A stretch of 58,481 nucleotides of DNA from a virus, in the IMG/VR virus record IMGVR_UViG_3300009034_000043, positions 1-58,481 of that record; one strand, given 5' to 3'. The notes under the pieces were generated by a model. It saw nothing but the letters and a program-made list of their open reading frames with translations. It made no database searches and had not been told where the DNA came from. The position numbers and the translations under genes are program-made. Shown here in pieces: positions 1 to 58,481 of the stretch (the first letter of the stretch is position 1; every line of letters begins with the position of its first letter).

Positions 1-8
1 ATTTCTCA

Positions 9-30
9 TTTATTCAAATGATTATTTGAA
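9..30. repeat. AT-rich 11-mer with inverted partner
   Basis: TTTATTCAAAT at 9-19 is followed after four bases by ATTTGAA at 24-30, so TTCAAAT and ATTTGAA form a perfect 7-bp inverted repeat. The same 11-mer recurs at 293-303, 330-340, 923-933 and 1002-1012, in alternating orientation. Confidence 0.7.
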
Positions 31-150
31 CCCCCCGTGTCACTAGACGTGTCTGGACACCCCGTGTCATACCCCGCGTCTCATACCCCCCCGTCCAGTA
101 CCCCTCCGCCCAGACACCCTCCCCGTGGCTGGCTGGGCGCTCGGTGCTTC

Positions 151-262
151 GCCCCACCAGACTCGTTGGGGCAATCGGTGCGTCCCGCCGCTCCGCCCCA
201 CCATAGGCGTTGGGGCAAGGCGTCTGGGCATCGGGGCATCGCCCCCACACCTTCGTTGGGGC
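151..262. repeat. Three tandem GC-rich hairpins
   Basis: Three 22-nt units at 151-172, 195-216 and 241-262 each begin with GCCCC and end with GTTGGGGC, so each can fold into a short GC stem with a loop of about ten bases. Spacing of the units is 44 and 46 bases. The loops differ while the stems are kept, which points to selection on structure or on a protein-binding site rather than on coding. Iterons, a packaging site or a recombination site are all possible. Confidence 0.65.
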
Positions 263-292
263 ATGGCGTCCAGGGATCGCGCCCAAATATTT

Positions 293-340
293 ATTTGAAT
301 AAACCTATAATTTAATGTTCAATTATCTATTTATTCAAAT
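293..340. repeat. Inverted pair of the TTTATTCAAAT 11-mer
   Basis: ATTTGAATAAA at 293-303 and TTTATTCAAAT at 330-340 are perfect inverse complements separated by 26 bases. They lie at the right edge of the GC-rich hairpin block. Confidence 0.65.
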
Positions 341-387
341 ACTTATTTTAAAGTATAAAGAAAAAAAAGAAAGTTTCGATACTGATT

Positions 388-726
388 TTAAACTGCAAAC
401 CAATATCGAATTCCGTTACGTTTTTCTGTTTTAATTAAACCTTCTTTTAAAAGTTTATCTAACACTCGATACAATTCACTGTGATACAATTTAACTTTAG
501 TTTTATTTGAAAGAATATAGTTCTTTAGAATTATTTCAATTAACTGTTTATTAGTTAACGGTCTTTCTGAAAGTGGTAGTTGTTTATTGAACTTTACAAA
601 ATCTTTTGTAAAGTTTAACCAATCGATTATTTGTTCAGATGTTTCTGACTTTCGTTCACTTTTTCCTGTAACTTTCAAAGAAGTTTTACTTTTAAACAAA
701 GATTGTTTATTAGTTTTAGTTGACAT
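388..726 (-). CDS. Winged-helix DNA-binding protein, AT-rich gene
   Basis: A 112-residue basic protein without a recognised family name. A lysine- and serine-rich N-terminus (about 1-30) is followed by a helical region and a C-terminal winged helix (about 60-112) with the pattern LYHSELY, a recognition helix, then a beta wing ending YWFAV. The same pattern occurs in the viral proteins at 50610-50927 (LYYSEIY) and 58065-58394 (MYYSEIY), so these look like paralogues. Codon use is far more AT-rich than in the rest of the window, suggesting separate acquisition or a region under different constraint. The ATG at 726 has only a weak upstream purine run. A transcription regulator is inferred. Confidence 0.6.
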   Translation of the reverse strand: MSTKTNKQSLFKSKTSLKVTGKSERKSETSEQIIDWLNFTKDFVKFNKQLPLSERPLTNKQLIEIILKNYILSNKTKVKLYHSELYRVLDKLLKEGLIKTEKRNGIRYWFAV

Positions 727-1285
727 TGTAATAAATCACATTTCCTTTTAATTTACTAATGTTTAGTTGATTATTTAATAAGATTGTTGAAAGTATCGAT
801 GTTTGTCGATAGTAATAAATAATTATTTTAAAGTTCAAATAATTATTTTTATTAAATAATTTTCTAAACATTGCACTATAGACTATATATCACATATTAT
901 ATAAATGTTTCCTTTAGTTCTCATTTGAATAAACCATTAATTATTTGTTCAACTATTCAGTGTCTTTCATCAAACAATCTGTTGTTTTCCTTAGATTATT
1001 TTTTATTCAAATGTTTAATTGATTGTTTTCACTAAAATTTGAAAGTTCAAAAAAGTTGTTCAGACCAAACAGGCGTGTAAAAACTCACAGCCCAAAAATA
1101 AAACCCCGATGGTAACACGACCCCAACAAGCTACGACCCGCACTCCCTTTTGTTTCACGACTTCCTTAAGGAACAAAGCAGACCTGACGACTAGTTTGCG
1201 ACATGGAGTTGGCGTGGTTATGACAAAAGTGGCCGTAACAATCCGGGCTGGACATCACTCACCCCGAAGGACACACGAGCACAAT
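727..1285. other. AT-rich intergenic region
   Basis: No gene is supported. The stretch 727-1060 is very AT-rich with many ATTATTT/TTTAATTA runs; 1060-1285 returns to normal composition. It holds an inverted pair of the 11-mer (923-933 and 1002-1012) and a perfect 12-bp palindrome TTCCTTAAGGAA at 1162-1173. The upstream regions of both the minus-strand winged-helix gene and the plus-strand late operon lie here. Confidence 0.5.
923..1012. repeat. Inverted pair of the 11-mer, second locus
   Basis: ATTTGAATAAA at 923-933 and TTTATTCAAAT at 1002-1012 are perfect inverse complements, repeating the arrangement seen at 293-340. Both pairs flank AT-rich DNA. Confidence 0.6.
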
Positions 1286-1303
1286 ATTTATATGTAGGGA
1301 ACA
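1286..1303 (+). promoter_or_regulatory. Late operon promoter with GGGAACA element
   Basis: TTTATATG (1287-1294) is a good archaeal TATA box, followed directly by TAGGGAACA. Initiation would be expected near 1315, giving a leader of about 35 nt before the first late gene. The same TATA plus GGGAACA arrangement occurs on the minus strand at 48967-48984, 50051-50068 and 52557-52574. The leader holds a small hairpin, CCACTTTAGTGG at 1321-1332. Confidence 0.75.
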
Positions 1304-1351
1304 ATATTACTAAGGTAGAACCACTTTAGTGGAACCACCGTATAGTAGTGG

Positions 1352-1885
1352 ATGAACGTGGAACACTCTAAAGCTGAATATGAGTCACCGCAAACTTCTT
1401 GCGCGTTCTGTCTAGACTCCCGACGTTCGAATCTAGAAGAGCGAGTACTGCACGGTGACATGACGCAGTATGAGGTTGCAGAGTTGCTAAACGTCCCCCA
1501 CGAATCAATTGCGGCACATATGCATGAGCACTTAGGCGGAATAGAGAGAGAACCAAGAGACGACCTTGAGATGCTTCGCAGAATCTTGAAGCGCCTCGAT
1601 GGTGTTGTAGGTGACCTACTCCTTGAACCAAAGGGTAACTATAGGAGTCTAGGAGCACTTGTCAACCAAATACGAGCCATCATTGAAACACTCGCCAAAA
1701 TAGAGGGTCGCCTTGATGACAGTATTAAGATTGAGTTACACCAAACAAATACGGTCATGACACAGCTCACTACTTTTATGCTCTCCAAGCTCTGTCCTGT
1801 TTGTGCTGCTGAGGTAGCCACTTTCTTAAAGGAACTTGATTTAAACTTACCCGTGGCCACGGTTGAGTCGGAGGTGGTGAAGTAA
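1352..1885 (+). CDS. Probable terminase small subunit
   Basis: First gene of the late operon, 177 residues, ending just before the large terminase gene. It has an N-terminal CxxC pair (CAFC near residue 17), a helix-turn-helix-like segment around 30-60 (TQYEVAELLNVPHESIAAHM), a long helical middle, and a second CxxC (CPVC) near 148. The order fits DNA recognition plus oligomerisation expected of a small terminase. The two CxxC pairs may bind a shared zinc ion. Assignment rests on position and the helix-turn-helix, since small terminases are poorly conserved. Confidence 0.6.
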   Translation: MNVEHSKAEYESPQTSCAFCLDSRRSNLEERVLHGDMTQYEVAELLNVPHESIAAHMHEHLGGIEREPRDDLEMLRRILKRLDGVVGDLLLEPKGNYRSLGALVNQIRAIIETLAKIEGRLDDSIKIELHQTNTVMTQLTTFMLSKLCPVCAAEVATFLKELDLNLPVATVESEVVK

Positions 1886-1886
1886 A

Positions 1887-3350
1887 ATGCGCCTGTTCCG
1901 AGAACTGAGTAAGGCAAAGCAAATAGAGCTGCTATTACGAGCACGTGACCCAGTATTTTTCGCTGAGAACAAATGGTTCCTCGGAAATGCTCTCCCTGTA
2001 GGACTATGGCCCAAACAGAGAGAGATACTAAGGCAATTTTACACCGGAGGGTACAATGAACTTTACTTGATGGCTGGAATGCGGTCTGGCAAAACATTCC
2101 TTGGCTCCGTCATGGGATGTTACGACTTGATGAGCCTTCTTACCCTCGGCGAAGAGCCGTGGCGCCACTACAACCTTTCACCAGTAACCCTCTTCATCAT
2201 CTGCGTCGCAACAGCAAAAGAGCAAGCAGAGGATACAATCTATGCTGCAATGCGGGACAAGATTGAACTGTCCCCATACTTCTTAAGCTTCTTTGAAGAC
2301 CCAGAGAATCCTGACATCTACTCATTTGAGATGCGCTTCTTCGATGGCGCTATCAAAGTAGAGGCTCAGAGCTCAAACTCAGCATCGGGTGCCGGTCGTA
2401 CCTCCAAGGCCGTTATCTTCGATGAGATGGCGAAATTTGACCAATCAAACACCAAACGGGGTGGCATGGAAGTGTACACGACGTTACGCCGCTCGACGCG
2501 TACACTTTGGCCTGATAGTCATGTTATCGCCATCTCATCACCGATGCACGTGTACGATACAATGGTGACGTTATGTGAACAGAAACAAGAAGACCCAAAG
2601 GCACTTGTCCTCAAGCATCCAACATGGGAGCTTAATCCTAATTTGCGTTACGAAGACTTCGCAACTGAAGAAGCTCGTGACCCTATTCTCTTCTGGAGGG
2701 ACTATGGAGCTGTCCCTGCAAGCGACATCGAAGTCTACTATCGCGAACCAGACATAATTACTTGGTATGAGCGAGGTAACTATTTTGAACCAAAGTCAGG
2801 TAACGACAAGTTCCTTGCACCAGGAAACTATGTATTGTCGGGTGACCCTGCTCTACGTCACGATGCATTTGGACTAGCATTAGGACACACAGAGCAGAAC
2901 AATGGGAAAATGATGTTCGTAGTGGACGGCATCACGAGATTCAAACCAACCTCAGAGAAAGAGGTAGACCCACTTTATGTTGAACAGGTAATTTTGAATA
3001 CAGTTGACAATGTCCCCGTATCCACGTTTATCTCAGATACGTGGAACTTCCCTGGCATACAACAGCGAGTGGAGAATAAGGGTATCACTGTCGTGAACCA
3101 AATTGTACGGAAACCACAACACGACAGAGTTAAGGAGTTGTTCTATGAGAAACAACTCGTCTGTCCGTACCATAAGGTATTGGACATGGAATTGAAACAA
3201 TTGTTGGTCAAGACGGGGACTAAAGTAGACCACCCAAAGGGCGGCAGTAAAGATATGGCTGACGCGTTAGCTAATTTGGTATGGCAACTCGACGAGCTAG
3301 CAACAGTTAGTGATGCACAGCCAGCAGTTATGGTTAAATTGAGAGCGTGA
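1887..3350 (+). CDS. Terminase large subunit (packaging ATPase-nuclease)
   Basis: Packages viral DNA into proheads and cuts it. The 487 residues fit the family. Walker A is GMRSGKT at residues 64-70, the Walker B region is AVIFDEMAKF near 178, and the C-terminal RNase H-like nuclease shows SGDPALRHDAFGLAL near 318 and the late acidic pair in KDMADALANL near 458. ATG 1887 follows the previous stop by one base and has an upstream GGAGGTGG-like site inside that gene. It ends in GTGA, overlapping the portal start. Confidence 0.93.
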   Translation: MRLFRELSKAKQIELLLRARDPVFFAENKWFLGNALPVGLWPKQREILRQFYTGGYNELYLMAGMRSGKTFLGSVMGCYDLMSLLTLGEEPWRHYNLSPVTLFIICVATAKEQAEDTIYAAMRDKIELSPYFLSFFEDPENPDIYSFEMRFFDGAIKVEAQSSNSASGAGRTSKAVIFDEMAKFDQSNTKRGGMEVYTTLRRSTRTLWPDSHVIAISSPMHVYDTMVTLCEQKQEDPKALVLKHPTWELNPNLRYEDFATEEARDPILFWRDYGAVPASDIEVYYREPDIITWYERGNYFEPKSGNDKFLAPGNYVLSGDPALRHDAFGLALGHTEQNNGKMMFVVDGITRFKPTSEKEVDPLYVEQVILNTVDNVPVSTFISDTWNFPGIQQRVENKGITVVNQIVRKPQHDRVKELFYEKQLVCPYHKVLDMELKQLLVKTGTKVDHPKGGSKDMADALANLVWQLDELATVSDAQPAVMVKLRA

Positions 3351-4930
3351 GAAGAATGGCTTGGAAAATACCAAAGGAACTAGAAAAGCTCGACCCAATA
3401 GCGGTTGGCGCAAGGTTAGGAACACCCGCAAAAGCCGTTATGTCGCCATCCACACCGACACCATCAATTGAAATGGAGAGGATGGCGAACGATAGGGCTT
3501 TCTTAGAAAAGTCTCCTCTAGACATAACATTACGCGAAGCAGAGAAGATATTCCGAGTCCCACGCATGCGTTTTGAATGGTACGATTACATGGTGAGAAG
3601 CGACCCAGAGCTCTACGGTGCTATCAAAGCCATAGCGACAAAAGCTCAAAATTCATTCCAAGGTTTCGTAGTGCGGCTACGTCCAGGGCAAGAAGAGCAA
3701 AAGATGCTCAAAGCGCTTAAGGAAGAGCTCTGGCGCTTCACCAAAAAGTTCGACATTGACTTACTAGTCTATGACATCGCAGTTAAGTTGGTAAAGCATG
3801 GAGATGCGTTGTACAAGCTTGACTGGGGTGCGGTTGGTCTCGAAGATATCCGCTCACTACCACGACGTGCTATGACAGCAGTTGAGGGCGAAGAACAAAT
3901 TAATGAAACGACTGCACAAGTCTTCGAACCGAACATCTACGTCTTCAACGAAAAGATGCAGCACTTTGGTGACTACGCTGCAGAGCTGGAGATGAAGAAG
4001 TACCCGAAGGAAGAGATAGCACACTTTGGATGGCCAACCAACGAAGAAGATATCGACTTGATAGGGAGGTATACGTATGGCGTATGGAACCCATCTCCGT
4101 TGGAATCACTTGCTGGAACATTGTTATGGAAACACAACATACGAATTAACGACATCCTCTTGCGGGCAAAAATTGTACCCCGTGAGCACCACAAATTAGA
4201 CTTAACGGGATACGACCCGGCAAAGTTCCCAGGTGCAGACCATAAGGCGAGAATGGAAGCAGCAGAGGCAGCTGCGGTTGCAGCGATTGAACGTTATCGG
4301 GATACACTAAAGGAAGATGTATTGGTTGATGAAGGATATGTCACATCACAAGGAGTCGCCATCGACGTCCTCGAAAGCAAATACAGTTACACACAACCCA
4401 ACGACCTTGTTGCCCAGCTTAATGAAGGAATTGCTTCTTGCCTTGGGGTGTCTTTGTCCGAACTTCGAGGAGTGTCCACTTCGTCATTTTCTGGAGAACT
4501 TCTGGTGGGAAGTTATGCAGGAGCGGTAGCTGAGATGGTTGCAGAAATGATTGGGATAGTTATGATTGATAATATAATCATCCCACACTTGGAGGCAAAG
4601 TATGCTGGGCGATTCGCGACGTATTATGATAATATTGAAGTAAAGACTACACCACCATTACAGCGTGATATGATGCAACGCGCACGGACAATCCTAGCGC
4701 TCAAGGAGACGAAGCTCTTCACTCCTGACAACCTTCGGGAGATGCTTGGGTATGACCCACTTACAGACGAGGAGAAGCAGGAGATAGAGGAGTACTGGCC
4801 ACGACCTGATATACAGAAACATACGACTTCTCCTGAGGAAGAGGAGAAGCACGAAAAAGAGAGGGAGAAGGAAGAGACGCAGTGGCGGACTACTCCCGAA
4901 AGTAAAGAACAGCAGCAGGTGTCACAATAA
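3347..4930 (+). CDS. Portal protein
   Basis: A 527-residue portal forming the dodecameric DNA gate of the capsid. It follows the large terminase, as is usual, and has the expected early segment (residues about 75-110) describing a helical pair with SDPELYGAIKAIATKA, a long mixed alpha/beta core and a charged, glutamate-rich tail (about 485-527). Start is GTG 3347 overlapping the terminase stop, or ATG 3356 three codons later; the protein is little changed. The acidic C-terminal tail is typical of portals. Confidence 0.88.
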   Translation: MRRMAWKIPKELEKLDPIAVGARLGTPAKAVMSPSTPTPSIEMERMANDRAFLEKSPLDITLREAEKIFRVPRMRFEWYDYMVRSDPELYGAIKAIATKAQNSFQGFVVRLRPGQEEQKMLKALKEELWRFTKKFDIDLLVYDIAVKLVKHGDALYKLDWGAVGLEDIRSLPRRAMTAVEGEEQINETTAQVFEPNIYVFNEKMQHFGDYAAELEMKKYPKEEIAHFGWPTNEEDIDLIGRYTYGVWNPSPLESLAGTLLWKHNIRINDILLRAKIVPREHHKLDLTGYDPAKFPGADHKARMEAAEAAAVAAIERYRDTLKEDVLVDEGYVTSQGVAIDVLESKYSYTQPNDLVAQLNEGIASCLGVSLSELRGVSTSSFSGELLVGSYAGAVAEMVAEMIGIVMIDNIIIPHLEAKYAGRFATYYDNIEVKTTPPLQRDMMQRARTILALKETKLFTPDNLREMLGYDPLTDEEKQEIEEYWPRPDIQKHTTSPEEEEKHEKEREKEETQWRTTPESKEQQQVSQ

Positions 4931-5112
4931 TGGAAGTATCGATATTCCCTCTAACATATTCGCAATGCATGCTTTGTGGTGTACCAAGAGAACTACGCTT
5001 CCTATTCCACATAATGGTAGACGTGGATAACGATGGGAACCCGAAATGGTTCATTGCATGCCGGATATGCGTAGATAAAGTAGCGGAGGAAAACAAAAGT
5101 GCCAGTACATAA
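4930..5112 (+). CDS. Small zinc-ribbon protein
   Basis: A 60-residue protein with CMLC near residue 14 and CRIC near 45, spaced as in a zinc ribbon. Its ATG overlaps the portal stop, so it is translationally coupled within the head operon. Function unknown; a structural or assembly helper is possible. Confidence 0.7.
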   Translation: MEVSIFPLTYSQCMLCGVPRELRFLFHIMVDVDNDGNPKWFIACRICVDKVAEENKSAST

Positions 5113-5251
5113 ATGTAGTAATGGAAAGTACAGGATTGGAAGTGGTCCCTGTAAATATGAGACAGAAGAATCCGCAGAGCGTGCATATAAAGGTTACCGT
5201 GCTAACATGATTAGCCCACTTAAATTCGTACCCGGAGGAGAACAAACATGA
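5099..5251 (+). CDS. Small protein with CSNGKYRIGSGPC motif
   Basis: A 50-residue gene starting at GTG 5099, with GGAGG eight bases upstream, and ending in ATGA that overlaps the prohead protease start. It holds HKCSNGKYRIGSGPCKY followed by a short helix rich in E, A, Y and K. From memory this small motif recurs next to prohead protease genes in many environmental tailed viruses; its function is not known to me. The two cysteines bracket a likely beta hairpin. Confidence 0.7.
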   Translation: MPVHKCSNGKYRIGSGPCKYETEESAERAYKGYRANMISPLKFVPGGEQT

Positions 5252-6390
5252 GTTGGAAAATGCCAAAAACAAATAGACCATGGGATGTTACAACAGACGG
5301 ATGGGAAGTCGCGGAAGACTACCAAGACCCAATGACTGGAACTGTGACAGTCAGAACCAAGATAGTTCCCGCACTACTCCAAGAAGCGAAACTGCGTCAA
5401 CCACTCCAAGTACTCTACTGGAAGAAAATTGACAACGTCCTCGCAGTTGACTGTGTGGGAATAGAAGCTGGAACATACACTGAGATGACTGGCAAGAAGG
5501 TTAGCTTCTCTGCTGATGTCATTCACAAACATGCCGAGACATTCCTCGGCAAATCTGTCTACATGAAACACTTCGGAAGAGGTGTAGGCAGCATTACGAG
5601 AGTAGGTCTATCTACACACGGGGCCCAATTCTACGTCATAATCTTTGACGAAGAAGCAATCGACTTCCTGGAAAAGGCACAGGAAGAAGAATATGGGTTT
5701 AGCATAGAAGTCGGCTTCGAAGCTGACTACTGCCCGAAGACTGAAATCTTTACGGTCACCGCCTTTCAAGGAGCTGGACTGGCCATTGTGCCAACCCCAG
5801 CCTGCCCTACGTGCAGGGTGATAAGCACAAAGAAAATAACAGGTGAGGTGAAACTACAAATGGGTGACGACAAACCGAATGACTCTCAGGAGCAAGAGAG
5901 TCAAGACAAGGGGACTGAACAGCCTACTGGATGGGATATTGCTAAGCTGCAAGAGATAGTCGATGAATCTGTCAAAGCCAAGCTGGCCGACATGGAACCG
6001 GAACCAGACCCGGAGAAACCAGAAGAGCCAGAAGGTGGACAAGATGCAACTGCACTGTCTGCTGCACTAGATACCATTCACGCGTTGCAAGAGCAAGTTA
6101 CAGCACTGACAGCTCGTTTCGAATCTCAGGATAAGCAGACTATTGAAGTAGCTGCACGAAAGGTTAGGGAGTTAGACGACACGTTTGACCCTGCAATGCT
6201 TTCGGGCACCAAGGAAGAGAAGATTGCGTTCATGGAACGCTATCAATCCGTCCTTGCAAAAGCTGCTGAAAAGGATGCTATCCCAGACGTTGCTCTTCTT
6301 ACTGACGAAGATGCTGCGAAACGACTTGAGCGTGTTGCACTAGCTTTCTTCGGACAAACTACCGAACAGCTCTTTAGCTTTGAGAAATGA
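5248..6390 (+). CDS. Prohead protease with C-terminal scaffold
   Basis: A 380-residue fusion of maturation protease (about 1-195) and scaffold (about 205-380). The protease half has the expected His in YMKHFGRG (near 105) and Ser in YGFSIEVGFE (near 151), consistent with a herpesvirus/HK97-type serine protease. The scaffold half is acidic and proline/glutamate-rich, then coiled-coil. ATG 5248 has GGAGG upstream. It lies between portal and capsid genes, the classical position. A second start at 5860 may make free scaffold. Confidence 0.85.
   Translation: MSWKMPKTNRPWDVTTDGWEVAEDYQDPMTGTVTVRTKIVPALLQEAKLRQPLQVLYWKKIDNVLAVDCVGIEAGTYTEMTGKKVSFSADVIHKHAETFLGKSVYMKHFGRGVGSITRVGLSTHGAQFYVIIFDEEAIDFLEKAQEEEYGFSIEVGFEADYCPKTEIFTVTAFQGAGLAIVPTPACPTCRVISTKKITGEVKLQMGDDKPNDSQEQESQDKGTEQPTGWDIAKLQEIVDESVKAKLADMEPEPDPEKPEEPEGGQDATALSAALDTIHALQEQVTALTARFESQDKQTIEVAARKVRELDDTFDPAMLSGTKEEKIAFMERYQSVLAKAAEKDAIPDVALLTDEDAAKRLERVALAFFGQTTEQLFSFEK
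5860..6390 (+). CDS. Nested scaffold protein (internal start)
   Basis: ATG 5860 is in frame with the protease and is preceded by GAGGTGA at suitable spacing (the segment 5841-5850 reads AGGTGAGGTG). Translation from it would give a 176-residue scaffold lacking the protease, as with nested scaffold genes such as Nu3 within C of phage lambda. The protein begins acidic and continues as a helical coiled coil with a second acidic stretch. The internal site is seen; its use is inferred. Confidence 0.5.
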   Translation: MGDDKPNDSQEQESQDKGTEQPTGWDIAKLQEIVDESVKAKLADMEPEPDPEKPEEPEGGQDATALSAALDTIHALQEQVTALTARFESQDKQTIEVAARKVRELDDTFDPAMLSGTKEEKIAFMERYQSVLAKAAEKDAIPDVALLTDEDAAKRLERVALAFFGQTTEQLFSFEK

Positions 6391-6833
6391 GTCTATCTGC
6401 TTACGGAATGGACATGATTTCACTGGAAGCTCAGAGTGCCGTTCCTTACCGTGGAATGATTGTGTTCCTCTCTGCAGCCGGTCAATGTGACCTTGCAGAA
6501 AGTACTACACCTGACATTCCAATCATCGGTGTGACTCTTCAGTCCACTGAAGACGTTGAGGGAGTTGCACAAGCTAACGTTGAAGTCGCAGTTATCAAGA
6601 AAGGGACTGGACACACTGTTGACGTACGCTTTGGTTCTACACACACAGTCGTGGCTGCTGGGGACTATATTGGTACCCACGCATCTGCAGCTGGTGAAGG
6701 CCAAGTTGCAACCTATACGACTACTTCTGCCGCAACATTACTAGCAAGTCTACAGACAATCATCGGCATCGCTCTTGAAGCACTTGCCGTTGACACAGCT
6801 GGATGGGCAAAAGTCATTTTGATGGCTCCATGA
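6387..6833 (+). CDS. Probable capsid decoration protein
   Basis: A 148-residue, small-residue-rich, beta-type protein between scaffold and major capsid genes. Composition and position match head-decoration/stabilisation proteins (the DUF2190-like group): an N-terminal segment with VPYRGMIVFLSAAGQ, and a C-terminal IGIALEALAVDTAGWAKVIL, typical of the small beta-barrel that binds capsid threefold sites. Its start overlaps the previous stop by four bases. Confidence 0.7.
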   Translation: MSLSAYGMDMISLEAQSAVPYRGMIVFLSAAGQCDLAESTTPDIPIIGVTLQSTEDVEGVAQANVEVAVIKKGTGHTVDVRFGSTHTVVAAGDYIGTHASAAGEGQVATYTTTSAATLLASLQTIIGIALEALAVDTAGWAKVILMAP

Positions 6834-6843
6834 TACAAAGAAA

Positions 6844-7746
6844 ATGCCAAAAGTTGACTGGAACGATTTAATGCGTGGTGCTTACCTCGCGGTATCCACC
6901 ACTGATGAAATTCTGGCTCGCGATTTGATGCGTCAAATCATCTACCGTCGAGCAGAATACATGGCCGCAGCAATTCAGGTATGCGGTATCTGGAACCTGG
7001 ACGACTTAGCCGTGAAGACCCACTGGCCAAGCGAAATTCAAGGTGAATATCCTCTCGCTGAGGGTGCTCTCCCAGACTTCGCTGCTATCGAATGGTATGA
7101 ATTCTTGCTCGAGCTCGAGAAATGGGCTGGACGCATTATGATTACCGACGAAGCCAAAGTGCGGGAACTTCAAACCCAGCAAGTCAGTATATCACTACGT
7201 CGACTAGCTGAGGACCTAGCCATCAAGAAAGAGACCAACATTCTGAACACCATCGTCGCTGGTGCTGGCGCAACCGCTGTGGTTGTAGCAGGCACTTACG
7301 AATGGGATGCAGCAAATGCAGACCCAGTTGGTGACATCATGGATGCTTGGCAGAACGTACTCACTGAAACGACTGGTATCACACCAGCAGACATGGGTAA
7401 CGTTGCAGTTCTTATGCCTGCAGCCGTTTACGGCGAAGTCATGAAACTAGAACAGATTAACAACATCGACACGACCGTTGCAAAATGGTTAGGTGATTCC
7501 TACGGATTCCAAATCATTCCGACCAAACTACTCACCGACGATGCGTATCTGCTTATCAAAGGTGCAGACACTGTCGTACACGGTGTTTACACTGGTGGCA
7601 TGATTCCTATGGCTGAGTCCAAGCGCACTCCAGGTGTCGGCGATGAGTACCATGTGCGACAGTATTTCGCCAGTACTATCGTCCCCTTGAACGAAGGTGA
7701 CACTACGACTACCAAGATTTGTAAGATTGAGAACGTCGTGGCTTAG
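6844..7746 (+). CDS. Major capsid protein (HK97 fold)
   Basis: A 300-residue protein following the scaffold/protease and decoration genes. It has a helical N-terminal arm, a long spine-helix-like segment near 110-135, and a beta-rich C-terminal half ending in an acidic/threonine strand, consistent with an HK97-fold capsid protein. Codon use is rich in G/C-ending codons relative to neighbours, as is common for highly expressed genes. A strong hairpin at 7786-7802 follows the gene. Confidence 0.85.
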   Translation: MPKVDWNDLMRGAYLAVSTTDEILARDLMRQIIYRRAEYMAAAIQVCGIWNLDDLAVKTHWPSEIQGEYPLAEGALPDFAAIEWYEFLLELEKWAGRIMITDEAKVRELQTQQVSISLRRLAEDLAIKKETNILNTIVAGAGATAVVVAGTYEWDAANADPVGDIMDAWQNVLTETTGITPADMGNVAVLMPAAVYGEVMKLEQINNIDTTVAKWLGDSYGFQIIPTKLLTDDAYLLIKGADTVVHGVYTGGMIPMAESKRTPGVGDEYHVRQYFASTIVPLNEGDTTTTKICKIENVVA

Positions 7747-7785
7747 ACGTTAAGTCTTACAGTGTTCACCTTGATGGATGGGGAA

Positions 7786-7802
7786 GGGCGGATTATCCGC
7801 CC
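7786..7802 (+). terminator. Hairpin after major capsid gene
   Basis: GGGCGGA-TTA-TCCGCCC is a perfect 7-bp stem with a 3-nt loop, extendable by flanking GGGG/CCCC. There is no long T run, so attenuation, RNA stabilisation or processing is as likely as termination. The next 20 bases lead into a GATGAGCCTT leader element at 7823-7832. Confidence 0.5.
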
Positions 7803-7822
7803 TACTCTCCCCACTACTTCCC

Positions 7823-7832
7823 GATGAGCCTT
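7823..7832 (+). promoter_or_regulatory. GATGAGCCTT leader element
   Basis: The 10-mer sits just ahead of a GGGAGGTG ribosome-binding-like run. The same 10-mer occurs on the minus strand at 34147-34156, 47502-47511, 49379-49388, 49511-49520 and 57412-57421, and on the plus strand at 56892-56901; four of these are immediately upstream of a short spacer and a gene start. Confidence 0.45.
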
Positions 7833-7856
7833 GGGAGGTGCAAAGGAGTGACAGAT

Positions 7857-8210
7857 GTGACGAAAGAACGTATCGAAGAAGCACGTGAGAAAAATCACAA
7901 AAGATACCCAGAGAACAATCTCCGTATGAAGGACATGTTCCACATAATCCTTGACGTACAGAACGAAACCCGAAACGGTCTGAGGGAGCTCAAACAGGAC
8001 ATTAAGATTGTACGCCGTGACGTGGAGGAAGTCAAGAGTAATGTGAAAACGTGCCAAAAGGATATAAAAGGGATGACAAGCCGTTTAGGAGTCACAGAGG
8101 GTACCGTGAACACTCTTAAATGGGTTATACCAACCATCCTCAGCATTATATCTGTTGCGGCGGTTGTACTTACAGTTATCATAATGTACGCACCTATCCT
8201 ACTACCATAA
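7857..8210 (+). CDS. Coiled-coil protein with C-terminal membrane span
   Basis: From GTG 7857 (GGAGTGA upstream) the protein is 117 residues: a charged coiled coil (about 5-85) and one hydrophobic C-terminal segment (about 88-115, VIPTILSIISVAAVVLTVII). An in-frame ATG at 7824 exists but lies inside the repeated leader element and has no site upstream. C-terminally anchored coiled coils are common beside virus lysis or entry genes; with the next membrane protein this may be such a pair. Function unknown. Confidence 0.65.
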   Translation: MTKERIEEAREKNHKRYPENNLRMKDMFHIILDVQNETRNGLRELKQDIKIVRRDVEEVKSNVKTCQKDIKGMTSRLGVTEGTVNTLKWVIPTILSIISVAAVVLTVIIMYAPILLP

Positions 8211-8225
8211 GGAGGTGTATGAAGC

Positions 8226-8567
8226 GTGATTGACCAAAACACAATTACCCTGATAGCAGTTGTACTTGGCGTAGTTCTCCGAACTGCCCTACCGTTTATC
8301 AAAAAGATAAACTCTGGTGAACAAATTACGTTCGATAGTATGTACATCAAAACAGCTCTTGCTGCTATAGTGACCTCATATAGTACCATGCTGGGGTTCG
8401 TGGCTGCTAATCCGCTGATAACTGATGTTATACTACTCGCACTAATAGCGTTCTTTGTAGGCTATGGCGAGAATGAGCTAGTCAACTTCGTGGTGTCAAT
8501 GTACGGGATGTGGCGAACAGGCCAACCTGACGAGACACCTGAACCCGAAACTGGAGGTGAAACGTAA
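8226..8567 (+). CDS. Holin-like membrane protein
   Basis: A 113-residue protein from GTG 8226, with AAGGAGGTG upstream. It has three hydrophobic segments (about 7-25, 42-62, 66-84) and an acidic, proline-rich cytosolic tail. Size and topology resemble holins but there is no lysin neighbour, so a virion membrane or lysis role is open. Confidence 0.55.
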   Translation: MIDQNTITLIAVVLGVVLRTALPFIKKINSGEQITFDSMYIKTALAAIVTSYSTMLGFVAANPLITDVILLALIAFFVGYGENELVNFVVSMYGMWRTGQPDETPEPETGGET

Positions 8568-9232
8568 TGGGAATTACAGCAGGAGATATTGACTACGAAC
8601 TCACAGGTGGTGCTGGTGAAACACAACCAGACGATTCGCTAGGTGGCGGAAAGTCTGGTACTAGTATTACTTCCGCAACCGATAACAACGTGTTCGATGA
8701 TGTCACGGGGGCAGAAGCTTCCGCCGGAGACACCGAATATCGTGCCATTGCAGTCATTAACGAAGACGCAACAGAAGATTGGACAAGTGTTGTCTTATGG
8801 ATTACCTCAGAGACAGGTTCACCGAGCACAGCAATCGACTTAGCTGGTGAAACACCTGCAGGCGACTCTATCCAGACAATCGCCGACGAATCAACCGCAC
8901 CGACCGGTGTGTCATTCACTCACCCAACAACCAAGGGTGCTGGAATCGACATGACTGGACAAGCAGAAGCTACTGGAACACTAGCAGCTGCTGGTGGTGT
9001 TGGCTCGTGGTGTGGAATCTGGTTACGACGAGTTGTATCCTCAGGTGCAACTGGATACTCTGCCGACTCTTGTACTATCCGCTGCGAGGGCGAAACTGTA
9101 GGGTGCCCACCGGGCGAACCTCCAGGACGCTACTTGGTTTGGGTTGACTACCGAATCGATATTGCGACTGGTCTCGCAACACGAATCGGAGGCGGATATG
9201 AGCCCATTGAAGTCTTTCCGGAGGCGGTCTGA
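8567..9232 (+). CDS. Virion structural protein, beta-rich
   Basis: A 221-residue protein rich in G, T, A, D and E with few lysines, like many capsid-fibre or decoration proteins. Glycine/alanine stretches around 130-145 precede SWCGIWLRR and a four-cysteine C-terminal area. It begins in TAATG overlap with the upstream gene. No family recognised; a virion surface role is inferred from composition and location. Confidence 0.55.
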   Translation: MGITAGDIDYELTGGAGETQPDDSLGGGKSGTSITSATDNNVFDDVTGAEASAGDTEYRAIAVINEDATEDWTSVVLWITSETGSPSTAIDLAGETPAGDSIQTIADESTAPTGVSFTHPTTKGAGIDMTGQAEATGTLAAAGGVGSWCGIWLRRVVSSGATGYSADSCTIRCEGETVGCPPGEPPGRYLVWVDYRIDIATGLATRIGGGYEPIEVFPEAV

Positions 9233-9233
9233 C

Positions 9234-9548
9234 ATGTCTGCAATTGGATGGAACATATTACCTGCCTGCTTCAGATGCAATTACATTAAGAGTCGCAACT
9301 TTGCGATAATCCTTAATGGCAAGACGAAGCAGGTTGAGGTAATAGTCAAATATGCTCTCAATGGGATACATCGCCACGATGGCAAGAGTTATGCACGGAA
9401 AGGCAAATGTGTCAAGTGTTACAAATGTCCTGACGAAGAATTCACCATTCGCGAGAACGCAAAAGGAAAACCTGGACCCATGGGTTGTTTCTTTGTCGAA
9501 ATTAGACCACCCAAGGACCGAAAGGTCGGAGGTGACCTTTACGTATGA
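9234..9548 (+). CDS. Small cysteine-rich protein
   Basis: ATG 9234 follows the previous stop by one base and has GGAGGCGGT upstream, so I prefer it to an upstream in-frame ATG at 9144 that would overlap 88 bases of the neighbour. The 104-residue product has CFRC near residue 12, CVKCYKC near 63 and a later single C, suggesting one zinc site. It overlaps the next start by four bases. Function unknown. Confidence 0.6.
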   Translation: MSAIGWNILPACFRCNYIKSRNFAIILNGKTKQVEVIVKYALNGIHRHDGKSYARKGKCVKCYKCPDEEFTIRENAKGKPGPMGCFFVEIRPPKDRKVGGDLYV

Positions 9549-10441
9549 AAATCGATTTCGAAAAAGAAGCAGAAGTAATCCAAAAGGGACCAGTAGCTGC
9601 ACTAGAGTACTATAAAGATATTTGCAAAGAGAAGGGCTGGAAAGTTGCGTGGCTAATCCCCAGTGCAAACTGTAGGCTTAACACGCAACTCTTCATGGCC
9701 TACTTACAAATGTCTAAACCACCACACGTACTAGTAATCAAGAATCACAAACCCGCATACGTGAACCGGAACAAGATGGTAGAAGAGGTGTTAGAGCACC
9801 TTGCTGAGAAGCACGGTATCACACATCTGTTCTGGACAGACGATGACATGTACCCATTACCACCACATACGCTAGTCAGACTATTAATGCGCGAAAAGCA
9901 AATAGTGTTCGCACCTGCGACGACAAAAGAAGTTTGTCCACGGTGGCTTGTAGCGGACTTTGATAAACCGGAAACGGAAGATGAAGTCCAAACAAGCTGG
10001 TTGGAAGTGGCCGAAGATATGGGCAAGAACCCATTCGGTTTCAAACCAGAGTACCGTGATAAACTTGTGAAGGTTGCAACAGGTACACACGCGTGTATAC
10101 TCGTAGACATAGATGTGTATCGAAAGGTGAAGTTTCCGTGGTATTATCCACACTACAACGTCACCAACCGAGAGCACTATGAATCTGACATTGTGTTCTT
10201 CCACAGAGCGAGACGACAAGCAAATGCAGATGCTTGGTGTGACTTCACAGTCCCATGTCTCCATATGGAGAAACACGTAGCGTATCCGCACTTAGGGTTA
10301 TACCTAAGAGGCTTGAAAGGCCCACAAGAATACAACTGGGCCGAGTTGAAAAAGTGGCAACAGGAAGGAGATGAAGAATGCAGTATGAAAAAGGATACTA
10401 CATCCAGTCAGAAGACTCAAACTACCAAAATTACCCCTTGA
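9545..10441 (+). CDS. GT-A fold glycosyltransferase
   Basis: A 298-residue enzyme likely transferring a sugar from a nucleotide sugar. An N-terminal Rossmann-like part leads to the metal-binding DxD site in HLFWTDDDMYP near residue 97, with YYPHYNV and acid-rich segments downstream, typical of family-2-like transferases of tailed viruses. GGAGGTGAC precedes ATG 9545. It heads a four-gene cassette with two methyltransferases and a sulfatase-like enzyme, suggesting decoration of a virion or host surface glycan. Confidence 0.75.
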   Translation: MKIDFEKEAEVIQKGPVAALEYYKDICKEKGWKVAWLIPSANCRLNTQLFMAYLQMSKPPHVLVIKNHKPAYVNRNKMVEEVLEHLAEKHGITHLFWTDDDMYPLPPHTLVRLLMREKQIVFAPATTKEVCPRWLVADFDKPETEDEVQTSWLEVAEDMGKNPFGFKPEYRDKLVKVATGTHACILVDIDVYRKVKFPWYYPHYNVTNREHYESDIVFFHRARRQANADAWCDFTVPCLHMEKHVAYPHLGLYLRGLKGPQEYNWAELKKWQQEGDEECSMKKDTTSSQKTQTTKITP

Positions 10442-10977
10442 GGAACTATGGTCCTCTAGCGAAGGGTTTGGTAGAACAGATACCTCTGACGAAAGGGATG
10501 TGGGTCCTTGATTATGGATGTGCCAACGGCAAACTAATTGAGGAGTTGATTAAACTCAATATCCCTCATGTAGTGGGCACTGACATTTCATACTATGCAA
10601 TAAACTCTGGTAGGGAGCAAGGTTTGCCATTAGAGTACCACAATGTAAACCTACTAACAGAGAGTTTCGATGTAATAATGTTCCTTGATGTACTCGAACA
10701 CGTACCCAGCGTAGATGAGATACGATGGTGGCTCCGCTTGATACCAGGCGGGGCTATGATTGTAGTGAGGATACCAGTAAGCGCAGATGAAGGCGAGGAC
10801 TTCGTGTTCGAGGCTTCAAGGAAAGACAAGACGCATGTCCAGTGCCATACCAAAGAATGGTGGTCCAACCTCTTTGGTGAATGTGGCATAATAAGTGTAA
10901 AGGAATTCAGAGGTGAAGGAATCTGGGAATCAAGTGGAGTGATGGCCCGTCTCTTGCTAAAAGGGGTGGAATGCTAA
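10378..10977 (+). CDS. Class I SAM methyltransferase
   Basis: A 199-residue protein with motif I VLDYGCANGKL near residue 41 and acidic end of beta-2 in VVGTDISYYA near 65, followed by FDVIMFLDVLEHV (motif post-I/II) near 97, the pattern of small-molecule or sugar methyltransferases of the Methyltransf_11/23 type. It starts at ATG 10378 with GGAGATG upstream and overlaps the glycosyltransferase by 64 bases. Probably modifies the same glycan. Confidence 0.85.
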   Translation: MQYEKGYYIQSEDSNYQNYPLRNYGPLAKGLVEQIPLTKGMWVLDYGCANGKLIEELIKLNIPHVVGTDISYYAINSGREQGLPLEYHNVNLLTESFDVIMFLDVLEHVPSVDEIRWWLRLIPGGAMIVVRIPVSADEGEDFVFEASRKDKTHVQCHTKEWWSNLFGECGIISVKEFRGEGIWESSGVMARLLLKGVEC

Positions 10978-11753
10978 AATTCCGCGGACCGAAAGATGGA
11001 GTTGATTTGAAATATCGAGCCCAACGGAGAGAGTTGAGTGAGTGCGACCAGTTTGCGATAACACTATTCGCAGAGCCACAACCGAACATCCATGAATTAG
11101 AATGGGACATTTTGTTGCTGCTCGACGCTTGCAGGGCAGATTATTTCAAACGACAGAATACGATACCGGGTAAAACGACACTCTATCAACAAGCAGTAAC
11201 GGAGACAGCTTCGTGGCTCCTAAATACGTTTGGTGATGGATTCTACGACTACATATACGTATCCGGAAATCCTGTCTGCAACTCAAAAATGGAGACGTTT
11301 GGTTTCGAAGGACGAAAACACATAAAGACGATAATCGATGTATGGGATTACGGATGGGATGAAGACGTTTCGACAGTGACACCAACACGATTGGTTGACG
11401 AAGCATTGGATTACATAAATGGGGATAAACGAGTGGTTGTACACTTCATGCAACCACATACGCCTTTCCTACACTACCGTGAACCCATCTATGCTTGGAA
11501 ACCAGATGCGGCAGCATGCCATCGACCCGAGACAGAAATATTACTGCCTCCGAGTCAAATGCGCGAATTGTACGCAAAGAACTTGGATGCAGTGTTGGAG
11601 GAAATTGAGCGGCTAATCAAGAGTACAGAACGAAAAGTTGTGATTACCACAGACCATGGAGAGTTGCTCGGAGAATGTGGGATATACTTCCATCCACCAC
11701 AGATGGATTGTCCCATACTCACGACAATCTTCTGGCATGAGGTGAAAAAATGA
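10971..11753 (+). CDS. Sulfatase/phosphatase-superfamily enzyme
   Basis: A 260-residue alkaline-phosphatase-superfamily protein. The N-terminal metal site is WDILLLLDACRADYF near 47, and the C-terminal metal site is VVITTDHGELLGECGIYFHP near 223, both expected of PF00884-type enzymes. The position corresponding to the sulfatase CxPSR nucleophile reads TETASW, suggesting a threonine nucleophile as in phosphoethanolamine-type transferases rather than a formylglycine sulfatase. Shorter than most family members. Likely alters a surface glycan with its neighbours. Confidence 0.7.
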   Translation: MLKFRGPKDGVDLKYRAQRRELSECDQFAITLFAEPQPNIHELEWDILLLLDACRADYFKRQNTIPGKTTLYQQAVTETASWLLNTFGDGFYDYIYVSGNPVCNSKMETFGFEGRKHIKTIIDVWDYGWDEDVSTVTPTRLVDEALDYINGDKRVVVHFMQPHTPFLHYREPIYAWKPDAAACHRPETEILLPPSQMRELYAKNLDAVLEEIERLIKSTERKVVITTDHGELLGECGIYFHPPQMDCPILTTIFWHEVKK

Positions 11754-12361
11754 GTTACAGAGGTGCACCCTACGACGATACGTATTACTATAACAGCGAT
11801 AGCGTTGGATATAGTAACTATGAGAAAAGTATCCCAAGGGGTGTAGAACAAATCCTCAATGACTTTGAGGTACAATGTGGACCTGTTAGTGGACTCACCG
11901 TTGCCGATATTGGGTGCGCCTTTGGATTCTACACAAACGAATTAGTCAACCGTGGAGCGGATGCAACAGGGTATGACATTTCCTCTTATGCAATAAGTAA
12001 AGCGCAAACATTGTTCCCGTCAATAGCGTCGCGCTTCGTAGAACTCGATTGTACGAGTATGACGGGAGTGTCGAACAACACCTTTGACAGAATACTCTGC
12101 TTGGGTGTAATGATTTGCATGCCGGATAATAGTACTATAGTAACCTTGTTCAATGAACTAGCTAGAGTGATGAAACCTGGCGGTGCCATGTACTTCGGAG
12201 AGTTCCACATTGAACCAACTCAATACCCCGGTGTACTAATGGTTAAAACAATGGCTGAATGGGAAGCATTGGCTACTCCCGCGTTACCTGGCAAGACAAT
12301 CACCGTGAGTGATATCTCTCATCTACCCCTAGGATGGGATGTACGGATAGTGGTGACGTAA
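11750..12361 (+). CDS. Class I SAM methyltransferase (second)
   Basis: A 203-residue protein with motif I VADIGCAFGFYTNEL near residue 49 and ATGYDISSYA near 72, then FDRILCLGVMICM near 107 and GGAMYFGEFH near 145. It resembles the methyltransferase at 10378 and may be its distant paralogue. It overlaps the sulfatase-like gene by four bases (ATGA), continuing the glycan cassette, and is followed immediately by the fibre gene. Confidence 0.82.
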   Translation: MSYRGAPYDDTYYYNSDSVGYSNYEKSIPRGVEQILNDFEVQCGPVSGLTVADIGCAFGFYTNELVNRGADATGYDISSYAISKAQTLFPSIASRFVELDCTSMTGVSNNTFDRILCLGVMICMPDNSTIVTLFNELARVMKPGGAMYFGEFHIEPTQYPGVLMVKTMAEWEALATPALPGKTITVSDISHLPLGWDVRIVVT

Positions 12362-15265
12362 ATGGTAGACCAAGTACAAACTGGAATGACCCTAAACGAT
12401 ATAGTGGGCAATACAAGAGTCACGTTTCGCAACCCAAGAGGAACGAAAAACTACTATGTGTTTGGTAATTACTCAAATGGTTATAAGTACATCTACTATT
12501 GGTACAGTTCTGACGGCGATACTTGGAGTAGTAACCAGCAAGCTATGGGCACGTTCAACTCATATGATTACAATTCCATTGACGTAAGAATAATGGAGGA
12601 TAGTGGCAACTCACAACTTGTCGTTTGGATTATTGCCGAAACTAACAACGATATTAAGTATCGGCGTGGAACAATTGCAGATGCTAGTCAAACGATTACT
12701 TGGGATACTCTAGAAGTAGACGCGGTAGCCAACCTCGAAAACCAGATAACCAAGAATCACAGTTGTGCACTTACACGCACTGACAATGGACGATTAGTCA
12801 TAGCCTTTACTGAGGATGACAAACTTTCTGGTAAGTGTTATCGGTTTACTAAGATTATCGGGGCAGATGGCGATAGTGGAACACTTACATGGAGTAACAC
12901 AACTGTAATTTATAACTCCCTAACCGACTCGGATGGTGGGGGCACCAACAATGACGACAAAGACGATGTATATCCAGGTGCCGAGTGTTTCAGTTCGTCA
13001 TACCCAAACCGCGTATTGGTTTATTGTCGAGTACCCGACGCAGATGATGTCTACGATTATTCAGTGGACGTTTCAACGTGGGATTGGAACGGCTCGTCGA
13101 TGAGTAACCAAGCCAACGATTTTCATGATGGCACAAATTCTAGTTCCAACAACGCTGCAAACCTCAGCGGACTCGTTGACGAAGCAGATAAGGTGCACGT
13201 TGTTTGGGTCGAACAAGCCAGTGGCACCGAGCTTGCCCTGAGACACGAGGCGTATCCGACAGCTGGTGGACTAGGGACAGAGACTACCTATACGGTTTAT
13301 GGCCCTGCTTCAACGACCATAGGTGAGTGTACCTTAACTCTCGATGTCAAGACAGGAGCTGACGACCTTTACTGTTTTTATCACCGTGGCTCTGGCAACT
13401 ACATCTATTGGAAGAGTACACCATTAGACACGATTAGCTGGAGCGGTGAGGATTCTGTTGCCAGTGGTGGTGCCAACCCAACTAGTGTTAGTTCGTGGAA
13501 TCGTGATGTGGAAGGTTCACTACACCTTGCTTGGGAAGAGTCTGGGAACATTTACTATCATGAACATGGACTCGTACAACTCCTCTATAAAGACCTGGCA
13601 ATGCCCTATGATGTACGAGCGTATTTGAATAAAGACCTTGCAGTACAGTACGATGTGTTTGCACTCGTATATGACGACCTCGCAATCCAGTACGATATCT
13701 TCAACCTGGTCAACAAAGACTTAGCGGTACAGTATGACATATTTAATCTTCTGAGTAAGGACTTACAAATCCTCTATGACATCATAGCAGTCTCGCTTGT
13801 GAATAAAGACTTAGCAATTCAATATGATATTCTAAACTTGCTCTACAAAGACTTGGCAATGCCTTACGATATCTTCAATCTTCTGAATAAAGACCTACAG
13901 ATGTTGTACGACATATTCAATCTTGTGAATAAAGACTTAGCGATGCCATACGACTTGTTTGCGTTTGTGTATAAGGATTTAGCTATGCCTTACGATGTCT
14001 TTAACGTTATTGGCAAAGATATGGCAATGCCATGGGATGTATATGAGCTCTTAGCAAAAGACTTGGCTGTACAGTACGACCTGATAGCGTTCCTATACAA
14101 GGACCTCGAGATGTTATGGGACATAGGAGGGCTTATTGGTAAGAACTTGGAAATGCTTTATGACATATTCAACTTGCTATATAAGGACTTGGCGATGCCC
14201 TACGATATATTCAACCTTGTAAATAAGGATTTAGCCATGCCCTATGATATCTTTAGCTTACTAAATAAAGACTTGGCAATTCAATATGATTTAATAGCGT
14301 TCCTGTACAAAGACTTAGAAATGCCTTATGACATCTTTAATCTTTTGAGCAAGGACTTAGCAGTGCAATACGATATATTCAATCTGCTGAACAAAGATTT
14401 AGCAATCCAGTATGATGTTATAGCGTTCCTGTATAAGGACCTACAAATGCTCTGGGATATATCCTCAGGGTTTGTCAGTAAAGACCTTGCTATACAATAT
14501 GACGTTATAGCATTCCTTGGCAAGAACTTACAAGTAGTCTGGGATATCTTTAACACAGTAAGTAAAGACCTGGCTATGCCATGGGATATATTCGTACACA
14601 TTAACAAAGATTTAGCAATCCAATATGACCTGTACGAGCTACTCCAGAAAGACTTGGAGATGCTATGGGACATTGGGGGACTGGTAAGTAAGGACTTGGA
14701 GTTCCTCTGGGACGTCTTCAACCTAGTCAATAAAGACTTACAGATGCCTTACGATATCTTTAATTTACTGAACAAAGACCTTCAAATGCCTTGGGACGTA
14801 TTCGCACATGTGAGCAAAGACTTAGCCATGCCCTACGATATGTATAGCTATCTGTACAAGGATTTGGCTCTCCAGTACGATATATTCAATCTTATAAGCA
14901 AGGACCTTGCTATGCCGTATGACATTTATGTCCTCCTTGGAAAGAGTCTTGCAATACAATACGACATGCGTGCCTACATTGGAAAGGACTTACAAGCTCT
15001 GTGGGACCTTTATAATGTTGTAGGTAAGGATGTACAGATGCTGTGGGATATCATACTTGGTATAGGGAAAGACCTTGCACTACAGTGGGATATGAGAGCA
15101 TATGTGAGTAAGGACTTGCAATTACCCTATGACGTAATAGCGTTTATCAACAAAGACATGCAACTCGTCTGGACGGTTGCAGGAATACGGATTCCAGCGA
15201 GAGGTTTAATGCATGTTCGCCGACCAGGACGGTTCAAGGTTAGAAATGCGGGGGTGATGAGCTAA
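12362..15265 (+). CDS. Giant fibre protein with 14-residue repeats
   Basis: A 967-residue adhesin or fibre. Residues 1 to about 405 look like a beta-propeller (repeated blades with S-x-D-x-G-x-T/W-type turns, as in DGDTWSS). From residue 410 there are about 38 tandem units of 14 residues, consensus K-D-L-A-M-P-Y-D-I-F-N-L-V-N, with two units of 15-16. The last 30 residues are basic (IPARGLMHVRRPGRFKVR). The repeats likely form an extended beta-solenoid or trimeric shaft. It follows the glycan cassette and precedes a second repeat fibre. Confidence 0.75.
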   Translation: MVDQVQTGMTLNDIVGNTRVTFRNPRGTKNYYVFGNYSNGYKYIYYWYSSDGDTWSSNQQAMGTFNSYDYNSIDVRIMEDSGNSQLVVWIIAETNNDIKYRRGTIADASQTITWDTLEVDAVANLENQITKNHSCALTRTDNGRLVIAFTEDDKLSGKCYRFTKIIGADGDSGTLTWSNTTVIYNSLTDSDGGGTNNDDKDDVYPGAECFSSSYPNRVLVYCRVPDADDVYDYSVDVSTWDWNGSSMSNQANDFHDGTNSSSNNAANLSGLVDEADKVHVVWVEQASGTELALRHEAYPTAGGLGTETTYTVYGPASTTIGECTLTLDVKTGADDLYCFYHRGSGNYIYWKSTPLDTISWSGEDSVASGGANPTSVSSWNRDVEGSLHLAWEESGNIYYHEHGLVQLLYKDLAMPYDVRAYLNKDLAVQYDVFALVYDDLAIQYDIFNLVNKDLAVQYDIFNLLSKDLQILYDIIAVSLVNKDLAIQYDILNLLYKDLAMPYDIFNLLNKDLQMLYDIFNLVNKDLAMPYDLFAFVYKDLAMPYDVFNVIGKDMAMPWDVYELLAKDLAVQYDLIAFLYKDLEMLWDIGGLIGKNLEMLYDIFNLLYKDLAMPYDIFNLVNKDLAMPYDIFSLLNKDLAIQYDLIAFLYKDLEMPYDIFNLLSKDLAVQYDIFNLLNKDLAIQYDVIAFLYKDLQMLWDISSGFVSKDLAIQYDVIAFLGKNLQVVWDIFNTVSKDLAMPWDIFVHINKDLAIQYDLYELLQKDLEMLWDIGGLVSKDLEFLWDVFNLVNKDLQMPYDIFNLLNKDLQMPWDVFAHVSKDLAMPYDMYSYLYKDLALQYDIFNLISKDLAMPYDIYVLLGKSLAIQYDMRAYIGKDLQALWDLYNVVGKDVQMLWDIILGIGKDLALQWDMRAYVSKDLQLPYDVIAFINKDMQLVWTVAGIRIPARGLMHVRRPGRFKVRNAGVMS
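13589..15172 (+). repeat. 42-bp coding repeats, about 38 units
   Basis: In-frame 42-bp units encode the 14-residue repeat of the first fibre. The amino acid pattern is tightly kept while synonymous positions vary freely (for example KDL written as aaagacctg, aaggactta, aaagatttg), so the array is old and under protein-level selection rather than newly expanded. Confidence 0.9.
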
Positions 15266-16893
15266 TGGCGTTTCCAACGATAGCCGATACGAACACATCG
15301 ACTGATACAGCAGGGACCACTCATACGGTAAGTCTGCCCCCGAACATTTCGTCAGGTGATTTACTCCTCATCTTCTTTACCACGCAGGGAGATAACACTG
15401 TTACAAACTGGAACGGATTCACCGAGCTCGGCTCAGAGTCAGCAAGCGTCAAAGCATTCTTCGCGATTGCCTACAAGAACGCCAGTGGAAGCGAAGGAAG
15501 CACTATTGATATTACTACGAGTCAGAGCGAACCGAGTGCACACATTACTTATCGTATTACGGGATGGGATTCAACCCAAGCACCCGAACTCTCGACAGTA
15601 GCCGAAGCTAAGAGTTCAACTCCCAACCCAACAACTTGTACGCCGACTGGTGGAGCTAAAGACTACCTTTGGATTCACGCTGATGGCTGGGATGGTACCG
15701 ACACAGTTAGTGCTTGGAACGCTGACTTCACCCTATCCCGATTGAGCTCGATTGGAAGTGGTTCTGGTGGTGCAGTTTCTGGTCGGAATGAAAACGTGGC
15801 TTCGAAGGACCCCGGAAGTATAACTATTAGTGGCTCTACTGACTGGATTGCATGGACTGTTGCAGTACACCCTGTAAGTGCTCAATTAGTCAGTAAAGAC
15901 CTTGCTATGCCTTACGATGTATACGCTTACCTTAACAAGGACTTAGCAATGCCCTTTGACATATTCAACCTCTTACCCAAAGACCTGGCCATCCAGTATG
16001 ACATCTTCAACTTAGTCAGTGATGACCTAGCAATACAGTATGATATATTGAGTCTTGTCAACAAAGATTTGGCTGTACAATACGACGTCATAGCATTCGT
16101 GTATAAAGACCTTGCGATGCCTTGGGATATCTTCAACCTTGTGTACAAGGACTTACAAGCACTCTGGGATATCTTCAGTCTGGTCAGCAAAGATTTAGCA
16201 ATGCCGTATGATGTGTTTGCACTCCTCTACAAAGAATTAGAGATGTTATACGATATAGCAGGTCCGGTTGGTAAAGACCTACAGATGCTCTGGGATATCG
16301 GGGGGCTAGTTGGTAAGAGCTTAGAGATGCTCTACGACGTACTTAACTTGGTATACAAGGACTTGGCTGTACAATATGACATCTTCAACCTTCTAGGTAA
16401 AGACTTGGCTATGCCATACGATATCTACAATCTCCTGAACAAGGATTTACAAATGCTCTGGGATATTGCGTATTTCATTGGCAAGGACCTACAAATGCCC
16501 TATGATGTCTTTAACCTTGTAAGCAAGGACTTACAACTTCCATATGACATTTACAACTTGGTCAATAAAGACCTTCAACTCCCATACGATATATTTAATC
16601 TTATCAATAAGGACTTGCAAATGAACTACGACATCTTTGTACTCTTAAGTAAAGACTTACAGATGTTGTATGATATAACCGGACTCCTGGGCAAAGACTT
16701 ACAAATAGTCTGGGCTATCACAGGAGCAGGAGCTGTCTTTAAAGACCTACAAATGATTTGGGAGGTCTTTGAAACTCCAATACATTGGAGAGGTGTGTTT
16801 AGTGTACGCAAACCAAATGTATTTGATATTAGAGAACCACAAAACAAATTCGGAGTACGAAAACATGAGAAAATGGAGGTGCATCCTCAATGA
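15265..16893 (+). CDS. Second repeat fibre protein
   Basis: A 542-residue protein with a different N-terminal domain (about 1-205, a beta-sandwich rich in T, S, G with YRITGWDSTQAPE and DWIAWTVAVHPV, as in lectin-like virion domains) and about 21 of the same 14-residue units from residue 211. The C-terminal 30 residues (WRGVFSVRKPNVFDIR) echo the end of the preceding fibre, suggesting a shared assembly or attachment end. Its ATG overlaps the previous stop (TAATG). Probably a second host-recognition head on the same shaft. Confidence 0.72.
   Translation: MAFPTIADTNTSTDTAGTTHTVSLPPNISSGDLLLIFFTTQGDNTVTNWNGFTELGSESASVKAFFAIAYKNASGSEGSTIDITTSQSEPSAHITYRITGWDSTQAPELSTVAEAKSSTPNPTTCTPTGGAKDYLWIHADGWDGTDTVSAWNADFTLSRLSSIGSGSGGAVSGRNENVASKDPGSITISGSTDWIAWTVAVHPVSAQLVSKDLAMPYDVYAYLNKDLAMPFDIFNLLPKDLAIQYDIFNLVSDDLAIQYDILSLVNKDLAVQYDVIAFVYKDLAMPWDIFNLVYKDLQALWDIFSLVSKDLAMPYDVFALLYKELEMLYDIAGPVGKDLQMLWDIGGLVGKSLEMLYDVLNLVYKDLAVQYDIFNLLGKDLAMPYDIYNLLNKDLQMLWDIAYFIGKDLQMPYDVFNLVSKDLQLPYDIYNLVNKDLQLPYDIFNLINKDLQMNYDIFVLLSKDLQMLYDITGLLGKDLQIVWAITGAGAVFKDLQMIWEVFETPIHWRGVFSVRKPNVFDIREPQNKFGVRKHEKMEVHPQ
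15895..16761 (+). repeat. 42-bp coding repeats, about 21 units
   Basis: The same repeat family as at 13589-15172, with consensus KDLQMPYDIFNLVN-like units. Glutamine after KDL is commoner toward the C-terminus in both proteins. Confidence 0.9.
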
Positions 16894-17597
16894 GTATTGA
16901 AAGTGTAGAACTCGGCACAACTGCCATATTAACATATGAGTTCATTGATAAAGATGGGAACAAATACGACCCCACATCAGTTGAGGTTGATATTTGGGAT
17001 AGTGGTGGAACGCAACGAATGGATGGAGGTTCACCAACACAAGAAGCCACCGGTGAATACTCTATCGAGTTCACTATCACTGACACTTGGCCAACAGGTG
17101 CCTATCTTGCTCGATGGGAATTCGTAGTCAGTGGTGCTACGTACAAAGAAGACCATGTCTTCTGGGTTAAGGATACAAAGTATTTCGACTCAACGCAAAC
17201 AGAAGTGACAATCGAAATGGTCCGAGCAGTGTTGAATGATATCTCTGCTGAGATGGTTAGCGATGCTGCAATCGGAATGTATATTCGAACGGAGACAAGC
17301 TTTGTTCTTCAACACGCTGGTGAGACTGTAACTGACCAGATAAAGGATGAAGCGATACTATGGCGTACAGCATACATGACTATCATGGGTTATGCAGTAT
17401 CATACGAACGTGCAAGTGGTCGGTCATTACCTATTGCACTACAAATGCAACTAAGTGAAATCAAACAGCGAGCCGAAGCTGCAATGCAACTAGTCTCAAG
17501 AGAGGACTATGTACTACCACCCGTCATCGCGATAACCAAATCACATAAGGATTTGGGTTCAACTACTCGCGACTATACATATACGGAGGATACCTAA
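16890..17597 (+). CDS. Head-tail connector with Ig-like N-terminus
   Basis: A 235-residue protein of two parts: an N-terminal beta-sandwich (about 1-95, with a typical TGEYSIEFTITDTWPTGAYLARWEF pattern of virion Ig-like domains; positions 44-70) and a helical C-terminal part (about 105-220) resembling head-tail adaptor proteins of the gp6/gp15 type. It starts the neck gene series, which is displaced from the capsid gene by the accessory block. Overlaps the fibre stop by four bases. Confidence 0.6.
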   Translation: MSIESVELGTTAILTYEFIDKDGNKYDPTSVEVDIWDSGGTQRMDGGSPTQEATGEYSIEFTITDTWPTGAYLARWEFVVSGATYKEDHVFWVKDTKYFDSTQTEVTIEMVRAVLNDISAEMVSDAAIGMYIRTETSFVLQHAGETVTDQIKDEAILWRTAYMTIMGYAVSYERASGRSLPIALQMQLSEIKQRAEAAMQLVSREDYVLPPVIAITKSHKDLGSTTRDYTYTEDT

Positions 17598-18137
17598 ATG
17601 GCATTTGAACACGGAAGAGGAGTAATGGGCGAACGTACCATAAGCATCTCGATAACTAGTGACCTCCCCGCATGGGCGAAACGTGGGTTGGCACCTGCGT
17701 TTGAGAGTGAGTTCGAAGATATGATGTACCAGATGGGCGCAGATGCGATGCAGTTCCTTATGGAGAGGTCACCAGTCAAAAGTGGTCATTTTGTACACTC
17801 GTGGAAATCCACGGATATGGAAAGGACGATGGCCGACGATTGGTCGATTCATATATGGAACGATGCAGACTATGCAGAGGCACTAGAGTTTGGTCAACAA
17901 CCACACGCTATAATTGCTACGAGAGCCAGAGCTCTGAAATGGATATCAGAGACTGGAGAAATAGTGTTCCGCAAAGCTGTATGGCATCCTGGGACGGAAG
18001 GTATACATATACTTGACGAAGCAGAGAAGTGGTTCGGAACCAACTATTGGAGATGGGTACAAGAAGCTTATGATAGAGCTCTCGAAGAGGCCGAAAAGGG
18101 TGGAGGAACATACTCGGGAGGAAAATACTTCGATTAG
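17598..18137 (+). CDS. Neck protein, HK97 gp10-like
   Basis: A 179-residue protein with the recognisable gp10/head-closure pattern: a long N-terminal helix, SPVKSGHFVHSW near residue 58, then DADYAEALEFGQQPH near 94. Such proteins complete the neck or tail end. It immediately follows the adaptor gene and precedes the tail terminator. Confidence 0.82.
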   Translation: MAFEHGRGVMGERTISISITSDLPAWAKRGLAPAFESEFEDMMYQMGADAMQFLMERSPVKSGHFVHSWKSTDMERTMADDWSIHIWNDADYAEALEFGQQPHAIIATRARALKWISETGEIVFRKAVWHPGTEGIHILDEAEKWFGTNYWRWVQEAYDRALEEAEKGGGTYSGGKYFD

Positions 18138-18149
18138 GAGGTTAATAAC

Positions 18150-18566
18150 ATGGGAACATGGGTAAGACAATTGGCCCTGATAAAGGGATATATGGAAGAA
18201 ATAACACAGTTCAAGAGTGTCGAGTTAGGGGCACCTGCTGACCCCAGAGTCTTGACATTCCCATCATGCTTCATCAGTTTAGCGCCTGTCGATTTCGCAA
18301 CAACTGAATTCGACAGACGCGAGCAAAGAACGCTCTTCGTAGTGCGTTTCTTTGTGATGAGGAACACTTGGGAAGACGCTGTAGACGAACTACAGGATTT
18401 GTCTGAACGAGTGTACGACAAGGTCAGAGAGTATCGTCAAATGGGTGGAGAAGTAATGAACCTTGAAGTGGTGCGGATTAATCCAACACCACTTGGAGAG
18501 TTCAACAAATTCGCCTGTGACATATTTCTCGAATCTCGGCGGAGAACGCGCGACATGACTACGTGA
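18150..18566 (+). CDS. Tail terminator/completion protein
   Basis: A 138-residue alpha/beta protein with the segment order of tail terminators: N-terminal helix, central strands with RTLFVVRFFVM near 66, helix, and C-terminal strand FACDIFLESRR. It lies between gp10-like neck and tail tube genes, the standard place. AGGAGGTTAATAAC precedes ATG 18150. Confidence 0.7.
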   Translation: MGTWVRQLALIKGYMEEITQFKSVELGAPADPRVLTFPSCFISLAPVDFATTEFDRREQRTLFVVRFFVMRNTWEDAVDELQDLSERVYDKVREYRQMGGEVMNLEVVRINPTPLGEFNKFACDIFLESRRRTRDMTT

Positions 18567-18580
18567 GGTGAAATGAAAAA

Positions 18581-19519
18581 ATGGGAAAACGATATATTGG
18601 TATTGCTGAAGAGACAACTTACGGAACATACGTAGCACCAACGAATTACATTGACGTCTTTAGTGAGAGCTTCTCAGCTACTAACCAGCCAACTTACATC
18701 GATGGTGTAGGAATGCGAGCACATCGTCGCTTCGTCCCTGGAATGTACGGTCTGACTGGTGGCTTTGAATGTGTGGGCGACATTGTAACCATCGGATGGC
18801 TTCTGAAGATGATTACAGGAAGTGTCAGCACTTCTGGTGCATCAGACCCATATGAACATACGTTCGAAGAAACGCAAGACATCTACAGTTACAGTATTTG
18901 CATTGGACGTGAAGTTGACGAACGAAAGATTACCTCTTTCGGTGCAAGCACGCTCCGGTTAGAATGGAGTGGAAGCGAGCCAATGACTGCTGCAGTTGAA
19001 GGTGTTGCACAGAAGGATACTACTGCTGCAATTGGAACACCCACTTGGGATGATGAACCGGTTATCGGTAGTGTACACTGTACTTTCGAATGGGACGACG
19101 CCGCAATCAACGTTGAATCAGGACGACTAGAAATCTCTAACAATCTGGCAGAGGATGCGTGGAGACTTGGTACTCGATTCCAGACTGGGTTATACCCACA
19201 ACGGTTCGAAGTTGACTTTAGTCTCGACCTAGCATTCGAAAACCTCGACCTATGGAAGGACTTCTGGGGTGCTGCAGCTGCAACTGAACCACAAGCCACA
19301 CTTGCTACACACAAGCTAGAGTTCTTAATGGATACCGGTGTAACTAATCGAACGCTAGATATCGCGTTAGCACGAGTTGTGATTGACTCGGGTAACGTAC
19401 CAATGAGTGGACGAGACCGTCTCATCCAAACAATTGAAGGCAAGGCTATCTACGACTCAACAGCAACCAATGTCATTGAAGCCGTATTAACCAACGGCGA
19501 AGCAACGTACGGAGCTTAG
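18581..19519 (+). CDS. Major tail tube protein
   Basis: A 312-residue tail tube protein. The N-terminus GIAEETTYGTYVAPTNYIDV, the central GGFECVGDIVTIGWLLKMI and the repeated two-domain beta layout are typical of siphoviral tube subunits with duplicated tube domain. It precedes the tail chaperone pair and tape measure. GAGGTGAAATG lies just upstream of ATG 18581. Confidence 0.88.
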   Translation: MGKRYIGIAEETTYGTYVAPTNYIDVFSESFSATNQPTYIDGVGMRAHRRFVPGMYGLTGGFECVGDIVTIGWLLKMITGSVSTSGASDPYEHTFEETQDIYSYSICIGREVDERKITSFGASTLRLEWSGSEPMTAAVEGVAQKDTTAAIGTPTWDDEPVIGSVHCTFEWDDAAINVESGRLEISNNLAEDAWRLGTRFQTGLYPQRFEVDFSLDLAFENLDLWKDFWGAAAATEPQATLATHKLEFLMDTGVTNRTLDIALARVVIDSGNVPMSGRDRLIQTIEGKAIYDSTATNVIEAVLTNGEATYGA

Positions 19520-19533
19520 AGGAGGTGATGCGA

Positions 19534-19938
19534 TTGGCAGAACAGTATCGCAAGTCTCGACCCACCGTCAAGAAAACCCTATCAGGCGTGGAGTTCACAC
19601 TTAAGGCACCAAGTCCGATGGCGTTCTTTGAAGCATTCAGTGAAGGGTTCCCTGAAGAAGGTCAGGCAGAACAGTACTTCATTGCAAATGCACCAGCACT
19701 TATCAAAGCACTCCTACCGGATGTGGTTGTAAGTCCACGAGTTGTACTTGGCGAGCCGAAAGAGGGTGAGCTCGGAATACACGAGCTTGACCCCATGGAC
19801 GCTCTATCCTTACTGCTCGTCGTGTTCAACGAACTAATGGACTTCACAAAACTTGGTGAGCTCTCCTCATTTCGTGAAGACGGACCTGGGCCTGGGAATA
19901 GCGCAGACAGCAAAGATGTTTGGGACGCGCCCAAGTGA
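19534..19938 (+). CDS. Tail assembly chaperone (G-like)
   Basis: GAGGAGGTGAT at 19520-19529 is the binding site, so TTG 19534 is the likely start, although GTG 19525 and ATG 19528 are in frame. The product is about 134 residues with APSPMAFFEAFSEGF near 27 and LDPMDALSLLLVVFNELMDF near 88, like siphoviral G chaperones. The gene ends GCG CCC AAG TGA, overlapping an open +1 frame; a programmed frameshift to the T-like extension is likely. Confidence 0.72.
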   Translation: MAEQYRKSRPTVKKTLSGVEFTLKAPSPMAFFEAFSEGFPEEGQAEQYFIANAPALIKALLPDVVVSPRVVLGEPKEGELGIHELDPMDALSLLLVVFNELMDFTKLGELSSFREDGPGPGNSADSKDVWDAPK

Positions 19939-20149
19939 TTTCCTTGGAATACAGGATAGGCTTGAAGCAGCAATCTTCGATGTGTCTGCTGCTAGCGAAA
20001 TTGCCATAAGGGAGGGTGAAGCCTTAGAGCAACTCGATGCATCGCCCTCCTCTAAGTCCCCCTCTAAGTCTACCCGCCGTAGACCGTCGAGCACAAGACA
20101 ATCGGTCTTGAAACAATTTGAAAAAAAGAAAAGGAGCAAAAATAAGTGA
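19853..20149 (+). CDS. Tail chaperone extension (T-like frame)
   Basis: This frame lies +1 to the G-like gene and overlaps it by 86 bases. Its useful part reads PSDFLGIQDRLEAAIFDVSAASE, the core expected of chaperone T domains, then a serine/lysine-rich tail. It is probably expressed by a +1 shift at CCC (19930-19932) to CCA near the zero-frame stop; an internal ATG at 19916 is the alternative. The stop overlaps the tape-measure GTG start. Confidence 0.6.
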   Translation: MVSSPHFVKTDLGLGIAQTAKMFGTRPSDFLGIQDRLEAAIFDVSAASEIAIREGEALEQLDASPSSKSPSKSTRRRPSSTRQSVLKQFEKKKRSKNK

Positions 20150-22842
20150 GTCAATTACCACCAGTACGTTTTAGTGTAAGTGTAAACGTACGTCAAGCAG
20201 TACAGAACCTAAATCAGGTACAGAAGGGCATAACCGCTTTAGCCCGGTCAGCTGGTGGTGCTACTGTTCATATAGGCAGAACTGCAACGGCATTCAGTAC
20301 TTTAAATAGTAAGATGAGCCCTGCGTTTCAAGCTCTACAAGCAGGAGCAGCATTACCTACCGGTTTTGCGAGACGACTCGGCATTCTCAACTACCGTCTA
20401 AATGAAGTCAGCCGTACTATAGGTCGGCGTGTAGCACCGCATTTCAAAGCTCTGGGTGAAGGATTTACCAACTTGGGTACAAGAGTATCAGCACTACAAA
20501 CGCCACTTCGGAACATTGGTAAACAGTTCAGCCAGATAGGAAGGATAACTGCATATATGGGTCGTTCGATTTACTGGGTTGGACGTAACCTTATGTGGAT
20601 GTCCACTATTGCTCTTGGTGCTATTGGTGCAGTGTTAAATATCTATCGTGAATTTGAGTACGAACTAGCGGGTGTAACTGCAGCACTTAACATACAGACA
20701 AAAGATAGTGCTGCAGCTGCGCAAGCTACCGAACAACTCAAAGACGCGATAACTACTGCTGCCAAACAGTACGGCTATGCAACACAAGAAGTAGCACAGA
20801 TGGCTCGTTTGATGGTGACTGCAGGGTTCAGTGCTGAACAATCACAAGTACTGATTGGATTGTCAGCACAGTTCGCTCGTGCAAACATGCTCAACCTGGC
20901 AGATACAGCTGAAGTACTTACTTTGTTCTTCAACAACTTCGGTGCAACAGTTAATACCATTGGTGGATTTCTTGACAAACTGACAGTAGCCGGTGTTTAC
21001 TCGCAAGCTACACTACAGCAATTGTCGCGAGGAATGGGCTTCTTCAGTGGTGCAGCCGAAATGTACGGCATGCGCATTGAGGAAGCTCTTGCACTGCTCA
21101 TACAGCTTACCAACCAAGGTGTAAGTGCAACTACAGCTGGACGTCGTTTGACTTCAGTCTTCGAAGTACTTGCTAGTAAGTCACACCAACTCGGGTTCGC
21201 AATCTACGACGTATACGGTAACTTTTTACCGATGACCACCATATTGAAGAACTTGAAGACGAAACTACAAGGCTTTTCGAGTGAAGCAGCACGGAGTGCA
21301 TACATGACCAACTTGTTCGGGCAAATGCAGACAGAAATCATTGGAAAGCTATTAGACTTAGAAGATGCAACTGATGCAGATATTGATAAGCTCAACGAGC
21401 TTGTTGGTGTACTGGAAGAAGCAGAAGGAGCAACAGAGACAGCAGCCGACATTATGGCTGGCACGCTTACTGTACAGTTGGATAGGTTAAAAGCTGCTTT
21501 AACGGACCTCGCAAATATATTTGGTTCGGTTGTCGTACCTATACTTGTTGAATATATAGAAAAGCTACGAGAGTTCCTCGAACAAGAAGAAGTGAAGCAG
21601 TTCATTGAAGAGTTCGGTCGTTCCTTCATTGAAGCAATGGTCGAAACATTTAAGGCTGCAATACCTCTTGTACGCCGCATGCTCGACTTCCTTGTGAAGC
21701 TTGTAAGAGGCTTGGGAGCCTTCTTCCCTGGACTTGCTGATGGTGCTTCAAGTGCAGAAATACTTGGCAAGATACTTGGCAAGTTGCTATCAGTAATGCT
21801 TATGCTCGGGCCAGCAATGATGGGTATCGGCCAGATTCTACAAATGGTATCACTACCGTTTATGGGTCTCGGTCAAATCTTCGGTGTACTATCAAGATTC
21901 GCACCAATACTAGGTGGTGCTATTAAAGGTCTTGGTGGTATCTTCTCCAACATGTTCAGCATCGTTTCGGGTGGAGGAGGTATCATGAGTGCACTGAGTT
22001 CGGGCATCACGGGAATCTTCACTGCAATTGGTCCTTTGATTCCAATCATAGCATTCCTCGTAACAGCAATTATTGGTTTGATTCAATGGTTCCACAAGTT
22101 AGACTTCATGCAGGAATCAGTAGCTCTGACTATGGAAGCATGGGCACCAACGATAGATACTATCATGGGAGGGTTAGGAATACTCCTCAACCTCTTCAAT
22201 GATATAGCTCTACACTTGGGTACATTCCTCATCCCATTGTTTGAATGGTTTAACTTCCAACTACAGTTGTTGTCGCCAGTAATAAACTTCTTTGCCACAA
22301 TTGTAAATGCGTTAGGTACAGGGTTCCGAATACTACTACGAGCACTATGGCCAGTTCGGTTCGTCATGATACAAATCGGACGGGTTGTACACTTCCTATC
22401 GATAGTGTTCAAACCACTGATTGATATCATCAATGCATTCTTCGGTGCAGTCAACCACAACTTGGGAATCATCAACGAGAACCTCGATTCAATGGAAGAC
22501 CCGGCATTAGCTCTTGCTAATGCAATTGGACAACCGCCAAGCACAGGGTTGGTTCTCTCGTTTGAGGGACTAGCGGGTGCAGTAGACGAATATGTGAAAG
22601 CTTCGCGGACGATGGCTCGTGTTGGATTACCTGCAATGCAAGCTGCACAAGGTATGGCCGAGCAAGGTGTAGGTGCACCGCTTGGTGTGGGAGCTGGTGT
22701 TGCTGGTGGACGTGGTCTAACCATTGACAACGTTGAGGTATCAGTGTTCGTAGAAGAAATGGTCGACTCAGCAACAGTCGGCGAAGAAATATTCGCCGGA
22801 CTGATTAGAACTCTTCGTGAGGAGGGAATCTTCGAAGAATGA
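20146..22842 (+). CDS. Tape measure protein
   Basis: An 898-residue TP901-type tape measure. Helical N-terminus (1-130), the conserved TP901 core (about 165-330, with ATQEVAQMARLMVTAGFSAEQ and related segments), predicted membrane segments around 545-680, and a C-terminal helical region. By the usual 0.15 nm per residue it predicts a tail near 130 nm. Start is GTG 20146 overlapping the preceding TGA. A non-contractile tail is inferred since no sheath gene is seen. Confidence 0.92.
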   Translation: MSQLPPVRFSVSVNVRQAVQNLNQVQKGITALARSAGGATVHIGRTATAFSTLNSKMSPAFQALQAGAALPTGFARRLGILNYRLNEVSRTIGRRVAPHFKALGEGFTNLGTRVSALQTPLRNIGKQFSQIGRITAYMGRSIYWVGRNLMWMSTIALGAIGAVLNIYREFEYELAGVTAALNIQTKDSAAAAQATEQLKDAITTAAKQYGYATQEVAQMARLMVTAGFSAEQSQVLIGLSAQFARANMLNLADTAEVLTLFFNNFGATVNTIGGFLDKLTVAGVYSQATLQQLSRGMGFFSGAAEMYGMRIEEALALLIQLTNQGVSATTAGRRLTSVFEVLASKSHQLGFAIYDVYGNFLPMTTILKNLKTKLQGFSSEAARSAYMTNLFGQMQTEIIGKLLDLEDATDADIDKLNELVGVLEEAEGATETAADIMAGTLTVQLDRLKAALTDLANIFGSVVVPILVEYIEKLREFLEQEEVKQFIEEFGRSFIEAMVETFKAAIPLVRRMLDFLVKLVRGLGAFFPGLADGASSAEILGKILGKLLSVMLMLGPAMMGIGQILQMVSLPFMGLGQIFGVLSRFAPILGGAIKGLGGIFSNMFSIVSGGGGIMSALSSGITGIFTAIGPLIPIIAFLVTAIIGLIQWFHKLDFMQESVALTMEAWAPTIDTIMGGLGILLNLFNDIALHLGTFLIPLFEWFNFQLQLLSPVINFFATIVNALGTGFRILLRALWPVRFVMIQIGRVVHFLSIVFKPLIDIINAFFGAVNHNLGIINENLDSMEDPALALANAIGQPPSTGLVLSFEGLAGAVDEYVKASRTMARVGLPAMQAAQGMAEQGVGAPLGVGAGVAGGRGLTIDNVEVSVFVEEMVDSATVGEEIFAGLIRTLREEGIFEE

Positions 22843-23765
22843 CAATAAAACTAGATAATGTGGATGTACTCTTCAACTATCCAGGCTACAAATACCGACC
22901 GAAGATACTAAGCTTGAAATACACAAAGCAAGTAACTGAGGCTCCTGGGTCCTTCAGGATAGCTATAGAGGATACAGTAGAGTATCGCCGAATCAATCAA
23001 ATGACCGATGTACAGGTTTTTGTTGATGACGAGCTCGAGTTTCGTGGCATCATTGAGGATAAGGAGTACGATGAAGACTCCGGAATGATTAAGTTCTCCG
23101 GACGTGACTATGGTTACAGACTGATGCGAAAGATACCGGGATGGGACTCTTCAAATGACATGGAGAGCAGTGTTGCGATTGGACAGATAATCGACGCGTT
23201 TGTGGAGGATATCACATATAGTAACTTTGTTGAGACTTCCAACACAACACTCCGATGGGTGTTCGGTCGAGGCAAGACTGTTTGGGAGTGTATCAAGAGC
23301 ATCGCAGATGCAACATACAAGACGATTGATAGTGTCAATTGGTATGGGTTTGATTTCTGGGTAGACCAGAACTTAGAGTTACACTTCCACCCGCGGAACT
23401 ACTATCAGTTGCCGATACGGTTTACATTCGAGAAACCTGGCGGTATAATTAAGAGCAAGAGAACAGAAACTAGTATCCCAATACGGAACGAAATCAAACT
23501 ACTGTCAGACAATCCGTCACTCATCCCCCACGATGGTGATGCATTCACCGCTGCGGGTGAAGAGACAAGATGGGAATGGGTAACTTGTAGTACATGTGAA
23601 AGTACTTGTCAAGGTTGTGTGCAAATTAACTGCGAAACAGCTTGTCAGATACACTGTCAGACTGGTTGCGAAGCCGTGTGTCAATCAGGATGTGAAGTGA
23701 GCTGCCAGTCAGGATGCCAAGTATCCTGTGAATGGTGTTGGGAGAGTGGTCCCGTAGAACTGTAG
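22839..23765 (+). CDS. Tail hub protein with 14-cysteine C-terminal array
   Basis: A 308-residue baseplate hub. Residues 1-240 show the hub pattern: DVQVFVDDELEFRGIIEDKEYD (about 48-70), FSGRDYGYRLM (near 88), and a second domain with VWECIKSIADAT and IPIRNEIKLL. From residue 250 it changes to 14 cysteines spaced by three residues, mostly C-[EQ]-x-x, ending SCEWCWESG. The array is unrelated to normal hub ends. The start overlaps the tape-measure stop. A second protein with the same array and a radical SAM enzyme follow. Confidence 0.78.
   Translation: MTIKLDNVDVLFNYPGYKYRPKILSLKYTKQVTEAPGSFRIAIEDTVEYRRINQMTDVQVFVDDELEFRGIIEDKEYDEDSGMIKFSGRDYGYRLMRKIPGWDSSNDMESSVAIGQIIDAFVEDITYSNFVETSNTTLRWVFGRGKTVWECIKSIADATYKTIDSVNWYGFDFWVDQNLELHFHPRNYYQLPIRFTFEKPGGIIKSKRTETSIPIRNEIKLLSDNPSLIPHDGDAFTAAGEETRWEWVTCSTCESTCQGCVQINCETACQIHCQTGCEAVCQSGCEVSCQSGCQVSCEWCWESGPVEL
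23586..23737 (+). repeat. CxxxC coding array 1
   Basis: Fourteen cysteine codons in about 50 codons, nine consecutive spacings of exactly three intervening residues. Most units begin with tgt followed by a caa/cag/gaa codon; the repeat is recognisable at DNA level as 12-bp units but synonymous sites vary. Confidence 0.9.
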
Positions 23766-23774
23766 GTGATTATC

Positions 23775-24803
23775 ATGACAGCAATAAGTCCATCAATCAG
23801 TAGGCGATTTGGATTACACTCAATGTACATTGAAGTAACTTCTATTGCCGGTAATAGTTCCTATCACTGGTGGTATCCGAAGGATTACGAGACTGCCAGT
23901 GGTGCCGGACTCAAACTTGACCTCAGCGGATATCACGAGGTTCAATTCTACTTCCGAACAACGTGTAATACTACTAACCTTGACGAATTACGTATACAGT
24001 TGTACACCACACCGAACAAGTATGCATACCACGAACTTGCCATGCCAACCAAATTCTGGCACGTAGAGAAGTTCTCAATTGAGGACATGACTGAAGTGAA
24101 CACTCCTGACTGGACGAATATCAATGCAATTGGGATACATCTCGACACTAAAGCAACGCCCCCTTCAACAAACTTTGGTATGTGGATTGACGGATTACGT
24201 ATCATCCGTCATCAGATACTTGGTGAGGCAGAAGATGTACCGAGTCAACAAACTTACGGTACACGTCCATTGTACCTTGTTGATAAGGGATTTCAATTCC
24301 TTGGTCAACCGCAAGCAATGGTAGAACAAGTGTTGAGAGAGTTAAAGGACGAACAAGTTACAGTTCGACAAAGCTTGCCACTCAACTTTGAGGTCATACC
24401 GGGCTACCTTGCAGAGACATGGAACGGTACAGACTTCGAAGCACTACGTCTCCAGAAGGTTGAGTATAACTTTGACAAAGGCGAAATGGAAATCCTGATG
24501 GGTAGGAAGTCGTCCGAGCTCAAAGATATTCTCAAGTCATTCGGCTATGATATCAGCCAAATCGGACAATATGGTGGAGATGTTACGGGAGTTACACCAA
24601 CTGAAGAACCAGTAATCGGTTGTGGGACTACTTGCGAGCTTACCTGTCAATCGGGGTGTATGTCTGCTTGTCAGACCGAATGTGAATTGAATTGTCAAAC
24701 ACAGTGTGAGATTGCCTGTCAGACTGCATGTGAGCTTGGGTGCGAAACACAATGTATGCAACAATGCCAGTGGTGTTGGGAAGCAGCAGGAGGTCCAGGA
24801 TAG
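23775..24803 (+). CDS. Second hub/tail-tip protein with cysteine array
   Basis: ATG 23775 has GGTGAT upstream; a GTG at 23766 directly after the previous stop is in frame. The product is about 342 residues: a lectin-like beta-sandwich (about 10-140, with FGMWIDGLRIIRH), a hub-completion domain (about 165-285, LVDKGFQFLGQPQAMVEQ and FDKGEMEILMGRKSS), then an array of 14 cysteines spaced by three residues ending QCQWCWEAAGG. It looks like the remainder of a hub protein split from the preceding gene, each part ending in the same kind of tail. Confidence 0.72.
   Translation: MTAISPSISRRFGLHSMYIEVTSIAGNSSYHWWYPKDYETASGAGLKLDLSGYHEVQFYFRTTCNTTNLDELRIQLYTTPNKYAYHELAMPTKFWHVEKFSIEDMTEVNTPDWTNINAIGIHLDTKATPPSTNFGMWIDGLRIIRHQILGEAEDVPSQQTYGTRPLYLVDKGFQFLGQPQAMVEQVLRELKDEQVTVRQSLPLNFEVIPGYLAETWNGTDFEALRLQKVEYNFDKGEMEILMGRKSSELKDILKSFGYDISQIGQYGGDVTGVTPTEEPVIGCGTTCELTCQSGCMSACQTECELNCQTQCEIACQTACELGCETQCMQQCQWCWEAAGGPG
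24621..24776 (+). repeat. CxxxC coding array 2
   Basis: Fourteen cysteine codons, twelve consecutive C-x-x-x spacings, ending CQWCW. Count, spacing and the C-[EQ]-W-C-W ending match array 1 although the intervening residues differ. Confidence 0.9.
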
Positions 24804-25865
24804 ATGTGGGAACGTCCGTCTAATATGAACATGCTTGGGTTCTATATCAACAAGAGTTGCAATCTACGTTGCAAGTATTGTTTCATAGGAAAGAACGAAG
24901 TAACGCAACCTGAAGGTGTTCTTCCTCTCGATGTGTACAAGAAGATTGTCGACTGGTTTAGTGTTGGCGACTTCTATATGCAACCAATGCTTGCATTCTG
25001 CGGTGAGGAGCCCACTCTTCATTGGGGCTCAGTTGTGAGCTTCATGGAGTATGCTCGTGAAAAGGTCCCCAAGGTAAACCTCGCAATGACCACAAATGGA
25101 ACACTATTGACGGAAGACATGGTTAAGTTCTTAGCAACGATGAACAGTGAGTTATTGATTAGCTGTGATGGGGTGGAGCACAACAATTACAGGGTATTCC
25201 CTGGTGGGGGTCCTTCACTTGATAGAGTAGTAGAGAGCATCAAGTTGGCAGTAGAATATAAGCTTAGGCTGACCGTCCTTTGTACTATGATTCCTGGTGC
25301 TGTTTCAAGGTTATCGGAGACTGTCGAGTTCTTCCATGGCATTGGTGTAAGACAAGTTGCACTGAATAAGGTTGTAGAAGGCTACATTGACTATACTGAG
25401 CAGGATTATATCGATTTAACTCGGGAGAGATGGAAAGCAGCACAATATGCCGACGATGTTGGTTTACAATTGGTGTTCATGGAGAAAACTTGTAAGGATG
25501 TACAACAGCAGAACCGTGCTGCGCGAGAGAGATACACTTGTGGTGCATGCTACGGTTCAATTGGTGTTGATATGCATGGAGACTATTATCCCTGTCACAG
25601 GTTGATATGGTATCCAGAATACAAGATTGGCGACTACAAGATAGGTGTAGACCCAGAGAAGAGAGAGTTCTGGCGCTCACTCGATTATGAGCAGTGCCAT
25701 GGGTGTACAGTCGAGGGCTGTTCTGGTTGTTATGTTGAGAACCTTGGTTGTGAAGGTGACCTACTAAAACTTCCACTTGCACACTGTACCATGGAAAGGA
25801 TAAGGAACGATGTGGGCAAGATGCTTGCCCGCAGGAGAGGTTTACTACCAAGTATTGACATTTAG
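24804..25865 (+). CDS. Radical SAM/SPASM peptide-modifying enzyme
   Basis: A 353-residue enzyme with the radical SAM cluster CNLRCKYC (Cys19, Cys23, Cys26), the SAM-binding region around AFCGEEPTLHW, and a C-terminal SPASM-type domain (about 240-340) with CYGSIGVDMHGDYYPC (CX10GX4C), CHGCTVEGCSGC and two later cysteines, room for two auxiliary clusters. SPASM enzymes modify peptides or proteins, for example forming thioether bonds or formylglycine. ATG 24804 follows the second cysteine-array stop directly, so the arrays are the obvious substrates. Confidence 0.9.
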   Translation: MWERPSNMNMLGFYINKSCNLRCKYCFIGKNEVTQPEGVLPLDVYKKIVDWFSVGDFYMQPMLAFCGEEPTLHWGSVVSFMEYAREKVPKVNLAMTTNGTLLTEDMVKFLATMNSELLISCDGVEHNNYRVFPGGGPSLDRVVESIKLAVEYKLRLTVLCTMIPGAVSRLSETVEFFHGIGVRQVALNKVVEGYIDYTEQDYIDLTRERWKAAQYADDVGLQLVFMEKTCKDVQQQNRAARERYTCGACYGSIGVDMHGDYYPCHRLIWYPEYKIGDYKIGVDPEKREFWRSLDYEQCHGCTVEGCSGCYVENLGCEGDLLKLPLAHCTMERIRNDVGKMLARRRGLLPSIDI

Positions 25866-25875
25866 AGGTGATAGG

Positions 25876-26148
25876 ATGTCGTTAGATGATGTACAAGCAA
25901 AGTACGATACTATTAAAACAAAGAATGCAGAAATTACCACACTGGAAACAGACAAGCAAACATATATGGCTACTAATAAAGTTGAGTTCGAAGCTGCCAT
26001 AGCAACAGTCAGTACTCATCGTACTGCTGTAGCCAACTATGACAGCCAGATAGAGGTTAGGAAACACGAGATTGAAATACTTGTCGGAGAAATCGAACAG
26101 ATATTCAAAGACATGGTGAAAGCTCTGAGAGGTGTGATAGAAGAATGA
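25876..26148 (+). CDS. Small coiled-coil protein
   Basis: ATG 25876 has GAGGTGAT upstream; the longer frame from 25810 would overlap the radical SAM gene. The 90-residue product is almost wholly helical with heptad-like spacing and no cysteines. Translationally coupled to the large adhesin by ATGA overlap. It may be a chaperone or connector for the tail-tip proteins. Confidence 0.65.
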   Translation: MSLDDVQAKYDTIKTKNAEITTLETDKQTYMATNKVEFEAAIATVSTHRTAVANYDSQIEVRKHEIEILVGEIEQIFKDMVKALRGVIEE

Positions 26149-28772
26149 CCGCAACAGTAACAGAAACAACTCCGGTCGTAGTAGGAGGCAATCTTATCGT
26201 CGACGGAAGTTTCGAAGCAGCTACAACGTATGATATACGATATGAACCTGCCACGAATGTGTCGAAGTGGTATTACGCCACAGACCGTGAGGGTGTGGAG
26301 ATAGATAACAGTAGAGCGCATTCTGGTACGAAGAGTCTTCATATCCGGTCAAATACTCAATATGCACAAGTATACACTACTTGCTTCCCGACTAATCCGA
26401 ACAACAATAAGTACCGGATATCATTCTGGGGCATAACAGCATGTACGACGGCAGCTATGTTTGGTGTATCCCTGCTTGCCTATTATAGTGATGGAACCAA
26501 CTCGTGGATTGGATGGAAGTCATTAAATACCTCGCACGACTGGAGATATGAGGAGAGTGCACAGCTCACTACCAACGAAGCAAAGACCATCGAGTACCTT
26601 GTCGTACGAGTTATCCTTAGCGCAGACCCAGGCGACGAAGTAGTCGAAGCATGGTTTGATGATATTCAGTTAATTGAAGAGTTTGATAACCTGTCTGATG
26701 ATGGGTTAGGCCGATGGAGCAACAATGAAGAGTCAGCAGACCTCATCACTGAAACCACTACTGGTTGGACTGTAGGAGGTACTGGCACTTATAGCCTAAC
26801 GCAAGAGACGGGGGACAAACAGAGAGGGTATGCGTCAATTAAACTTACATGTACAGGAGCCGGTACTCTTGGGCTGTATTACTATTTCGACCCAGACATA
26901 ATGCTTATCGAACAATACACTCAGGTCAAGTTTTGGCTGAAGAGTAACAAGGCTATAGACTTTGTCATACGCATGCCAGATAGTGCAAACAGTTACAGTA
27001 CTAGCAGTATTGCAAGTACTGGTGGCGTGTGGACTGAGAAGACTATTGACTTCTCGTCAATGACACCTGCAGGTGCAGCAAGAGAACCTGTGGTTGGTTT
27101 CAACTTCTGGTTGAGCACATGTGCAGTAGACGATTACATACAAATTGACTCGTTCCGCTTCAGAAACTCCCTTATCGGCGAGGACTTCGATGATGATGTC
27201 AGCGTCACCATCTCACAGGACATCCCTGTACTAGCAGAATTACAAATTCGCGGGAGACCAAGATATCCGGTCCGGACATATCAACTCACTGATAATGGGA
27301 CAATACCACTTAACCTATCGGGTGATGCAGAAAGTCAGAGAGAAGACTGGGTACAAGAATTTACGCCGTTTAATAAACTTGTCAGGGGAATTACAGTTCG
27401 CCCGGCAAGTAATACTGGTTCTCCGACTAACGATGTCGTCTTCAAGATAGTCATATTTGACAACACGACTGACGATACGGTTGATGCGGTACTTATGACC
27501 CACACAGTCACAGCAACAGAGTGGGATATGCATATAGGGAGAGAACTGTTCGTGCCACTACAGGCACATTGTAATGTTGACGACCTCACATCAGACCAAG
27601 TGTTTGGTATTATGATTGAACCGGCTGGCTCTACGTTCGGCGGCACCTATCGTAACCTCACTGCGAGTACCACAGACGCATATGCAGGTCATAGTATGTG
27701 GTGGTATCAGTCGGTTTCGCCAGGATGGACGGAAGACACCACAAAGGACCTGTACTTTAAGATACACTACCGTATAGCAGGTAGTATAAAGATTCGGTCG
27801 ACGAGTGGTACAGAATTCAGTGTTGGCGGCGATATACTTACCGACCAAGAAATCTGGGTCGGTCCTCATGGTCGAGGGATGATGATTTACAGAGACGATT
27901 ACTCGACATATAAGTTCTATGATGATATGTACGAGAAAGATAGTGGTATTGTGCTGGACCTTCCTGGAAGCACACAAGTACAAATCCCCGATGAGGAAGG
28001 GTACGTGTATAAGTTTAGTTGCTTCTTCCCCATCATAAAGTGCACACTATGGTTGAATACATCGCAAGGCAATATGGACAATTTGGAGTTCCGAGTCTCG
28101 TCTGACGGAGAGAACTGGTCGCTACCTATAACCGATTGGGAACTCTTCAGTACATACCACGCAGAGATGGTACTGCCAGTTGAAGGTACTACTGAGTTCT
28201 ATCTTAAGATTTACAACACACACGCAACCACACACTACTACTCGTATGGTATGAATGTCTATGCACAACTCGATACCAGTAGGGCACGGATACCAATGCT
28301 TCTCAAAGGGACCAATTATATCTGGCAACCGTATACGGCTGGTTGGATGAGATATTGGCTGAAGGTGAAGGCTATTGAGAATATTCCGTCAAAGAACTTT
28401 CTTGGTATCGACCCGTATGGCTTACCGAGTGATTATACTTTTAACACACCAAAGATGAGAGTACCGTTTAGAACACAGTTCGAGAACATGATAGCTTCGA
28501 TTAAACGTGTGAGTAGTGTGAAAGTACTTAAGCAACAAGTACTTGGCGGGAAGAGACAAATACGCACTGGTACACACAAGGCACGTACATACATGATTGA
28601 CCTGTCCTATGTTACACGTGACGAGCGACAAGTAGTTGAAAAGTGGCAGGAAGAAGGTACACGTCTCTTGCTTGGTACACCTAACGAGATTGTACCAGTC
28701 GTGATACTACGGATTGAGTTGGATGAGAGACACGAAACAAGGTGCACATTGAGAGCATTGGAGCTGATATAA
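26145..28772 (+). CDS. Large tail adhesin with carbohydrate-binding domains
   Basis: An 875-residue virion protein. It begins NLIVDGSFEAATTYD, the start of a CBM4/9-like jelly-roll (about 12-180, ending EAWFDDIQLIEE), followed by a second such domain (about 190-355, FRFRNSLIGE), galactose-binding-like sandwiches (about 400-720) and a C-terminal virion-attachment domain (about 770-875, TYMIDLSYVTRDERQVVEKW). The following gene is a paralogue. A role in recognising the host surface is inferred. Confidence 0.75.
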   Translation: MTATVTETTPVVVGGNLIVDGSFEAATTYDIRYEPATNVSKWYYATDREGVEIDNSRAHSGTKSLHIRSNTQYAQVYTTCFPTNPNNNKYRISFWGITACTTAAMFGVSLLAYYSDGTNSWIGWKSLNTSHDWRYEESAQLTTNEAKTIEYLVVRVILSADPGDEVVEAWFDDIQLIEEFDNLSDDGLGRWSNNEESADLITETTTGWTVGGTGTYSLTQETGDKQRGYASIKLTCTGAGTLGLYYYFDPDIMLIEQYTQVKFWLKSNKAIDFVIRMPDSANSYSTSSIASTGGVWTEKTIDFSSMTPAGAAREPVVGFNFWLSTCAVDDYIQIDSFRFRNSLIGEDFDDDVSVTISQDIPVLAELQIRGRPRYPVRTYQLTDNGTIPLNLSGDAESQREDWVQEFTPFNKLVRGITVRPASNTGSPTNDVVFKIVIFDNTTDDTVDAVLMTHTVTATEWDMHIGRELFVPLQAHCNVDDLTSDQVFGIMIEPAGSTFGGTYRNLTASTTDAYAGHSMWWYQSVSPGWTEDTTKDLYFKIHYRIAGSIKIRSTSGTEFSVGGDILTDQEIWVGPHGRGMMIYRDDYSTYKFYDDMYEKDSGIVLDLPGSTQVQIPDEEGYVYKFSCFFPIIKCTLWLNTSQGNMDNLEFRVSSDGENWSLPITDWELFSTYHAEMVLPVEGTTEFYLKIYNTHATTHYYSYGMNVYAQLDTSRARIPMLLKGTNYIWQPYTAGWMRYWLKVKAIENIPSKNFLGIDPYGLPSDYTFNTPKMRVPFRTQFENMIASIKRVSSVKVLKQQVLGGKRQIRTGTHKARTYMIDLSYVTRDERQVVEKWQEEGTRLLLGTPNEIVPVVILRIELDERHETRCTLRALELI

Positions 28773-31700
28773 ATGGCAGTATATAATACGCAGGATTTAA
28801 CACACGAAGATAGGTTTATTGGTATTGGGCAGAACTTGCTTTCCGACCCAAGCTTTGAAGACCACGGAACAGCAAGTCTGGCACAAGACCCTTGGTTCAG
28901 ATGGTACTCCAGTGTCAATATCTGGGTAATGCCATACGTGGTGAACATTGATGAATCGTTCGCACGAACTGGTACACGTTCGGTTAAGTATCGCACAGAC
29001 TATAGTGCAGGTATGTACCAGTACGTTATACCGATTAACCCATGGCATCACAGGTATTATGCGGGCTTGTGGGTGTACGTGCCAAAAGGCATCGACGCTG
29101 GATGTGACGTCGTCGTCCGTATTGACTTCCACTACACTGATGGTACGGTAGATTATGTCTACGCAATAAGCGACCATGCAAATCGTATTCAAGGAAGTGC
29201 AGCTAATACAGATGGCTGGGAGTATCACTGGGGATATGCAGAGGCAGACGAAACCAAGTCAATTGAATACATTAGCTATTATATTGTTAATAATACTTTC
29301 AACGATGACATCTTCTATGAGTGGTGGGTAGATGATTGCTTCCTTGGTGAGGCAGAACGAATTGTGAGTGCACCAAACCATATGGTTGCTGGACCACACG
29401 ATGACAGTGGCGACGAGCTCACAGAGTATACAACCGACTGGACAGTAACAGCTAACTCTAACCTTACACGAGATACAACCAACTATAAGAGTCGGAATGC
29501 AAGTCTGAAACTAGACCACGGTACACGCACCGACTACTCGCAGTTCTGGTACTCGTGGGGCGCTGGTAATGATTTGAGAGACTACCAAGGCATTCGTCTG
29601 TGGTACAGAAGTAATGTTAATACACAACTTGAACTCAGATGCCCCGACTGGAATAATGGCTTGGCGTACACACTAGACGCTACAGCTGGTACGTGGGTTG
29701 AAAAGAGAATACCGTTCGAAGAGTTCAGACAACTTAGTGATTCACATTGGCCAAAGTTAGAGGACTTCCAGCAAGTAGTCGTCTACATGAGTTACGGTGC
29801 AGGTACCGATTATGTCAACATCGACGGCATGTACTTCTATAAAGAATTGATTCCGCCGGAGCAACAACATCCACGGTGGATGGTTGAGAGCTATGGAGAA
29901 GACTTCCTACATCGACCAGTTATTGGTAGTACAACGGCCATTATGACTGATGAGGGTACAGAAAGTGATTCGGGCAACTACACGAAGACTAACTGTACCA
30001 TGGGTGACAATACCTCCATTATGACTACAGGTAGTAATTGTCTGTGGATGAAGATTACAACGGGAACGAGTGCGGCTACTGCATACGGATACACACTCTC
30101 CAAGAAGTTCTATTGGAAGGACTTCTCACACGTAGAGTTCTGGTATTGCAAGGCTGTTAATACACATATAGTCGACCAACTTAAAGTACGCATCTATGGA
30201 ACCAACAAAGATGGTTTACGAGTGACTATGATTGCGCAACTGAATATTGGTCGTGCATGGAGTGCAGCCAACCGTTGGTATAGGTTCCGTGTACCTAAAG
30301 AAGCATTCCTACCAGATTATACAGACCGTACAATCGAAGGACTATACATGGACGAGCTTGGATGGTCAATTGATGCTAACCATGGAGCAGACAACGATAC
30401 ACATTACTTTGACGACATGCAATTCCATCTTAAGGAAGGAGCGTGTGTGAATACTGAGATGACGGTACGACCGTACAAATCGTTTGACAGAGAGTATGGT
30501 TGTCACACCAAGGATACTCTTCGGTCAATCAACTACACATCTGTAATTGAACGCTACGGGCAAGTCTTCACTGCTACACATTCTGGTTTCCTGAGAGGTA
30601 TAATGATACAGCCAGGTTCGAATGTGGGGTCGCCGACAGGTGACGTTTATGCAACACTCATAGCAGTGAGTGGTACACCAGCACTTCCCACAGGTAATGG
30701 TTGGCAGGTTCATACCATCTCTGCGGAGGATTGGGACACCCATGCGAACGAACTCTTGTTTGTGCCATTCAATTGGCAACTCACGGTTGGAACCCAGTAC
30801 TGTATATTCTTCTACACGACACCATTGAGTACTACAAATGTTAGATATGTGTGGGTTGATGCTACATCACCACCATATGACGATGGGTATGGGTGTTCTT
30901 ATAATGGCACATCGTGGGTACAGCAATCGGGTGATGATATGCGTTTCCATCTCGTTTGGGGTATACCAGATGAGGGTGCTCTTGAATTAAACGTCGGGCC
31001 AACACGTATACGGAAAGACTTCTTGGACGTTCCGACCACATGTGAGATTACTCTACGGGAGGACAACTATGGGAAGTTTTACTACTATGAGGATTACTCG
31101 TCACAAAAACACTTGACCGATTTGTGGAAGATAGTGCCGCCCACTACAAACTATGTAGTCTGGGAGAACTCGAGCTCTAGTCGTATGAATCTCAAAGATG
31201 ACGGGGAGATAATATACAAGTTTAAATTCCCGTGGACTGTTACGAGAGCAAGTATGTATGTTGCTAATAGTGCAACGTATAGTACTGAGGTGTACATTGG
31301 TGATGGGAGTACGTGGTTCCTTGTCGCCACTGTGGGCAGCACTCCTGGTACAACGGCACAGGTTAACTTGTACAACTACGTTAACGGGACAAATGAATTC
31401 TACATACGGTTCGTCGGAGACGATGCTGGCAATCCTTCGTATGTCAATGAGTTCTTCATTGAAGGACAACTAGACATGCGTGATACTGTTGTCACAATAC
31501 AGCCAGGTAGCAATCCAGTCAACAGACCATTCAGTCTCAGCAGGTCCGATTGGGCTGTCATGTTCGGCGATATTGTACAGGGAATACGTACATACACAGA
31601 CTCGCGGTTTGCACTAACACCAGACGTAGACGTAATCGAAGATACATTGATGTCACCAAATGCGATAATACTGTGGTCGCGTAAGACTGCTTATACTACT

Positions 31701-31949
31701 CTTGACGCGTTCAAGGGAAGGGAACAGACTACATGGCTTGGTGTTGAGGAATGGGAAGCAGTTGTTGACGGAATGTTCACGAACGACGATGTACATAAGC
31801 TGGAGGATTGGAAGGATGCCGAAAAGGAACTCTGGCTTATGACATTCGATAGATGTGTGCGTGCACGCATTGTTGACATTAACTATAGTAAGACAACACA
31901 AGTCGGTTATCAGAGGATTAAGATAGCACTACACGAGATAGCCGCGTAG
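28773..31949 (+). CDS. Large tail adhesin, paralogue of preceding gene
   Basis: A 1058-residue protein starting the base after its paralogue stops. It repeats the plan: NLLSDPSFEDHG at the start of a first jelly-roll (about 20-195), a second (about 210-350), an additional third (about 375-555), further sandwiches with GFLRGIMIQPGSNVGSPTGDV near 610, which closely mimics VRGITVRPASNTGSPTNDV of the first gene, and a C-terminal attachment domain. The extra jelly-roll explains most of the length difference. Tandem duplication then divergence is inferred. Confidence 0.75.
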   Translation: MAVYNTQDLTHEDRFIGIGQNLLSDPSFEDHGTASLAQDPWFRWYSSVNIWVMPYVVNIDESFARTGTRSVKYRTDYSAGMYQYVIPINPWHHRYYAGLWVYVPKGIDAGCDVVVRIDFHYTDGTVDYVYAISDHANRIQGSAANTDGWEYHWGYAEADETKSIEYISYYIVNNTFNDDIFYEWWVDDCFLGEAERIVSAPNHMVAGPHDDSGDELTEYTTDWTVTANSNLTRDTTNYKSRNASLKLDHGTRTDYSQFWYSWGAGNDLRDYQGIRLWYRSNVNTQLELRCPDWNNGLAYTLDATAGTWVEKRIPFEEFRQLSDSHWPKLEDFQQVVVYMSYGAGTDYVNIDGMYFYKELIPPEQQHPRWMVESYGEDFLHRPVIGSTTAIMTDEGTESDSGNYTKTNCTMGDNTSIMTTGSNCLWMKITTGTSAATAYGYTLSKKFYWKDFSHVEFWYCKAVNTHIVDQLKVRIYGTNKDGLRVTMIAQLNIGRAWSAANRWYRFRVPKEAFLPDYTDRTIEGLYMDELGWSIDANHGADNDTHYFDDMQFHLKEGACVNTEMTVRPYKSFDREYGCHTKDTLRSINYTSVIERYGQVFTATHSGFLRGIMIQPGSNVGSPTGDVYATLIAVSGTPALPTGNGWQVHTISAEDWDTHANELLFVPFNWQLTVGTQYCIFFYTTPLSTTNVRYVWVDATSPPYDDGYGCSYNGTSWVQQSGDDMRFHLVWGIPDEGALELNVGPTRIRKDFLDVPTTCEITLREDNYGKFYYYEDYSSQKHLTDLWKIVPPTTNYVVWENSSSSRMNLKDDGEIIYKFKFPWTVTRASMYVANSATYSTEVYIGDGSTWFLVATVGSTPGTTAQVNLYNYVNGTNEFYIRFVGDDAGNPSYVNEFFIEGQLDMRDTVVTIQPGSNPVNRPFSLSRSDWAVMFGDIVQGIRTYTDSRFALTPDVDVIEDTLMSPNAIILWSRKTAYTTLDAFKGREQTTWLGVEEWEAVVDGMFTNDDVHKLEDWKDAEKELWLMTFDRCVRARIVDINYSKTTQVGYQRIKIALHEIAA

Positions 31950-31957
31950 GTGAAACA

Positions 31958-33067
31958 ATGAAAAGACTATGGAAAGAGTACGAGGAAGAACTACTCCGAA
32001 AGGAGTATCCAACAACACCAGCTAAAGTGCTAGCCGGACAATTGAACCGTTCGGTTGGTTCAGTTGAAAACAAAGCCAAAAGGATGGGCTTAAAGAAATC
32101 GATATACTACGATAGAGACATCGGCGAAGAAATCACGCCGGAAAGGATTATACTGGGAGTACTGCAACGGTCAAAGCATCCTTTAACATTCGAGCAACTA
32201 ATGGAGAATAGCAATCTTGGGTTATCTGAACTTAGCTTTGCAAGAGAGCTAGAAAAACTACGACTTGAAGGGTACGACATAAAAGGGTTAGAGACCGCTA
32301 GAGGAAAGCTTTACGGTCTTGTGCGTACAAGTGAATTTGACCCAACAAAGTATTACAAACAGATGGGTGAGATAAAGACACCCGTATTGATGACAGGAGA
32401 TTGGCACGTAGGGAATAAGTATCACAGTCACCAAGCATTTATGGACCTCTTAGCTTGCTGTGAAGAATACAGTGTGGCTACAGTTGTGATTAATGGAGAT
32501 TTGCTACAAGGTAAGGGAGTTCATAGACGCGAAGCAATGGACCTGATTATGCCCGACTTGGATTACCAAATCGACACAGCGGTGAGTATGTTGAACATGA
32601 TACCCAAATGTGTCGAACAGATAGCGATTGTCATGGGTAACCATGAGAGCTTTGTAAAAGGGAACATTCGTGTTGGATGGGACATGTGTGCGAGTGTTGC
32701 ACGTAGAGTCCCCCGTGCTGTGTATTATGGGGGAGTCGCAAACATTGAGTTGGATGACAAGTGGGAGTACTTGGCATTCCATGGTGAAGGTGCAGTTGGA
32801 TATGCTGTAAGCTATAAGGGACAACGTATCCGAGATAATCTCGTACAGCGGCCGCATATACTACACTTGGCTCACATCCATCAACCGTATGACATTCCAA
32901 GACCACACCAGAGTGGAAGAGCAAGTACGATTACGTCTGCATCGCTGAAGCGTGAAAGTACGTGGGAGATGCAGAGAGGTTGGACTTCCATTATTGGATG
33001 GTGGATATTGCATTACTGGAGTCCACGTAGAAAGTTGCTTGAAGAATTTAGTCCCAAGGTGTATTGA
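31958..33067 (+). CDS. HTH-calcineurin-like phosphoesterase fusion
   Basis: A 369-residue protein. Residues 1-47 form a SANT/Myb-like helix-turn-helix (LWKEYEEELLRKEYP ... SVGSVENKAKRMGL), 55-115 a second winged-helix-like part, and 140-350 a metallophosphoesterase with all five metal motifs: TGDWHVGNKYH, VINGDLLQG, IVMGNHES, FHGEG and LAHIHQPY. DNA-directed nuclease or phosphatase activity is likely. GGTGAAACA lies upstream of ATG 31958. Confidence 0.8.
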   Translation: MKRLWKEYEEELLRKEYPTTPAKVLAGQLNRSVGSVENKAKRMGLKKSIYYDRDIGEEITPERIILGVLQRSKHPLTFEQLMENSNLGLSELSFARELEKLRLEGYDIKGLETARGKLYGLVRTSEFDPTKYYKQMGEIKTPVLMTGDWHVGNKYHSHQAFMDLLACCEEYSVATVVINGDLLQGKGVHRREAMDLIMPDLDYQIDTAVSMLNMIPKCVEQIAIVMGNHESFVKGNIRVGWDMCASVARRVPRAVYYGGVANIELDDKWEYLAFHGEGAVGYAVSYKGQRIRDNLVQRPHILHLAHIHQPYDIPRPHQSGRASTITSASLKRESTWEMQRGWTSIIGWWILHYWSPRRKLLEEFSPKVY

Positions 33068-33541
33068 GTGACGGAACGTTTGAAGAAAGCGCTCATTGTA
33101 CTCGTCCTACAGCTAGCCATAGCTGCAATCATCGGGTTCATTGAGCCTGCTTTCTTCACCCCTTGGGCTCGTGAGTATAACTACTTTCTCAATTACGCTT
33201 GGATACTTGGACACTTTTCCCCACTCTGTGTAGCGTTCCTCCTCCTTGCAATCTTACCCATCGCGGCGATTGTACTTATTAGTCTTGTGAATGAAGACTT
33301 AGAAGATGCTGAGCTCTTTACGGTGACTGGGGCTATAACCGTCCTATTATGGCCTCTTGTCGAAGACCTCGTGGCTCATCTGCGATACGGAAGCTTGGCC
33401 CTCGATGACTGGACCCATTGGGGGCTTCCAAGCTTCCTAGCCGTCGCTCCCGACTTTTGGATTCCGACCTGGTACCTACTCATAATCGGTATCTGCAGTC
33501 TTATCTTTCTTGTCTATAGACTGTATAAAAAAAGAGAGTAG
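33068..33541 (+). CDS. Four-span membrane protein
   Basis: The last plus-strand gene, GTG 33068, 157 residues, with four hydrophobic segments (about 8-28, 45-75, 82-105, 130-152) and a basic C-terminus (YRLYKKRE). It overlaps the phosphoesterase stop. It could serve lysis or exit as the last late gene, but no family is recognised. Confidence 0.6.
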   Translation: MTERLKKALIVLVLQLAIAAIIGFIEPAFFTPWAREYNYFLNYAWILGHFSPLCVAFLLLAILPIAAIVLISLVNEDLEDAELFTVTGAITVLLWPLVEDLVAHLRYGSLALDDWTHWGLPSFLAVAPDFWIPTWYLLIIGICSLIFLVYRLYKKRE

Positions 33542-33542
33542 T

Positions 33543-33560
33543 GTGGCTCCGAAGAGCCAC
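33543..33560. terminator. Bidirectional terminator between convergent arms
   Basis: GTGGCTC-CGAA-GAGCCAC is a perfect 7-bp stem with a tetraloop in the 27-base gap between the plus-strand and minus-strand arms. A run of seven A at 33526-33535 gives a T run for minus-strand transcripts, and a T-rich stretch follows on the plus side near 33568-33578. Confidence 0.65.
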
Positions 33561-33568
33561 AGTGTTCA

Positions 33569-34132
33569 TTAGGTTTTAACTGTCCACCAGACTTCGTCCC
33601 AATAGCAATCGTCGTAGAAGTGCGTCCAATCCGATATGAGTGTCATGACTACAATAGACTCTACGTAGTTGCCAACTTTCCGTGTATGTTGTGTTGACAA
33701 CGGAACAACGATTTTAAACCATGTTTGTTCGTCTATCTGCGTGTCTACGATAAGGTCGTAGCGTAGGTAAACGTAGTTCCATGCCCAGACTTGCATTTCC
33801 GGGTCAAGGTCTCCATGTGTACACTTATATTTGAACCAAGTCTTGAACCACACCGAGTCCACTGTTTCAGAACCGATATACTTTGTCATCCAAAATTGTA
33901 CTCTTGCTTGTGCTGGATTGAGTGGTGGTCCGTGTGATGTTTGTACCCAGAGACAGACATAGTTTCTCGTCTGCATCTCTGATACGCCACCGTACTTCCA
34001 GATTCCGTTCCAGATTGAGTATCCAGTGACGTGCCATTGATAGGTAGTTGCTGATACGGTCGACATACCGAATGATGCGACGACAATAAAACCTAGTAGT
34101 GCCAGAGTGAGTCGTTTCGTTCGTTGTTTCAT
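33569..34132 (-). CDS. Secreted protein with signal peptide
   Basis: A 187-residue protein with a clear signal peptide (KRLTLALLGFIVVASFGMSTVSA, residues 5-28; cleavage probably after SA). The mature part is rich in W, Y and beta strands and has three cysteines. Its ATG is preceded by CGGAGGTGAAATA and, just upstream, by the GATGAGCCTT leader element. It is the distal gene of the minus arm. A cell-surface or exported function is inferred; no family recognised. Confidence 0.65.
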   Translation of the reverse strand: MKQRTKRLTLALLGFIVVASFGMSTVSATTYQWHVTGYSIWNGIWKYGGVSEMQTRNYVCLWVQTSHGPPLNPAQARVQFWMTKYIGSETVDSVWFKTWFKYKCTHGDLDPEMQVWAWNYVYLRYDLIVDTQIDEQTWFKIVVPLSTQHTRKVGNYVESIVVMTLISDWTHFYDDCYWDEVWWTVKT

Positions 34133-34146
34133 TATTTCACCTCCGC

Positions 34147-34156
34147 AAGGCTCATC
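34147..34156 (-). promoter_or_regulatory. GATGAGCCTT leader element
   Basis: On the minus strand the order is hairpin (34162-34178), GATGAGCCTT, GGAGGTGA, start codon 34132. The hairpin GGGGTC-TCTAT-GACCCC is perfect and overlaps the stop codon of the upstream gene. The same order of hairpin, 10-mer and binding site is seen after the capsid gene at 7786-7857. Confidence 0.5.
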
Positions 34157-34168
34157 GGAAGGGGGTCT

Positions 34169-34501
34169 CTATGACCCCGTTCCTTCTTTGGCCGGCTCAG
34201 CCTTTGGCTTGGGCTCTGGCTTTGGCTCCGGCTTGGGTTCCTCTTTCGGAACCTCTTTCTTGGGTTTAACGTACTTAAAGAGATACGTCTTGTTGTGGAT
34301 TTTGTCGACTACTAGCGATTGACTCTTCTGCATTACTGCCCAGTGTTTTTCAACTGCTAGTATCTTGGCAATACGCAACTCGTCTATATCCTCTGTTATC
34401 TCCACTACTTCCATGTTGGGGAAGAGCTTCTCATTCTTGAGCTGTTTCTCTTGTATCTGAGTTACGTTTGCCATATCCTTAGTTATGATGATTGCTTTCA
34501 T
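34169..34501 (-). CDS. Small protein with KPEP-rich tail
   Basis: A 110-residue protein: an alpha/beta N-terminal domain (1-75, KAIIITKDMANVTQ) and a low-complexity tail of K, P and E repeats (about 78-110). Such tails often act as flexible linkers. GGAGGTGAATAG precedes the ATG. Function unknown. Confidence 0.6.
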   Translation of the reverse strand: MKAIIITKDMANVTQIQEKQLKNEKLFPNMEVVEITEDIDELRIAKILAVEKHWAVMQKSQSLVVDKIHNKTYLFKYVKPKKEVPKEEPKPEPKPEPKPKAEPAKEGTGS

Positions 34502-34512
34502 CTATTCACCTC

Positions 34513-34722
34513 CTACGTGAGTTTTGGTATCTTCTTTTCTGTCGCGGTTATGATGACGTCTGAGTCTACATTCAGCATTATCTCTACTCCGTCACCCCAA
34601 GGCTTTACATCCATTATCTCTACTGGTATGACAGCCTTGAAGCCGGCTTTCGGGTCCACATTGTGTAGTCTAAACATGAAGACATCATCCTTCTCGCTTA
34701 CTTGCCTTCTGTAAGTCTTCAC
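34513..34722 (-). CDS. Small beta-rich protein
   Basis: I prefer GTG 34722, with GAGGTGG seven bases upstream, over an in-frame GTG at 34737 within the binding site. About 69 residues, mostly beta strands with charged surface (VFMFRLHNVDPKAGFKAVIP). Overlaps the zinc-ribbon gene upstream. Function unknown. Confidence 0.55.
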   Translation of the reverse strand: MKTYRRQVSEKDDVFMFRLHNVDPKAGFKAVIPVEIMDVKPWGDGVEIMLNVDSDVIITATEKKIPKLT

Positions 34723-34894
34723 TTCGTTCCACCTCACTTTTATTCATTAGTTCTGTTGCACCCTCCCACTTCCTCATCACTACGGGAGTATTATGCCCAC
34801 ACTTGGTACAGGTGATGTAAAATCCACCCGCTAAGTCTTTTTGCAATTGTACACTCTTGTCGAACTGCATTCCACAGTTACCACACCATGCCAC
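34685..34894 (-). CDS. Zinc-ribbon protein
   Basis: A 69-residue protein with CGNC (residues 4-7) and CTKC (29-32), the classic two-knuckle zinc ribbon, then a charged helix. Start is GTG 34894 overlapping the upstream stop, with GGAGGTGGG ahead. Confidence 0.65.
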   Translation of the reverse strand: MAWCGNCGMQFDKSVQLQKDLAGGFYITCTKCGHNTPVVMRKWEGATELMNKSEVERSEDLQKASKREG

Positions 34895-35163
34895 TACAAC
34901 CCACCTCCTATTGGGCCGACCTCATCTAGCTTTTCTTGTGCTCTACGCAAGTTCTGTATCTGCTCCTGCAACAGTGTAGCCTTTTGTTCCATCTCTCTGA
35001 TTATGACATACAGGGGTTCTGAGTTCTTGATGCGCTGTGCTGTATCTCGGTAGAGCATGACTTGGTATCCTATCTTTGATAGGTTTTCAAACATTCTATC
35101 TATTTCTGCGTTCCGGTGTGCTCTTTTATCATAGAAGGCGTCGTATTTGTCTGTTTCATTCAT
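34894..35163 (-). CDS. Small coiled-coil protein
   Basis: An 89-residue, highly charged helical protein with a coiled coil from about 45 to 80 and a PIGGGL end. Its ATG has AAAGGAGGTAG upstream. Part of the minus-strand operon; function unknown. Confidence 0.6.
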   Translation of the reverse strand: MNETDKYDAFYDKRAHRNAEIDRMFENLSKIGYQVMLYRDTAQRIKNSEPLYVIIREMEQKATLLQEQIQNLRRAQEKLDEVGPIGGGL

Positions 35164-35458
35164 CCTTTCTTTCTACCTCCTTTTTGCAGGGTTCTCTGCC
35201 GTTCTGGAATAAGCGTACGATAGGCATGTTCTTTTGGACCAGTGGGACCAGTCGGGGACCACTCAGTTTTCCCGCTCCTGTAATCAAGTATCTTTTGACA
35301 CAGGGTACACACACGTTTCCTCCACTTATCCCATCCATTGTGTGGATAGAGTCTTGTCTTGAAGCTATTATCCCTATCTGTGACTCGTCTCCCACACAGG
35401 GACCTTCCATCTTCGAAGAAGTGTTTTGAACGTTGTGCTGGCATTCTGTTATCTCCAC
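35156..35458 (-). CDS. Small cysteine-containing protein, frame uncertain
   Basis: Two overlapping frames of similar length are open. The one given (100 residues, GTG 35458, with CVPCVKRYL near residue 50) has the more gene-like first-base purine bias. The alternative, ATG 35444 to 35160 (94 residues, with VCTLCQKIL), has a better binding site, GGAGAT six bases ahead. Either product may bind zinc. Only one is likely to be real. Confidence 0.45.
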   Translation of the reverse strand: MEITECQHNVQNTSSKMEGPCVGDESQIGIIASRQDSIHTMDGISGGNVCVPCVKRYLITGAGKLSGPRLVPLVQKNMPIVRLFQNGREPCKKEVERKDE

Positions 35459-35922
35459 GAGCTTTCGAGCCTCTCGACCATCTTCTGGAACATCTCTGGG
35501 GTTATCTCTCGTTGGTTTAACTCCTCTATCTTCTTCCGTATTTCAAGACTGTTCTTCCATGCTTCGTCAACATCATAATCAGACACTTGTATCACAGTAT
35601 TTAGCTCCCTAAACAGTTCTGCCAATTCTTGTGAAGACTTACGCTCCACAACTCGTTGCTGTACTGCTGATATTTGTGACGTTACATGGTCGTGCCGTCT
35701 TGTTAATTGTACGTTCTCTATCTCGACCTCTTTCTGTCGTGTTTCGATTCTTCCGAGTTCGTCCTTCAGCACCTTGAGTGCTAACTCCTCTGCTGTCGCC
35801 AGTGGATTCTCGACTAGGACTTCTCCTACGCTGGACACTAACCCACTGATGTTTATCCCAAGTGCTCTTAGCTGTTCCTTTAGCATCTTCTCCATGTATA
35901 TGCTTGTTGGCTCTTTCGTCAT
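35449..35922 (-). CDS. Ribbon-helix-helix protein with coiled coil
   Basis: ATG 35922 has GAGGTGAAAAG upstream; the longer frame would run through the preceding gene. The 157-residue product starts PTSIYMEKMLKEQLRALGINISGLV, a typical archaeal ribbon-helix-helix DNA-binding unit, followed by a long coiled coil (about 45-110). It resembles CcdA-type archaeal regulators with a C-terminal coil. A DNA-bound replication or regulatory role is inferred from its position beside the helicase. Confidence 0.65.
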   Translation of the reverse strand: MTKEPTSIYMEKMLKEQLRALGINISGLVSSVGEVLVENPLATAEELALKVLKDELGRIETRQKEVEIENVQLTRRHDHVTSQISAVQQRVVERKSSQELAELFRELNTVIQVSDYDVDEAWKNSLEIRKKIEELNQREITPEMFQKMVERLESSWR

Positions 35923-35927
35923 TCTTT

Positions 35928-37061
35928 TCACCTCTTTATCCAGACCTCGTCTGACACAAACTTTATAGCTCCGTATCGTGATAGCATCTTTAGTACTTGC
36001 TCCCCTCGCTCCCAATCCATCCCAAGATAACACAACTCTGTTATCAGGTCTTTCCTTTTCATCTTTCCTTCATTGTCTCTTAGTATCGTTAGTACTTCCG
36101 CCTGCTCCGTTCCTCTACGTATTTCATCTCGCCAGAATGCCTCTTGTCTGACAAGCATCTTACCTAGCTCGTCGACTCCTACTCGGATTACCGTTTTCCA
36201 TTCATCTCGTATGAGCGCGATACCCAACAGCATTCTCTCATACAGTGGCTCCTCATAGTGTGGTATCCTGTACTTCTCCAAGTAGTCATAGATTGCTCTA
36301 TCGAAGACTATCTTCTTCAAGTCATCTAGTTTCATCCTGATATTCTGAAACCCCCTCTTTATAGCTGCAAGTTGTTTCATATCAGGCGTAATGCCTTTCG
36401 CTTCTCGTCTTCGCTGTGTGAGCATGTCTCTATCTTTCTTCGTTGGTATGAATTGTAAGAACAGGAATCGCCGACCCAACCCCGACGTCAAATCAAATCT
36501 CTGTGGTTGTGTTCCTGTCCACATTGTCGCTCCCGTCTGGTAGTTTATACTACCCGCCGCTAAACGCTTATAGACCCATCCAGAGTCTAAGCTCGTAAGC
36601 ATTGCAGTATCCAACTGCCTTGAGTGAGAAGAAGTCATACTCTCACTGATTGCTGAGAATTCTTCTACACCTATGATTGAATATCTGTGAGTCCATGCAG
36701 CACCTTTTACGACTGCCGGTTCGCCTCCATTCCCAAACCTTATAGTCCCCACCCACCCAGCTTCACTCATGTACCCTTCAAACGCCGTGTTGATAAATGT
36801 ATCGTCAAGCAACCCAAACCCCTTCCGTAAGAATTGCTCCAACCAGAACGTTTTACTGAAGCCGGGTGGTGCTACGAACATTATGTGTAGTCGTGTATCC
36901 ATGAGCCGGCCTGCTTCAAAATAGATACGCTTGACTCGGTTCACGGTGTTAAATAGATGTGCACCTATACTTGCTATGAAGTACGGAGGAAACTTCTCCA
37001 CATGTGCACATCTACGATGCTCTAGCTCTCTCAGCATCAACTCGTACATTGACGCGTTCAT
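35928..37061 (-). CDS. AAA+ ATPase, probable replicative helicase
   Basis: A 377-residue ATPase. Walker A is APPGFSKT (residues 64-71), Walker B YSIIGVEE (127-134), an arginine-rich sensor region GLGRRFLFLQFIP near 195-207, and a C-terminal winged helix (about 325-377). The layout fits MCM-like or DUF3987-like viral helicases. It sits with XPF nuclease, polymerase and modification genes. A loader or initiator role is the alternative. Confidence 0.72.
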   Translation of the reverse strand: MNASMYELMLRELEHRRCAHVEKFPPYFIASIGAHLFNTVNRVKRIYFEAGRLMDTRLHIMFVAPPGFSKTFWLEQFLRKGFGLLDDTFINTAFEGYMSEAGWVGTIRFGNGGEPAVVKGAAWTHRYSIIGVEEFSAISESMTSSHSRQLDTAMLTSLDSGWVYKRLAAGSINYQTGATMWTGTQPQRFDLTSGLGRRFLFLQFIPTKKDRDMLTQRRREAKGITPDMKQLAAIKRGFQNIRMKLDDLKKIVFDRAIYDYLEKYRIPHYEEPLYERMLLGIALIRDEWKTVIRVGVDELGKMLVRQEAFWRDEIRRGTEQAEVLTILRDNEGKMKRKDLITELCYLGMDWERGEQVLKMLSRYGAIKFVSDEVWIKR

Positions 37062-37080
37062 GTTCGTAACACCGTCCAGC

Positions 37081-37359
37081 TCAGTTGTACTGGATTACTA
37101 TTTTCGTTGAGTGGTTGACAATGAGTAGTCGTCCTTTGCCCTTTAGCTTTCGTGTATCCCAAGTCCATCCTCGGCCTGCGTATAGTTTCTTTGCTTCGTC
37201 TAGAGTTATTGTGGATAAGTGTATTACTCCACGAATCCATTCACGTAACTTGTACTCTACTGATTTCTTTTGTGTCTTAGGTTCTGGTGTGGGCTCAGGC
37301 TCTGGTTCGTCAAGTTCGTCCTCCCGTGGTTCATCAACCATTGGTTCATCTTCACTCAT
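37081..37359 (-). CDS. Small protein with acidic N-terminus
   Basis: A 92-residue protein: residues 1-30 are acidic, with E-P-E-P repeats; 35-92 form a small basic alpha/beta domain with WDTRKLKGKGRLLIVNH. Start overlaps the nuclease stop. Its gene lies between the XPF-like nuclease and helicase, so a replication accessory role is possible. Confidence 0.6.
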   Translation of the reverse strand: MSEDEPMVDEPREDELDEPEPEPTPEPKTQKKSVEYKLREWIRGVIHLSTITLDEAKKLYAGRGWTWDTRKLKGKGRLLIVNHSTKIVIQYN

Positions 37360-38009
37360 ATTGGCTTGTCACCTCGTAGTAGTTTTTTCAATTTGCGGGC
37401 ACGTACTGGCCCTATCCCAGGAACGCACATCCAGTCCTGGTCTCCTGCAAGTAGAAAGTCCCTCACTGTCTTGAATCGCTTCAAGATAGCCTTCGCTGTA
37501 CTCACTGGTACTCCTAAGAGTCTGCACAATGCAACCACTCTTGGGTCGCTATGCTCTCTTTTCATATACACTCGTCTCGGAACTCCCAACTTCTTTTCAT
37601 CCACTTTCTTCATTATCCCTATCAGAGAGTAATAGAAGCGTCGTCTGTCCTTTCTGTCGTCATTGACCCAGAAGATATGTACACCATAACGGACGGCTGC
37701 ACTTGCTAACCCCCCGTAGACTACCTTCCAGTTCAGTGTATCATAGTTATAGAGATTCTCTACTGCACCATTGATTGCAAGAACCTTCACTTGCTTGTCG
37801 GTTTGGCTCATCCTTTCCAACTGACTCCACAAGCGCCTTGCTTGGAGACTCGCAAGTAGGTCTGCTACTGATTTAACCTCTATTCCGACCTTATCGGTTT
37901 CAAGGTCAAAGCAATCAAGCTTTGTTCGTTCAACTTGTACTCCGAACGACCTCAGCACTCTCACGTTCTTCTCCTTTTCTCTTGTGTCCACTTTTACTTT
38001 TAGAACCAT
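37356..38009 (-). CDS. XPF/ERCC4-type nuclease
   Basis: A 217-residue structure-specific endonuclease. The ERCC4 domain has KVDTREKE (residues 6-13), and the catalytic line GIEVKSVADLLASLQARRLWSQ (47-68), a variant of ERKxxxD with the second acid kept as VKS. A C-terminal tandem helix-hairpin-helix (about 155-210, CVPGIGPVRARKLKKLL) would bind branched DNA. Compact like archaeal short XPF relatives. Probably resolves replication or recombination intermediates. Confidence 0.85.
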   Translation of the reverse strand: MVLKVKVDTREKEKNVRVLRSFGVQVERTKLDCFDLETDKVGIEVKSVADLLASLQARRLWSQLERMSQTDKQVKVLAINGAVENLYNYDTLNWKVVYGGLASAAVRYGVHIFWVNDDRKDRRRFYYSLIGIMKKVDEKKLGVPRRVYMKREHSDPRVVALCRLLGVPVSTAKAILKRFKTVRDFLLAGDQDWMCVPGIGPVRARKLKKLLRGDKPI

Positions 38010-38352
38010 ACACTTCTACACCACCTGCAAATGTGTCATCTTCAGCTACTTCCACTCGTACCCGTCTATTCGGGTACATGAAGTGTAGCTGCTCTGCTAT
38101 CAGGCTTGCAACCTTTTCGCAAGATGCTGTAGTGACCCGTCCACCAAACTCTGTGCATACCCATTGCATCATCAGTTGTTGGGCTTGGTGGAATTCAATG
38201 TCTCGGTCGTACTTCCGTACACCAATCCATATCGTCACCTTGCCATAGTGATAATGTGGTTCTCGTAGGTACGCATATTCGTCCGGCGCATCCGGCCAGT
38301 GATGGGTCCATGGGAAATGGAAACTAAACTTCACGTACTTTGACATCTTCAC
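37930..38352 (-). CDS. Divergent T-fold (QueD-family) protein
   Basis: A 140-residue protein with the T-fold order of QueD: zinc-type histidines in FHFPWTHH and HYHYG (His33, His35), DIEFHQAQQL, TTASCEKVASLIAE and EVAEDDTFAGGVEVY. The catalytic cysteine preceding the HxH and the DHK dyad of true QueD are missing. A normal QueD is encoded at 40320, so this paralogue probably acts on another step of 7-deazaguanine synthesis. The C-terminal 30 residues are basic. GTG 38352 has GGAGGTG upstream. Confidence 0.6.
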   Translation of the reverse strand: MKMSKYVKFSFHFPWTHHWPDAPDEYAYLREPHYHYGKVTIWIGVRKYDRDIEFHQAQQLMMQWVCTEFGGRVTTASCEKVASLIAEQLHFMYPNRRVRVEVAEDDTFAGGVEVYGSKSKSGHKRKGEERESAEVVRSTS

Positions 38353-38884
38353 AGCTTCGCACCTCCTTATCGATGTAAGCTTCCGTTGTCACTATTTGTA
38401 ACGGGTCTCTAATTCCACGCATCTGCATACACAGATGGCGGAGTGTTACACGTACTCGTATCCACCTTGGCGATAGCGCACATGAAAGGAAGTGCGCTAT
38501 TTGTGCTGTTAGACGCTCCTGTATTTGAAGTCGTCTCCCAAAGTGGTATACTACGCGAGCCAATTTTGATAGTCCACATACGAATTCGTCTGGCATGTAT
38601 TCGATATCCACTGTACCGAACATTGGTAGCAAGTGGTGTTCACATGTACTATAGATTTCAATATCCTTCGCTTTGATTACCACTGGTATCTCTGGTGCAT
38701 CGAATGTGGTTATATTTGGTGGGTCTCCATAACCCGCCCAGATTTCTCTTGCTGCTCTGGCAAATCGTTCAGGTGTCTCAAATGTACCTTCTCTGTACTC
38801 ACCGAGTGCTTGTAAGATGTGTGTTGCTGCACGCATCATCTTATAGCCTCTATCTGCCTCACTGAGTTCTTTCTCTTCTGTCAT
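38324..38884 (-). CDS. folE: GTP cyclohydrolase I
   Basis: A 186-residue enzyme converting GTP to dihydroneopterin triphosphate, the first step of 7-deazaguanine synthesis. Zinc ligands are Cys81 and His84 in STCEHHLLPMFG and Cys152 in HLCMQMRG; the helical N-terminus and GLSKLARVV (near 104-112) are typical. GGTGATAGCAT precedes ATG 38884. It overlaps the T-fold gene by 29 bases, supporting one pathway. Confidence 0.95.
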   Translation of the reverse strand: MTEEKELSEADRGYKMMRAATHILQALGEYREGTFETPERFARAAREIWAGYGDPPNITTFDAPEIPVVIKAKDIEIYSTCEHHLLPMFGTVDIEYMPDEFVCGLSKLARVVYHFGRRLQIQERLTAQIAHFLSCALSPRWIRVRVTLRHLCMQMRGIRDPLQIVTTEAYIDKEVRSCEDVKVREV

Positions 38885-39048
38885 ATGCTATCACCATTTA
38901 CCTTAATCCGTTTGGCTCTGATTCTTGCACACGATGAGATTTGACATACATAGACGAGCCTCATTTCTGCGATGTCATTTTCACTCCATGTTATACATCG
39001 AGCAACCAACCTCATAGTCTTCTTCCAGAAATGTCTCCAACATCTCAT
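38881..39048 (-). CDS. Small basic protein, possible HTH
   Basis: A 55-residue open frame tightly packed between two genes: ATG 39048 overlaps the upstream stop and its TGA overlaps the folE ATG (ATGA). It has basic residues throughout and a segment TWSENDIAEMRLVY followed by ARIRAKRIKV reminiscent of SANT-like helix-turn-helix units. Packing without gaps is the main argument that it is real. Confidence 0.5.
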   Translation of the reverse strand: MRCWRHFWKKTMRLVARCITWSENDIAEMRLVYVCQISSCARIRAKRIKVNGDSI

Positions 39049-39296
39049 TAGTCTACCTTCATTAGCTTGAACTTCTCGTCCAATTCTTTCATTTTCAGTG
39101 TTGCTCTTTCGATTATCGTCGGTATATCACGGCCAGGATACGGTCCTGGTGTCATATAGAGCCACAGGTCGTGTAGTATCATGTACACTTCCATCGAAGC
39201 TTCTCTAAGGGCTTCAAACTGTCTCATCGTCTTTGATATCCGCTCTGTTAGCATACTGTGATGCTTGTAGAGCATCTCTATTAGTTGTTCTATCAT
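39048..39296 (-). CDS. Small helical protein
   Basis: An 82-residue, mostly helical protein with no cysteines, ATG 39296 overlapping the upstream stop (ATGA). Two long helices are separated by a proline/glycine turn (TPGPYPGRD near 50). Function unknown. Confidence 0.6.
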   Translation of the reverse strand: MIEQLIEMLYKHHSMLTERISKTMRQFEALREASMEVYMILHDLWLYMTPGPYPGRDIPTIIERATLKMKELDEKFKLMKVD

Positions 39297-39652
39297 GGTT
39301 GCTTCCTCGCTCGTGATTCAACCCAGTCGTGCCAAAAGAGTCGTATTCTGAACTTACCGAAGTGGTCGTACAGACGCTTGTACCGTCTGATACATCGCCC
39401 ACACAGTACCACCTTCTCTTTTGTCTTCGGATGTATTCCGGCAACTCCGTCACCGAACCGAAATTCATGGTGACAGAACTGGCACTTCATTTTTCGTTTG
39501 AGGTCCTCTAAAGGGGGACCGCCCTTCCTCATATGTCGGATTGTACCATCCTTTTCTCTTTTAATGGTACCCCGTGCTCCGCAGAGGTCGCAGAGCATAT
39601 CGTCTTCGTTGCGCCCGTAGCCGTTGCATCTCGGGCATTCTTCAATTGACAT
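39293..39652 (-). CDS. Double zinc-finger protein (DnaJ-like plus HNH-like)
   Basis: A 119-residue protein with a DnaJ-like knuckle pair CPRCNGYG and CDLCGARG (residues 6-28) and a second pair CQFC and CGRC (57-87), the latter spacing seen in small zinc domains of HNH type. It overlaps queE. A nucleic-acid-binding role is likely; no HNH catalytic signature is visible. Confidence 0.65.
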   Translation of the reverse strand: MSIEECPRCNGYGRNEDDMLCDLCGARGTIKREKDGTIRHMRKGGPPLEDLKRKMKCQFCHHEFRFGDGVAGIHPKTKEKVVLCGRCIRRYKRLYDHFGKFRIRLFWHDWVESRARKQP

Positions 39653-40323
39653 TACTTTACCTCCATTACTTTATGTATCTGAATCAAGAGCCGTGGTGGA
39701 TATGGCTCTTTCCTCAGTTCGTCCACCAAGAGGTGGTATAGTTGCTTATTATTATCGACGGGTTGTAATGTTACTCTCCAATTCGGTAGCTTGTGTCTTT
39801 TCACAATAGCTATCGCTTCATCATAGTCACCCATGCTTCCTATGACGAACTTGAATTCGACCTTTGTGTCTTGCCTTGCATATCTCGCATACTGTGCTAT
39901 CACCGTATCGTTGGGTCTATGCCCACTCGATGTTAGCTTTGGTGAGACAATAAAGTCCACACCCATATCAACAAGGAGCTTGTCGAACTTTGTCCCATTC
40001 GTCTCTACCATGATATGATGTGTGCCACAGAAGTATGCACAGAGCTTGAATAGTGCATCGTGCTGATAGAACGGTTCGCCACCAGTGATGACTATCTTCC
40101 ACCATGGTTGCTTGTACACCCACTTTGCGACATCTTTTATCTTTTCGCCAAAGTAGATAGCACCATCGTGTTCCCACGCATACTTGGTGTCACACCATTC
40201 ACACTTGAGATTGCATCCATAGAATCTTAGGAAGATTACTGGCGTGCCAATCGTAAGTCCTTCACCTTGTATCGATATGAACTTCTCAGACAGTAACACT
40301 TTCGTGTCCTCTACTATACTCAC
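39652..40323 (-). CDS. queE: 7-carboxy-7-deazaguanine synthase
   Basis: A 223-residue radical SAM enzyme that ring-contracts carboxytetrahydropterin to 7-carboxy-7-deazaguanine. The cluster motif is Cys37, Cys41, Cys44 (GCNLKCEWC), preceded by the diagnostic SEKFISIQGEG and followed by DTKYAW, TGGEPF and VETNGT. GTG 40323 has GGAGGTGA upstream within queD, so the two are translationally coupled. Confidence 0.95.
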   Translation of the reverse strand: MSIVEDTKVLLSEKFISIQGEGLTIGTPVIFLRFYGCNLKCEWCDTKYAWEHDGAIYFGEKIKDVAKWVYKQPWWKIVITGGEPFYQHDALFKLCAYFCGTHHIMVETNGTKFDKLLVDMGVDFIVSPKLTSSGHRPNDTVIAQYARYARQDTKVEFKFVIGSMGDYDEAIAIVKRHKLPNWRVTLQPVDNNKQLYHLLVDELRKEPYPPRLLIQIHKVMEVK

Positions 40324-40721
40324 TTCTTATTCACCTCCTTTCTTGCCCAGGATGTCGGTGTCTCCCAGACGATTACTTGATGTAGTTTTACATTCTTGAA
40401 CTTCTCCGGCCACCTATTGAGTTCGTCCAGTATCGCTTTGATGATGAATCTCGTGATATTCTCTGCTGTTGGGTTCGAGAGTACATCCTCACCCAACTCA
40501 TTGAGTACCTTGTGGTCCAGGAAATCCGTCAATGGTGTTATGATGAATTGTTTAATGTGTCCAAAATCCACAACGATTCCGTTCTCGTTGAGTGGACCTT
40601 CGAACTCTATCCGTACTAGATACGTGTGGCCGTGCATCCTACTACACTTACCTTCGTGCCAGCGTAGTATGTGTGCTGCATCGAATGTGAACTCCTTGCC
40701 TACTATAATGTTATCAGTCAC
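40320..40721 (-). CDS. queD: 6-carboxytetrahydropterin synthase
   Basis: A 133-residue T-fold enzyme. Zinc histidines His17, His30 and His32, catalytic Cys26 (KCSRMHGHTY), the DHK dyad in DFLDHKVLNEL, PTAENITRF and the glutamate in VWETPTSWA are all present. It converts dihydroneopterin triphosphate to carboxytetrahydropterin. GTG 40721 has GGAGGTGA upstream. Confidence 0.95.
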   Translation of the reverse strand: MTDNIIVGKEFTFDAAHILRWHEGKCSRMHGHTYLVRIEFEGPLNENGIVVDFGHIKQFIITPLTDFLDHKVLNELGEDVLSNPTAENITRFIIKAILDELNRWPEKFKNVKLHQVIVWETPTSWARKEVNKK

Positions 40722-40744
40722 TGTTCTTCACCTCCGGTCGCTCC

Positions 40745-41587
40745 CTAACCTTCGTAGTCCTTGTCCTCCCACTCAGGTAAATCTCTATCCCAGAGACACC
40801 TGTCTTGGAAAGCGCATCGTACACACATGCCACTGATGTTGGGTGGGAATCTTTCGATATCTTCACTATCAATGGCTTTGCGCATTTTAGCCATATTCCG
40901 ATACAATGCTCGTATCGTGTTCGGATGAAATGCTCCAACATCCCATTCCTGGATTGCTGGGTTTATGTACACGTAATGAGTAATACGTCGTGGTCTCCAT
41001 CTTCCTACTGCTTCTGCGACGTGGCGATAGAATGCACATTCAGACCTAAACTGTGTCGGTCTGTACCTAGCCTGTGTTTTGTACTCCACTATAGCTATAT
41101 TTCCATCGCCCATCAAATCCAGTCTGTCAATGATAGCCTTCTCCTTCACACTGCCGTCCTTATTGTATGTAATATACTCTCCCTCTGTTTCAAGTGGGAA
41201 GAAGTACTTTGGACCTAACCCCAATCGTCTTATCTGTAAGTAGCGTTTCGTCTCTAACTCCAAGAAGAAATGTATATACCGTTGTACTTCCAATGAGTAG
41301 TGTCGTGGTACCATTCTCCAGAAGTAATAGAAGACCTCTTCAAACGTTGTCCGTGGCTCTAAATCTGACCATGTAACCATTTCCTTAAAGAAGTTGTCAG
41401 CGAAAATATGGAACTCTGACCCAAACCCCGCCTGTACATGCATTTCCTGTGGTTCGCCTAAGAGACAAACATACCAATACTTTCGTGGACATATACGCCA
41501 TAGCATAAACCTCCACTTACTAATATGTGTACCAGCTGCTGGACCTGCTATGCTAGGCATACTCAAATATTCTGGTTTGCGTGACAT
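40745..41587 (-). CDS. RecB/Cas4-like Fe-S nuclease
   Basis: A 280-residue PD-(D/E)XK nuclease. A first cysteine in RICPRKYWY (near 33) and the C-terminal CVRCAFQDRC (about 257-266) make a four-cysteine iron-sulfur site; the catalytic core is IDRLDLM then AIVEYKTQ (near 148-172), with a QxxxY-like tail ECAFYRHVAE. This is the arrangement of Cas4/AddB-type nucleases. With no CRISPR array nearby, end processing in replication or recombination is likely. It overlaps the polymerase end by 35 bases. Confidence 0.82.
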   Translation of the reverse strand: MSRKPEYLSMPSIAGPAAGTHISKWRFMLWRICPRKYWYVCLLGEPQEMHVQAGFGSEFHIFADNFFKEMVTWSDLEPRTTFEEVFYYFWRMVPRHYSLEVQRYIHFFLELETKRYLQIRRLGLGPKYFFPLETEGEYITYNKDGSVKEKAIIDRLDLMGDGNIAIVEYKTQARYRPTQFRSECAFYRHVAEAVGRWRPRRITHYVYINPAIQEWDVGAFHPNTIRALYRNMAKMRKAIDSEDIERFPPNISGMCVRCAFQDRCLWDRDLPEWEDKDYEG

Positions 41588-43898
41588 TATGTATCACCTC
41601 TGACCAACTAATTCCTGCAATCTTGAATATAGGTTCAAGTTTCTTTCTGTAAACCTTTTTCCATTGAAGTTCGTAATCGACAACAACTTCACTAGGGACG
41701 GACTCAGTATCAGGTAATACTGCGACGTAAGGAGTCCGTGGTTTCCCATGTACAGCTTTGACATAAACGAGTCGAGGCTTATGGTCTTCATGGAATTTGT
41801 ATCCAAGATGTTGTCTTGAATATATGACAGCGTTTGCCCAAGCAAAGTTATCATACTCCTCGGGTCTACGTGACATTCCTTTCGGAGCGCCAATCGCATG
41901 AATAGGTAATCCTTCCCACTCTTCTTTTCGTCGTCGTACAATTTGTTTAGCCTCCACTATCTCTTTCTTTATAAGATGTTCTAGCACTTTAGCAAAGTCT
42001 TCCACTGTTACTGTAGCTGTATCGGACCTTCGTGATGCAAGCCCCTTTATTTCAATCATATCGCAGGGCTTGCCGTCCTTTTGAGTCACACGTCCTGCCC
42101 AGTGTTTCTTCTTCCCATCAAAGAAGACTGTTTCAAAGTACTTCTCGAACTTCAACTCCAGTGGGAACTTCGCATTTAGTTCTTGTGCAATCTTCCTTAG
42201 CTCATCATTCAATGCATCCTCAAGCCATTCAGTTTCACTGAGAGGCACTTGTACAAAGACCGAATCTGTATCTCCGTAAATACTCTTGAAGCCCTCCGCA
42301 TCAGCTCTATCACGTAACCGACCAATCACCATCCTTCCAACAAATGTCGTCGCACCTTGTACTGCAGGCTGATACAATCGGAATCCCACATATCCATTGA
42401 CTCCGTAGTTCGTATTTGCTAAGAACTTGGATGCCTGCTCCTCCGTCCAGTTGAGTTGCCACTTCGGGTCACCCAATGGTGTGTTATTCTTCTTCGCAGC
42501 ATACATCCTCCGTTCCATCAATTGCTTCTCTGTAACACGAGGGACTATCCCTTGTGGTGTACTCTTGAACTTCCAGTTCCCTACAACGATATCACCATTT
42601 ACTGGGTCGTACGTCTCAGCAGAGAGATTCAGTGCAACCATTATTGACGGGTACATTGAACTGATGTCGAACAGTGCCGTATGGTCCACATAGCCTCTCG
42701 GTGGTCTTAAGACAAGAGCACCTTTTTCCTTGCTCTCTTCTTCTCGATGGATTCTGGTTGGGAGAGGATGACCCTCTGTGCTTCTCAGATACTCTGCATC
42801 CATTACTCGGCTGTTCTTATGAACAAGTGAGAACGCGCAACCGACTCGCCTTCGAATTCTGTCGAAGTAAGGCAAGAGATTTCTCGCCTCATCTACAAGC
42901 AGTAGCGCGACAAGGTCGTTGTAGCAGTACTCTAAGAAGACCTCTGGCTCGTACCTCCAAAAGTAGTCAACCCGGTCACCCAGGTCCTCGTACGTCCAAC
43001 CCGTTTCCAGCCATACGATGAACTTTAAGTCCCACGAAGGCTTCTGTCCTTCCGGCTTTGTCAAATTCCTATACAATTGTAATAAGTCTACGCACTCGTG
43101 TCCTCCAATCCTTGGCTCCCACAACTCCTGCCCCCACTTCTTCTTCTCACCCTTTGGTGGAGGCTTAAATAGGCACCGTGCATACTTAAGCGGAGACATA
43201 GTTCTAATCTCAGCGTTGAGAAGTTCGGCACGACGTAAGAAGTATGGCCAGTCGAATTGGTTGCTGAACCAACCGCTGGAGACGTCATAGGCTTTCTCTT
43301 CAAAGTGCTCTGCGATTCCTTCGAGCATGTCCTTCTCTTTATCATATGCTATCACACCCTTAGGTGGGTCTGTCTCACCACTATTAAGCCAAAACACATA
43401 TCCACGTCGCTCGTACGTGTTGAAAAGCTGGAATGTACATATCGGCCACTCCGGCTTTGCTGGTCTTGGCATTATCTCTGTTGGTGATGCCACTTCAATA
43501 TCATACAGACAGTAATTTGGTTCTACATCCAATGGCTCATCTAAAGGAATTGGCTTCCCACGACCATCGTGCTTAAAACTGTCACGGATTCCCAAGTCCG
43601 TCACGACTCTCCACGGGAATGGGATGTCTGCTTCACAGGTCCATGGGTACTTCTTCCGTGCCTGCGGGACGTCCCCAGGCATTTCGGTGTACTCCTTTAC
43701 GACTGGTCTTCCAAATATATCCCTAACACTACCAACCTCCCAGTCCTCGGCCGGTCTCCAAAAATAAGGGCGAAAGCCACGCAGTCGTACTACGTGGCGC
43801 TCACCTTGTTCATCTCTGCATGTTAGGTAGACAACTGGACGTTTGCCATCTGGAGTCTGCTCTGGCCGATAGTTAGCGGTCATCATCGCATACTTCAT
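41553..43898 (-). CDS. polB: Family B DNA polymerase
   Basis: A 781-residue replicative polymerase with proofreading. Exo I is YDIEVAS (Asp133, Glu135), Exo II SNQFDWPYF (212-220), Exo III YCYNDLVAL (324-332). Polymerase motif A is DISSMYPS (411-418), motif B KFLANTNYG (491-499), motif C YGDTDS (541-546), then KKHWAG. All catalytic acids are present, so the enzyme should be active. Length and motif layout are those of archaeal-type PolB. AAGGTGTGAAGTC precedes ATG 43898. Confidence 0.97.
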   Translation of the reverse strand: MKYAMMTANYRPEQTPDGKRPVVYLTCRDEQGERHVVRLRGFRPYFWRPAEDWEVGSVRDIFGRPVVKEYTEMPGDVPQARKKYPWTCEADIPFPWRVVTDLGIRDSFKHDGRGKPIPLDEPLDVEPNYCLYDIEVASPTEIMPRPAKPEWPICTFQLFNTYERRGYVFWLNSGETDPPKGVIAYDKEKDMLEGIAEHFEEKAYDVSSGWFSNQFDWPYFLRRAELLNAEIRTMSPLKYARCLFKPPPKGEKKKWGQELWEPRIGGHECVDLLQLYRNLTKPEGQKPSWDLKFIVWLETGWTYEDLGDRVDYFWRYEPEVFLEYCYNDLVALLLVDEARNLLPYFDRIRRRVGCAFSLVHKNSRVMDAEYLRSTEGHPLPTRIHREEESKEKGALVLRPPRGYVDHTALFDISSMYPSIMVALNLSAETYDPVNGDIVVGNWKFKSTPQGIVPRVTEKQLMERRMYAAKKNNTPLGDPKWQLNWTEEQASKFLANTNYGVNGYVGFRLYQPAVQGATTFVGRMVIGRLRDRADAEGFKSIYGDTDSVFVQVPLSETEWLEDALNDELRKIAQELNAKFPLELKFEKYFETVFFDGKKKHWAGRVTQKDGKPCDMIEIKGLASRRSDTATVTVEDFAKVLEHLIKKEIVEAKQIVRRRKEEWEGLPIHAIGAPKGMSRRPEEYDNFAWANAVIYSRQHLGYKFHEDHKPRLVYVKAVHGKPRTPYVAVLPDTESVPSEVVVDYELQWKKVYRKKLEPIFKIAGISWSEVIHNVTQTRIFEYA

Positions 43899-43902
43899 GA
43901 CT

Positions 43903-44715
43903 TCACACCTTTGGGAGTACTTGCATAGTTTTCCTCATTATCTCCAGATGTTCTGGGTTAGCGTACATTTGCTCCCCCAGTTGTCGCGCAGTGTGTTTTA
44001 GCACCTTCGTATTCTGTGCACATCTGAACAAATCGTCATCGTCTGGTTCATATCCTTCTGGTACACGTGAGTGACGCGATTCACCGAACCACATCATTTC
44101 ACCCCACATTGCTTGACTGATTGCAAGCGATGTATCCACACTACGTATTACTTCGCCTCCGTACGCATACAACTCCATCAGTGCATCAAGTCCTAACAAG
44201 TGGTGCATCTTCTTGAAGTATATGTCCGGATACTTGTACCGTACATAGTGTACAAATTCGGGCCGTGTGCCTAGACGCTTGTGCTCTAGTACACTGTATC
44301 CTATTGTATCAAAGCATATTGGGTTGGAGTAACGCATAAGTTCCTTGTAGCAACAGGACCACTCATAATTATTTCGTCCATGTGGGACTACCATAACATT
44401 CAAGTTGCCCATGTACTCATCAAGGAAGTTAAACGTCGCTTCAATCGTCTTGTCCTTGTTCCCTGGATAGTCTGGTGCAACAATTTCATGTGCACCACAC
44501 AATTCTGCTGCCTTCACCATTTCATCGAGTCCCAGTGGTTCTGGTAACTCGAAAGCACCGTTATCAAGTATGACATACTGTAACTGCGACATGTTCTTAA
44601 AGTAGTTGGCGTATTTCTTGTCCTCTAGTACCAAGTGTGCTAAAGCGAACTGGCAGTCACCAAGTCGTGAGATTGGGAACCATACCTTGCTTACTGGCGT
44701 TATGGCCAATCGCAC
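43903..44715 (-). CDS. dpdA: DpdA-type DNA guanine transglycosylase
   Basis: A 270-residue protein of the tRNA-guanine transglycosylase superfamily: LQYVILDNGAFEL (near 46-58), HEIVAPDYPG (near 77), NVMVVPHG (near 105), HHLLGL (near 173) and SVDTSLAISQAM (near 192). It lacks the TGT zinc site and is much shorter than tRNA enzymes, as in DpdA proteins that exchange guanine in viral DNA for a 7-deazaguanine. It is encoded beside polB and the pathway genes. Archaeal virus DpdA proteins have been described as a distinct subfamily (DpdA4). Confidence 0.82.
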   Translation of the reverse strand: MRLAITPVSKVWFPISRLGDCQFALAHLVLEDKKYANYFKNMSQLQYVILDNGAFELPEPLGLDEMVKAAELCGAHEIVAPDYPGNKDKTIEATFNFLDEYMGNLNVMVVPHGRNNYEWSCCYKELMRYSNPICFDTIGYSVLEHKRLGTRPEFVHYVRYKYPDIYFKKMHHLLGLDALMELYAYGGEVIRSVDTSLAISQAMWGEMMWFGESRHSRVPEGYEPDDDDLFRCAQNTKVLKHTARQLGEQMYANPEHLEIMRKTMQVLPKV

Positions 44716-44990
44716 TATGGCCCCCCCTTCTTGCGCTTCTTCCTCTTCACGTGTGCTTGTTCTTTGGTCGATAGTCCTGTTTCTTTTCGTGGCATTGCAT
44801 GACCGGTTCTCTTGACGACACTACTCGATGTACCACAATTCTGGCACAAGAGTATGAAAGTAATGGTCTCATAAACCATGTCACTATATGAGACACCCGT
44901 ATACGAGTGTAACACCTTTGTTGTATTCTGGTCGACAGATTGACCACAGAACGGACACACTATCGGTGGACTTACATCCTTTTCTACCAT
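44715..44990 (-). CDS. Zinc-ribbon protein with basic tail
   Basis: A 91-residue protein with CPFCGQS (residue 12) and CQNCGTS (49), a zinc ribbon, followed by a lysine-rich tail (KRKKRKKGGP). It overlaps both neighbours by one to seven bases. Nucleic acid binding is likely. Confidence 0.65.
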   Translation of the reverse strand: MVEKDVSPPIVCPFCGQSVDQNTTKVLHSYTGVSYSDMVYETITFILLCQNCGTSSSVVKRTGHAMPRKETGLSTKEQAHVKRKKRKKGGP

Positions 44991-45529
44991 TTACCTGCCT
45001 CCTTCATTTTTACCTTGTAAAAGGCTGCGTATACTATGAGGTCAATGATACTATCCTTACTGGCCTGCTTTCCAGCTAACTTGCGTAGTCGCTGTAGCTT
45101 GAGATGCATTATTCCAGCAATCTCTTCAGCCTTAAGGTCATACCAACTGTCCCCATATTCTTTTTGCCGCTCGTTGAAAATCGTGATTGCCTCTCCAACA
45201 AGTTTGCGTATGGATACAAAGAAGGCTTTCTGTGCACGAGTCATCTCGTCATCTTTGAGTCCGAAGATTGACTTGAGTGTACCGAAGAATTCCTTAAAGA
45301 TGCTTCCATTCTTCTCTGCCACGCTGTCTTCAGCACTCTCTATCATTTCCATGATAGGCTCCGGGTCCGGTTCTTGTTCTGGACCATTCTCTAGTAACTC
45401 TAGGTTCTCTAGTTCCTCTTCTGGTTCTTCCTCTGGTTCCACTGGTTGGAAAGCTTCCTCTTCTTCTTCCTTCTTGTCCTCTTTACCCTTCTTCCAAGGC
45501 AATACGACATCTTTACTTAGCTTAGACAT
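44984..45529 (-). CDS. Nucleotide-modification-associated domain protein
   Basis: A 181-residue protein. Residues 1-75 are acidic and low complexity. The C-terminal part (about 115-181) reads NERQKEYGDSWYDLKAEEI then MHLKLQRLRKLAG and DSIIDLIVYAAFY, the pattern of the DUF1599 domain, known as nucleotide modification associated domain 1, a MazG-like helical fold found in viruses with modified DNA. It may bind or hydrolyse nucleotides. Its neighbourhood beside dpdA agrees. Confidence 0.65.
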   Translation of the reverse strand: MSKLSKDVVLPWKKGKEDKKEEEEEAFQPVEPEEEPEEELENLELLENGPEQEPDPEPIMEMIESAEDSVAEKNGSIFKEFFGTLKSIFGLKDDEMTRAQKAFFVSIRKLVGEAITIFNERQKEYGDSWYDLKAEEIAGIMHLKLQRLRKLAGKQASKDSIIDLIVYAAFYKVKMKEAGKW

Positions 45530-45533
45530 ACAT

Positions 45534-46416
45534 TCACCTCCGAATCTTTATCTTAAGCTTCTTCTCGAGCTCATTACATAATGTATCAAAGGTTACGTCC
45601 TCCACTTTCGCATCATACATTCGTCCTAGACGACACTTAGTGATTGTACTCTCATACCTCACCTTCGTGCCTGCTGGTGCGCCTTTAGCAGGACTAACCT
45701 TAGAGATACTCAGAACGACATCCATCCAGTGTGGAGTCTGTTTCTGCCATCGTGGAGCGAACGCCCCCGTAGCAGTTCCTTGGTCCGTGTACACTTCTCT
45801 CGGCTGTGCCGTAATTACGAAGTTACACGGTAGTGCTGCAAGCCTCATCACGATATGCTTGTACCGCAGGTTAGCTTTGCCCCACTCAAACTGGTATGGT
45901 TGTCCTGTACGCGACTTTCGGGATGCAACTGTTTCAAGCCAAGCACTGAGCCATTGGGCGGAGTGCTATGCAAAATGAGCGACCAAGGGGGAGCGACGGA
46001 ACTTGGAAGCAGGAAAATGCCACAACACTTCTTTGCCAGACATCAGTGCCTGAGTCAATTGCTACTGTACCACCCTCAATGTTGCGTAACGAACCTATTG
46101 CCTGTTCGAGACGGTCGAGTGATGCTGAAGGATTCACTTCGTCTGTAGTCGGGTCAATGACTACAGCTTCGAAGATACGTATGTCCCTATCTGGGAAGTT
46201 AGCTTTCGCAACTGGGGTAGCCCCGAACTCTGTATCTATGATGCGTACAGGTTCCGGACAAGTACAGATGAAATGAGTTTTACCCCCTTCCGGTGGACCA
46301 CTTATTCCAATCTTAAGCCCCGGCAGTTCCTTAGCTTTCTTCGAAGAGACAAAGTAATCTTCTTCCTTCAACGCCTCTTTCTTCGTCTCCGCTTTCTGTA
46401 ACTTATCCCATGCCAT
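45534..46416 (-). CDS. RecA-like (Sak4-type) ATPase interrupted by a 70-nt insertion
   Basis: Two frames form one ATPase. The first (from ATG 46416) has Walker A GISGPPEGGKTHF (near 36-48) and Walker B GGTVAIDSGTDVW (near 114-126), then leaves the family and stops at 45934. The second frame, open from about 45970 to 45534, resumes with SAQWLSAWLETVASRK, QFEWGKANLRYKHIVMRL and NFVITAQPREVY, which is what follows Walker B in Sak4-like viral recombinases. Removal of about 70 nt (45963-46032) joins them in frame. It could be a broken gene, or the insertion may be removed or bypassed. Confidence 0.75.
45963..46032 (-). other. 70-nt out-of-frame structured insertion
   Basis: The segment separates the Walker B part from the rest of the RecA-like gene and shifts frame by one. 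On the minus strand it can fold: AGTGTTGTG (46021-46029) with CATAGCACT (45962-45970), nine pairs including G-U; inside, CCAAG pairs with CTTGG; outside, exon GCACTGA (46043-46049) pairs with TCAGTGC (45943-45949). No canonical bulge-helix-bulge was found. CAA codons occur on both sides (46033-46035 and 45954-45956), which a bypass would need. Confidence 0.5.
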
Positions 46417-46427
46417 AGTTTCACCTC

Positions 46428-47096
46428 CTACATATAGCCTAGTGCTCGTAATCGTTCCATTATCTTGTCCTTATCCTGTCGTCGACCAGCTCGTTCCTCC
46501 GAACCATATGGGACTGGCTCTGTACAAGGATAACAACCAATCGACTTGTATGTAAGCGTTTCGTCCTCACCCTTAGGTATCATTCGCTTATACAGTGGGT
46601 TCATAGGGACATCATGCTTGAGTACATACTCCCAAATCTCTTCAAGCGACCAATGCAGTATCGGATGTACTCTCGTGTGTTGTGGGTCTCGTCTCTCAGA
46701 GAACCACATTTCCTTTCCACGCAAGCCATGCTCATCAAATCGTATTCCGACCGCTAAGGCATCTATATTGTTCTTAGCGACGAAGTCTCGTAACGGGGCT
46801 GTCTTCAGATACGTGCAGCATCTCGCACTACTAACTGTCTCTGGGCTAACACCATCTATTCTTGCTTCGCGGTTTGAGAGAACTATATACTGCTTCCGTA
46901 AGTTCCATCTGTCTAGTATTTCGTCAATGTACTCGTAAGTCTCCCTGAACTGCCATCCAGTATCGATGAACACTATTGGGAACGGTATGTCACCTAGGAA
47001 CGCTGCTCGTGCCAAATGTAGCATCACAGTACTGTCCTTTCCACCCGCCCAGAGCATTGCAGGTCTCTCATACCTTGCAACCATCTCCCTGAGCAT
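46428..47096 (-). CDS. CysD/CysH-like PP-loop ATPase
   Basis: A 222-residue adenylating enzyme. The PP-loop is AGGKDSTVMLHL (near 17-28), followed by FIDTGWQF, GIRFDEHGLRGKE, HPILHWSLEEIWEYV and KSIGCYPCTEP, the hallmarks of the sulfate adenylyltransferase subunit 2/PAPS reductase group. The frame is open upstream of ATG 47096 and reads EQIDLSIW, which also fits the family, so a non-ATG upstream start is possible. Sulfur chemistry, DNA modification or an unusual QueC replacement are all conceivable. Confidence 0.75.
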   Translation of the reverse strand: MLREMVARYERPAMLWAGGKDSTVMLHLARAAFLGDIPFPIVFIDTGWQFRETYEYIDEILDRWNLRKQYIVLSNREARIDGVSPETVSSARCCTYLKTAPLRDFVAKNNIDALAVGIRFDEHGLRGKEMWFSERRDPQHTRVHPILHWSLEEIWEYVLKHDVPMNPLYKRMIPKGEDETLTYKSIGCYPCTEPVPYGSEERAGRRQDKDKIMERLRALGYM

Positions 47097-47109
47097 CCAT
47101 ATGGATAGG

Positions 47110-47394
47110 TCAATTTGTTCCTTCAGGCTTCACACCCCACCGGTATAATCGTTCTTCGCAGTGTTTTATTAAGCGTCTCGAGTCAGCTATGTCTTTCTTT
47201 GCTTGTTCGATATATCTCTTGTGTCTCGCAGTGTACTCCTTCTGTGCTATGCGTGACACAGGAATATTCCTGCCACACTGATATCCACACGTACTACAAC
47301 TGTGGTCGTGCATATGGTACCCTATGTTACACTTGAGTGTTGGTTCGTTACATACCGGACAGATACCGTCATCCTCTTTCCATTCATATACCAT
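47110..47394 (-). CDS. Zinc-binding small protein
   Basis: A 94-residue protein with CPVC (residue 12), C22, and CSTCGYQC (33-40), at least one zinc site, then a charged helix. Upstream is a variant leader, GATGAGACCTTGG (47405-47417), ending a few bases before ATG 47394. Last gene before a long gap. Confidence 0.6.
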   Translation of the reverse strand: MVYEWKEDDGICPVCNEPTLKCNIGYHMHDHSCSTCGYQCGRNIPVSRIAQKEYTARHKRYIEQAKKDIADSRRLIKHCEERLYRWGVKPEGTN

Positions 47395-47616
47395 GTGTTC
47401 ACATCCAAGGTCTCATCAAAGCACTAAAAAACGTGCCGCGGCCTTCAGGCTCCATGCACCTACACATACATGGACTTTCTCGTAATGTGTAGCATTAACC
47501 TAAGGCTCATCAATGAGCCAGACCAGCACGCAATCAGGTCCAGTACTTATCGTACATCCCCGTGAGGCTGTCTATAGCTCATCCTTACCCCAAAAAAAAG
47601 AGGGGGGAGTGGGGAA
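47395..47616 (-). ncRNA. Structured intergenic region, possible small RNA
   Basis: No coding frame is supported in these 222 bases. On the minus strand it begins with an eight-T terminator (47592-47599), then GGCTCAT-CA-ATGAGCC hairpin (47504-47519) overlapping a GATGAGCCTT element, a possible CTACACAT/ATGTGTAG stem (47463-47493), and ends with a GC-rich stretch plus six T (47426-47431). Two terminators bracketing a folded stretch could mark a short RNA of roughly 100-150 nt, but no TATA box was found inside. Confidence 0.3.
47592..47599 (-). terminator. T-run terminator after ssDNA-binding gene
   Basis: Eight consecutive T on the minus strand, 18 bases after the stop of the 47617-48720 gene, typical of archaeal intrinsic termination. 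Confidence 0.6.
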
Positions 47617-48720
47617 CTAGTTGTCCCCCACATCGATATCTGTATCAGCTTCGAAGTACAGTTGAGCTTCCTCTTTGGAGACCTTGAATTCGGGACGTGC
47701 CCAAACTCCGTAAACACTGATTGTCGGTGCTTCGTTCTGAGTACGAGGATTGACACCAATGCTTGGCCGACCGATAACAATCACACGACTGCCTCGACCG
47801 AAGTCAAGCGTAGGTTCGAGAATTGGGTCAACAAACCCAGTAACTCCTTCCTCCATATCAGCATCTGCTTCTTCAAGTACCAACATAAAGTTGCCTGTCG
47901 CTGTTGGTTCGCTTCCTACAAAAGCCGCGTCGCCCTCGACAATGCATACGCGGTTCAAGTCATTCTCATTAGCCTTCACCCAGTCAATAAGACCGTCTAG
48001 ACCAACTTTGAATACGTCAGGTGCACCATCGAGTAATCCGAAGATTTTCTCTGGTGACCAAGAATCAATGAATGACACAGGACCGGGTTCGAAACCTCGC
48101 ATCGTGGTAGAGCTTCCTAAGAACCATTTATTGTCGTCGGACTGGTCCTTGACAATTGCTCTGAAATGCACAGGCTCACCTAAAGGTGGTTCGAAGTCAG
48201 CTTGTACATTTGTAAGAGTGAGCATAAAGAGCTTCACAGCTCCCTCCTTCTTAGGTTTCCCTACACCAATGACCGTTCGTGCAATGAACGGTTGTAGTTT
48301 CTTGCCATAGTTCGGGTTGGTTCGACTTCCAAGATTTGGTCGGTCATCCAATACAACACCATCTGCATCGGTGAGACCCTCTGCAATGGCTTTGTCAGGA
48401 TTAATTTCGTAGAGCTGTCGTGCTTCGCGCCGCTTACGGTCCATTCGGTCAGCTTTGCTTGTGACTCCAAGAATAATACCCTCAAACGGAACCGCTGGGC
48501 TCCGTAGAAGACCCTTGTTCTTTACGTAGAGGAGATGTCGAGCTCGCTGCTCAGCAGTTTTAGCCTCCATCGTCGGGTGCTGTTGCTTAACCTTTTCGAC
48601 CATATCGTCAAAGCTCTTCAGCATCTCTTCTTCAGACATGCCAAATTTCTCAGACCATTTCTTCAGTTTCTCCGTTGTCTCCGGACTGTACTTTGGTTTT
48701 ACTTCTGCCAGTTCTTTCAC
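47617..48720 (-). CDS. Probable ssDNA-binding protein (RPA-like)
   Basis: A 367-residue protein with a helical N-terminus (1-70), an OB-fold-like central part (about 75-250, including VKLFMLTLTNVQ and GEPVHFRAIVKD), a second beta-rich part (about 275-350, SRVIVIGRPSIGVN and ISVYGVWARPEF) and an acidic end (YFEADTDIDVGDN), as in single-strand binding proteins. It is the only gene of its transcript besides a small HTH gene. The GTG at 48720 lies within its own binding site GGAGGTG, so a CTG at 48711 may be the true start. Confidence 0.5.
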   Translation of the reverse strand: MKELAEVKPKYSPETTEKLKKWSEKFGMSEEEMLKSFDDMVEKVKQQHPTMEAKTAEQRARHLLYVKNKGLLRSPAVPFEGIILGVTSKADRMDRKRREARQLYEINPDKAIAEGLTDADGVVLDDRPNLGSRTNPNYGKKLQPFIARTVIGVGKPKKEGAVKLFMLTLTNVQADFEPPLGEPVHFRAIVKDQSDDNKWFLGSSTTMRGFEPGPVSFIDSWSPEKIFGLLDGAPDVFKVGLDGLIDWVKANENDLNRVCIVEGDAAFVGSEPTATGNFMLVLEEADADMEEGVTGFVDPILEPTLDFGRGSRVIVIGRPSIGVNPRTQNEAPTISVYGVWARPEFKVSKEEAQLYFEADTDIDVGDN

Positions 48721-48919
48721 CTCCTGTACGTGTCATGTAGTACTTTACGAGTCCCTTACGCTTCGAGCGTAAGTCTCGTAATGCTACTGCTATTCGTAAC
48801 CATCGACGAACGCATGGAATGGACTTTCCAGTCATCTGTGCAATTTCTTTCGCATTATAAGCCATGTGTTCAAGTTCTTTCGTGGCTTCGACAAACCAAT
48901 CGGGATACTTTATCGCCAT
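48650..48919 (-). CDS. Small helix-turn-helix protein
   Basis: ATG 48919 has AAGGTGTGAC seven bases upstream. The 89-residue product has a helix-turn-helix (about 20-45, AYNAKEIAQMTGKSIPCVRRWLRI) and a basic tail. Its end overlaps the ssDNA-binding gene by 71 bases in another frame. The GGGAACA promoter lies 48 bases upstream. A regulator is inferred. Confidence 0.65.
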   Translation of the reverse strand: MAIKYPDWFVEATKELEHMAYNAKEIAQMTGKSIPCVRRWLRIAVALRDLRSKRKGLVKYYMTRTGGERTGRSKTKVQSGDNGETEEMV

Positions 48920-48966
48920 GGTTACTGTCACACCTTATCCAAGTTCCGTATGTGCCCCCGTAAAGG

Positions 48967-48984
48967 TGTTCCCTATATATAAAT
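48967..48984 (-). promoter_or_regulatory. TATA promoter with GGGAACA element
   Basis: On the minus strand ATTTATATATAGGGAACA, identical in layout to the late promoter at 1286. Further downstream ACGGGGG follows, shared with the 52557 promoter. Initiation is expected near 48950, ahead of the HTH and ssDNA-binding genes. Confidence 0.75.
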
Positions 48985-49042
48985 GTGATGGTCTGAAAGT
49001 CAGACACTACTATTGTAGTTGTAGTTGGTGTGTTACGTACAC

Positions 49043-49366
49043 TTAGCGCTTTGGCTCCATCGAGTTGTCATATATGGGACCAAGGAATCGTAGATACCAA
49101 ACTTTGTTGTTGTTCTCGTCGACCTCGAAATACTTCTTTAGTAGACCCTTCTTTCGGAGTCTATCTATTGCTCGGTCAACTGTTCGTGGTAACCATATCA
49201 TGCGTGCGGCTCTCATAAACTTCTTGTACTGAATATTCCTCATGATAGCCATATTCCGATGTACATAATGTTCTACGTTATCGTAGCCCATAAACTTCTG
49301 TAGTGCTCTCCGATTCTCTTTCGGCGTACGTGTAGGGTCATACACAAACGCTTTTATTTCCGTCAC
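49043..49366 (-). CDS. Winged-helix-like regulator
   Basis: GTG 49366 has GGGGGTGAT three bases upstream; a longer in-frame start would lie inside the leader element. The 107-residue protein has a helical N-terminus and a C-terminal winged helix (RTVDRAIDRLRKKGLLKKYFEVDENNNKVWYLRF, positions about 62-96). Probably a transcription regulator of the early region. Confidence 0.6.
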   Translation of the reverse strand: MTEIKAFVYDPTRTPKENRRALQKFMGYDNVEHYVHRNMAIMRNIQYKKFMRAARMIWLPRTVDRAIDRLRKKGLLKKYFEVDENNNKVWYLRFLGPIYDNSMEPKR

Positions 49367-49378
49367 ATTATCACCCCC

Positions 49379-49388
49379 AAGGCTCATC
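49379..49388 (-). promoter_or_regulatory. GATGAGCCTT leader element
   Basis: Minus-strand order is GATGAGCCTT, GGGGGTGAT, GTG start at 49366. The stop codon of the upstream 37-residue gene is contained in the element. Confidence 0.5.
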
Positions 49389-49497
49389 TTAGACAAGTGA
49401 GAGCAAGAATGAACAACAGCAATGCAATTGCACTAACAACCATTACAACTTTGAACAGTCTTTCGTCTGCGTCAGTCCAGTATCCATCAAGTGACAT
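49384..49497 (-). CDS. Single-span membrane microprotein
   Basis: A 37-residue frame, ATG 49497 to TGA 49384, with a charged N-terminus (MSLDGYWTDADERLFK) and one hydrophobic segment (VVMVVSAIALLLFILALTC). A second GATGAGCCTT element with GGGGGTAG lies just upstream. It sits exactly between two leader elements, which argues that it is translated. Confidence 0.55.
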   Translation of the reverse strand: MSLDGYWTDADERLFKVVMVVSAIALLLFILALTCLR

Positions 49498-49724
49498 ACT
49501 AACTACCCCCAAGGCTCATCCCTTTTGGCTAGTGCAGCGTCTTGGTGGACTTACTGCAGCGTGACACTTACCACGTGTAGGCCTCGGATAGCTTTGGCCT
49601 GTCTCTCCATTTGCACACAGATTGTACTGCAACTAGAGGACACTATCTGTACCTAAACCCATGCATATCACTATGCACCGAACAAGACGTTACTGCAACC
49701 AAAAAGGGGGAAGGGGGAAGAGGA
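49498..49724 (-). other. Intergenic region with T-run and stem
   Basis: Contains a five-T run on the minus strand (49701-49705) after the winged-helix gene, a GCATA-GTGA-TATGC hairpin near 49662-49675, and the GATGAGCCTT element at 49511-49520. No TATA box or coding frame was found. It may be an untranslated spacer or small RNA. Confidence 0.35.
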
Positions 49725-50009
49725 CTACTCTTCCTCTTCCTGACTTTCTTGATACCGTTCAGTAGCTCCTTCTACAGCGAGCCAATAGGAAGTTTTACCT
49801 TCGTAACGCCGCATAACGAGTCCTGAATTTTCAAGACGTGTGAGACGACTGTAGGCCGCGGAGTAGGAGACACCCAGCATGCCTTGTACCTCCGAGGTGC
49901 TGTAAGCTTCTTTTTCAAGTTCCTCAAGTAGGGATACTGTTGGAACGGAAGCACGTTCAGGCTTGTCTGTACCAAGATTGTCAAAGTCTTCTCGACTAAC
50001 CGGTGACAT
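49725..50009 (-). CDS. Winged-helix regulator with acidic tail
   Basis: A 94-residue protein: helix-turn-helix with STSEVQGMLGVSYSAAYSRL (about 36-55) then a wing LVMRRYEGKTSYWLAVEGA and an acidic tail. The wing ending YEGKTSYWLAVEGA is shared with the proteins at 50610 (YDGKTAVYMPVEGA) and 58065 (YDGKTAYYAPV). GGAGGTGATAATGAACA precedes ATG 50009; the GGGAACA promoter lies just upstream. Confidence 0.75.
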   Translation of the reverse strand: MSPVSREDFDNLGTDKPERASVPTVSLLEELEKEAYSTSEVQGMLGVSYSAAYSRLTRLENSGLVMRRYEGKTSYWLAVEGATERYQESQEEEE

Positions 50010-50050
50010 TGTTCATTATCACCTCCAATTATTTCTGTTCCCTGCACGGG

Positions 50051-50068
50051 TGTTCCCTACATATAAAT
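50051..50068 (-). promoter_or_regulatory. TATA promoter with doubled GGGAACA element
   Basis: Minus-strand ATTTATATGTAGGGAACA. A second AGGGAACA lies 15 bases downstream at 50036-50043, making a direct repeat between TATA box and gene. It drives the winged-helix gene at 49725-50009 and may be autoregulated. Confidence 0.75.
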
Positions 50069-50082
50069 GTTGTGGAAACACC

Positions 50083-50283
50083 TCACCGTGCCTGGGACTT
50101 CAGATATCGTATGCGCTGTATAATTTCATCGTTCGTCGTTCCTATTGGGACATTTATCTGAAATGAACACTTGGGACAAAAGACGATTGTATATCGCCTC
50201 CGTCTTGTCTTCTTCTTCAAATTTATCCCACACGTTGGGCACTTGGGTATCTTGTACTTTCTTTGTGACTTAGGTTTAGTCAT
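50083..50283 (-). CDS. Zinc-ribbon protein
   Basis: A 66-residue basic protein with CPTCG (residue 15) and CPKCS (36), a typical zinc ribbon, followed by a helix. Last gene of the operon upstream of the 50051 promoter. Confidence 0.65.
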   Translation of the reverse strand: MTKPKSQRKYKIPKCPTCGINLKKKTRRRRYTIVFCPKCSFQINVPIGTTNDEIIQRIRYLKSQAR

Positions 50284-50291
50284 ACGCTCAC

Positions 50292-50573
50292 CTATCCAAT
50301 GTAGGTTATTCGATTTTGGGCTTGCTCCAGTACATTCGAGATGTCGAGTGGGAGCAAGACACCCATGGTTATTCCATGTGCTTCAAGCAAGCCGGTCACG
50401 AGATGTACAAATCCCTTTGTAAGAAGGGTGAGCTCTTCGGCTTTAGTGATGTCGCGTCCTTCCTCTTTCTCGAAGGCTTTTGCCTCCTTGAGGACAATCT
50501 CACTAAGCGTCTCGAGTGCTTCGTGACCGTGCCGCTTGATTTCAGTTAGGGCATCCTCTGATAGTTCCGTCAT
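50292..50573 (-). CDS. Small helical protein
   Basis: ATG 50573 has GGAGGTGCTG at its 5' side. A 93-residue all-helical protein without cysteines. No family recognised. Confidence 0.6.
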   Translation of the reverse strand: MTELSEDALTEIKRHGHEALETLSEIVLKEAKAFEKEEGRDITKAEELTLLTKGFVHLVTGLLEAHGITMGVLLPLDISNVLEQAQNRITYIG

Positions 50574-50609
50574 CAGCACCTCCTGGAAAGGAGGGAAGAG
50601 GTAGAGGTT

Positions 50610-50927
50610 CTACTCTTCCTCTTCCTCTTCCAGCGATGCGCCTTCGACGGGCATATAGACGGCTGTCTTACCATCATACCGAACTTCGAGCTGATTAGCC
50701 TTCACCATGCTCTGGAGATGTGTGTAAATCTCAGAGTAGTAGAGACTAATCTTATCGCCGTATTCTTCGTTGATGAAGTTGGCCATAATGACCTCGCGAA
50801 GCTCTGCGACAGTATAACCACTATCTTGTTTAATGAGCCAGCCTTTGAATGCTTCCCATTCAACCTTCTTGGTTTGACGACCGCCTTCTTCAGAGAGTTC
50901 CATGAACTCTTCCCGTGTTTTGGGCAT
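50610..50927 (-). CDS. Winged-helix protein, viral paralogue family
   Basis: A 105-residue protein beginning MPKTREEFMELSEEG and containing GYTVAELREVIMANF, then LYYSEIYTHLQSMVKANQLE and YDGKTAVYMPVEGA, ending in an acidic run. It aligns along its length with the 58065-58394 protein and, over the winged helix, with 388-726. AGGAGGTGAAAGG precedes ATG 50927. Probable regulators or DNA-binding accessory factors. Confidence 0.75.
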   Translation of the reverse strand: MPKTREEFMELSEEGGRQTKKVEWEAFKGWLIKQDSGYTVAELREVIMANFINEEYGDKISLYYSEIYTHLQSMVKANQLEVRYDGKTAVYMPVEGASLEEEEEE

Positions 50928-51015
50928 AGCTACCTTTCACCTCCTTGGCTTATTTGTTCTCTTTGGAGAACCCTAAAATACAGAGCACGAGGACAGTACG
51001 TTATGTCTGTGACTC

Positions 51016-51189
51016 TTAAAACTTTCCTCCGAGCCTTGACATCGCTCTGTTGTACTTCTGAACCCATTGTCTTGGTTCAACCTCCTTTTCTTGGCAATCT
51101 GGACATATCACTCGTTTGTGGTTTGATGTCCAGAATCTCTGATTGCACTTGATGCAGTACCTTGGGTACTTCATTGTTGGATTATTCAT
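51016..51189 (-). CDS. Zinc-ribbon microprotein
   Basis: A 57-residue frame, ATG 51189 to TAA 51016, with CIKC (12-15) and CPDC (29-32) knuckles and a basic C-terminal helix. GGTTGGTGAG lies ahead of the ATG. Tight packing with neighbours supports it. Confidence 0.65.
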   Translation of the reverse strand: MNNPTMKYPRYCIKCNQRFWTSNHKRVICPDCQEKEVEPRQWVQKYNRAMSRLGGKF

Positions 51190-51190
51190 C

Positions 51191-51394
51191 TCACCAACCC
51201 CGCATCATTATTGTAAGAATAATGTCAATCTTCGCTCCCGCTCTCGGACTAATTATGCTAACCACAGTATGTATAGCTTCAAATAGCACCAACGCTATTG
51301 CCACAAGTATATCATTCTCAGCTCGGTACGCAACAATGTACCATCGTGGGTCGAATGTGTACTTGAACAGCTCTGTCATACTTATCATTTGCAT
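51191..51394 (-). CDS. Small membrane protein
   Basis: A 67-residue protein with one or two hydrophobic segments (about 28-47 and 55-64). Its ATG overlaps the end of a small basic gene. Function unknown. Confidence 0.5.
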   Translation of the reverse strand: MQMISMTELFKYTFDPRWYIVAYRAENDILVAIALVLFEAIHTVVSIISPRAGAKIDIILTIMMRGW

Positions 51395-51483
51395 GAATCT
51401 TTCCTTCTCAATATCTTTCGTTTAATCCACCACCAGAAACGTCTTGCATTACGCCGCTTCCGGTACTCACTCCAATCTCTCAT
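51385..51483 (-). CDS. Very small basic protein
   Basis: A 32-residue frame, ATG 51483 to TGA 51385, rich in R, K and W (RRFWWWIKRKILRRK). It overlaps the zinc-ribbon gene upstream and the membrane gene downstream by short stretches, as in coupled genes. A peptide that binds membranes or nucleic acid is possible. Confidence 0.45.
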   Translation of the reverse strand: MRDWSEYRKRRNARRFWWWIKRKILRRKDSCK

Positions 51484-51592
51484 TATGCCCGCACCTCGCA
51501 CATCGCTTCCTTTCCATTGGGATTCCCCATCCACAATTGGTGCACATACGATACGTACGGGTGTACCCAGAGAATGCTCTTACATACGTCAT
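51467..51592 (-). CDS. Zinc-ribbon microprotein
   Basis: A 41-residue frame, ATG 51592 to TGA 51467, with CTNCG (17-21) and CARCG (31-35), a minimal zinc ribbon with aromatic and basic N-terminus. Its ATG overlaps the stop of the upstream gene. Confidence 0.65.
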   Translation of the reverse strand: MTYVRAFSGYTRTYRMCTNCGWGIPMERKRCARCGHNERLE

Positions 51593-51909
51593 TATACAGG
51601 CACCTGATATCTTTGAAATTCATGGTCGGACATCATTTCCATGACGAATTCCATAACCTTGTCGGTTACACTATCGCCAACCATCTCCAACCGTACTGTT
51701 ATCCTAAAATATTTTCTCTTCTGCTCCGACTCGGTGACATGTGGTCCAATCATCTTCGTAAGCTTGAAGTCCCCAGTGGGGATTTTAAGGTCTCGTCCCT
51801 TCTTCAAAAAGTACTTTGCCGCATGGGACGTTTTGAACCAGAACCACGCATTCTGATGCCAAGGCTTTTTTGAGTATTTGCCCTTGCGCGGCTCCAAGTT
51901 CCAACTCAT
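51592..51909 (-). CDS. Small basic protein
   Basis: ATG 51909 has AAGTGATAATA upstream; an in-frame ATG at 51927 is too close to the predicted transcription start. The 105-residue product is basic at its N-terminus with a beta-rich centre (IPTGDFKLTKMIGPHV) and a helical end. A TTTAAATA box lies about 45 bases upstream. Confidence 0.6.
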   Translation of the reverse strand: MSWNLEPRKGKYSKKPWHQNAWFWFKTSHAAKYFLKKGRDLKIPTGDFKLTKMIGPHVTESEQKRKYFRITVRLEMVGDSVTDKVMEFVMEMMSDHEFQRYQVPV

Positions 51910-51948
51910 TATTATCACTTTCAGCATTTATAACTGCATGTGGTCTAA

Positions 51949-51956
51949 TATTTAAA
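51949..51956 (-). promoter_or_regulatory. Candidate TATA box
   Basis: Minus-strand TTTAAATA, with an AT-rich upstream flank and a short leader to ATG 51909. It lacks the GGGAACA element of the four main viral promoters. Confidence 0.45.
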
Positions 51957-52134
51957 TTTGTTGGTCACGCGGTTTGCTCGTACGGATTACTTTCGGTATG
52001 ACACGGAACGATTCCTTGCAATTGTCGCAATCGCATAGCACAGACTTCTTCAGTTGTACTTTCTGTTCATCTCCGATTAAGTCACCACAATACGGACAAT
52101 ACCGCACATCCATGTTCTGTTTCTCACCAGACAA
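51952..52134 (-). CDS. Zinc-ribbon protein
   Basis: About 60 residues with CPYCG (near 13) and CDNC (near 36). The start is uncertain: TTG 52134 follows a GGTGAT site inside the upstream gene; ATG 52113 and GTG 52143 are alternatives. Confidence 0.6.
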   Translation of the reverse strand: MSGEKQNMDVRYCPYCGDLIGDEQKVQLKKSVLCDCDNCKESFRVIPKVIRTSKPRDQQI

Positions 52135-52372
52135 ATCTATCACCCATTATGAACCGTCCAATATGTTCAAATGTTATTCCATCGCTGACTGTTATAGTCC
52201 AACCATTAACAACCACATAATCGCCAACCATGATTTGTATTAGTGCATGTGGTTCGCCAAGGTCCTTCCACCGCTTGTTAAAAAATTCAAAGACCTCTTT
52301 AGGTGTGCTATCAGCTGAGATAGCAACATCCAAGTGTCGCTCTTTTGTGTCAATATTATACTCCAAAATCAT
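52124..52372 (-). CDS. Small alpha/beta protein
   Basis: An 82-residue protein from ATG 52372. The ubiquitin-like order of strands and helix (TKERHLDVAISADSTPKEVFEFF) and the end GDYVVVNGWTITVSDGITFEHI suggest a small beta-grasp or YukD-like fold, but this is a weak impression. Confidence 0.5.
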   Translation of the reverse strand: MILEYNIDTKERHLDVAISADSTPKEVFEFFNKRWKDLGEPHALIQIMVGDYVVVNGWTITVSDGITFEHIGRFIMGDRFVW

Positions 52373-52517
52373 CTGGACCACTTCCTGGGTAACACGGACC
52401 TGTCACCCAACATTCGTAACAGAGTACAAGCTGACATACGTCACACACGTATTCATCATCTCTTACGGGCCTTTCACAATGCCCGCATTGTAATGCTCCT
52501 GCTTGTGCACTACTCAT
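52356..52517 (-). CDS. RING-like cysteine-rich microprotein
   Basis: A 53-residue frame, ATG 52517 to TAA 52356, first gene after the 52557 promoter. Cysteines and one histidine are spaced CGHC, CDVC, C, C, C, enough for two zinc ions in a treble-clef or RING-like arrangement, with an acidic end. Position directly behind a strong promoter supports expression. Confidence 0.65.
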   Translation of the reverse strand: MSSAQAGALQCGHCERPVRDDEYVCDVCQLVLCYECWVTGPCYPGSGPDDFGV

Positions 52518-52556
52518 TTCCACCCACCACTCATATTAATTCTACCCCCGTCTGGT

Positions 52557-52574
52557 TGTTCCCCATATATAAAT
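52557..52574 (-). promoter_or_regulatory. TATA promoter with GGGAACA element
   Basis: Minus-strand ATTTATATATGGGGAACA; the element differs from the others by one base before GGGAACA. ACGGGGG follows as at 48967. Initiation is expected near 52540, leaving a leader of about 25 nt. Confidence 0.75.
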
Positions 52575-52591
52575 CTTATGGTTACGGGTCA

Positions 52592-52798
52592 TCACATACG
52601 GATTGGGTCGTCGCCTAGGGGTACAGTAGACTTACGGTCTTTAGAACGTAAGGTTATGTACACACGGTTTAACTTGTCCACCTTTATGCTGACTTCAATC
52701 TTAAAGTCAGTCGAGTTGTATATATCGATACGTGGGACTTCACACTGTGGGTTAAACCCATCTTTCTCCATTGGGCTTAGGGTTGTTTTGAACTGCAT
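52592..52798 (-). CDS. Small beta-rich protein
   Basis: A 68-residue protein with alternating strands (FKIEVSIKVDKLNRVYITLRS), last gene of its operon just upstream of the 52557 promoter. Function unknown. Confidence 0.55.
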   Translation of the reverse strand: MQFKTTLSPMEKDGFNPQCEVPRIDIYNSTDFKIEVSIKVDKLNRVYITLRSKDRKSTVPLGDDPIRM

Positions 52799-53134
52799 CT
52801 AATCACCTCCTTTCTTAATCTTTGTCAGAAGAATCTTGGCCACATAACGTCCATACTCTTCCGCATTCTCTTCGAGAAGCTTTACAGCTTCATCAGTACG
52901 CTCTTCGGGGAAGTACGTACTGAATATCTCAAACAAGCACGCATGCGTTCGTGCCTTTTCGTCTCTCAGAAACTCCAGTGCTGTACGTACGAATTCCGCT
53001 AAGTGTTCAACGTTACAGAATTGTCCTAAGAGTCCTTGTCCTTTCTTAAGGTCGAATCGAAATAGTATGAAGCCAGGATTGTCCTCAGTTACTATCGCCA
53101 ACTCTTCTCCGCAGATTGCACATTCGTCACCCAT
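52799..53134 (-). CDS. Small protein with N-terminal CxxC
   Basis: ATG 53134 has GGAGGTGATAAT directly upstream, preferred over an in-frame ATG at 53152. The 111-residue product starts MGDECAICGEE, has further cysteines at about 40 and 68, and is otherwise helical. A partial treble-clef zinc site is possible. Confidence 0.65.
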   Translation of the reverse strand: MGDECAICGEELAIVTEDNPGFILFRFDLKKGQGLLGQFCNVEHLAEFVRTALEFLRDEKARTHACLFEIFSTYFPEERTDEAVKLLEENAEEYGRYVAKILLTKIKKGGD

Positions 53135-53138
53135 ATTA

Positions 53139-53399
53139 TCACCTCCTGACAAACTTTATCTCTTGGGGCTTGTGTGTTAACGTCCGTTCGTGCGCATTGA
53201 CATATACAGGGACTGTGCCGTGTAGCATTCTGAAATGCCCCTGTACTATTACGGTGTACTTGCACAGCGTGAAGTACTCTCCACACTTGTAACAGAAACA
53301 CCTTGGTCGTTCTCGACCGGGTGCTGGTTGCCACGTACACCATGTCTGGAAGTCAAACTTGTGTCCACAGAACGGACATATCGCATCTTTGGGGTTCAT
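53139..53399 (-). CDS. Zinc-ribbon protein
   Basis: An 86-residue protein with CPFCG (8-12) and CYKCG (36-40), and two additional cysteines. The C-terminal half is a basic beta strand region. GGAGGTGGTTAC precedes the ATG. Confidence 0.65.
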   Translation of the reverse strand: MNPKDAICPFCGHKFDFQTWCTWQPAPGRERPRCFCYKCGEYFTLCKYTVIVQGHFRMLHGTVPVYVNAHERTLTHKPQEIKFVRR

Positions 53400-53410
53400 G
53401 TAACCACCTC

Positions 53411-53686
53411 CTATCCAGTGCTTCCACTATCACTGTATCTGTACCATAAGTCACCACAATAATCGTCGGTTGAACTGCTCGTGCACATATACGCGTATAC
53501 ATGGACTGTTCTCATCCCTGGCGTATAGCGTACGCTCGTTATTCTTCCGTTCTCTATCACCCTGTAATGCACGTGTCCACAATTCGGGCATGTAATCTCA
53601 TGGTTACCATTTATGCTCCTGTCAAGCTCGAATCTGACCCGTCGGTCGCACCCATGACAAAAGAGCTGGTTGTCGTGTATGCTCAT
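53411..53686 (-). CDS. Zinc-ribbon protein with serine-rich tail
   Basis: A 91-residue protein with CHGC (10-13) and CPNCG (33-37), then beta strands and a serine/tyrosine-rich tail with two more cysteines. The ATG overlaps the stop of the 44-residue gene upstream. Confidence 0.6.
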   Translation of the reverse strand: MSIHDNQLFCHGCDRRVRFELDRSINGNHEITCPNCGHVHYRVIENGRITSVRYTPGMRTVHVYAYMCTSSSTDDYCGDLWYRYSDSGSTG

Positions 53687-53817
53687 CTCGTCCGTGCCTC
53701 CACGTCCGGACAGACATCCTCAGGGTTCATACCGATATCATGTTTCCGACATATGAACTCTTCTCTGTCATAGTGCTGGCAATTCCAGCACGAGGCATCC
53801 TCATGTACTACTTCCAT
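53683..53817 (-). CDS. Cysteine-rich microprotein
   Basis: A 44-residue frame, ATG 53817 to TGA 53683, with four cysteines in CWNCQHYD, FICRKHD and VCPD, a compact zinc site also seen in small phage proteins. GGAGGTGGTCCA precedes the ATG and ATGA overlap couples it to the next gene. Confidence 0.65.
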   Translation of the reverse strand: MEVVHEDASCWNCQHYDREEFICRKHDIGMNPEDVCPDVEARTR

Positions 53818-53828
53818 TGGACCACCTC

Positions 53829-54101
53829 CTAATCGAGCTCGCTGTAGTGGTGTGGGGGCTCGTCTGGCTGACGTTCATCACAGTCGTCACAGAACTCTTC
53901 GAGACATACTTCCTGGACCCACTTCAAAGTTCCCCCTTTGTCCATCTTGAGGATAAGGTCCAGCAAATCTCCAGTCGACGCGGCGTATACACTGCCACAC
54001 AATGTGCAGAAGTATTTGTCGCCTGTGTGCCAACGTCGGTGTGTCGTATAGAGTCGACAACGGAGACAGAACATCATGAGCCCCTTTGGGGGGTTGCTCA
54101 T
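53829..54101 (-). CDS. Zinc-ribbon protein
   Basis: A 90-residue protein with CLRC (12-15) and CTLCG (32-36), then a helix and a C-terminal CDDC in an acidic, histidine-containing tail. Part of the run of zinc microproteins. Confidence 0.6.
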   Translation of the reverse strand: MSNPPKGLMMFCLRCRLYTTHRRWHTGDKYFCTLCGSVYAASTGDLLDLILKMDKGGTLKWVQEVCLEEFCDDCDERQPDEPPHHYSELD

Positions 54102-54407
54102 CTAATTACCTCCTTGTTCGTCTTCCTGCATCGCAGCGAACATTTGAGCTAATGGTTTCATCGGGCACCCTTGACATCGTCGTAACGTCGCACCAACCAG
54201 TGTACCATAACCCCATAAAGCTACCAACAACTCATTGTCGTCATACTTCGCGAAGATATACTCCATCGTTCGGGTTATCTTGTCTACAATGTTGTGGTGG
54301 TCCCTGATATCGTCGATTATCTCTTCTCCACGCTCCTGCGTGATACCGAGTGCCTCGCTTATCATGTCCTTCGTGTGGTTGATTGTCACACGTACTTTCT
54401 TTTGCAT
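54102..54407 (-). CDS. Small helical protein
   Basis: A 101-residue protein from ATG 54407 with GGAGGTAGAT upstream. A helical region, TINHTKDMISEALGITQERGEEIIDDI (about 8-34), and two cysteines CQGC near 80. Function unknown. Confidence 0.55.
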   Translation of the reverse strand: MQKKVRVTINHTKDMISEALGITQERGEEIIDDIRDHHNIVDKITRTMEYIFAKYDDNELLVALWGYGTLVGATLRRCQGCPMKPLAQMFAAMQEDEQGGN

Positions 54408-54610
54408 CAATCTACCTCCTTGCAGATTATGTCTTTACCTAAGTGTCGCAAAGACCGGTTATAGTTCTGAAGCAAGTCGCTATCAAACTTACCATCTCTT
54501 GCGATATCGAGCTGTAGTTCAATAAAGAGTATGAACGCTAGCGTTAACCTTTTCATCGTCTCTGACAACTCTTCTACGTGGTGTACTAACTTATCCATTT
54601 GCTTATCCAC
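54407..54610 (-). CDS. Small helical protein
   Basis: A 67-residue protein from GTG 54610 with GGAGGTGATACT upstream. An amphipathic helix pair with one moderately hydrophobic stretch (LTLAFILFIELQL). Function unknown. Confidence 0.55.
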   Translation of the reverse strand: MDKQMDKLVHHVEELSETMKRLTLAFILFIELQLDIARDGKFDSDLLQNYNRSLRHLGKDIICKEVD

Positions 54611-54621
54611 AGTATCACCTC

Positions 54622-54828
54622 CTACTCTGTCATATCAAGGAACTTCCAGAACCCAGCCATGAATAGGGGTATAAAGAAGACAAACCCTATCAGGATGTTC
54701 ACGTTCGCCAAGTGCCACAATGGGGCTGGTATTGGACCGAACGCTGCTATGTTCATCTCTATGTATCCTACGATAAAGAAGATGATACCGGTAATGGTTG
54801 TCCCTTTAATGATGGTGTACTTGTCCAT
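54622..54828 (-). CDS. Two-span membrane protein
   Basis: A 68-residue protein with hydrophobic segments at about 10-30 and 43-62. It neighbours another two-span membrane protein. GGAGGTGAATCT precedes the ATG. Confidence 0.6.
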   Translation of the reverse strand: MDKYTIIKGTTITGIIFFIVGYIEMNIAAFGPIPAPLWHLANVNILIGFVFFIPLFMAGFWKFLDMTE

Positions 54829-54839
54829 AGATTCACCTC

Positions 54840-55061
54840 CTATTCAAGGAATGCACCGATTAGAGCTAATAGCAGACAAATTAGCATACCTGCAGCCCAT
54901 ATACGTAGTGCTCCAAATGGGAACCATACTACAAAGTCCCAAAGTGCTACTATTCCTGCAAGACAGATTATCGACCAGAAGAGGAGAAGCACACCGAACA
55001 CCATGAGCATGGTGACAGCTTTGTCTGCAAATGTCTCCCAGATATCTCTTATTAAGTCCAC
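54840..55061 (-). CDS. Two-span membrane protein
   Basis: A 73-residue protein from GTG 55061 with GGAGGTGATAAT upstream. Hydrophobic segments at about 18-42 and 53-70. With its neighbour it may form a membrane pair. Confidence 0.6.
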   Translation of the reverse strand: MDLIRDIWETFADKAVTMLMVFGVLLLFWSIICLAGIVALWDFVVWFPFGALRIWAAGMLICLLLALIGAFLE

Positions 55062-55072
55062 ATTATCACCTC

Positions 55073-55525
55073 CTAGTCGTCTGATGCTCTGAATCGTAAC
55101 TCACGCTCATCCATCGGGATACGAATCGTATCTCTATCACTGTACCATTTACCGTCGATGGTAGCCGACCAACCTGAGTTAACTCTGAATGTCCAATCGT
55201 CAATCTTTCGGAGTGGCATTGCATTACCGAACCCCGAATGTAACCATTTCTTTAGTATATCATGCCGTTCGAAGAAGTGCTTGATATCCTTGTATATCTC
55301 TTTGATGTCCTCTCTCTTTTTCTTCCCCGTATTAAGTCGCCCACGTAGTACGTCGATATCATATCCTCGCTCTTCCTTGATGTGGATTCGCTCTTTGAAG
55401 AGCTCTAGTTCCATTATTGCTCCCTCAAGCTCTACAATTCGTTCTTCGTAGTGCTCGAGCATTCCAAGTAGTGTATGGTGACTGAATTCTAAGTTTGTAA
55501 TTCTCTTGCCATGGTTGAGTATCAT
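55073..55525 (-). CDS. Coiled-coil protein with beta C-terminus
   Basis: ATG 55525 follows GGAGGTGATA. The 150-residue product has a long charged coiled coil (about 15-95) and a C-terminal beta domain (DDWTFRVNSGWSATIDGKWY). Function unknown. Confidence 0.6.
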   Translation of the reverse strand: MILNHGKRITNLEFSHHTLLGMLEHYEERIVELEGAIMELELFKERIHIKEERGYDIDVLRGRLNTGKKKREDIKEIYKDIKHFFERHDILKKWLHSGFGNAMPLRKIDDWTFRVNSGWSATIDGKWYSDRDTIRIPMDERELRFRASDD

Positions 55526-55527
55526 TA

Positions 55528-55950
55528 TCACCTCCGCATACCGAGTCCATCAACTAATCCGAGCAGCACACCTAGGGCCTTGCCAAACTCGCCTTTCTGT
55601 ATCCAATCGTTCACTCTCGTAAGCATCTCCTGTACATACTTGATTCTCGGATGGTTTTGCCTCCAGCTACTTATCTTGGCTTTGACGCCAAGCAAGTACC
55701 ATGATATCGCCTTCAGTTGCTGTATCTTCTTAGCTCGTGCCGCTCTCTCAATGCTCGACTGGGAGTCTATACACTCCCTTTCCAATTGTAGGATTTCTGC
55801 AGCTATAAAGCGCTGCCTGAAACCTTCGTCCTTCGGGTTTACTATTTGGTCAAACCACCATTGGAACTGCTTGTGGATAGGCCACTCACCAAACCCCTCT
55901 GGCGGTTTCTGTTCTATACCGATATATCTACCGGCTATTATGTGAGACAC
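55528..55950 (-). CDS. Helical protein
   Basis: A 140-residue helical protein with many aromatic and basic residues. GTG 55950 coincides with its own GGAGGTG site, so a start a few codons later is possible. Function unknown. Confidence 0.55.
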   Translation of the reverse strand: MSHIIAGRYIGIEQKPPEGFGEWPIHKQFQWWFDQIVNPKDEGFRQRFIAAEILQLERECIDSQSSIERAARAKKIQQLKAISWYLLGVKAKISSWRQNHPRIKYVQEMLTRVNDWIQKGEFGKALGVLLGLVDGLGMRR

Positions 55951-55953
55951 CTC

Positions 55954-56046
55954 CTATGGCCACACCATAGTCAGTATCCCCGCTAGAAATGTCATAGCGA
56001 CGGCGAATATACTATACAGTATGCACTTCCAATCCTCTTTAGACAT
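55954..56046 (-). CDS. Single-span membrane microprotein
   Basis: A 30-residue frame, ATG 56046 to TAG 55954, with a charged start (MSKEDWKC) and one membrane segment (ILYSIFAVAMTFLAGILTMV). It overlaps the previous stop and is followed by GGAGGTG of the next gene. A membrane effector peptide is possible. Confidence 0.5.
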   Translation of the reverse strand: MSKEDWKCILYSIFAVAMTFLAGILTMVWP

Positions 56047-56464
56047 ACGAAGCACACGCCGTCTTGTCCTTCACACATTGTGGCAAATACTTACATGCCG
56101 CACAACAACGGAGCAATGGCTTGCCCTCGTGGAATACACCACCAGGACTGAATGGCACAAAACTCCTTCCTCTGTGTGTCCCAGGGATGTCGTGGTAACA
56201 CCCACCTTCGACACAGTGAAAGTTGCCTTGTAGGTCTGGCCTTAAGAACAGACACTCACCAAGCTTTTTCATTGGTCCGTCTTTCCGCGGCTCAGGTCGT
56301 TTCATTTTAACACCTGCCTTCTTTACTATTACCTTGTTTGTCATCGCCATGAGTATGTACTCGGCGTTACAATCAGGGCAGACCACGAGATGGTTGACCC
56401 ATACGAAGCCAAGACGTGCAACTATGGGTCTTCCACATGTTGAACACTCAAAGCGCTTTTCCAT
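56039..56464 (-). CDS. Protein with two cysteine-rich zinc regions
   Basis: ATG 56464 has AAGTGAT upstream. The 141-residue product starts with a zinc ribbon CSTCG (7-11) and CPDC (29-32), a basic linker, then a cysteine-rich end (CLFL, HCVEGGC, CCAACKYLPQCVKDKTAC) that could hold two more metals or an iron-sulfur cluster. Confidence 0.65.
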   Translation of the reverse strand: MEKRFECSTCGRPIVARLGFVWVNHLVVCPDCNAEYILMAMTNKVIVKKAGVKMKRPEPRKDGPMKKLGECLFLRPDLQGNFHCVEGGCYHDIPGTHRGRSFVPFSPGGVFHEGKPLLRCCAACKYLPQCVKDKTACASYV

Positions 56465-56472
56465 AAAGAACA

Positions 56473-56799
56473 TCACTTATGCATCCGGTCTACTTGGTTC
56501 GAGAATATCCGTGTCAGGAGTATGAGTATCAAACGTTGTGCACCGTATGTCATACTAATAAGTCTAATAAAAGCATCGTCCTTATGTTCCTCAGCCATTG
56601 CTCTGAGCAAATCCCTCATAGCCTGCTCGTACATCTTGATATACTTGACTATCTCATCACGACTTGCAGTCATGAACTCTCTGGCTATCCTGAGTATCTC
56701 AGGGTCCGTCTCTCCCGTTGAACACTCATCACAACTAGCCATCGCCGTTGTTATCGTAGCACCGCATTTACACTTATTCGTTGGTATCTTGTTCAACAT
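56473..56799 (-). CDS. Small protein with CKC and CDEC zinc site
   Basis: ATG 56799 has GGAGGAGG upstream; the longer frame lacks a site. The 108-residue product has CKCG (10-13) and CDEC (23-26) then two long helices. It lies next to a long structured gap. Confidence 0.6.
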   Translation of the reverse strand: MLNKIPTNKCKCGATITTAMASCDECSTGETDPEILRIAREFMTASRDEIVKYIKMYEQAMRDLLRAMAEEHKDDAFIRLISMTYGAQRLILILLTRIFSNQVDRMHK

Positions 56800-56983
56800 T
56801 AGCCTCCTCCTGTTGCAACTTGTCGAGCTACACTGGGGCGTCGCGTCTGTCAAACGACTACCAATTGTGCACACGGTTGCTAATGGTACGGGATGAGCCT
56901 TTTGGTAGCGATGGGGAGCTCCCAGGGTCCGAACTGCAGGAAGCTTCTTTATAACTACAGTCCGGTATGTTCATACATCGCAG
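56800..56983 (-). other. Intergenic region, possible promoter
   Basis: No coding frame. Minus-strand TTATAAAG near 56948-56955 is a weak TATA candidate for the 56473 gene. A GGGAGCTCCC palindrome (56915-56924) lies downstream of it, and GATGAGCCTT at 56892-56901 is on the opposite strand to the genes. Confidence 0.35.
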
Positions 56984-57160
56984 TTACCGTGTTCTCCCGC
57001 CCAGTATAGTTTCTCGTCTTGCAACCTTCTCAGCTAACATTCGTTCACGTTGTATCTTCCGGAACTCCTTCAGCTGTTCCCGTTTTGCGATATCGTCAGC
57101 TTGTAGGCTTCCGGGTCTTGGTGTGCTTTTTCTTTTTCGACTCTTTCTTCGTTTTCCCAT
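56984..57160 (-). CDS. Small basic protein
   Basis: ATG 57160 has AAAGGAG nine bases upstream. The 58-residue product is strongly basic and helical (MGKRRKSRKRKS at the start). It overlaps the end of the preceding gene by 65 bases in another frame. Nucleic acid binding is likely. Confidence 0.5.
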   Translation of the reverse strand: MGKRRKSRKRKSTPRPGSLQADDIAKREQLKEFRKIQRERMLAEKVARRETILGGRTR

Positions 57161-57413
57161 CTTCGGGTTTCTCCTTTGACAGTTTTTGGAACTCTTCTCT
57201 TGATACACGGCGACGTCTCGTCTTGAAGCGCCCTCCGCTCCCAGCTTTGATTGTCGCCGACAGGTACTCATAAAACTTCTTCTTGCAAGCCTCCCGTATC
57301 TCCTCCTTACAATCCTCCCATTGTGGTTGGTTGCAAGCGAAGTAGCTTCCAAACGCAGGACACTTGCGCTCATACTTTTTGAGCATCTCAAGCTCTTCCC
57401 ATGTCTTCGGCAA
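57096..57413 (-). CDS. Small protein, basic C-terminus
   Basis: TTG 57413 follows GGTGATGAGCC, where the binding site and the GATGAGCCTT element overlap. The 105-residue product starts MPKTWEELEMLKKYE, has four cysteines at about 18-45 and a very basic tail. The first residues resemble the start of the 50610 winged-helix protein. Function unknown. Confidence 0.55.
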   Translation of the reverse strand: MPKTWEELEMLKKYERKCPAFGSYFACNQPQWEDCKEEIREACKKKFYEYLSATIKAGSGGRFKTRRRRVSREEFQKLSKEKPEDGKTKKESKKKKHTKTRKPTS

Positions 57414-57419
57414 GGCTCA

Positions 57420-57587
57420 TCACCCATGACGAATTTGTTTCGAGTATGTTGTAACATCCTGTAACAACGTTGCCGCATCTGCTACAAGTATGACTGCTTG
57501 TGCATGTAGCTGTCTTGAACGTTGCAACAATTGTTCAAGTGTCACAACAGGTGACGCTTTACTAAACTCTTCCTTCGTGACTGGCAT
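57420..57587 (-). CDS. Small helical microprotein
   Basis: A 55-residue frame, ATG 57587 to TGA 57420, with GGAGGTAGATATGA upstream. N-terminus MPVTKEEFSKAS resembles the starts of the 50610 and 57096 proteins, followed by a helical region. Its stop lies in the binding site of the next gene. Confidence 0.6.
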   Translation of the reverse strand: MPVTKEEFSKASPVVTLEQLLQRSRQLHAQAVILVADAATLLQDVTTYSKQIRHG

Positions 57588-57597
57588 TCATATCTAC

Positions 57598-57717
57598 CTC
57601 CTAAAGAAATGGGGCCGAGGCCCTTGAGTTGTGCAGGTAGTACATCAGCCGGACTTGTCTCGTGGTGCACAACGCCACTCAAACGAACGCCCTCCGGCAA
57701 ACCTATACTACATTCTG
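57598..57717 (-). other. Structured gap with terminator-like hairpin
   Basis: No coding frame is supported; a plus-strand frame across it is antisense. On the minus strand an 8-bp stem (57628-57635 with 57666-57673, GTTGTGCA/TGCACAAC) is followed by hairpin GGGCC-GA-GGCCC (57612-57623) and a T-rich stretch, ending at the binding site of the next gene. It looks like a folded leader or terminator. Confidence 0.45.
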
Positions 57718-57885
57718 CTACTCGAGGACCTCAACCGTGACTTTAACTCGTTGTGGTTGTTTGGACAGAGCATGCTTCTGAATGTACAAAGGCCCAATCT
57801 TCGGGACCGGCGCATCTTCCTGCAACCGGTACGTGTTCTTGGTGTCCTTTTCGAAGTTAAACTCTGCCTCAAATGAGTCAGTCAT
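57718..57885 (-). CDS. Small beta protein (tKNT-type viral microprotein)
   Basis: A 55-residue frame, ATG 57885 to TAG 57718, with TTGGAGGTAGGTAA upstream. It reads FEKDTKNTYRLQED, then PKIGPLYIQKHAL and RVKVTVEVLE, a small all-beta pattern that I recall from many tailed-virus genomes, where its function is unknown. Confidence 0.65.
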   Translation of the reverse strand: MTDSFEAEFNFEKDTKNTYRLQEDAPVPKIGPLYIQKHALSKQPQRVKVTVEVLE

Positions 57886-57951
57886 TTACCTACCTCCAAG
57901 TTTTACTCTACTCTGCGGCCGGTTCTTTCTTGCGTGGCGAAGTATCGGCCC

Positions 57952-57984
57952 ACGTTAGGACAACCGCATGCATAATCCTAACGT
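57952..57984. repeat. Perfect 9-bp inverted repeat
   Basis: ACGTTAGGA (57952-57960) and TCCTAACGT (57976-57984) are perfect inverse complements around a 15-base loop, in the 179-base gap between the last winged-helix gene and the 55-residue beta protein. It could be an operator or the stem of a structured leader. Confidence 0.6.
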
Positions 57985-58064
57985 TACGGGTGAATGAGAG
58001 GCTGTCAACCGGGTACTAATAAACCCGACCCAAGCTCCGAATCCACGGCACCACTCAGGACCTC

Positions 58065-58394
58065 TCAGGGTTTCCGCTTCGTCACACTAACCGGTGCGTA
58101 GTAGGCAGTTTTTCCGTCGTAGCCTTTCACAACTTTGTCCGCTCGTATTTTCGCAGTCAAACGACTGTATATTTCACTGTAATACATGCCGGGCTGCTTG
58201 CCCAATTTGGCTGCCGCTTCTCGGTAAGTGTCAATGATGAAGTCTGCAAGAATCTTATCTCGCAGTTCACCAATCGTGTATCCTTGTTCCTGGGCGTTGA
58301 ACCACTCCCAGAATTTGGGCCAGTCAACCTTGATTCCACCGCTCTCTGGTTTCTCGTCACTGAGTTGTTCAAAGGCATTTCGTTCAATTGGCAT
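58065..58394 (-). CDS. Winged-helix protein, viral paralogue family
   Basis: A 109-residue protein beginning MPIERNAFEQLSDEK, with GYTIGELRDKILADF (about 39-53), MYYSEIYSRLTAKIRADKVV and YDGKTAYYAPV, and a basic tail. It aligns over its full length with 50610-50927. Its ATG has AGGAGGTAAATAGGAAA upstream. As the first gene of the minus arm near the putative origin it is a candidate early regulator; its promoter lies at or beyond the window end. Confidence 0.75.
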   Translation of the reverse strand: MPIERNAFEQLSDEKPESGGIKVDWPKFWEWFNAQEQGYTIGELRDKILADFIIDTYREAAAKLGKQPGMYYSEIYSRLTAKIRADKVVKGYDGKTAYYAPVSVTKRKP

Positions 58395-58481
58395 TTTCCT
58401 ATTTACCTCCTATAACTTTGTCCATTGTCTGTCACCATACAATGGCATTTTATCTCATGTGAGCTTTATTGCGGTCTATTA

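Follow-up and report, generated by a model that had tools for sequence, protein, structure and literature searches.

What is a radical SAM/SPASM enzyme doing directly behind two viral tail genes whose products end in regular arrays of cysteines? The locus lies in a window of 58,481 nucleotides (positions 1 to 58,481 of IMG/VR virus record IMGVR_UViG_3300009034_000043), which derives from a virus that probably infects archaea, and comprises the following features.

18581 to 19519, + strand: tail tube protein, as context (PF18906, E = 3e-21).
20146 to 22842, + strand: tail tape-measure protein, upstream, as context (PF10145, E = 5e-25; TIGR01760, 119 bits).
22839 to 23765, + strand: ORF1, 308 aa, tail hub- or tip-like protein with a C-terminal CXXX array (from the open reading frame and its sequence, weak YQBQ and phrog_400 matches, and its position directly 3' of the tape-measure gene).
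23586 to 23738, + strand: array 1, with 14 Cys (9 in strict CXXX spacing) and the end CEWC-W.
23775 to 24803, + strand: ORF2, 342 aa, tail protein with a C-terminal CXXX array and an ATG behind AGGTGA (phrog_9983, tail, E = 1e-6).
24621 to 24776, + strand: array 2, with 14 Cys (13 in strict CXXX spacing) and the end CQWC-W (phrog_6085, E = 0.012 over the array).
24804 to 25865, + strand: 353-aa radical SAM/SPASM enzyme lacking an N-terminal RRE (PF04055, 68 bits; NF047865 PapB, E = 3e-43; 5WGG CteB, E = 4e-23).
24858 to 24881, + strand: core CX3CX2C (C19, C23, C26) of the radical SAM [4Fe-4S] cluster.
25539 to 25787, + strand: SPASM region with seven cluster Cys (C246, C264, C298, C301, C306, C309, C328), from the alignment to SCIFF maturases.
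25876 to 26148, + strand: small protein of about 90 aa directly 3' of the enzyme, coiled-coil-like by eye (from sequence).

We consider it likely, judging from sequence comparisons, that the enzyme is a ranthipeptide-type maturase that cross-links the CXXX units of the ORF1 and ORF2 tail proteins. The three genes follow one another in the order ORF1-ORF2-enzyme with no gene between them, and each has its own ribosome site, that of the enzyme gene (GGAGGT) lying inside the 3' end of ORF2. A GTG at 23766 is a less likely start for ORF2 than the ATG at 23775, which has AGGTGA ahead of it. A read-through fusion of all three, which share one frame and are separated by TAG, was rejected because TAG also ends other genes and the ribosome sites are separate.

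Both arrays contain 14 cysteines, as the initial annotation had stated, but the strict three-residue spacing that it ascribed to both holds for 13 of the 14 in ORF2 and for only 9 of the 14 in ORF1: array 2 runs through 12 consecutive CXXX steps, whereas array 1 has 8, its remaining spacings being 2 or 4 residues. The common C-[EQ]-W-C-W finish was read correctly, as CEWCWE in ORF1 and CQWCWE in ORF2. The CXXX pattern is beyond chance; when each array protein was shuffled 20,000 times, the longest run was 4 steps, and the background cysteine content in 15 other proteins of the same virus is 0.7%. Because the array cysteine codons are mixed (10 to 11 TGT, 3 to 4 TGC) and the DNA repeat in array 2 is weak (24 nt, three copies, 70% match), the array is mainly a protein-level pattern. 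ORF1 and ORF2 are probably tail proteins, as suggested by weak family matches (for ORF1, YQBQ at E = 4e-4, below the Pfam cut-off, and the tail protein family phrog_400, also at E = 4e-4) and by their place after the genes for the tape measure and the tail tube; AlphaFold single-sequence models of the two (pLDDT 37) were useless.

The description of the next gene as a radical SAM protein with CX3CX2C and SPASM cysteines held up well. Its product scores 68.3 bits against a cut-off of 29.5 for PF04055 (Pfam), which places it among the radical SAM proteins, and all 10 of its cluster cysteines (3 core and 7 SPASM) align with those of SCIFF maturases, which places it among the SPASM proteins, the middle SPASM motif being spaced CX2CX4CX2C and not CX2CX5CX3C. 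The best-scoring NCBIfam models are those of PapB, nif11, SCIFF, and CXXX-repeat peptide maturases, led by PapB (NF047865) with 148 bits, short of its cut-off of 340. Scores for the SCIFF maturase (TIGR03974, 97 bits versus 425), the CXXX-repeat target maturase (TIGR04115, 80 bits versus 350), and QhpD (83 bits versus 453) likewise fall below, as the enzyme does for every NCBIfam equivalog cut-off, which we count against the proposed maturase function. A CXXX-repeat substrate gene adjoining the enzyme, which TIGR04115 also calls for, is present twice, as ORF1 and ORF2 directly upstream. In the alignment to CteB, the nearest solved chain, similarity starts at CteB residue 91, and only 18 residues lie ahead of the first cluster cysteine, so that an N-terminal RRE is absent; this absence and the long branch that the enzyme occupies in the enzyme tree are also counted against the maturase reading.

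Searches of IMG/VR for close relatives of the enzyme, ORF1, or the terminase found none, the ten pattern matches there to C[EQ]WCW-ended arrays included no relevant protein, and BLAST with the array sequences returned no match, probably through low-complexity masking. Most matches to a generic eightfold CXXX pattern were out-of-frame or of low complexity (L036 and L075 were examined), and 50 contigs with such look-alike arrays served as controls for the 27 contigs with genuine, hand-curated CXXX arrays among the viral matches listed from IMG/VR. Among these matches, a radical SAM gene was detected in 22 of the 27 array contigs versus 4 of the 50 controls (Fisher P = 8e-11), and an array set defined by rule only, without hand curation, gave the same outcome (22/28 versus 2/46 among the matches listed; P = 2e-11). 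Every one of the 22 linked genes among the matches listed lies on the same strand as the array and 0 to 6.6 kb away, the gap being at most 2.2 kb in 14 of the 15 listed array contigs of at least 30 kb. A 23rd contig has a divergent radical SAM gene, and the other four end inside or beside the array. Arrays in bacterial genomes have a radical SAM gene nearby in six of six cases. The initial annotation held that its reading would fail if homologous arrays usually lacked a neighboring SPASM gene, and the opposite was found: each assessable array among the matches listed (23 viral contigs and 6 bacterial loci) lies near a radical SAM/SPASM gene. An in-frame cysteine repeat at L103, with no radical SAM gene within its 11-kb fragment, is counted against our interpretation.

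There is also an exact correspondence between array type and enzyme clade. The array consensus is C-[EQ]-[TS]-[GAST], with cysteine as the invariant element, and the non-[EQ] arrays occupy one side of a 99/98 branch in all bootstrap trees, a match reached in none of 500 shuffles; the window arrays are C[EQ]-type, which the enzyme tree places on a different side from C[ST]G-type arrays. Domains of tail, baseplate, or carbohydrate-binding kinds occur in several array proteins (Phage_Tail_Tip, Tail_P2_I, lectin, F5/8). The linkage, this co-segregation with the enzyme clades, and these tail and baseplate domains favor the original suggestion that RiPP-like chemistry is directed at the tail arrays, and, at the level of sequence, the pairing of enzyme and substrate is strongly supported.

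Which reaction the pair carries out admits of a second, possible but rather unlikely answer, namely, that the arrays are modified by another kind of radical SAM chemistry, such as a sactionine (S-C-alpha) bond, a C-C cyclophane at the Trp of C[EQ]WCW, epimerization, or some other backbone or side-chain change. In its favor, the products of SPASM maturases are diverse, the enzyme also matches cyclophane and sactipeptide models (although more weakly), the C[EQ]WCW end is common to both array proteins, and two to four radical SAM genes are present at several loci. Nevertheless, the strongest matches for the window enzyme and for most of the array-linked viral enzymes tested are ranthipeptide-type maturases (the PapB, SCIFF, and QhpD group), and it is cysteine, not an aromatic residue, that is invariant. 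We find it improbable that the system yields a diffusible or delivered peptide, with arrays cut from the tail proteins or acting as an anti-competitor RiPP: short secreted peptides are the substrates of related enzymes, and L371 does have, beside such an enzyme, a short array peptide whose N-terminus looks signal-like, but in the window and at most other loci the array is within a large tail or baseplate protein, and no protease or exporter gene was seen beside the array in the window. Binding of metal ions or iron-sulfur clusters by the arrays had been put forward as the main alternative; the cysteines would then be free and the radical SAM gene an unrelated neighbor, and it is general knowledge that dense cysteines can bind metals and that CXXXC is found in cluster and metal sites; given the radical SAM/SPASM linkage in every assessable case, the co-segregation with enzyme clade, and the exposure of virion proteins to oxygen outside the cell, this has become much less likely, to the point of being very improbable. 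The same linkage and co-segregation make it highly doubtful that the arrays are disulfide-rich structural domains beside an auxiliary metabolic gene. Radical SAM genes are known from phages, where a metabolic role has been assigned to them (PMC2853527), but the enzyme family here consists of peptide maturases and not metabolic enzymes.

Under the ranthipeptide-type reading, a dedicated virus-encoded maturase would take as its substrates the C-terminal CXXX arrays encoded just upstream. Its reduced core [4Fe-4S] cluster would cleave SAM, the 5'-deoxyadenosyl radical would abstract hydrogen from a side-chain carbon within a CXXX unit, and the cysteine sulfur, guided by a SPASM auxiliary cluster, would bond to that carbon to give a ranthipeptide-type thioether, with a loss of 2 Da each time, repeated along the array. 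By analogy with SCIFF, in which a Cys32-Thr34 bond has been reported in C-K-T-S, the likeliest acceptor would be the second X of the unit, a position frequently taken by Thr or Ser. We infer that the modification occurs, that it is a thioether, and that the arrays are present and have a role in the virion; the outcome would be a tail hub or tip protein with a stapled end that is rigid, resists proteases, and cannot be opened by reduction, which may serve stability or passage through the envelope.

Among known systems, SCIFF/thermocellin (CteA-CteB, Tte1186a-Tte1186) provides the nearest solved homologue and the aligned cluster cysteines, and its core, CGECQTSCQSACKTSC, is a short CXXX run of C-[QEK]-[TS]-[SA] units (read from SCIFF loci) that matches the array consensus. 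The SCIFF peptide of Clostridia is, however, short (six cysteines in 45 residues) and bears a leader, whereas the window arrays are longer and form the C-termini of large tail proteins, and the window enzyme departs from SCIFF maturases in its missing RRE and low model score. Freyrasin (PapA-PapB) shares with the window a repeated cysteine spacing and, as proposed for the window, has multiple cross-links per substrate, and NF047865 is the best NCBIfam model for many array-linked viral enzymes as well; yet PapB requires Cys-X3-Asp/Glu (PMC8172795), and the window arrays carry Cys at i+4, with no Asp in either. The NCBIfam CXXX-repeat target system (TIGR04115/TIGR04119) corresponds in name and in its predicted target, and two viral enzymes approach the TIGR04115 cut-off (L074 with 341 bits, L376 with 301); the window enzyme, in contrast, scores far lower and belongs with arrays of the other type. 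QhpD, the maturase of quinohaemoprotein amine dehydrogenase, is a SPASM enzyme that forms cross-links between Cys and Asp/Glu within a larger protein (PMC8172795, PMC11002830) and resembles the proposed system in having a substrate that is not a small peptide, but it acts on one cellular enzyme subunit, with few bonds, no CXXX array, and no virus.

Known routes of virion protein maturation are proteolysis and, in some capsids, self-catalyzed cross-linking. Because the array/enzyme pairing recurs in many unrelated viruses, viruses appear to chemically staple their own tail proteins, which appears not to have been shown before: no virion protein matured by a radical SAM enzyme was found in the open-access literature, in keeping with the initial annotation, which knew of none. 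We lean, somewhat more cautiously, toward an unrecognized pathway shared by tailed viruses of bacteria and archaea, in which their own radical SAM/SPASM enzymes would thioether-staple tail and baseplate proteins along their CXXX arrays and in which the jumbo-phage substrate genes were overlooked. If true, a radical enzyme dedicated to tail stapling would give viruses a novel means of hardening their delivery apparatus, would account for many puzzling phage radical SAM genes, which are often taken to be metabolic, and would carry RiPP-type chemistry beyond small peptides to structural domains of proteins.

In the jumbo phages SPN3US and CR5 and those of Erwinia, all cultured, two tandem array genes adjoin two radical SAM genes. 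In SPN3US (JN641803), the array genes occupy 143416 to 143817 and 143831 to 144229 on the minus strand, and each array part contains a single Lys/Arg. The jumbo-phage array genes, which lack an annotation or were given an incorrect frame, are under strong purifying selection, with change mostly at third positions and cysteine invariant, and bring to light a conserved class of viral genes missed by annotation. The neighbors of the array locus in SPN3US, gp168 to gp170, are virion baseplate or tail-fiber candidates (PMC5694885). Since the same gene pair is present in these culturable phages, the pairing is directly testable. Radical SAM genes of the Campylobacter phages CP220 and CPt10 were noted as unusual in 2010 and read as metabolic, with no link made to cysteine arrays or virion maturation (PMC2853527); CPt10_1891, near one of the CPt10 radical SAM genes, has 35 cysteines.

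Two probable tail proteins with C-terminal cysteine arrays, ORF1 and ORF2, and a radical SAM/SPASM enzyme are encoded consecutively in the window.

22839-23765: ORF1, from the sequence and ORF reading of 22780-26200
23775-24803: ORF2, from its most likely ATG, which is preceded by AGGTGA
24804-25865: enzyme, 353 residues, directly after ORF2, with a ribosome site (GGAGGT) within the end of ORF2

All three lie in a common frame with TAG between them, and read-through is not needed, because TAG is an ordinary stop in the window, where it ends 7 of 27 genes, and each of the three starts behind a signal of its own. The initial annotation gave each tail protein 14 terminal cysteines at a strict three-residue spacing and the same C-[EQ]-W-C-W end. 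The count and the shared end (C[EQ]WCW) hold for both, but the strict CXXX run takes in 13 of the 14 cysteines in ORF2 and 9 of 14 in ORF1. These runs of 12 and 8 steps compare with a longest run of 4 in 20,000 shuffles, and the cysteine background in 15 other proteins of the window is 0.7%. Array cysteine codons are mixed in both genes, and a weak 24-nt repeat in the DNA of the second array was the sole repeat detected.

Upstream of ORF1 are genes for a tail tube (PF18906, E 3e-21) and a tape measure (PF10145, E 5e-25); ORF1 is weakly similar to hub proteins (YQBQ and phrog_400, E 4e-4) and ORF2 to the tail protein phrog_9983 (E 1e-6). Since its family-B DNA polymerase is nearest to those of haloarchaeal tailed viruses, the virus is probably an archaeal tailed virus; no close relatives were found in IMG/VR.

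The assignment of the gene after the arrays to the radical SAM/SPASM enzymes is borne out by its Pfam Radical_SAM score (68 bits; cut-off, 29.5) and by all ten cluster cysteines, which align with those of fetched maturases of SCIFF, a short ranthipeptide-type peptide system. Among NCBIfam models, those of peptide maturases match it best (PapB ranthipeptide [E 3e-43], nif11, SCIFF, and CXXX-repeat target), with the enzyme under the equivalog cut-off for each. The closest solved structure is that of the SCIFF maturase CteB (5WGG), and because the alignment runs only from CteB residue 91 on, the enzyme lacks the N-terminal RRE.

To find further arrays, IMG/VR was scanned with two patterns, one a generic eightfold CXXX and the other restricted to C[EQ]; figures apply among the matches listed, which are samples. 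Most generic-pattern matches were out of frame or of low complexity, and genuine, varied, in-frame arrays occurred on 27 contigs, of which 4 were retained after inspection or included although they fell short of the written rule. The initial annotation, which had the enzyme maturing the tail tip, named arrays usually without a SPASM neighbor as evidence against this. The opposite was seen: PF04055 matched on 22 of the 27 viral contigs (20 over cut-off), and arrays in bacterial genome contigs, one a planctomycete, had an adjoining enzyme in 6 of 6 cases, versus a radical SAM match in 4 of 50 control contigs with look-alike arrays, those 4 being among the long ones (80-217 kb; Fisher p 8e-11 for 22/27 versus 4/50). 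Under the written diversity rule alone, without hand curation, the counts among the matches listed were 22/28 and 2/46 (p 2e-11). The enzyme lies on the array's strand in all 22 contigs, at a gap of 0-6.6 kb and often overlapping; on contigs of at least 30 kb, the gap is at most 2.2 kb in 14 of 15. Three of the five array contigs lacking a match end within the array gene, and in another, L223, 119 bases separate the array gene from the contig end, and it is on that side that the similar contig L169 has its enzyme. In G023, a protein encoded upstream has a weak profile match but contains SCSGGCVYC, TNG, ISHDG, and SPASM-like cysteines, and is read as a divergent radical SAM protein.

Array proteins of other contigs match Phage_Tail_Tip (L342, over cut-off), Tail_P2_I (L234, over cut-off; L165, slightly below), a Laminin_G_3 lectin (L122), and F5/8 C (L074, under cut-off), some have fibre-like matches, and the arrays of L189 and L205 lie amid tape-measure and baseplate genes.

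The arrays divide into a C-[EQ]-[TS]-[GAST] kind, to which those of the window belong, and a C-[ST]-G-[STG] kind. One branch of the maximum-likelihood enzyme tree (99/98) has all six non-[EQ] arrays on the same side, as does each of the bootstrap trees, a split matched by 0 of 500 shuffles; the window enzyme groups with those of contigs L381 and L125 (97/94), on a long branch. Linkage and co-segregation strongly support an action of the enzyme on the arrays, which is very probable. If so, the product is likely a ranthipeptide-type thioether, the best guess at the chemistry. The SCIFF bond is reported to be a C-gamma thioether that joins Cys32 to either Thr34 or Thr37, and those made by PapB to be Cys-X3-Asp (reviewed in PMC8172795). 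The SCIFF core in the fetched loci, CGECQTSCQSACKTSC, has units equal to the [EQ] array consensus. The PapB motif is not matched by the window arrays. Because Cys32-Lys-Thr34-Ser of the SCIFF peptide fetched from L370 forms a single CXXX unit, the second X suggests itself as the putative acceptor. Stapled arrays may plausibly form part of the virion, where they would harden the tail tip.

The enzyme of Cronobacter phage CR5 (L057) is present in 62 phage records, jumbo phages nearly throughout, including SPN3US, Erwinia phages Phobos, Kwan, EarlPhillipIV, and phiEaH2, and Salmonella STsAS. Two tandem array genes adjoin two radical SAM genes in all seven jumbo phages examined.

10417-11230, minus strand, Salmonella phage SPN3US (L406): two conserved CXXX-array genes; same region in L402, L403, L404, L405, L407, and L408

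Where checked, the deposited annotation of these widely studied phages omits the array genes or places calls across them in a different frame or strand. Since third-position changes dominate the codon alignments (e.g., 14/8/68 at positions 1/2/3, SPN3US versus STsAS) and all cysteines are kept in 9 of 10 array-gene pairs compared, they are, judging from these alignments, real, constrained genes. Their proteins would be missing from an annotation-based mass spectrometry database. No published description of radical SAM-matured virion proteins was found in the open-access literature, and we file the system as radical SAM peptide maturation with a known kind of enzyme and a new substrate class.

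Four radical SAM genes in a row surround a small array protein in one viral contig (L395 [G005], 629-6481). An array-linked radical SAM protein of 851 aa has its SPASM domain seemingly split by an intein-like insert, CFTGDTGVKMVDG (L384, 1169-3721, minus strand), and in another, 767 aa in length, the radical SAM domain is preceded by a partial match to Hint/intein (L392, 7343-9643, minus strand). A short CXXX-repeat peptide with a Tat-like N terminus adjoins a radical SAM gene in L371 (2219-2743), a record labeled phage that is probably bacterial. CPt10_1891 of a Campylobacter phage (L378, 2050-3654) is a protein of ~535 aa with 35 cysteines in CDCNYCT repeats, possibly another array type; a radical SAM gene lies ~2.3 kb away. 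Cysteine repeats of the forms CNPY and CYNT in a tail-like protein (L103, 7942-9015, minus strand) may represent a different, unpaired kind of array; no radical SAM gene was found in this 11-kb fragment.

Elsewhere in the window, two consecutive proteins of 967 and 542 aa (12362-16893) consist mostly of degenerate KDLAMPYDIFNLL-type repeats with a 42-nt period and are apparently repeat-built fibre or structural proteins. Genes for GTP cyclohydrolase I (FolE), PTPS (QueD), and a short, QueE-like radical SAM protein (38324-47096, minus strand) suggest a 7-deazaguanine pathway, and a PAPS-reductase-family gene lies at 46428-47096 (minus strand).
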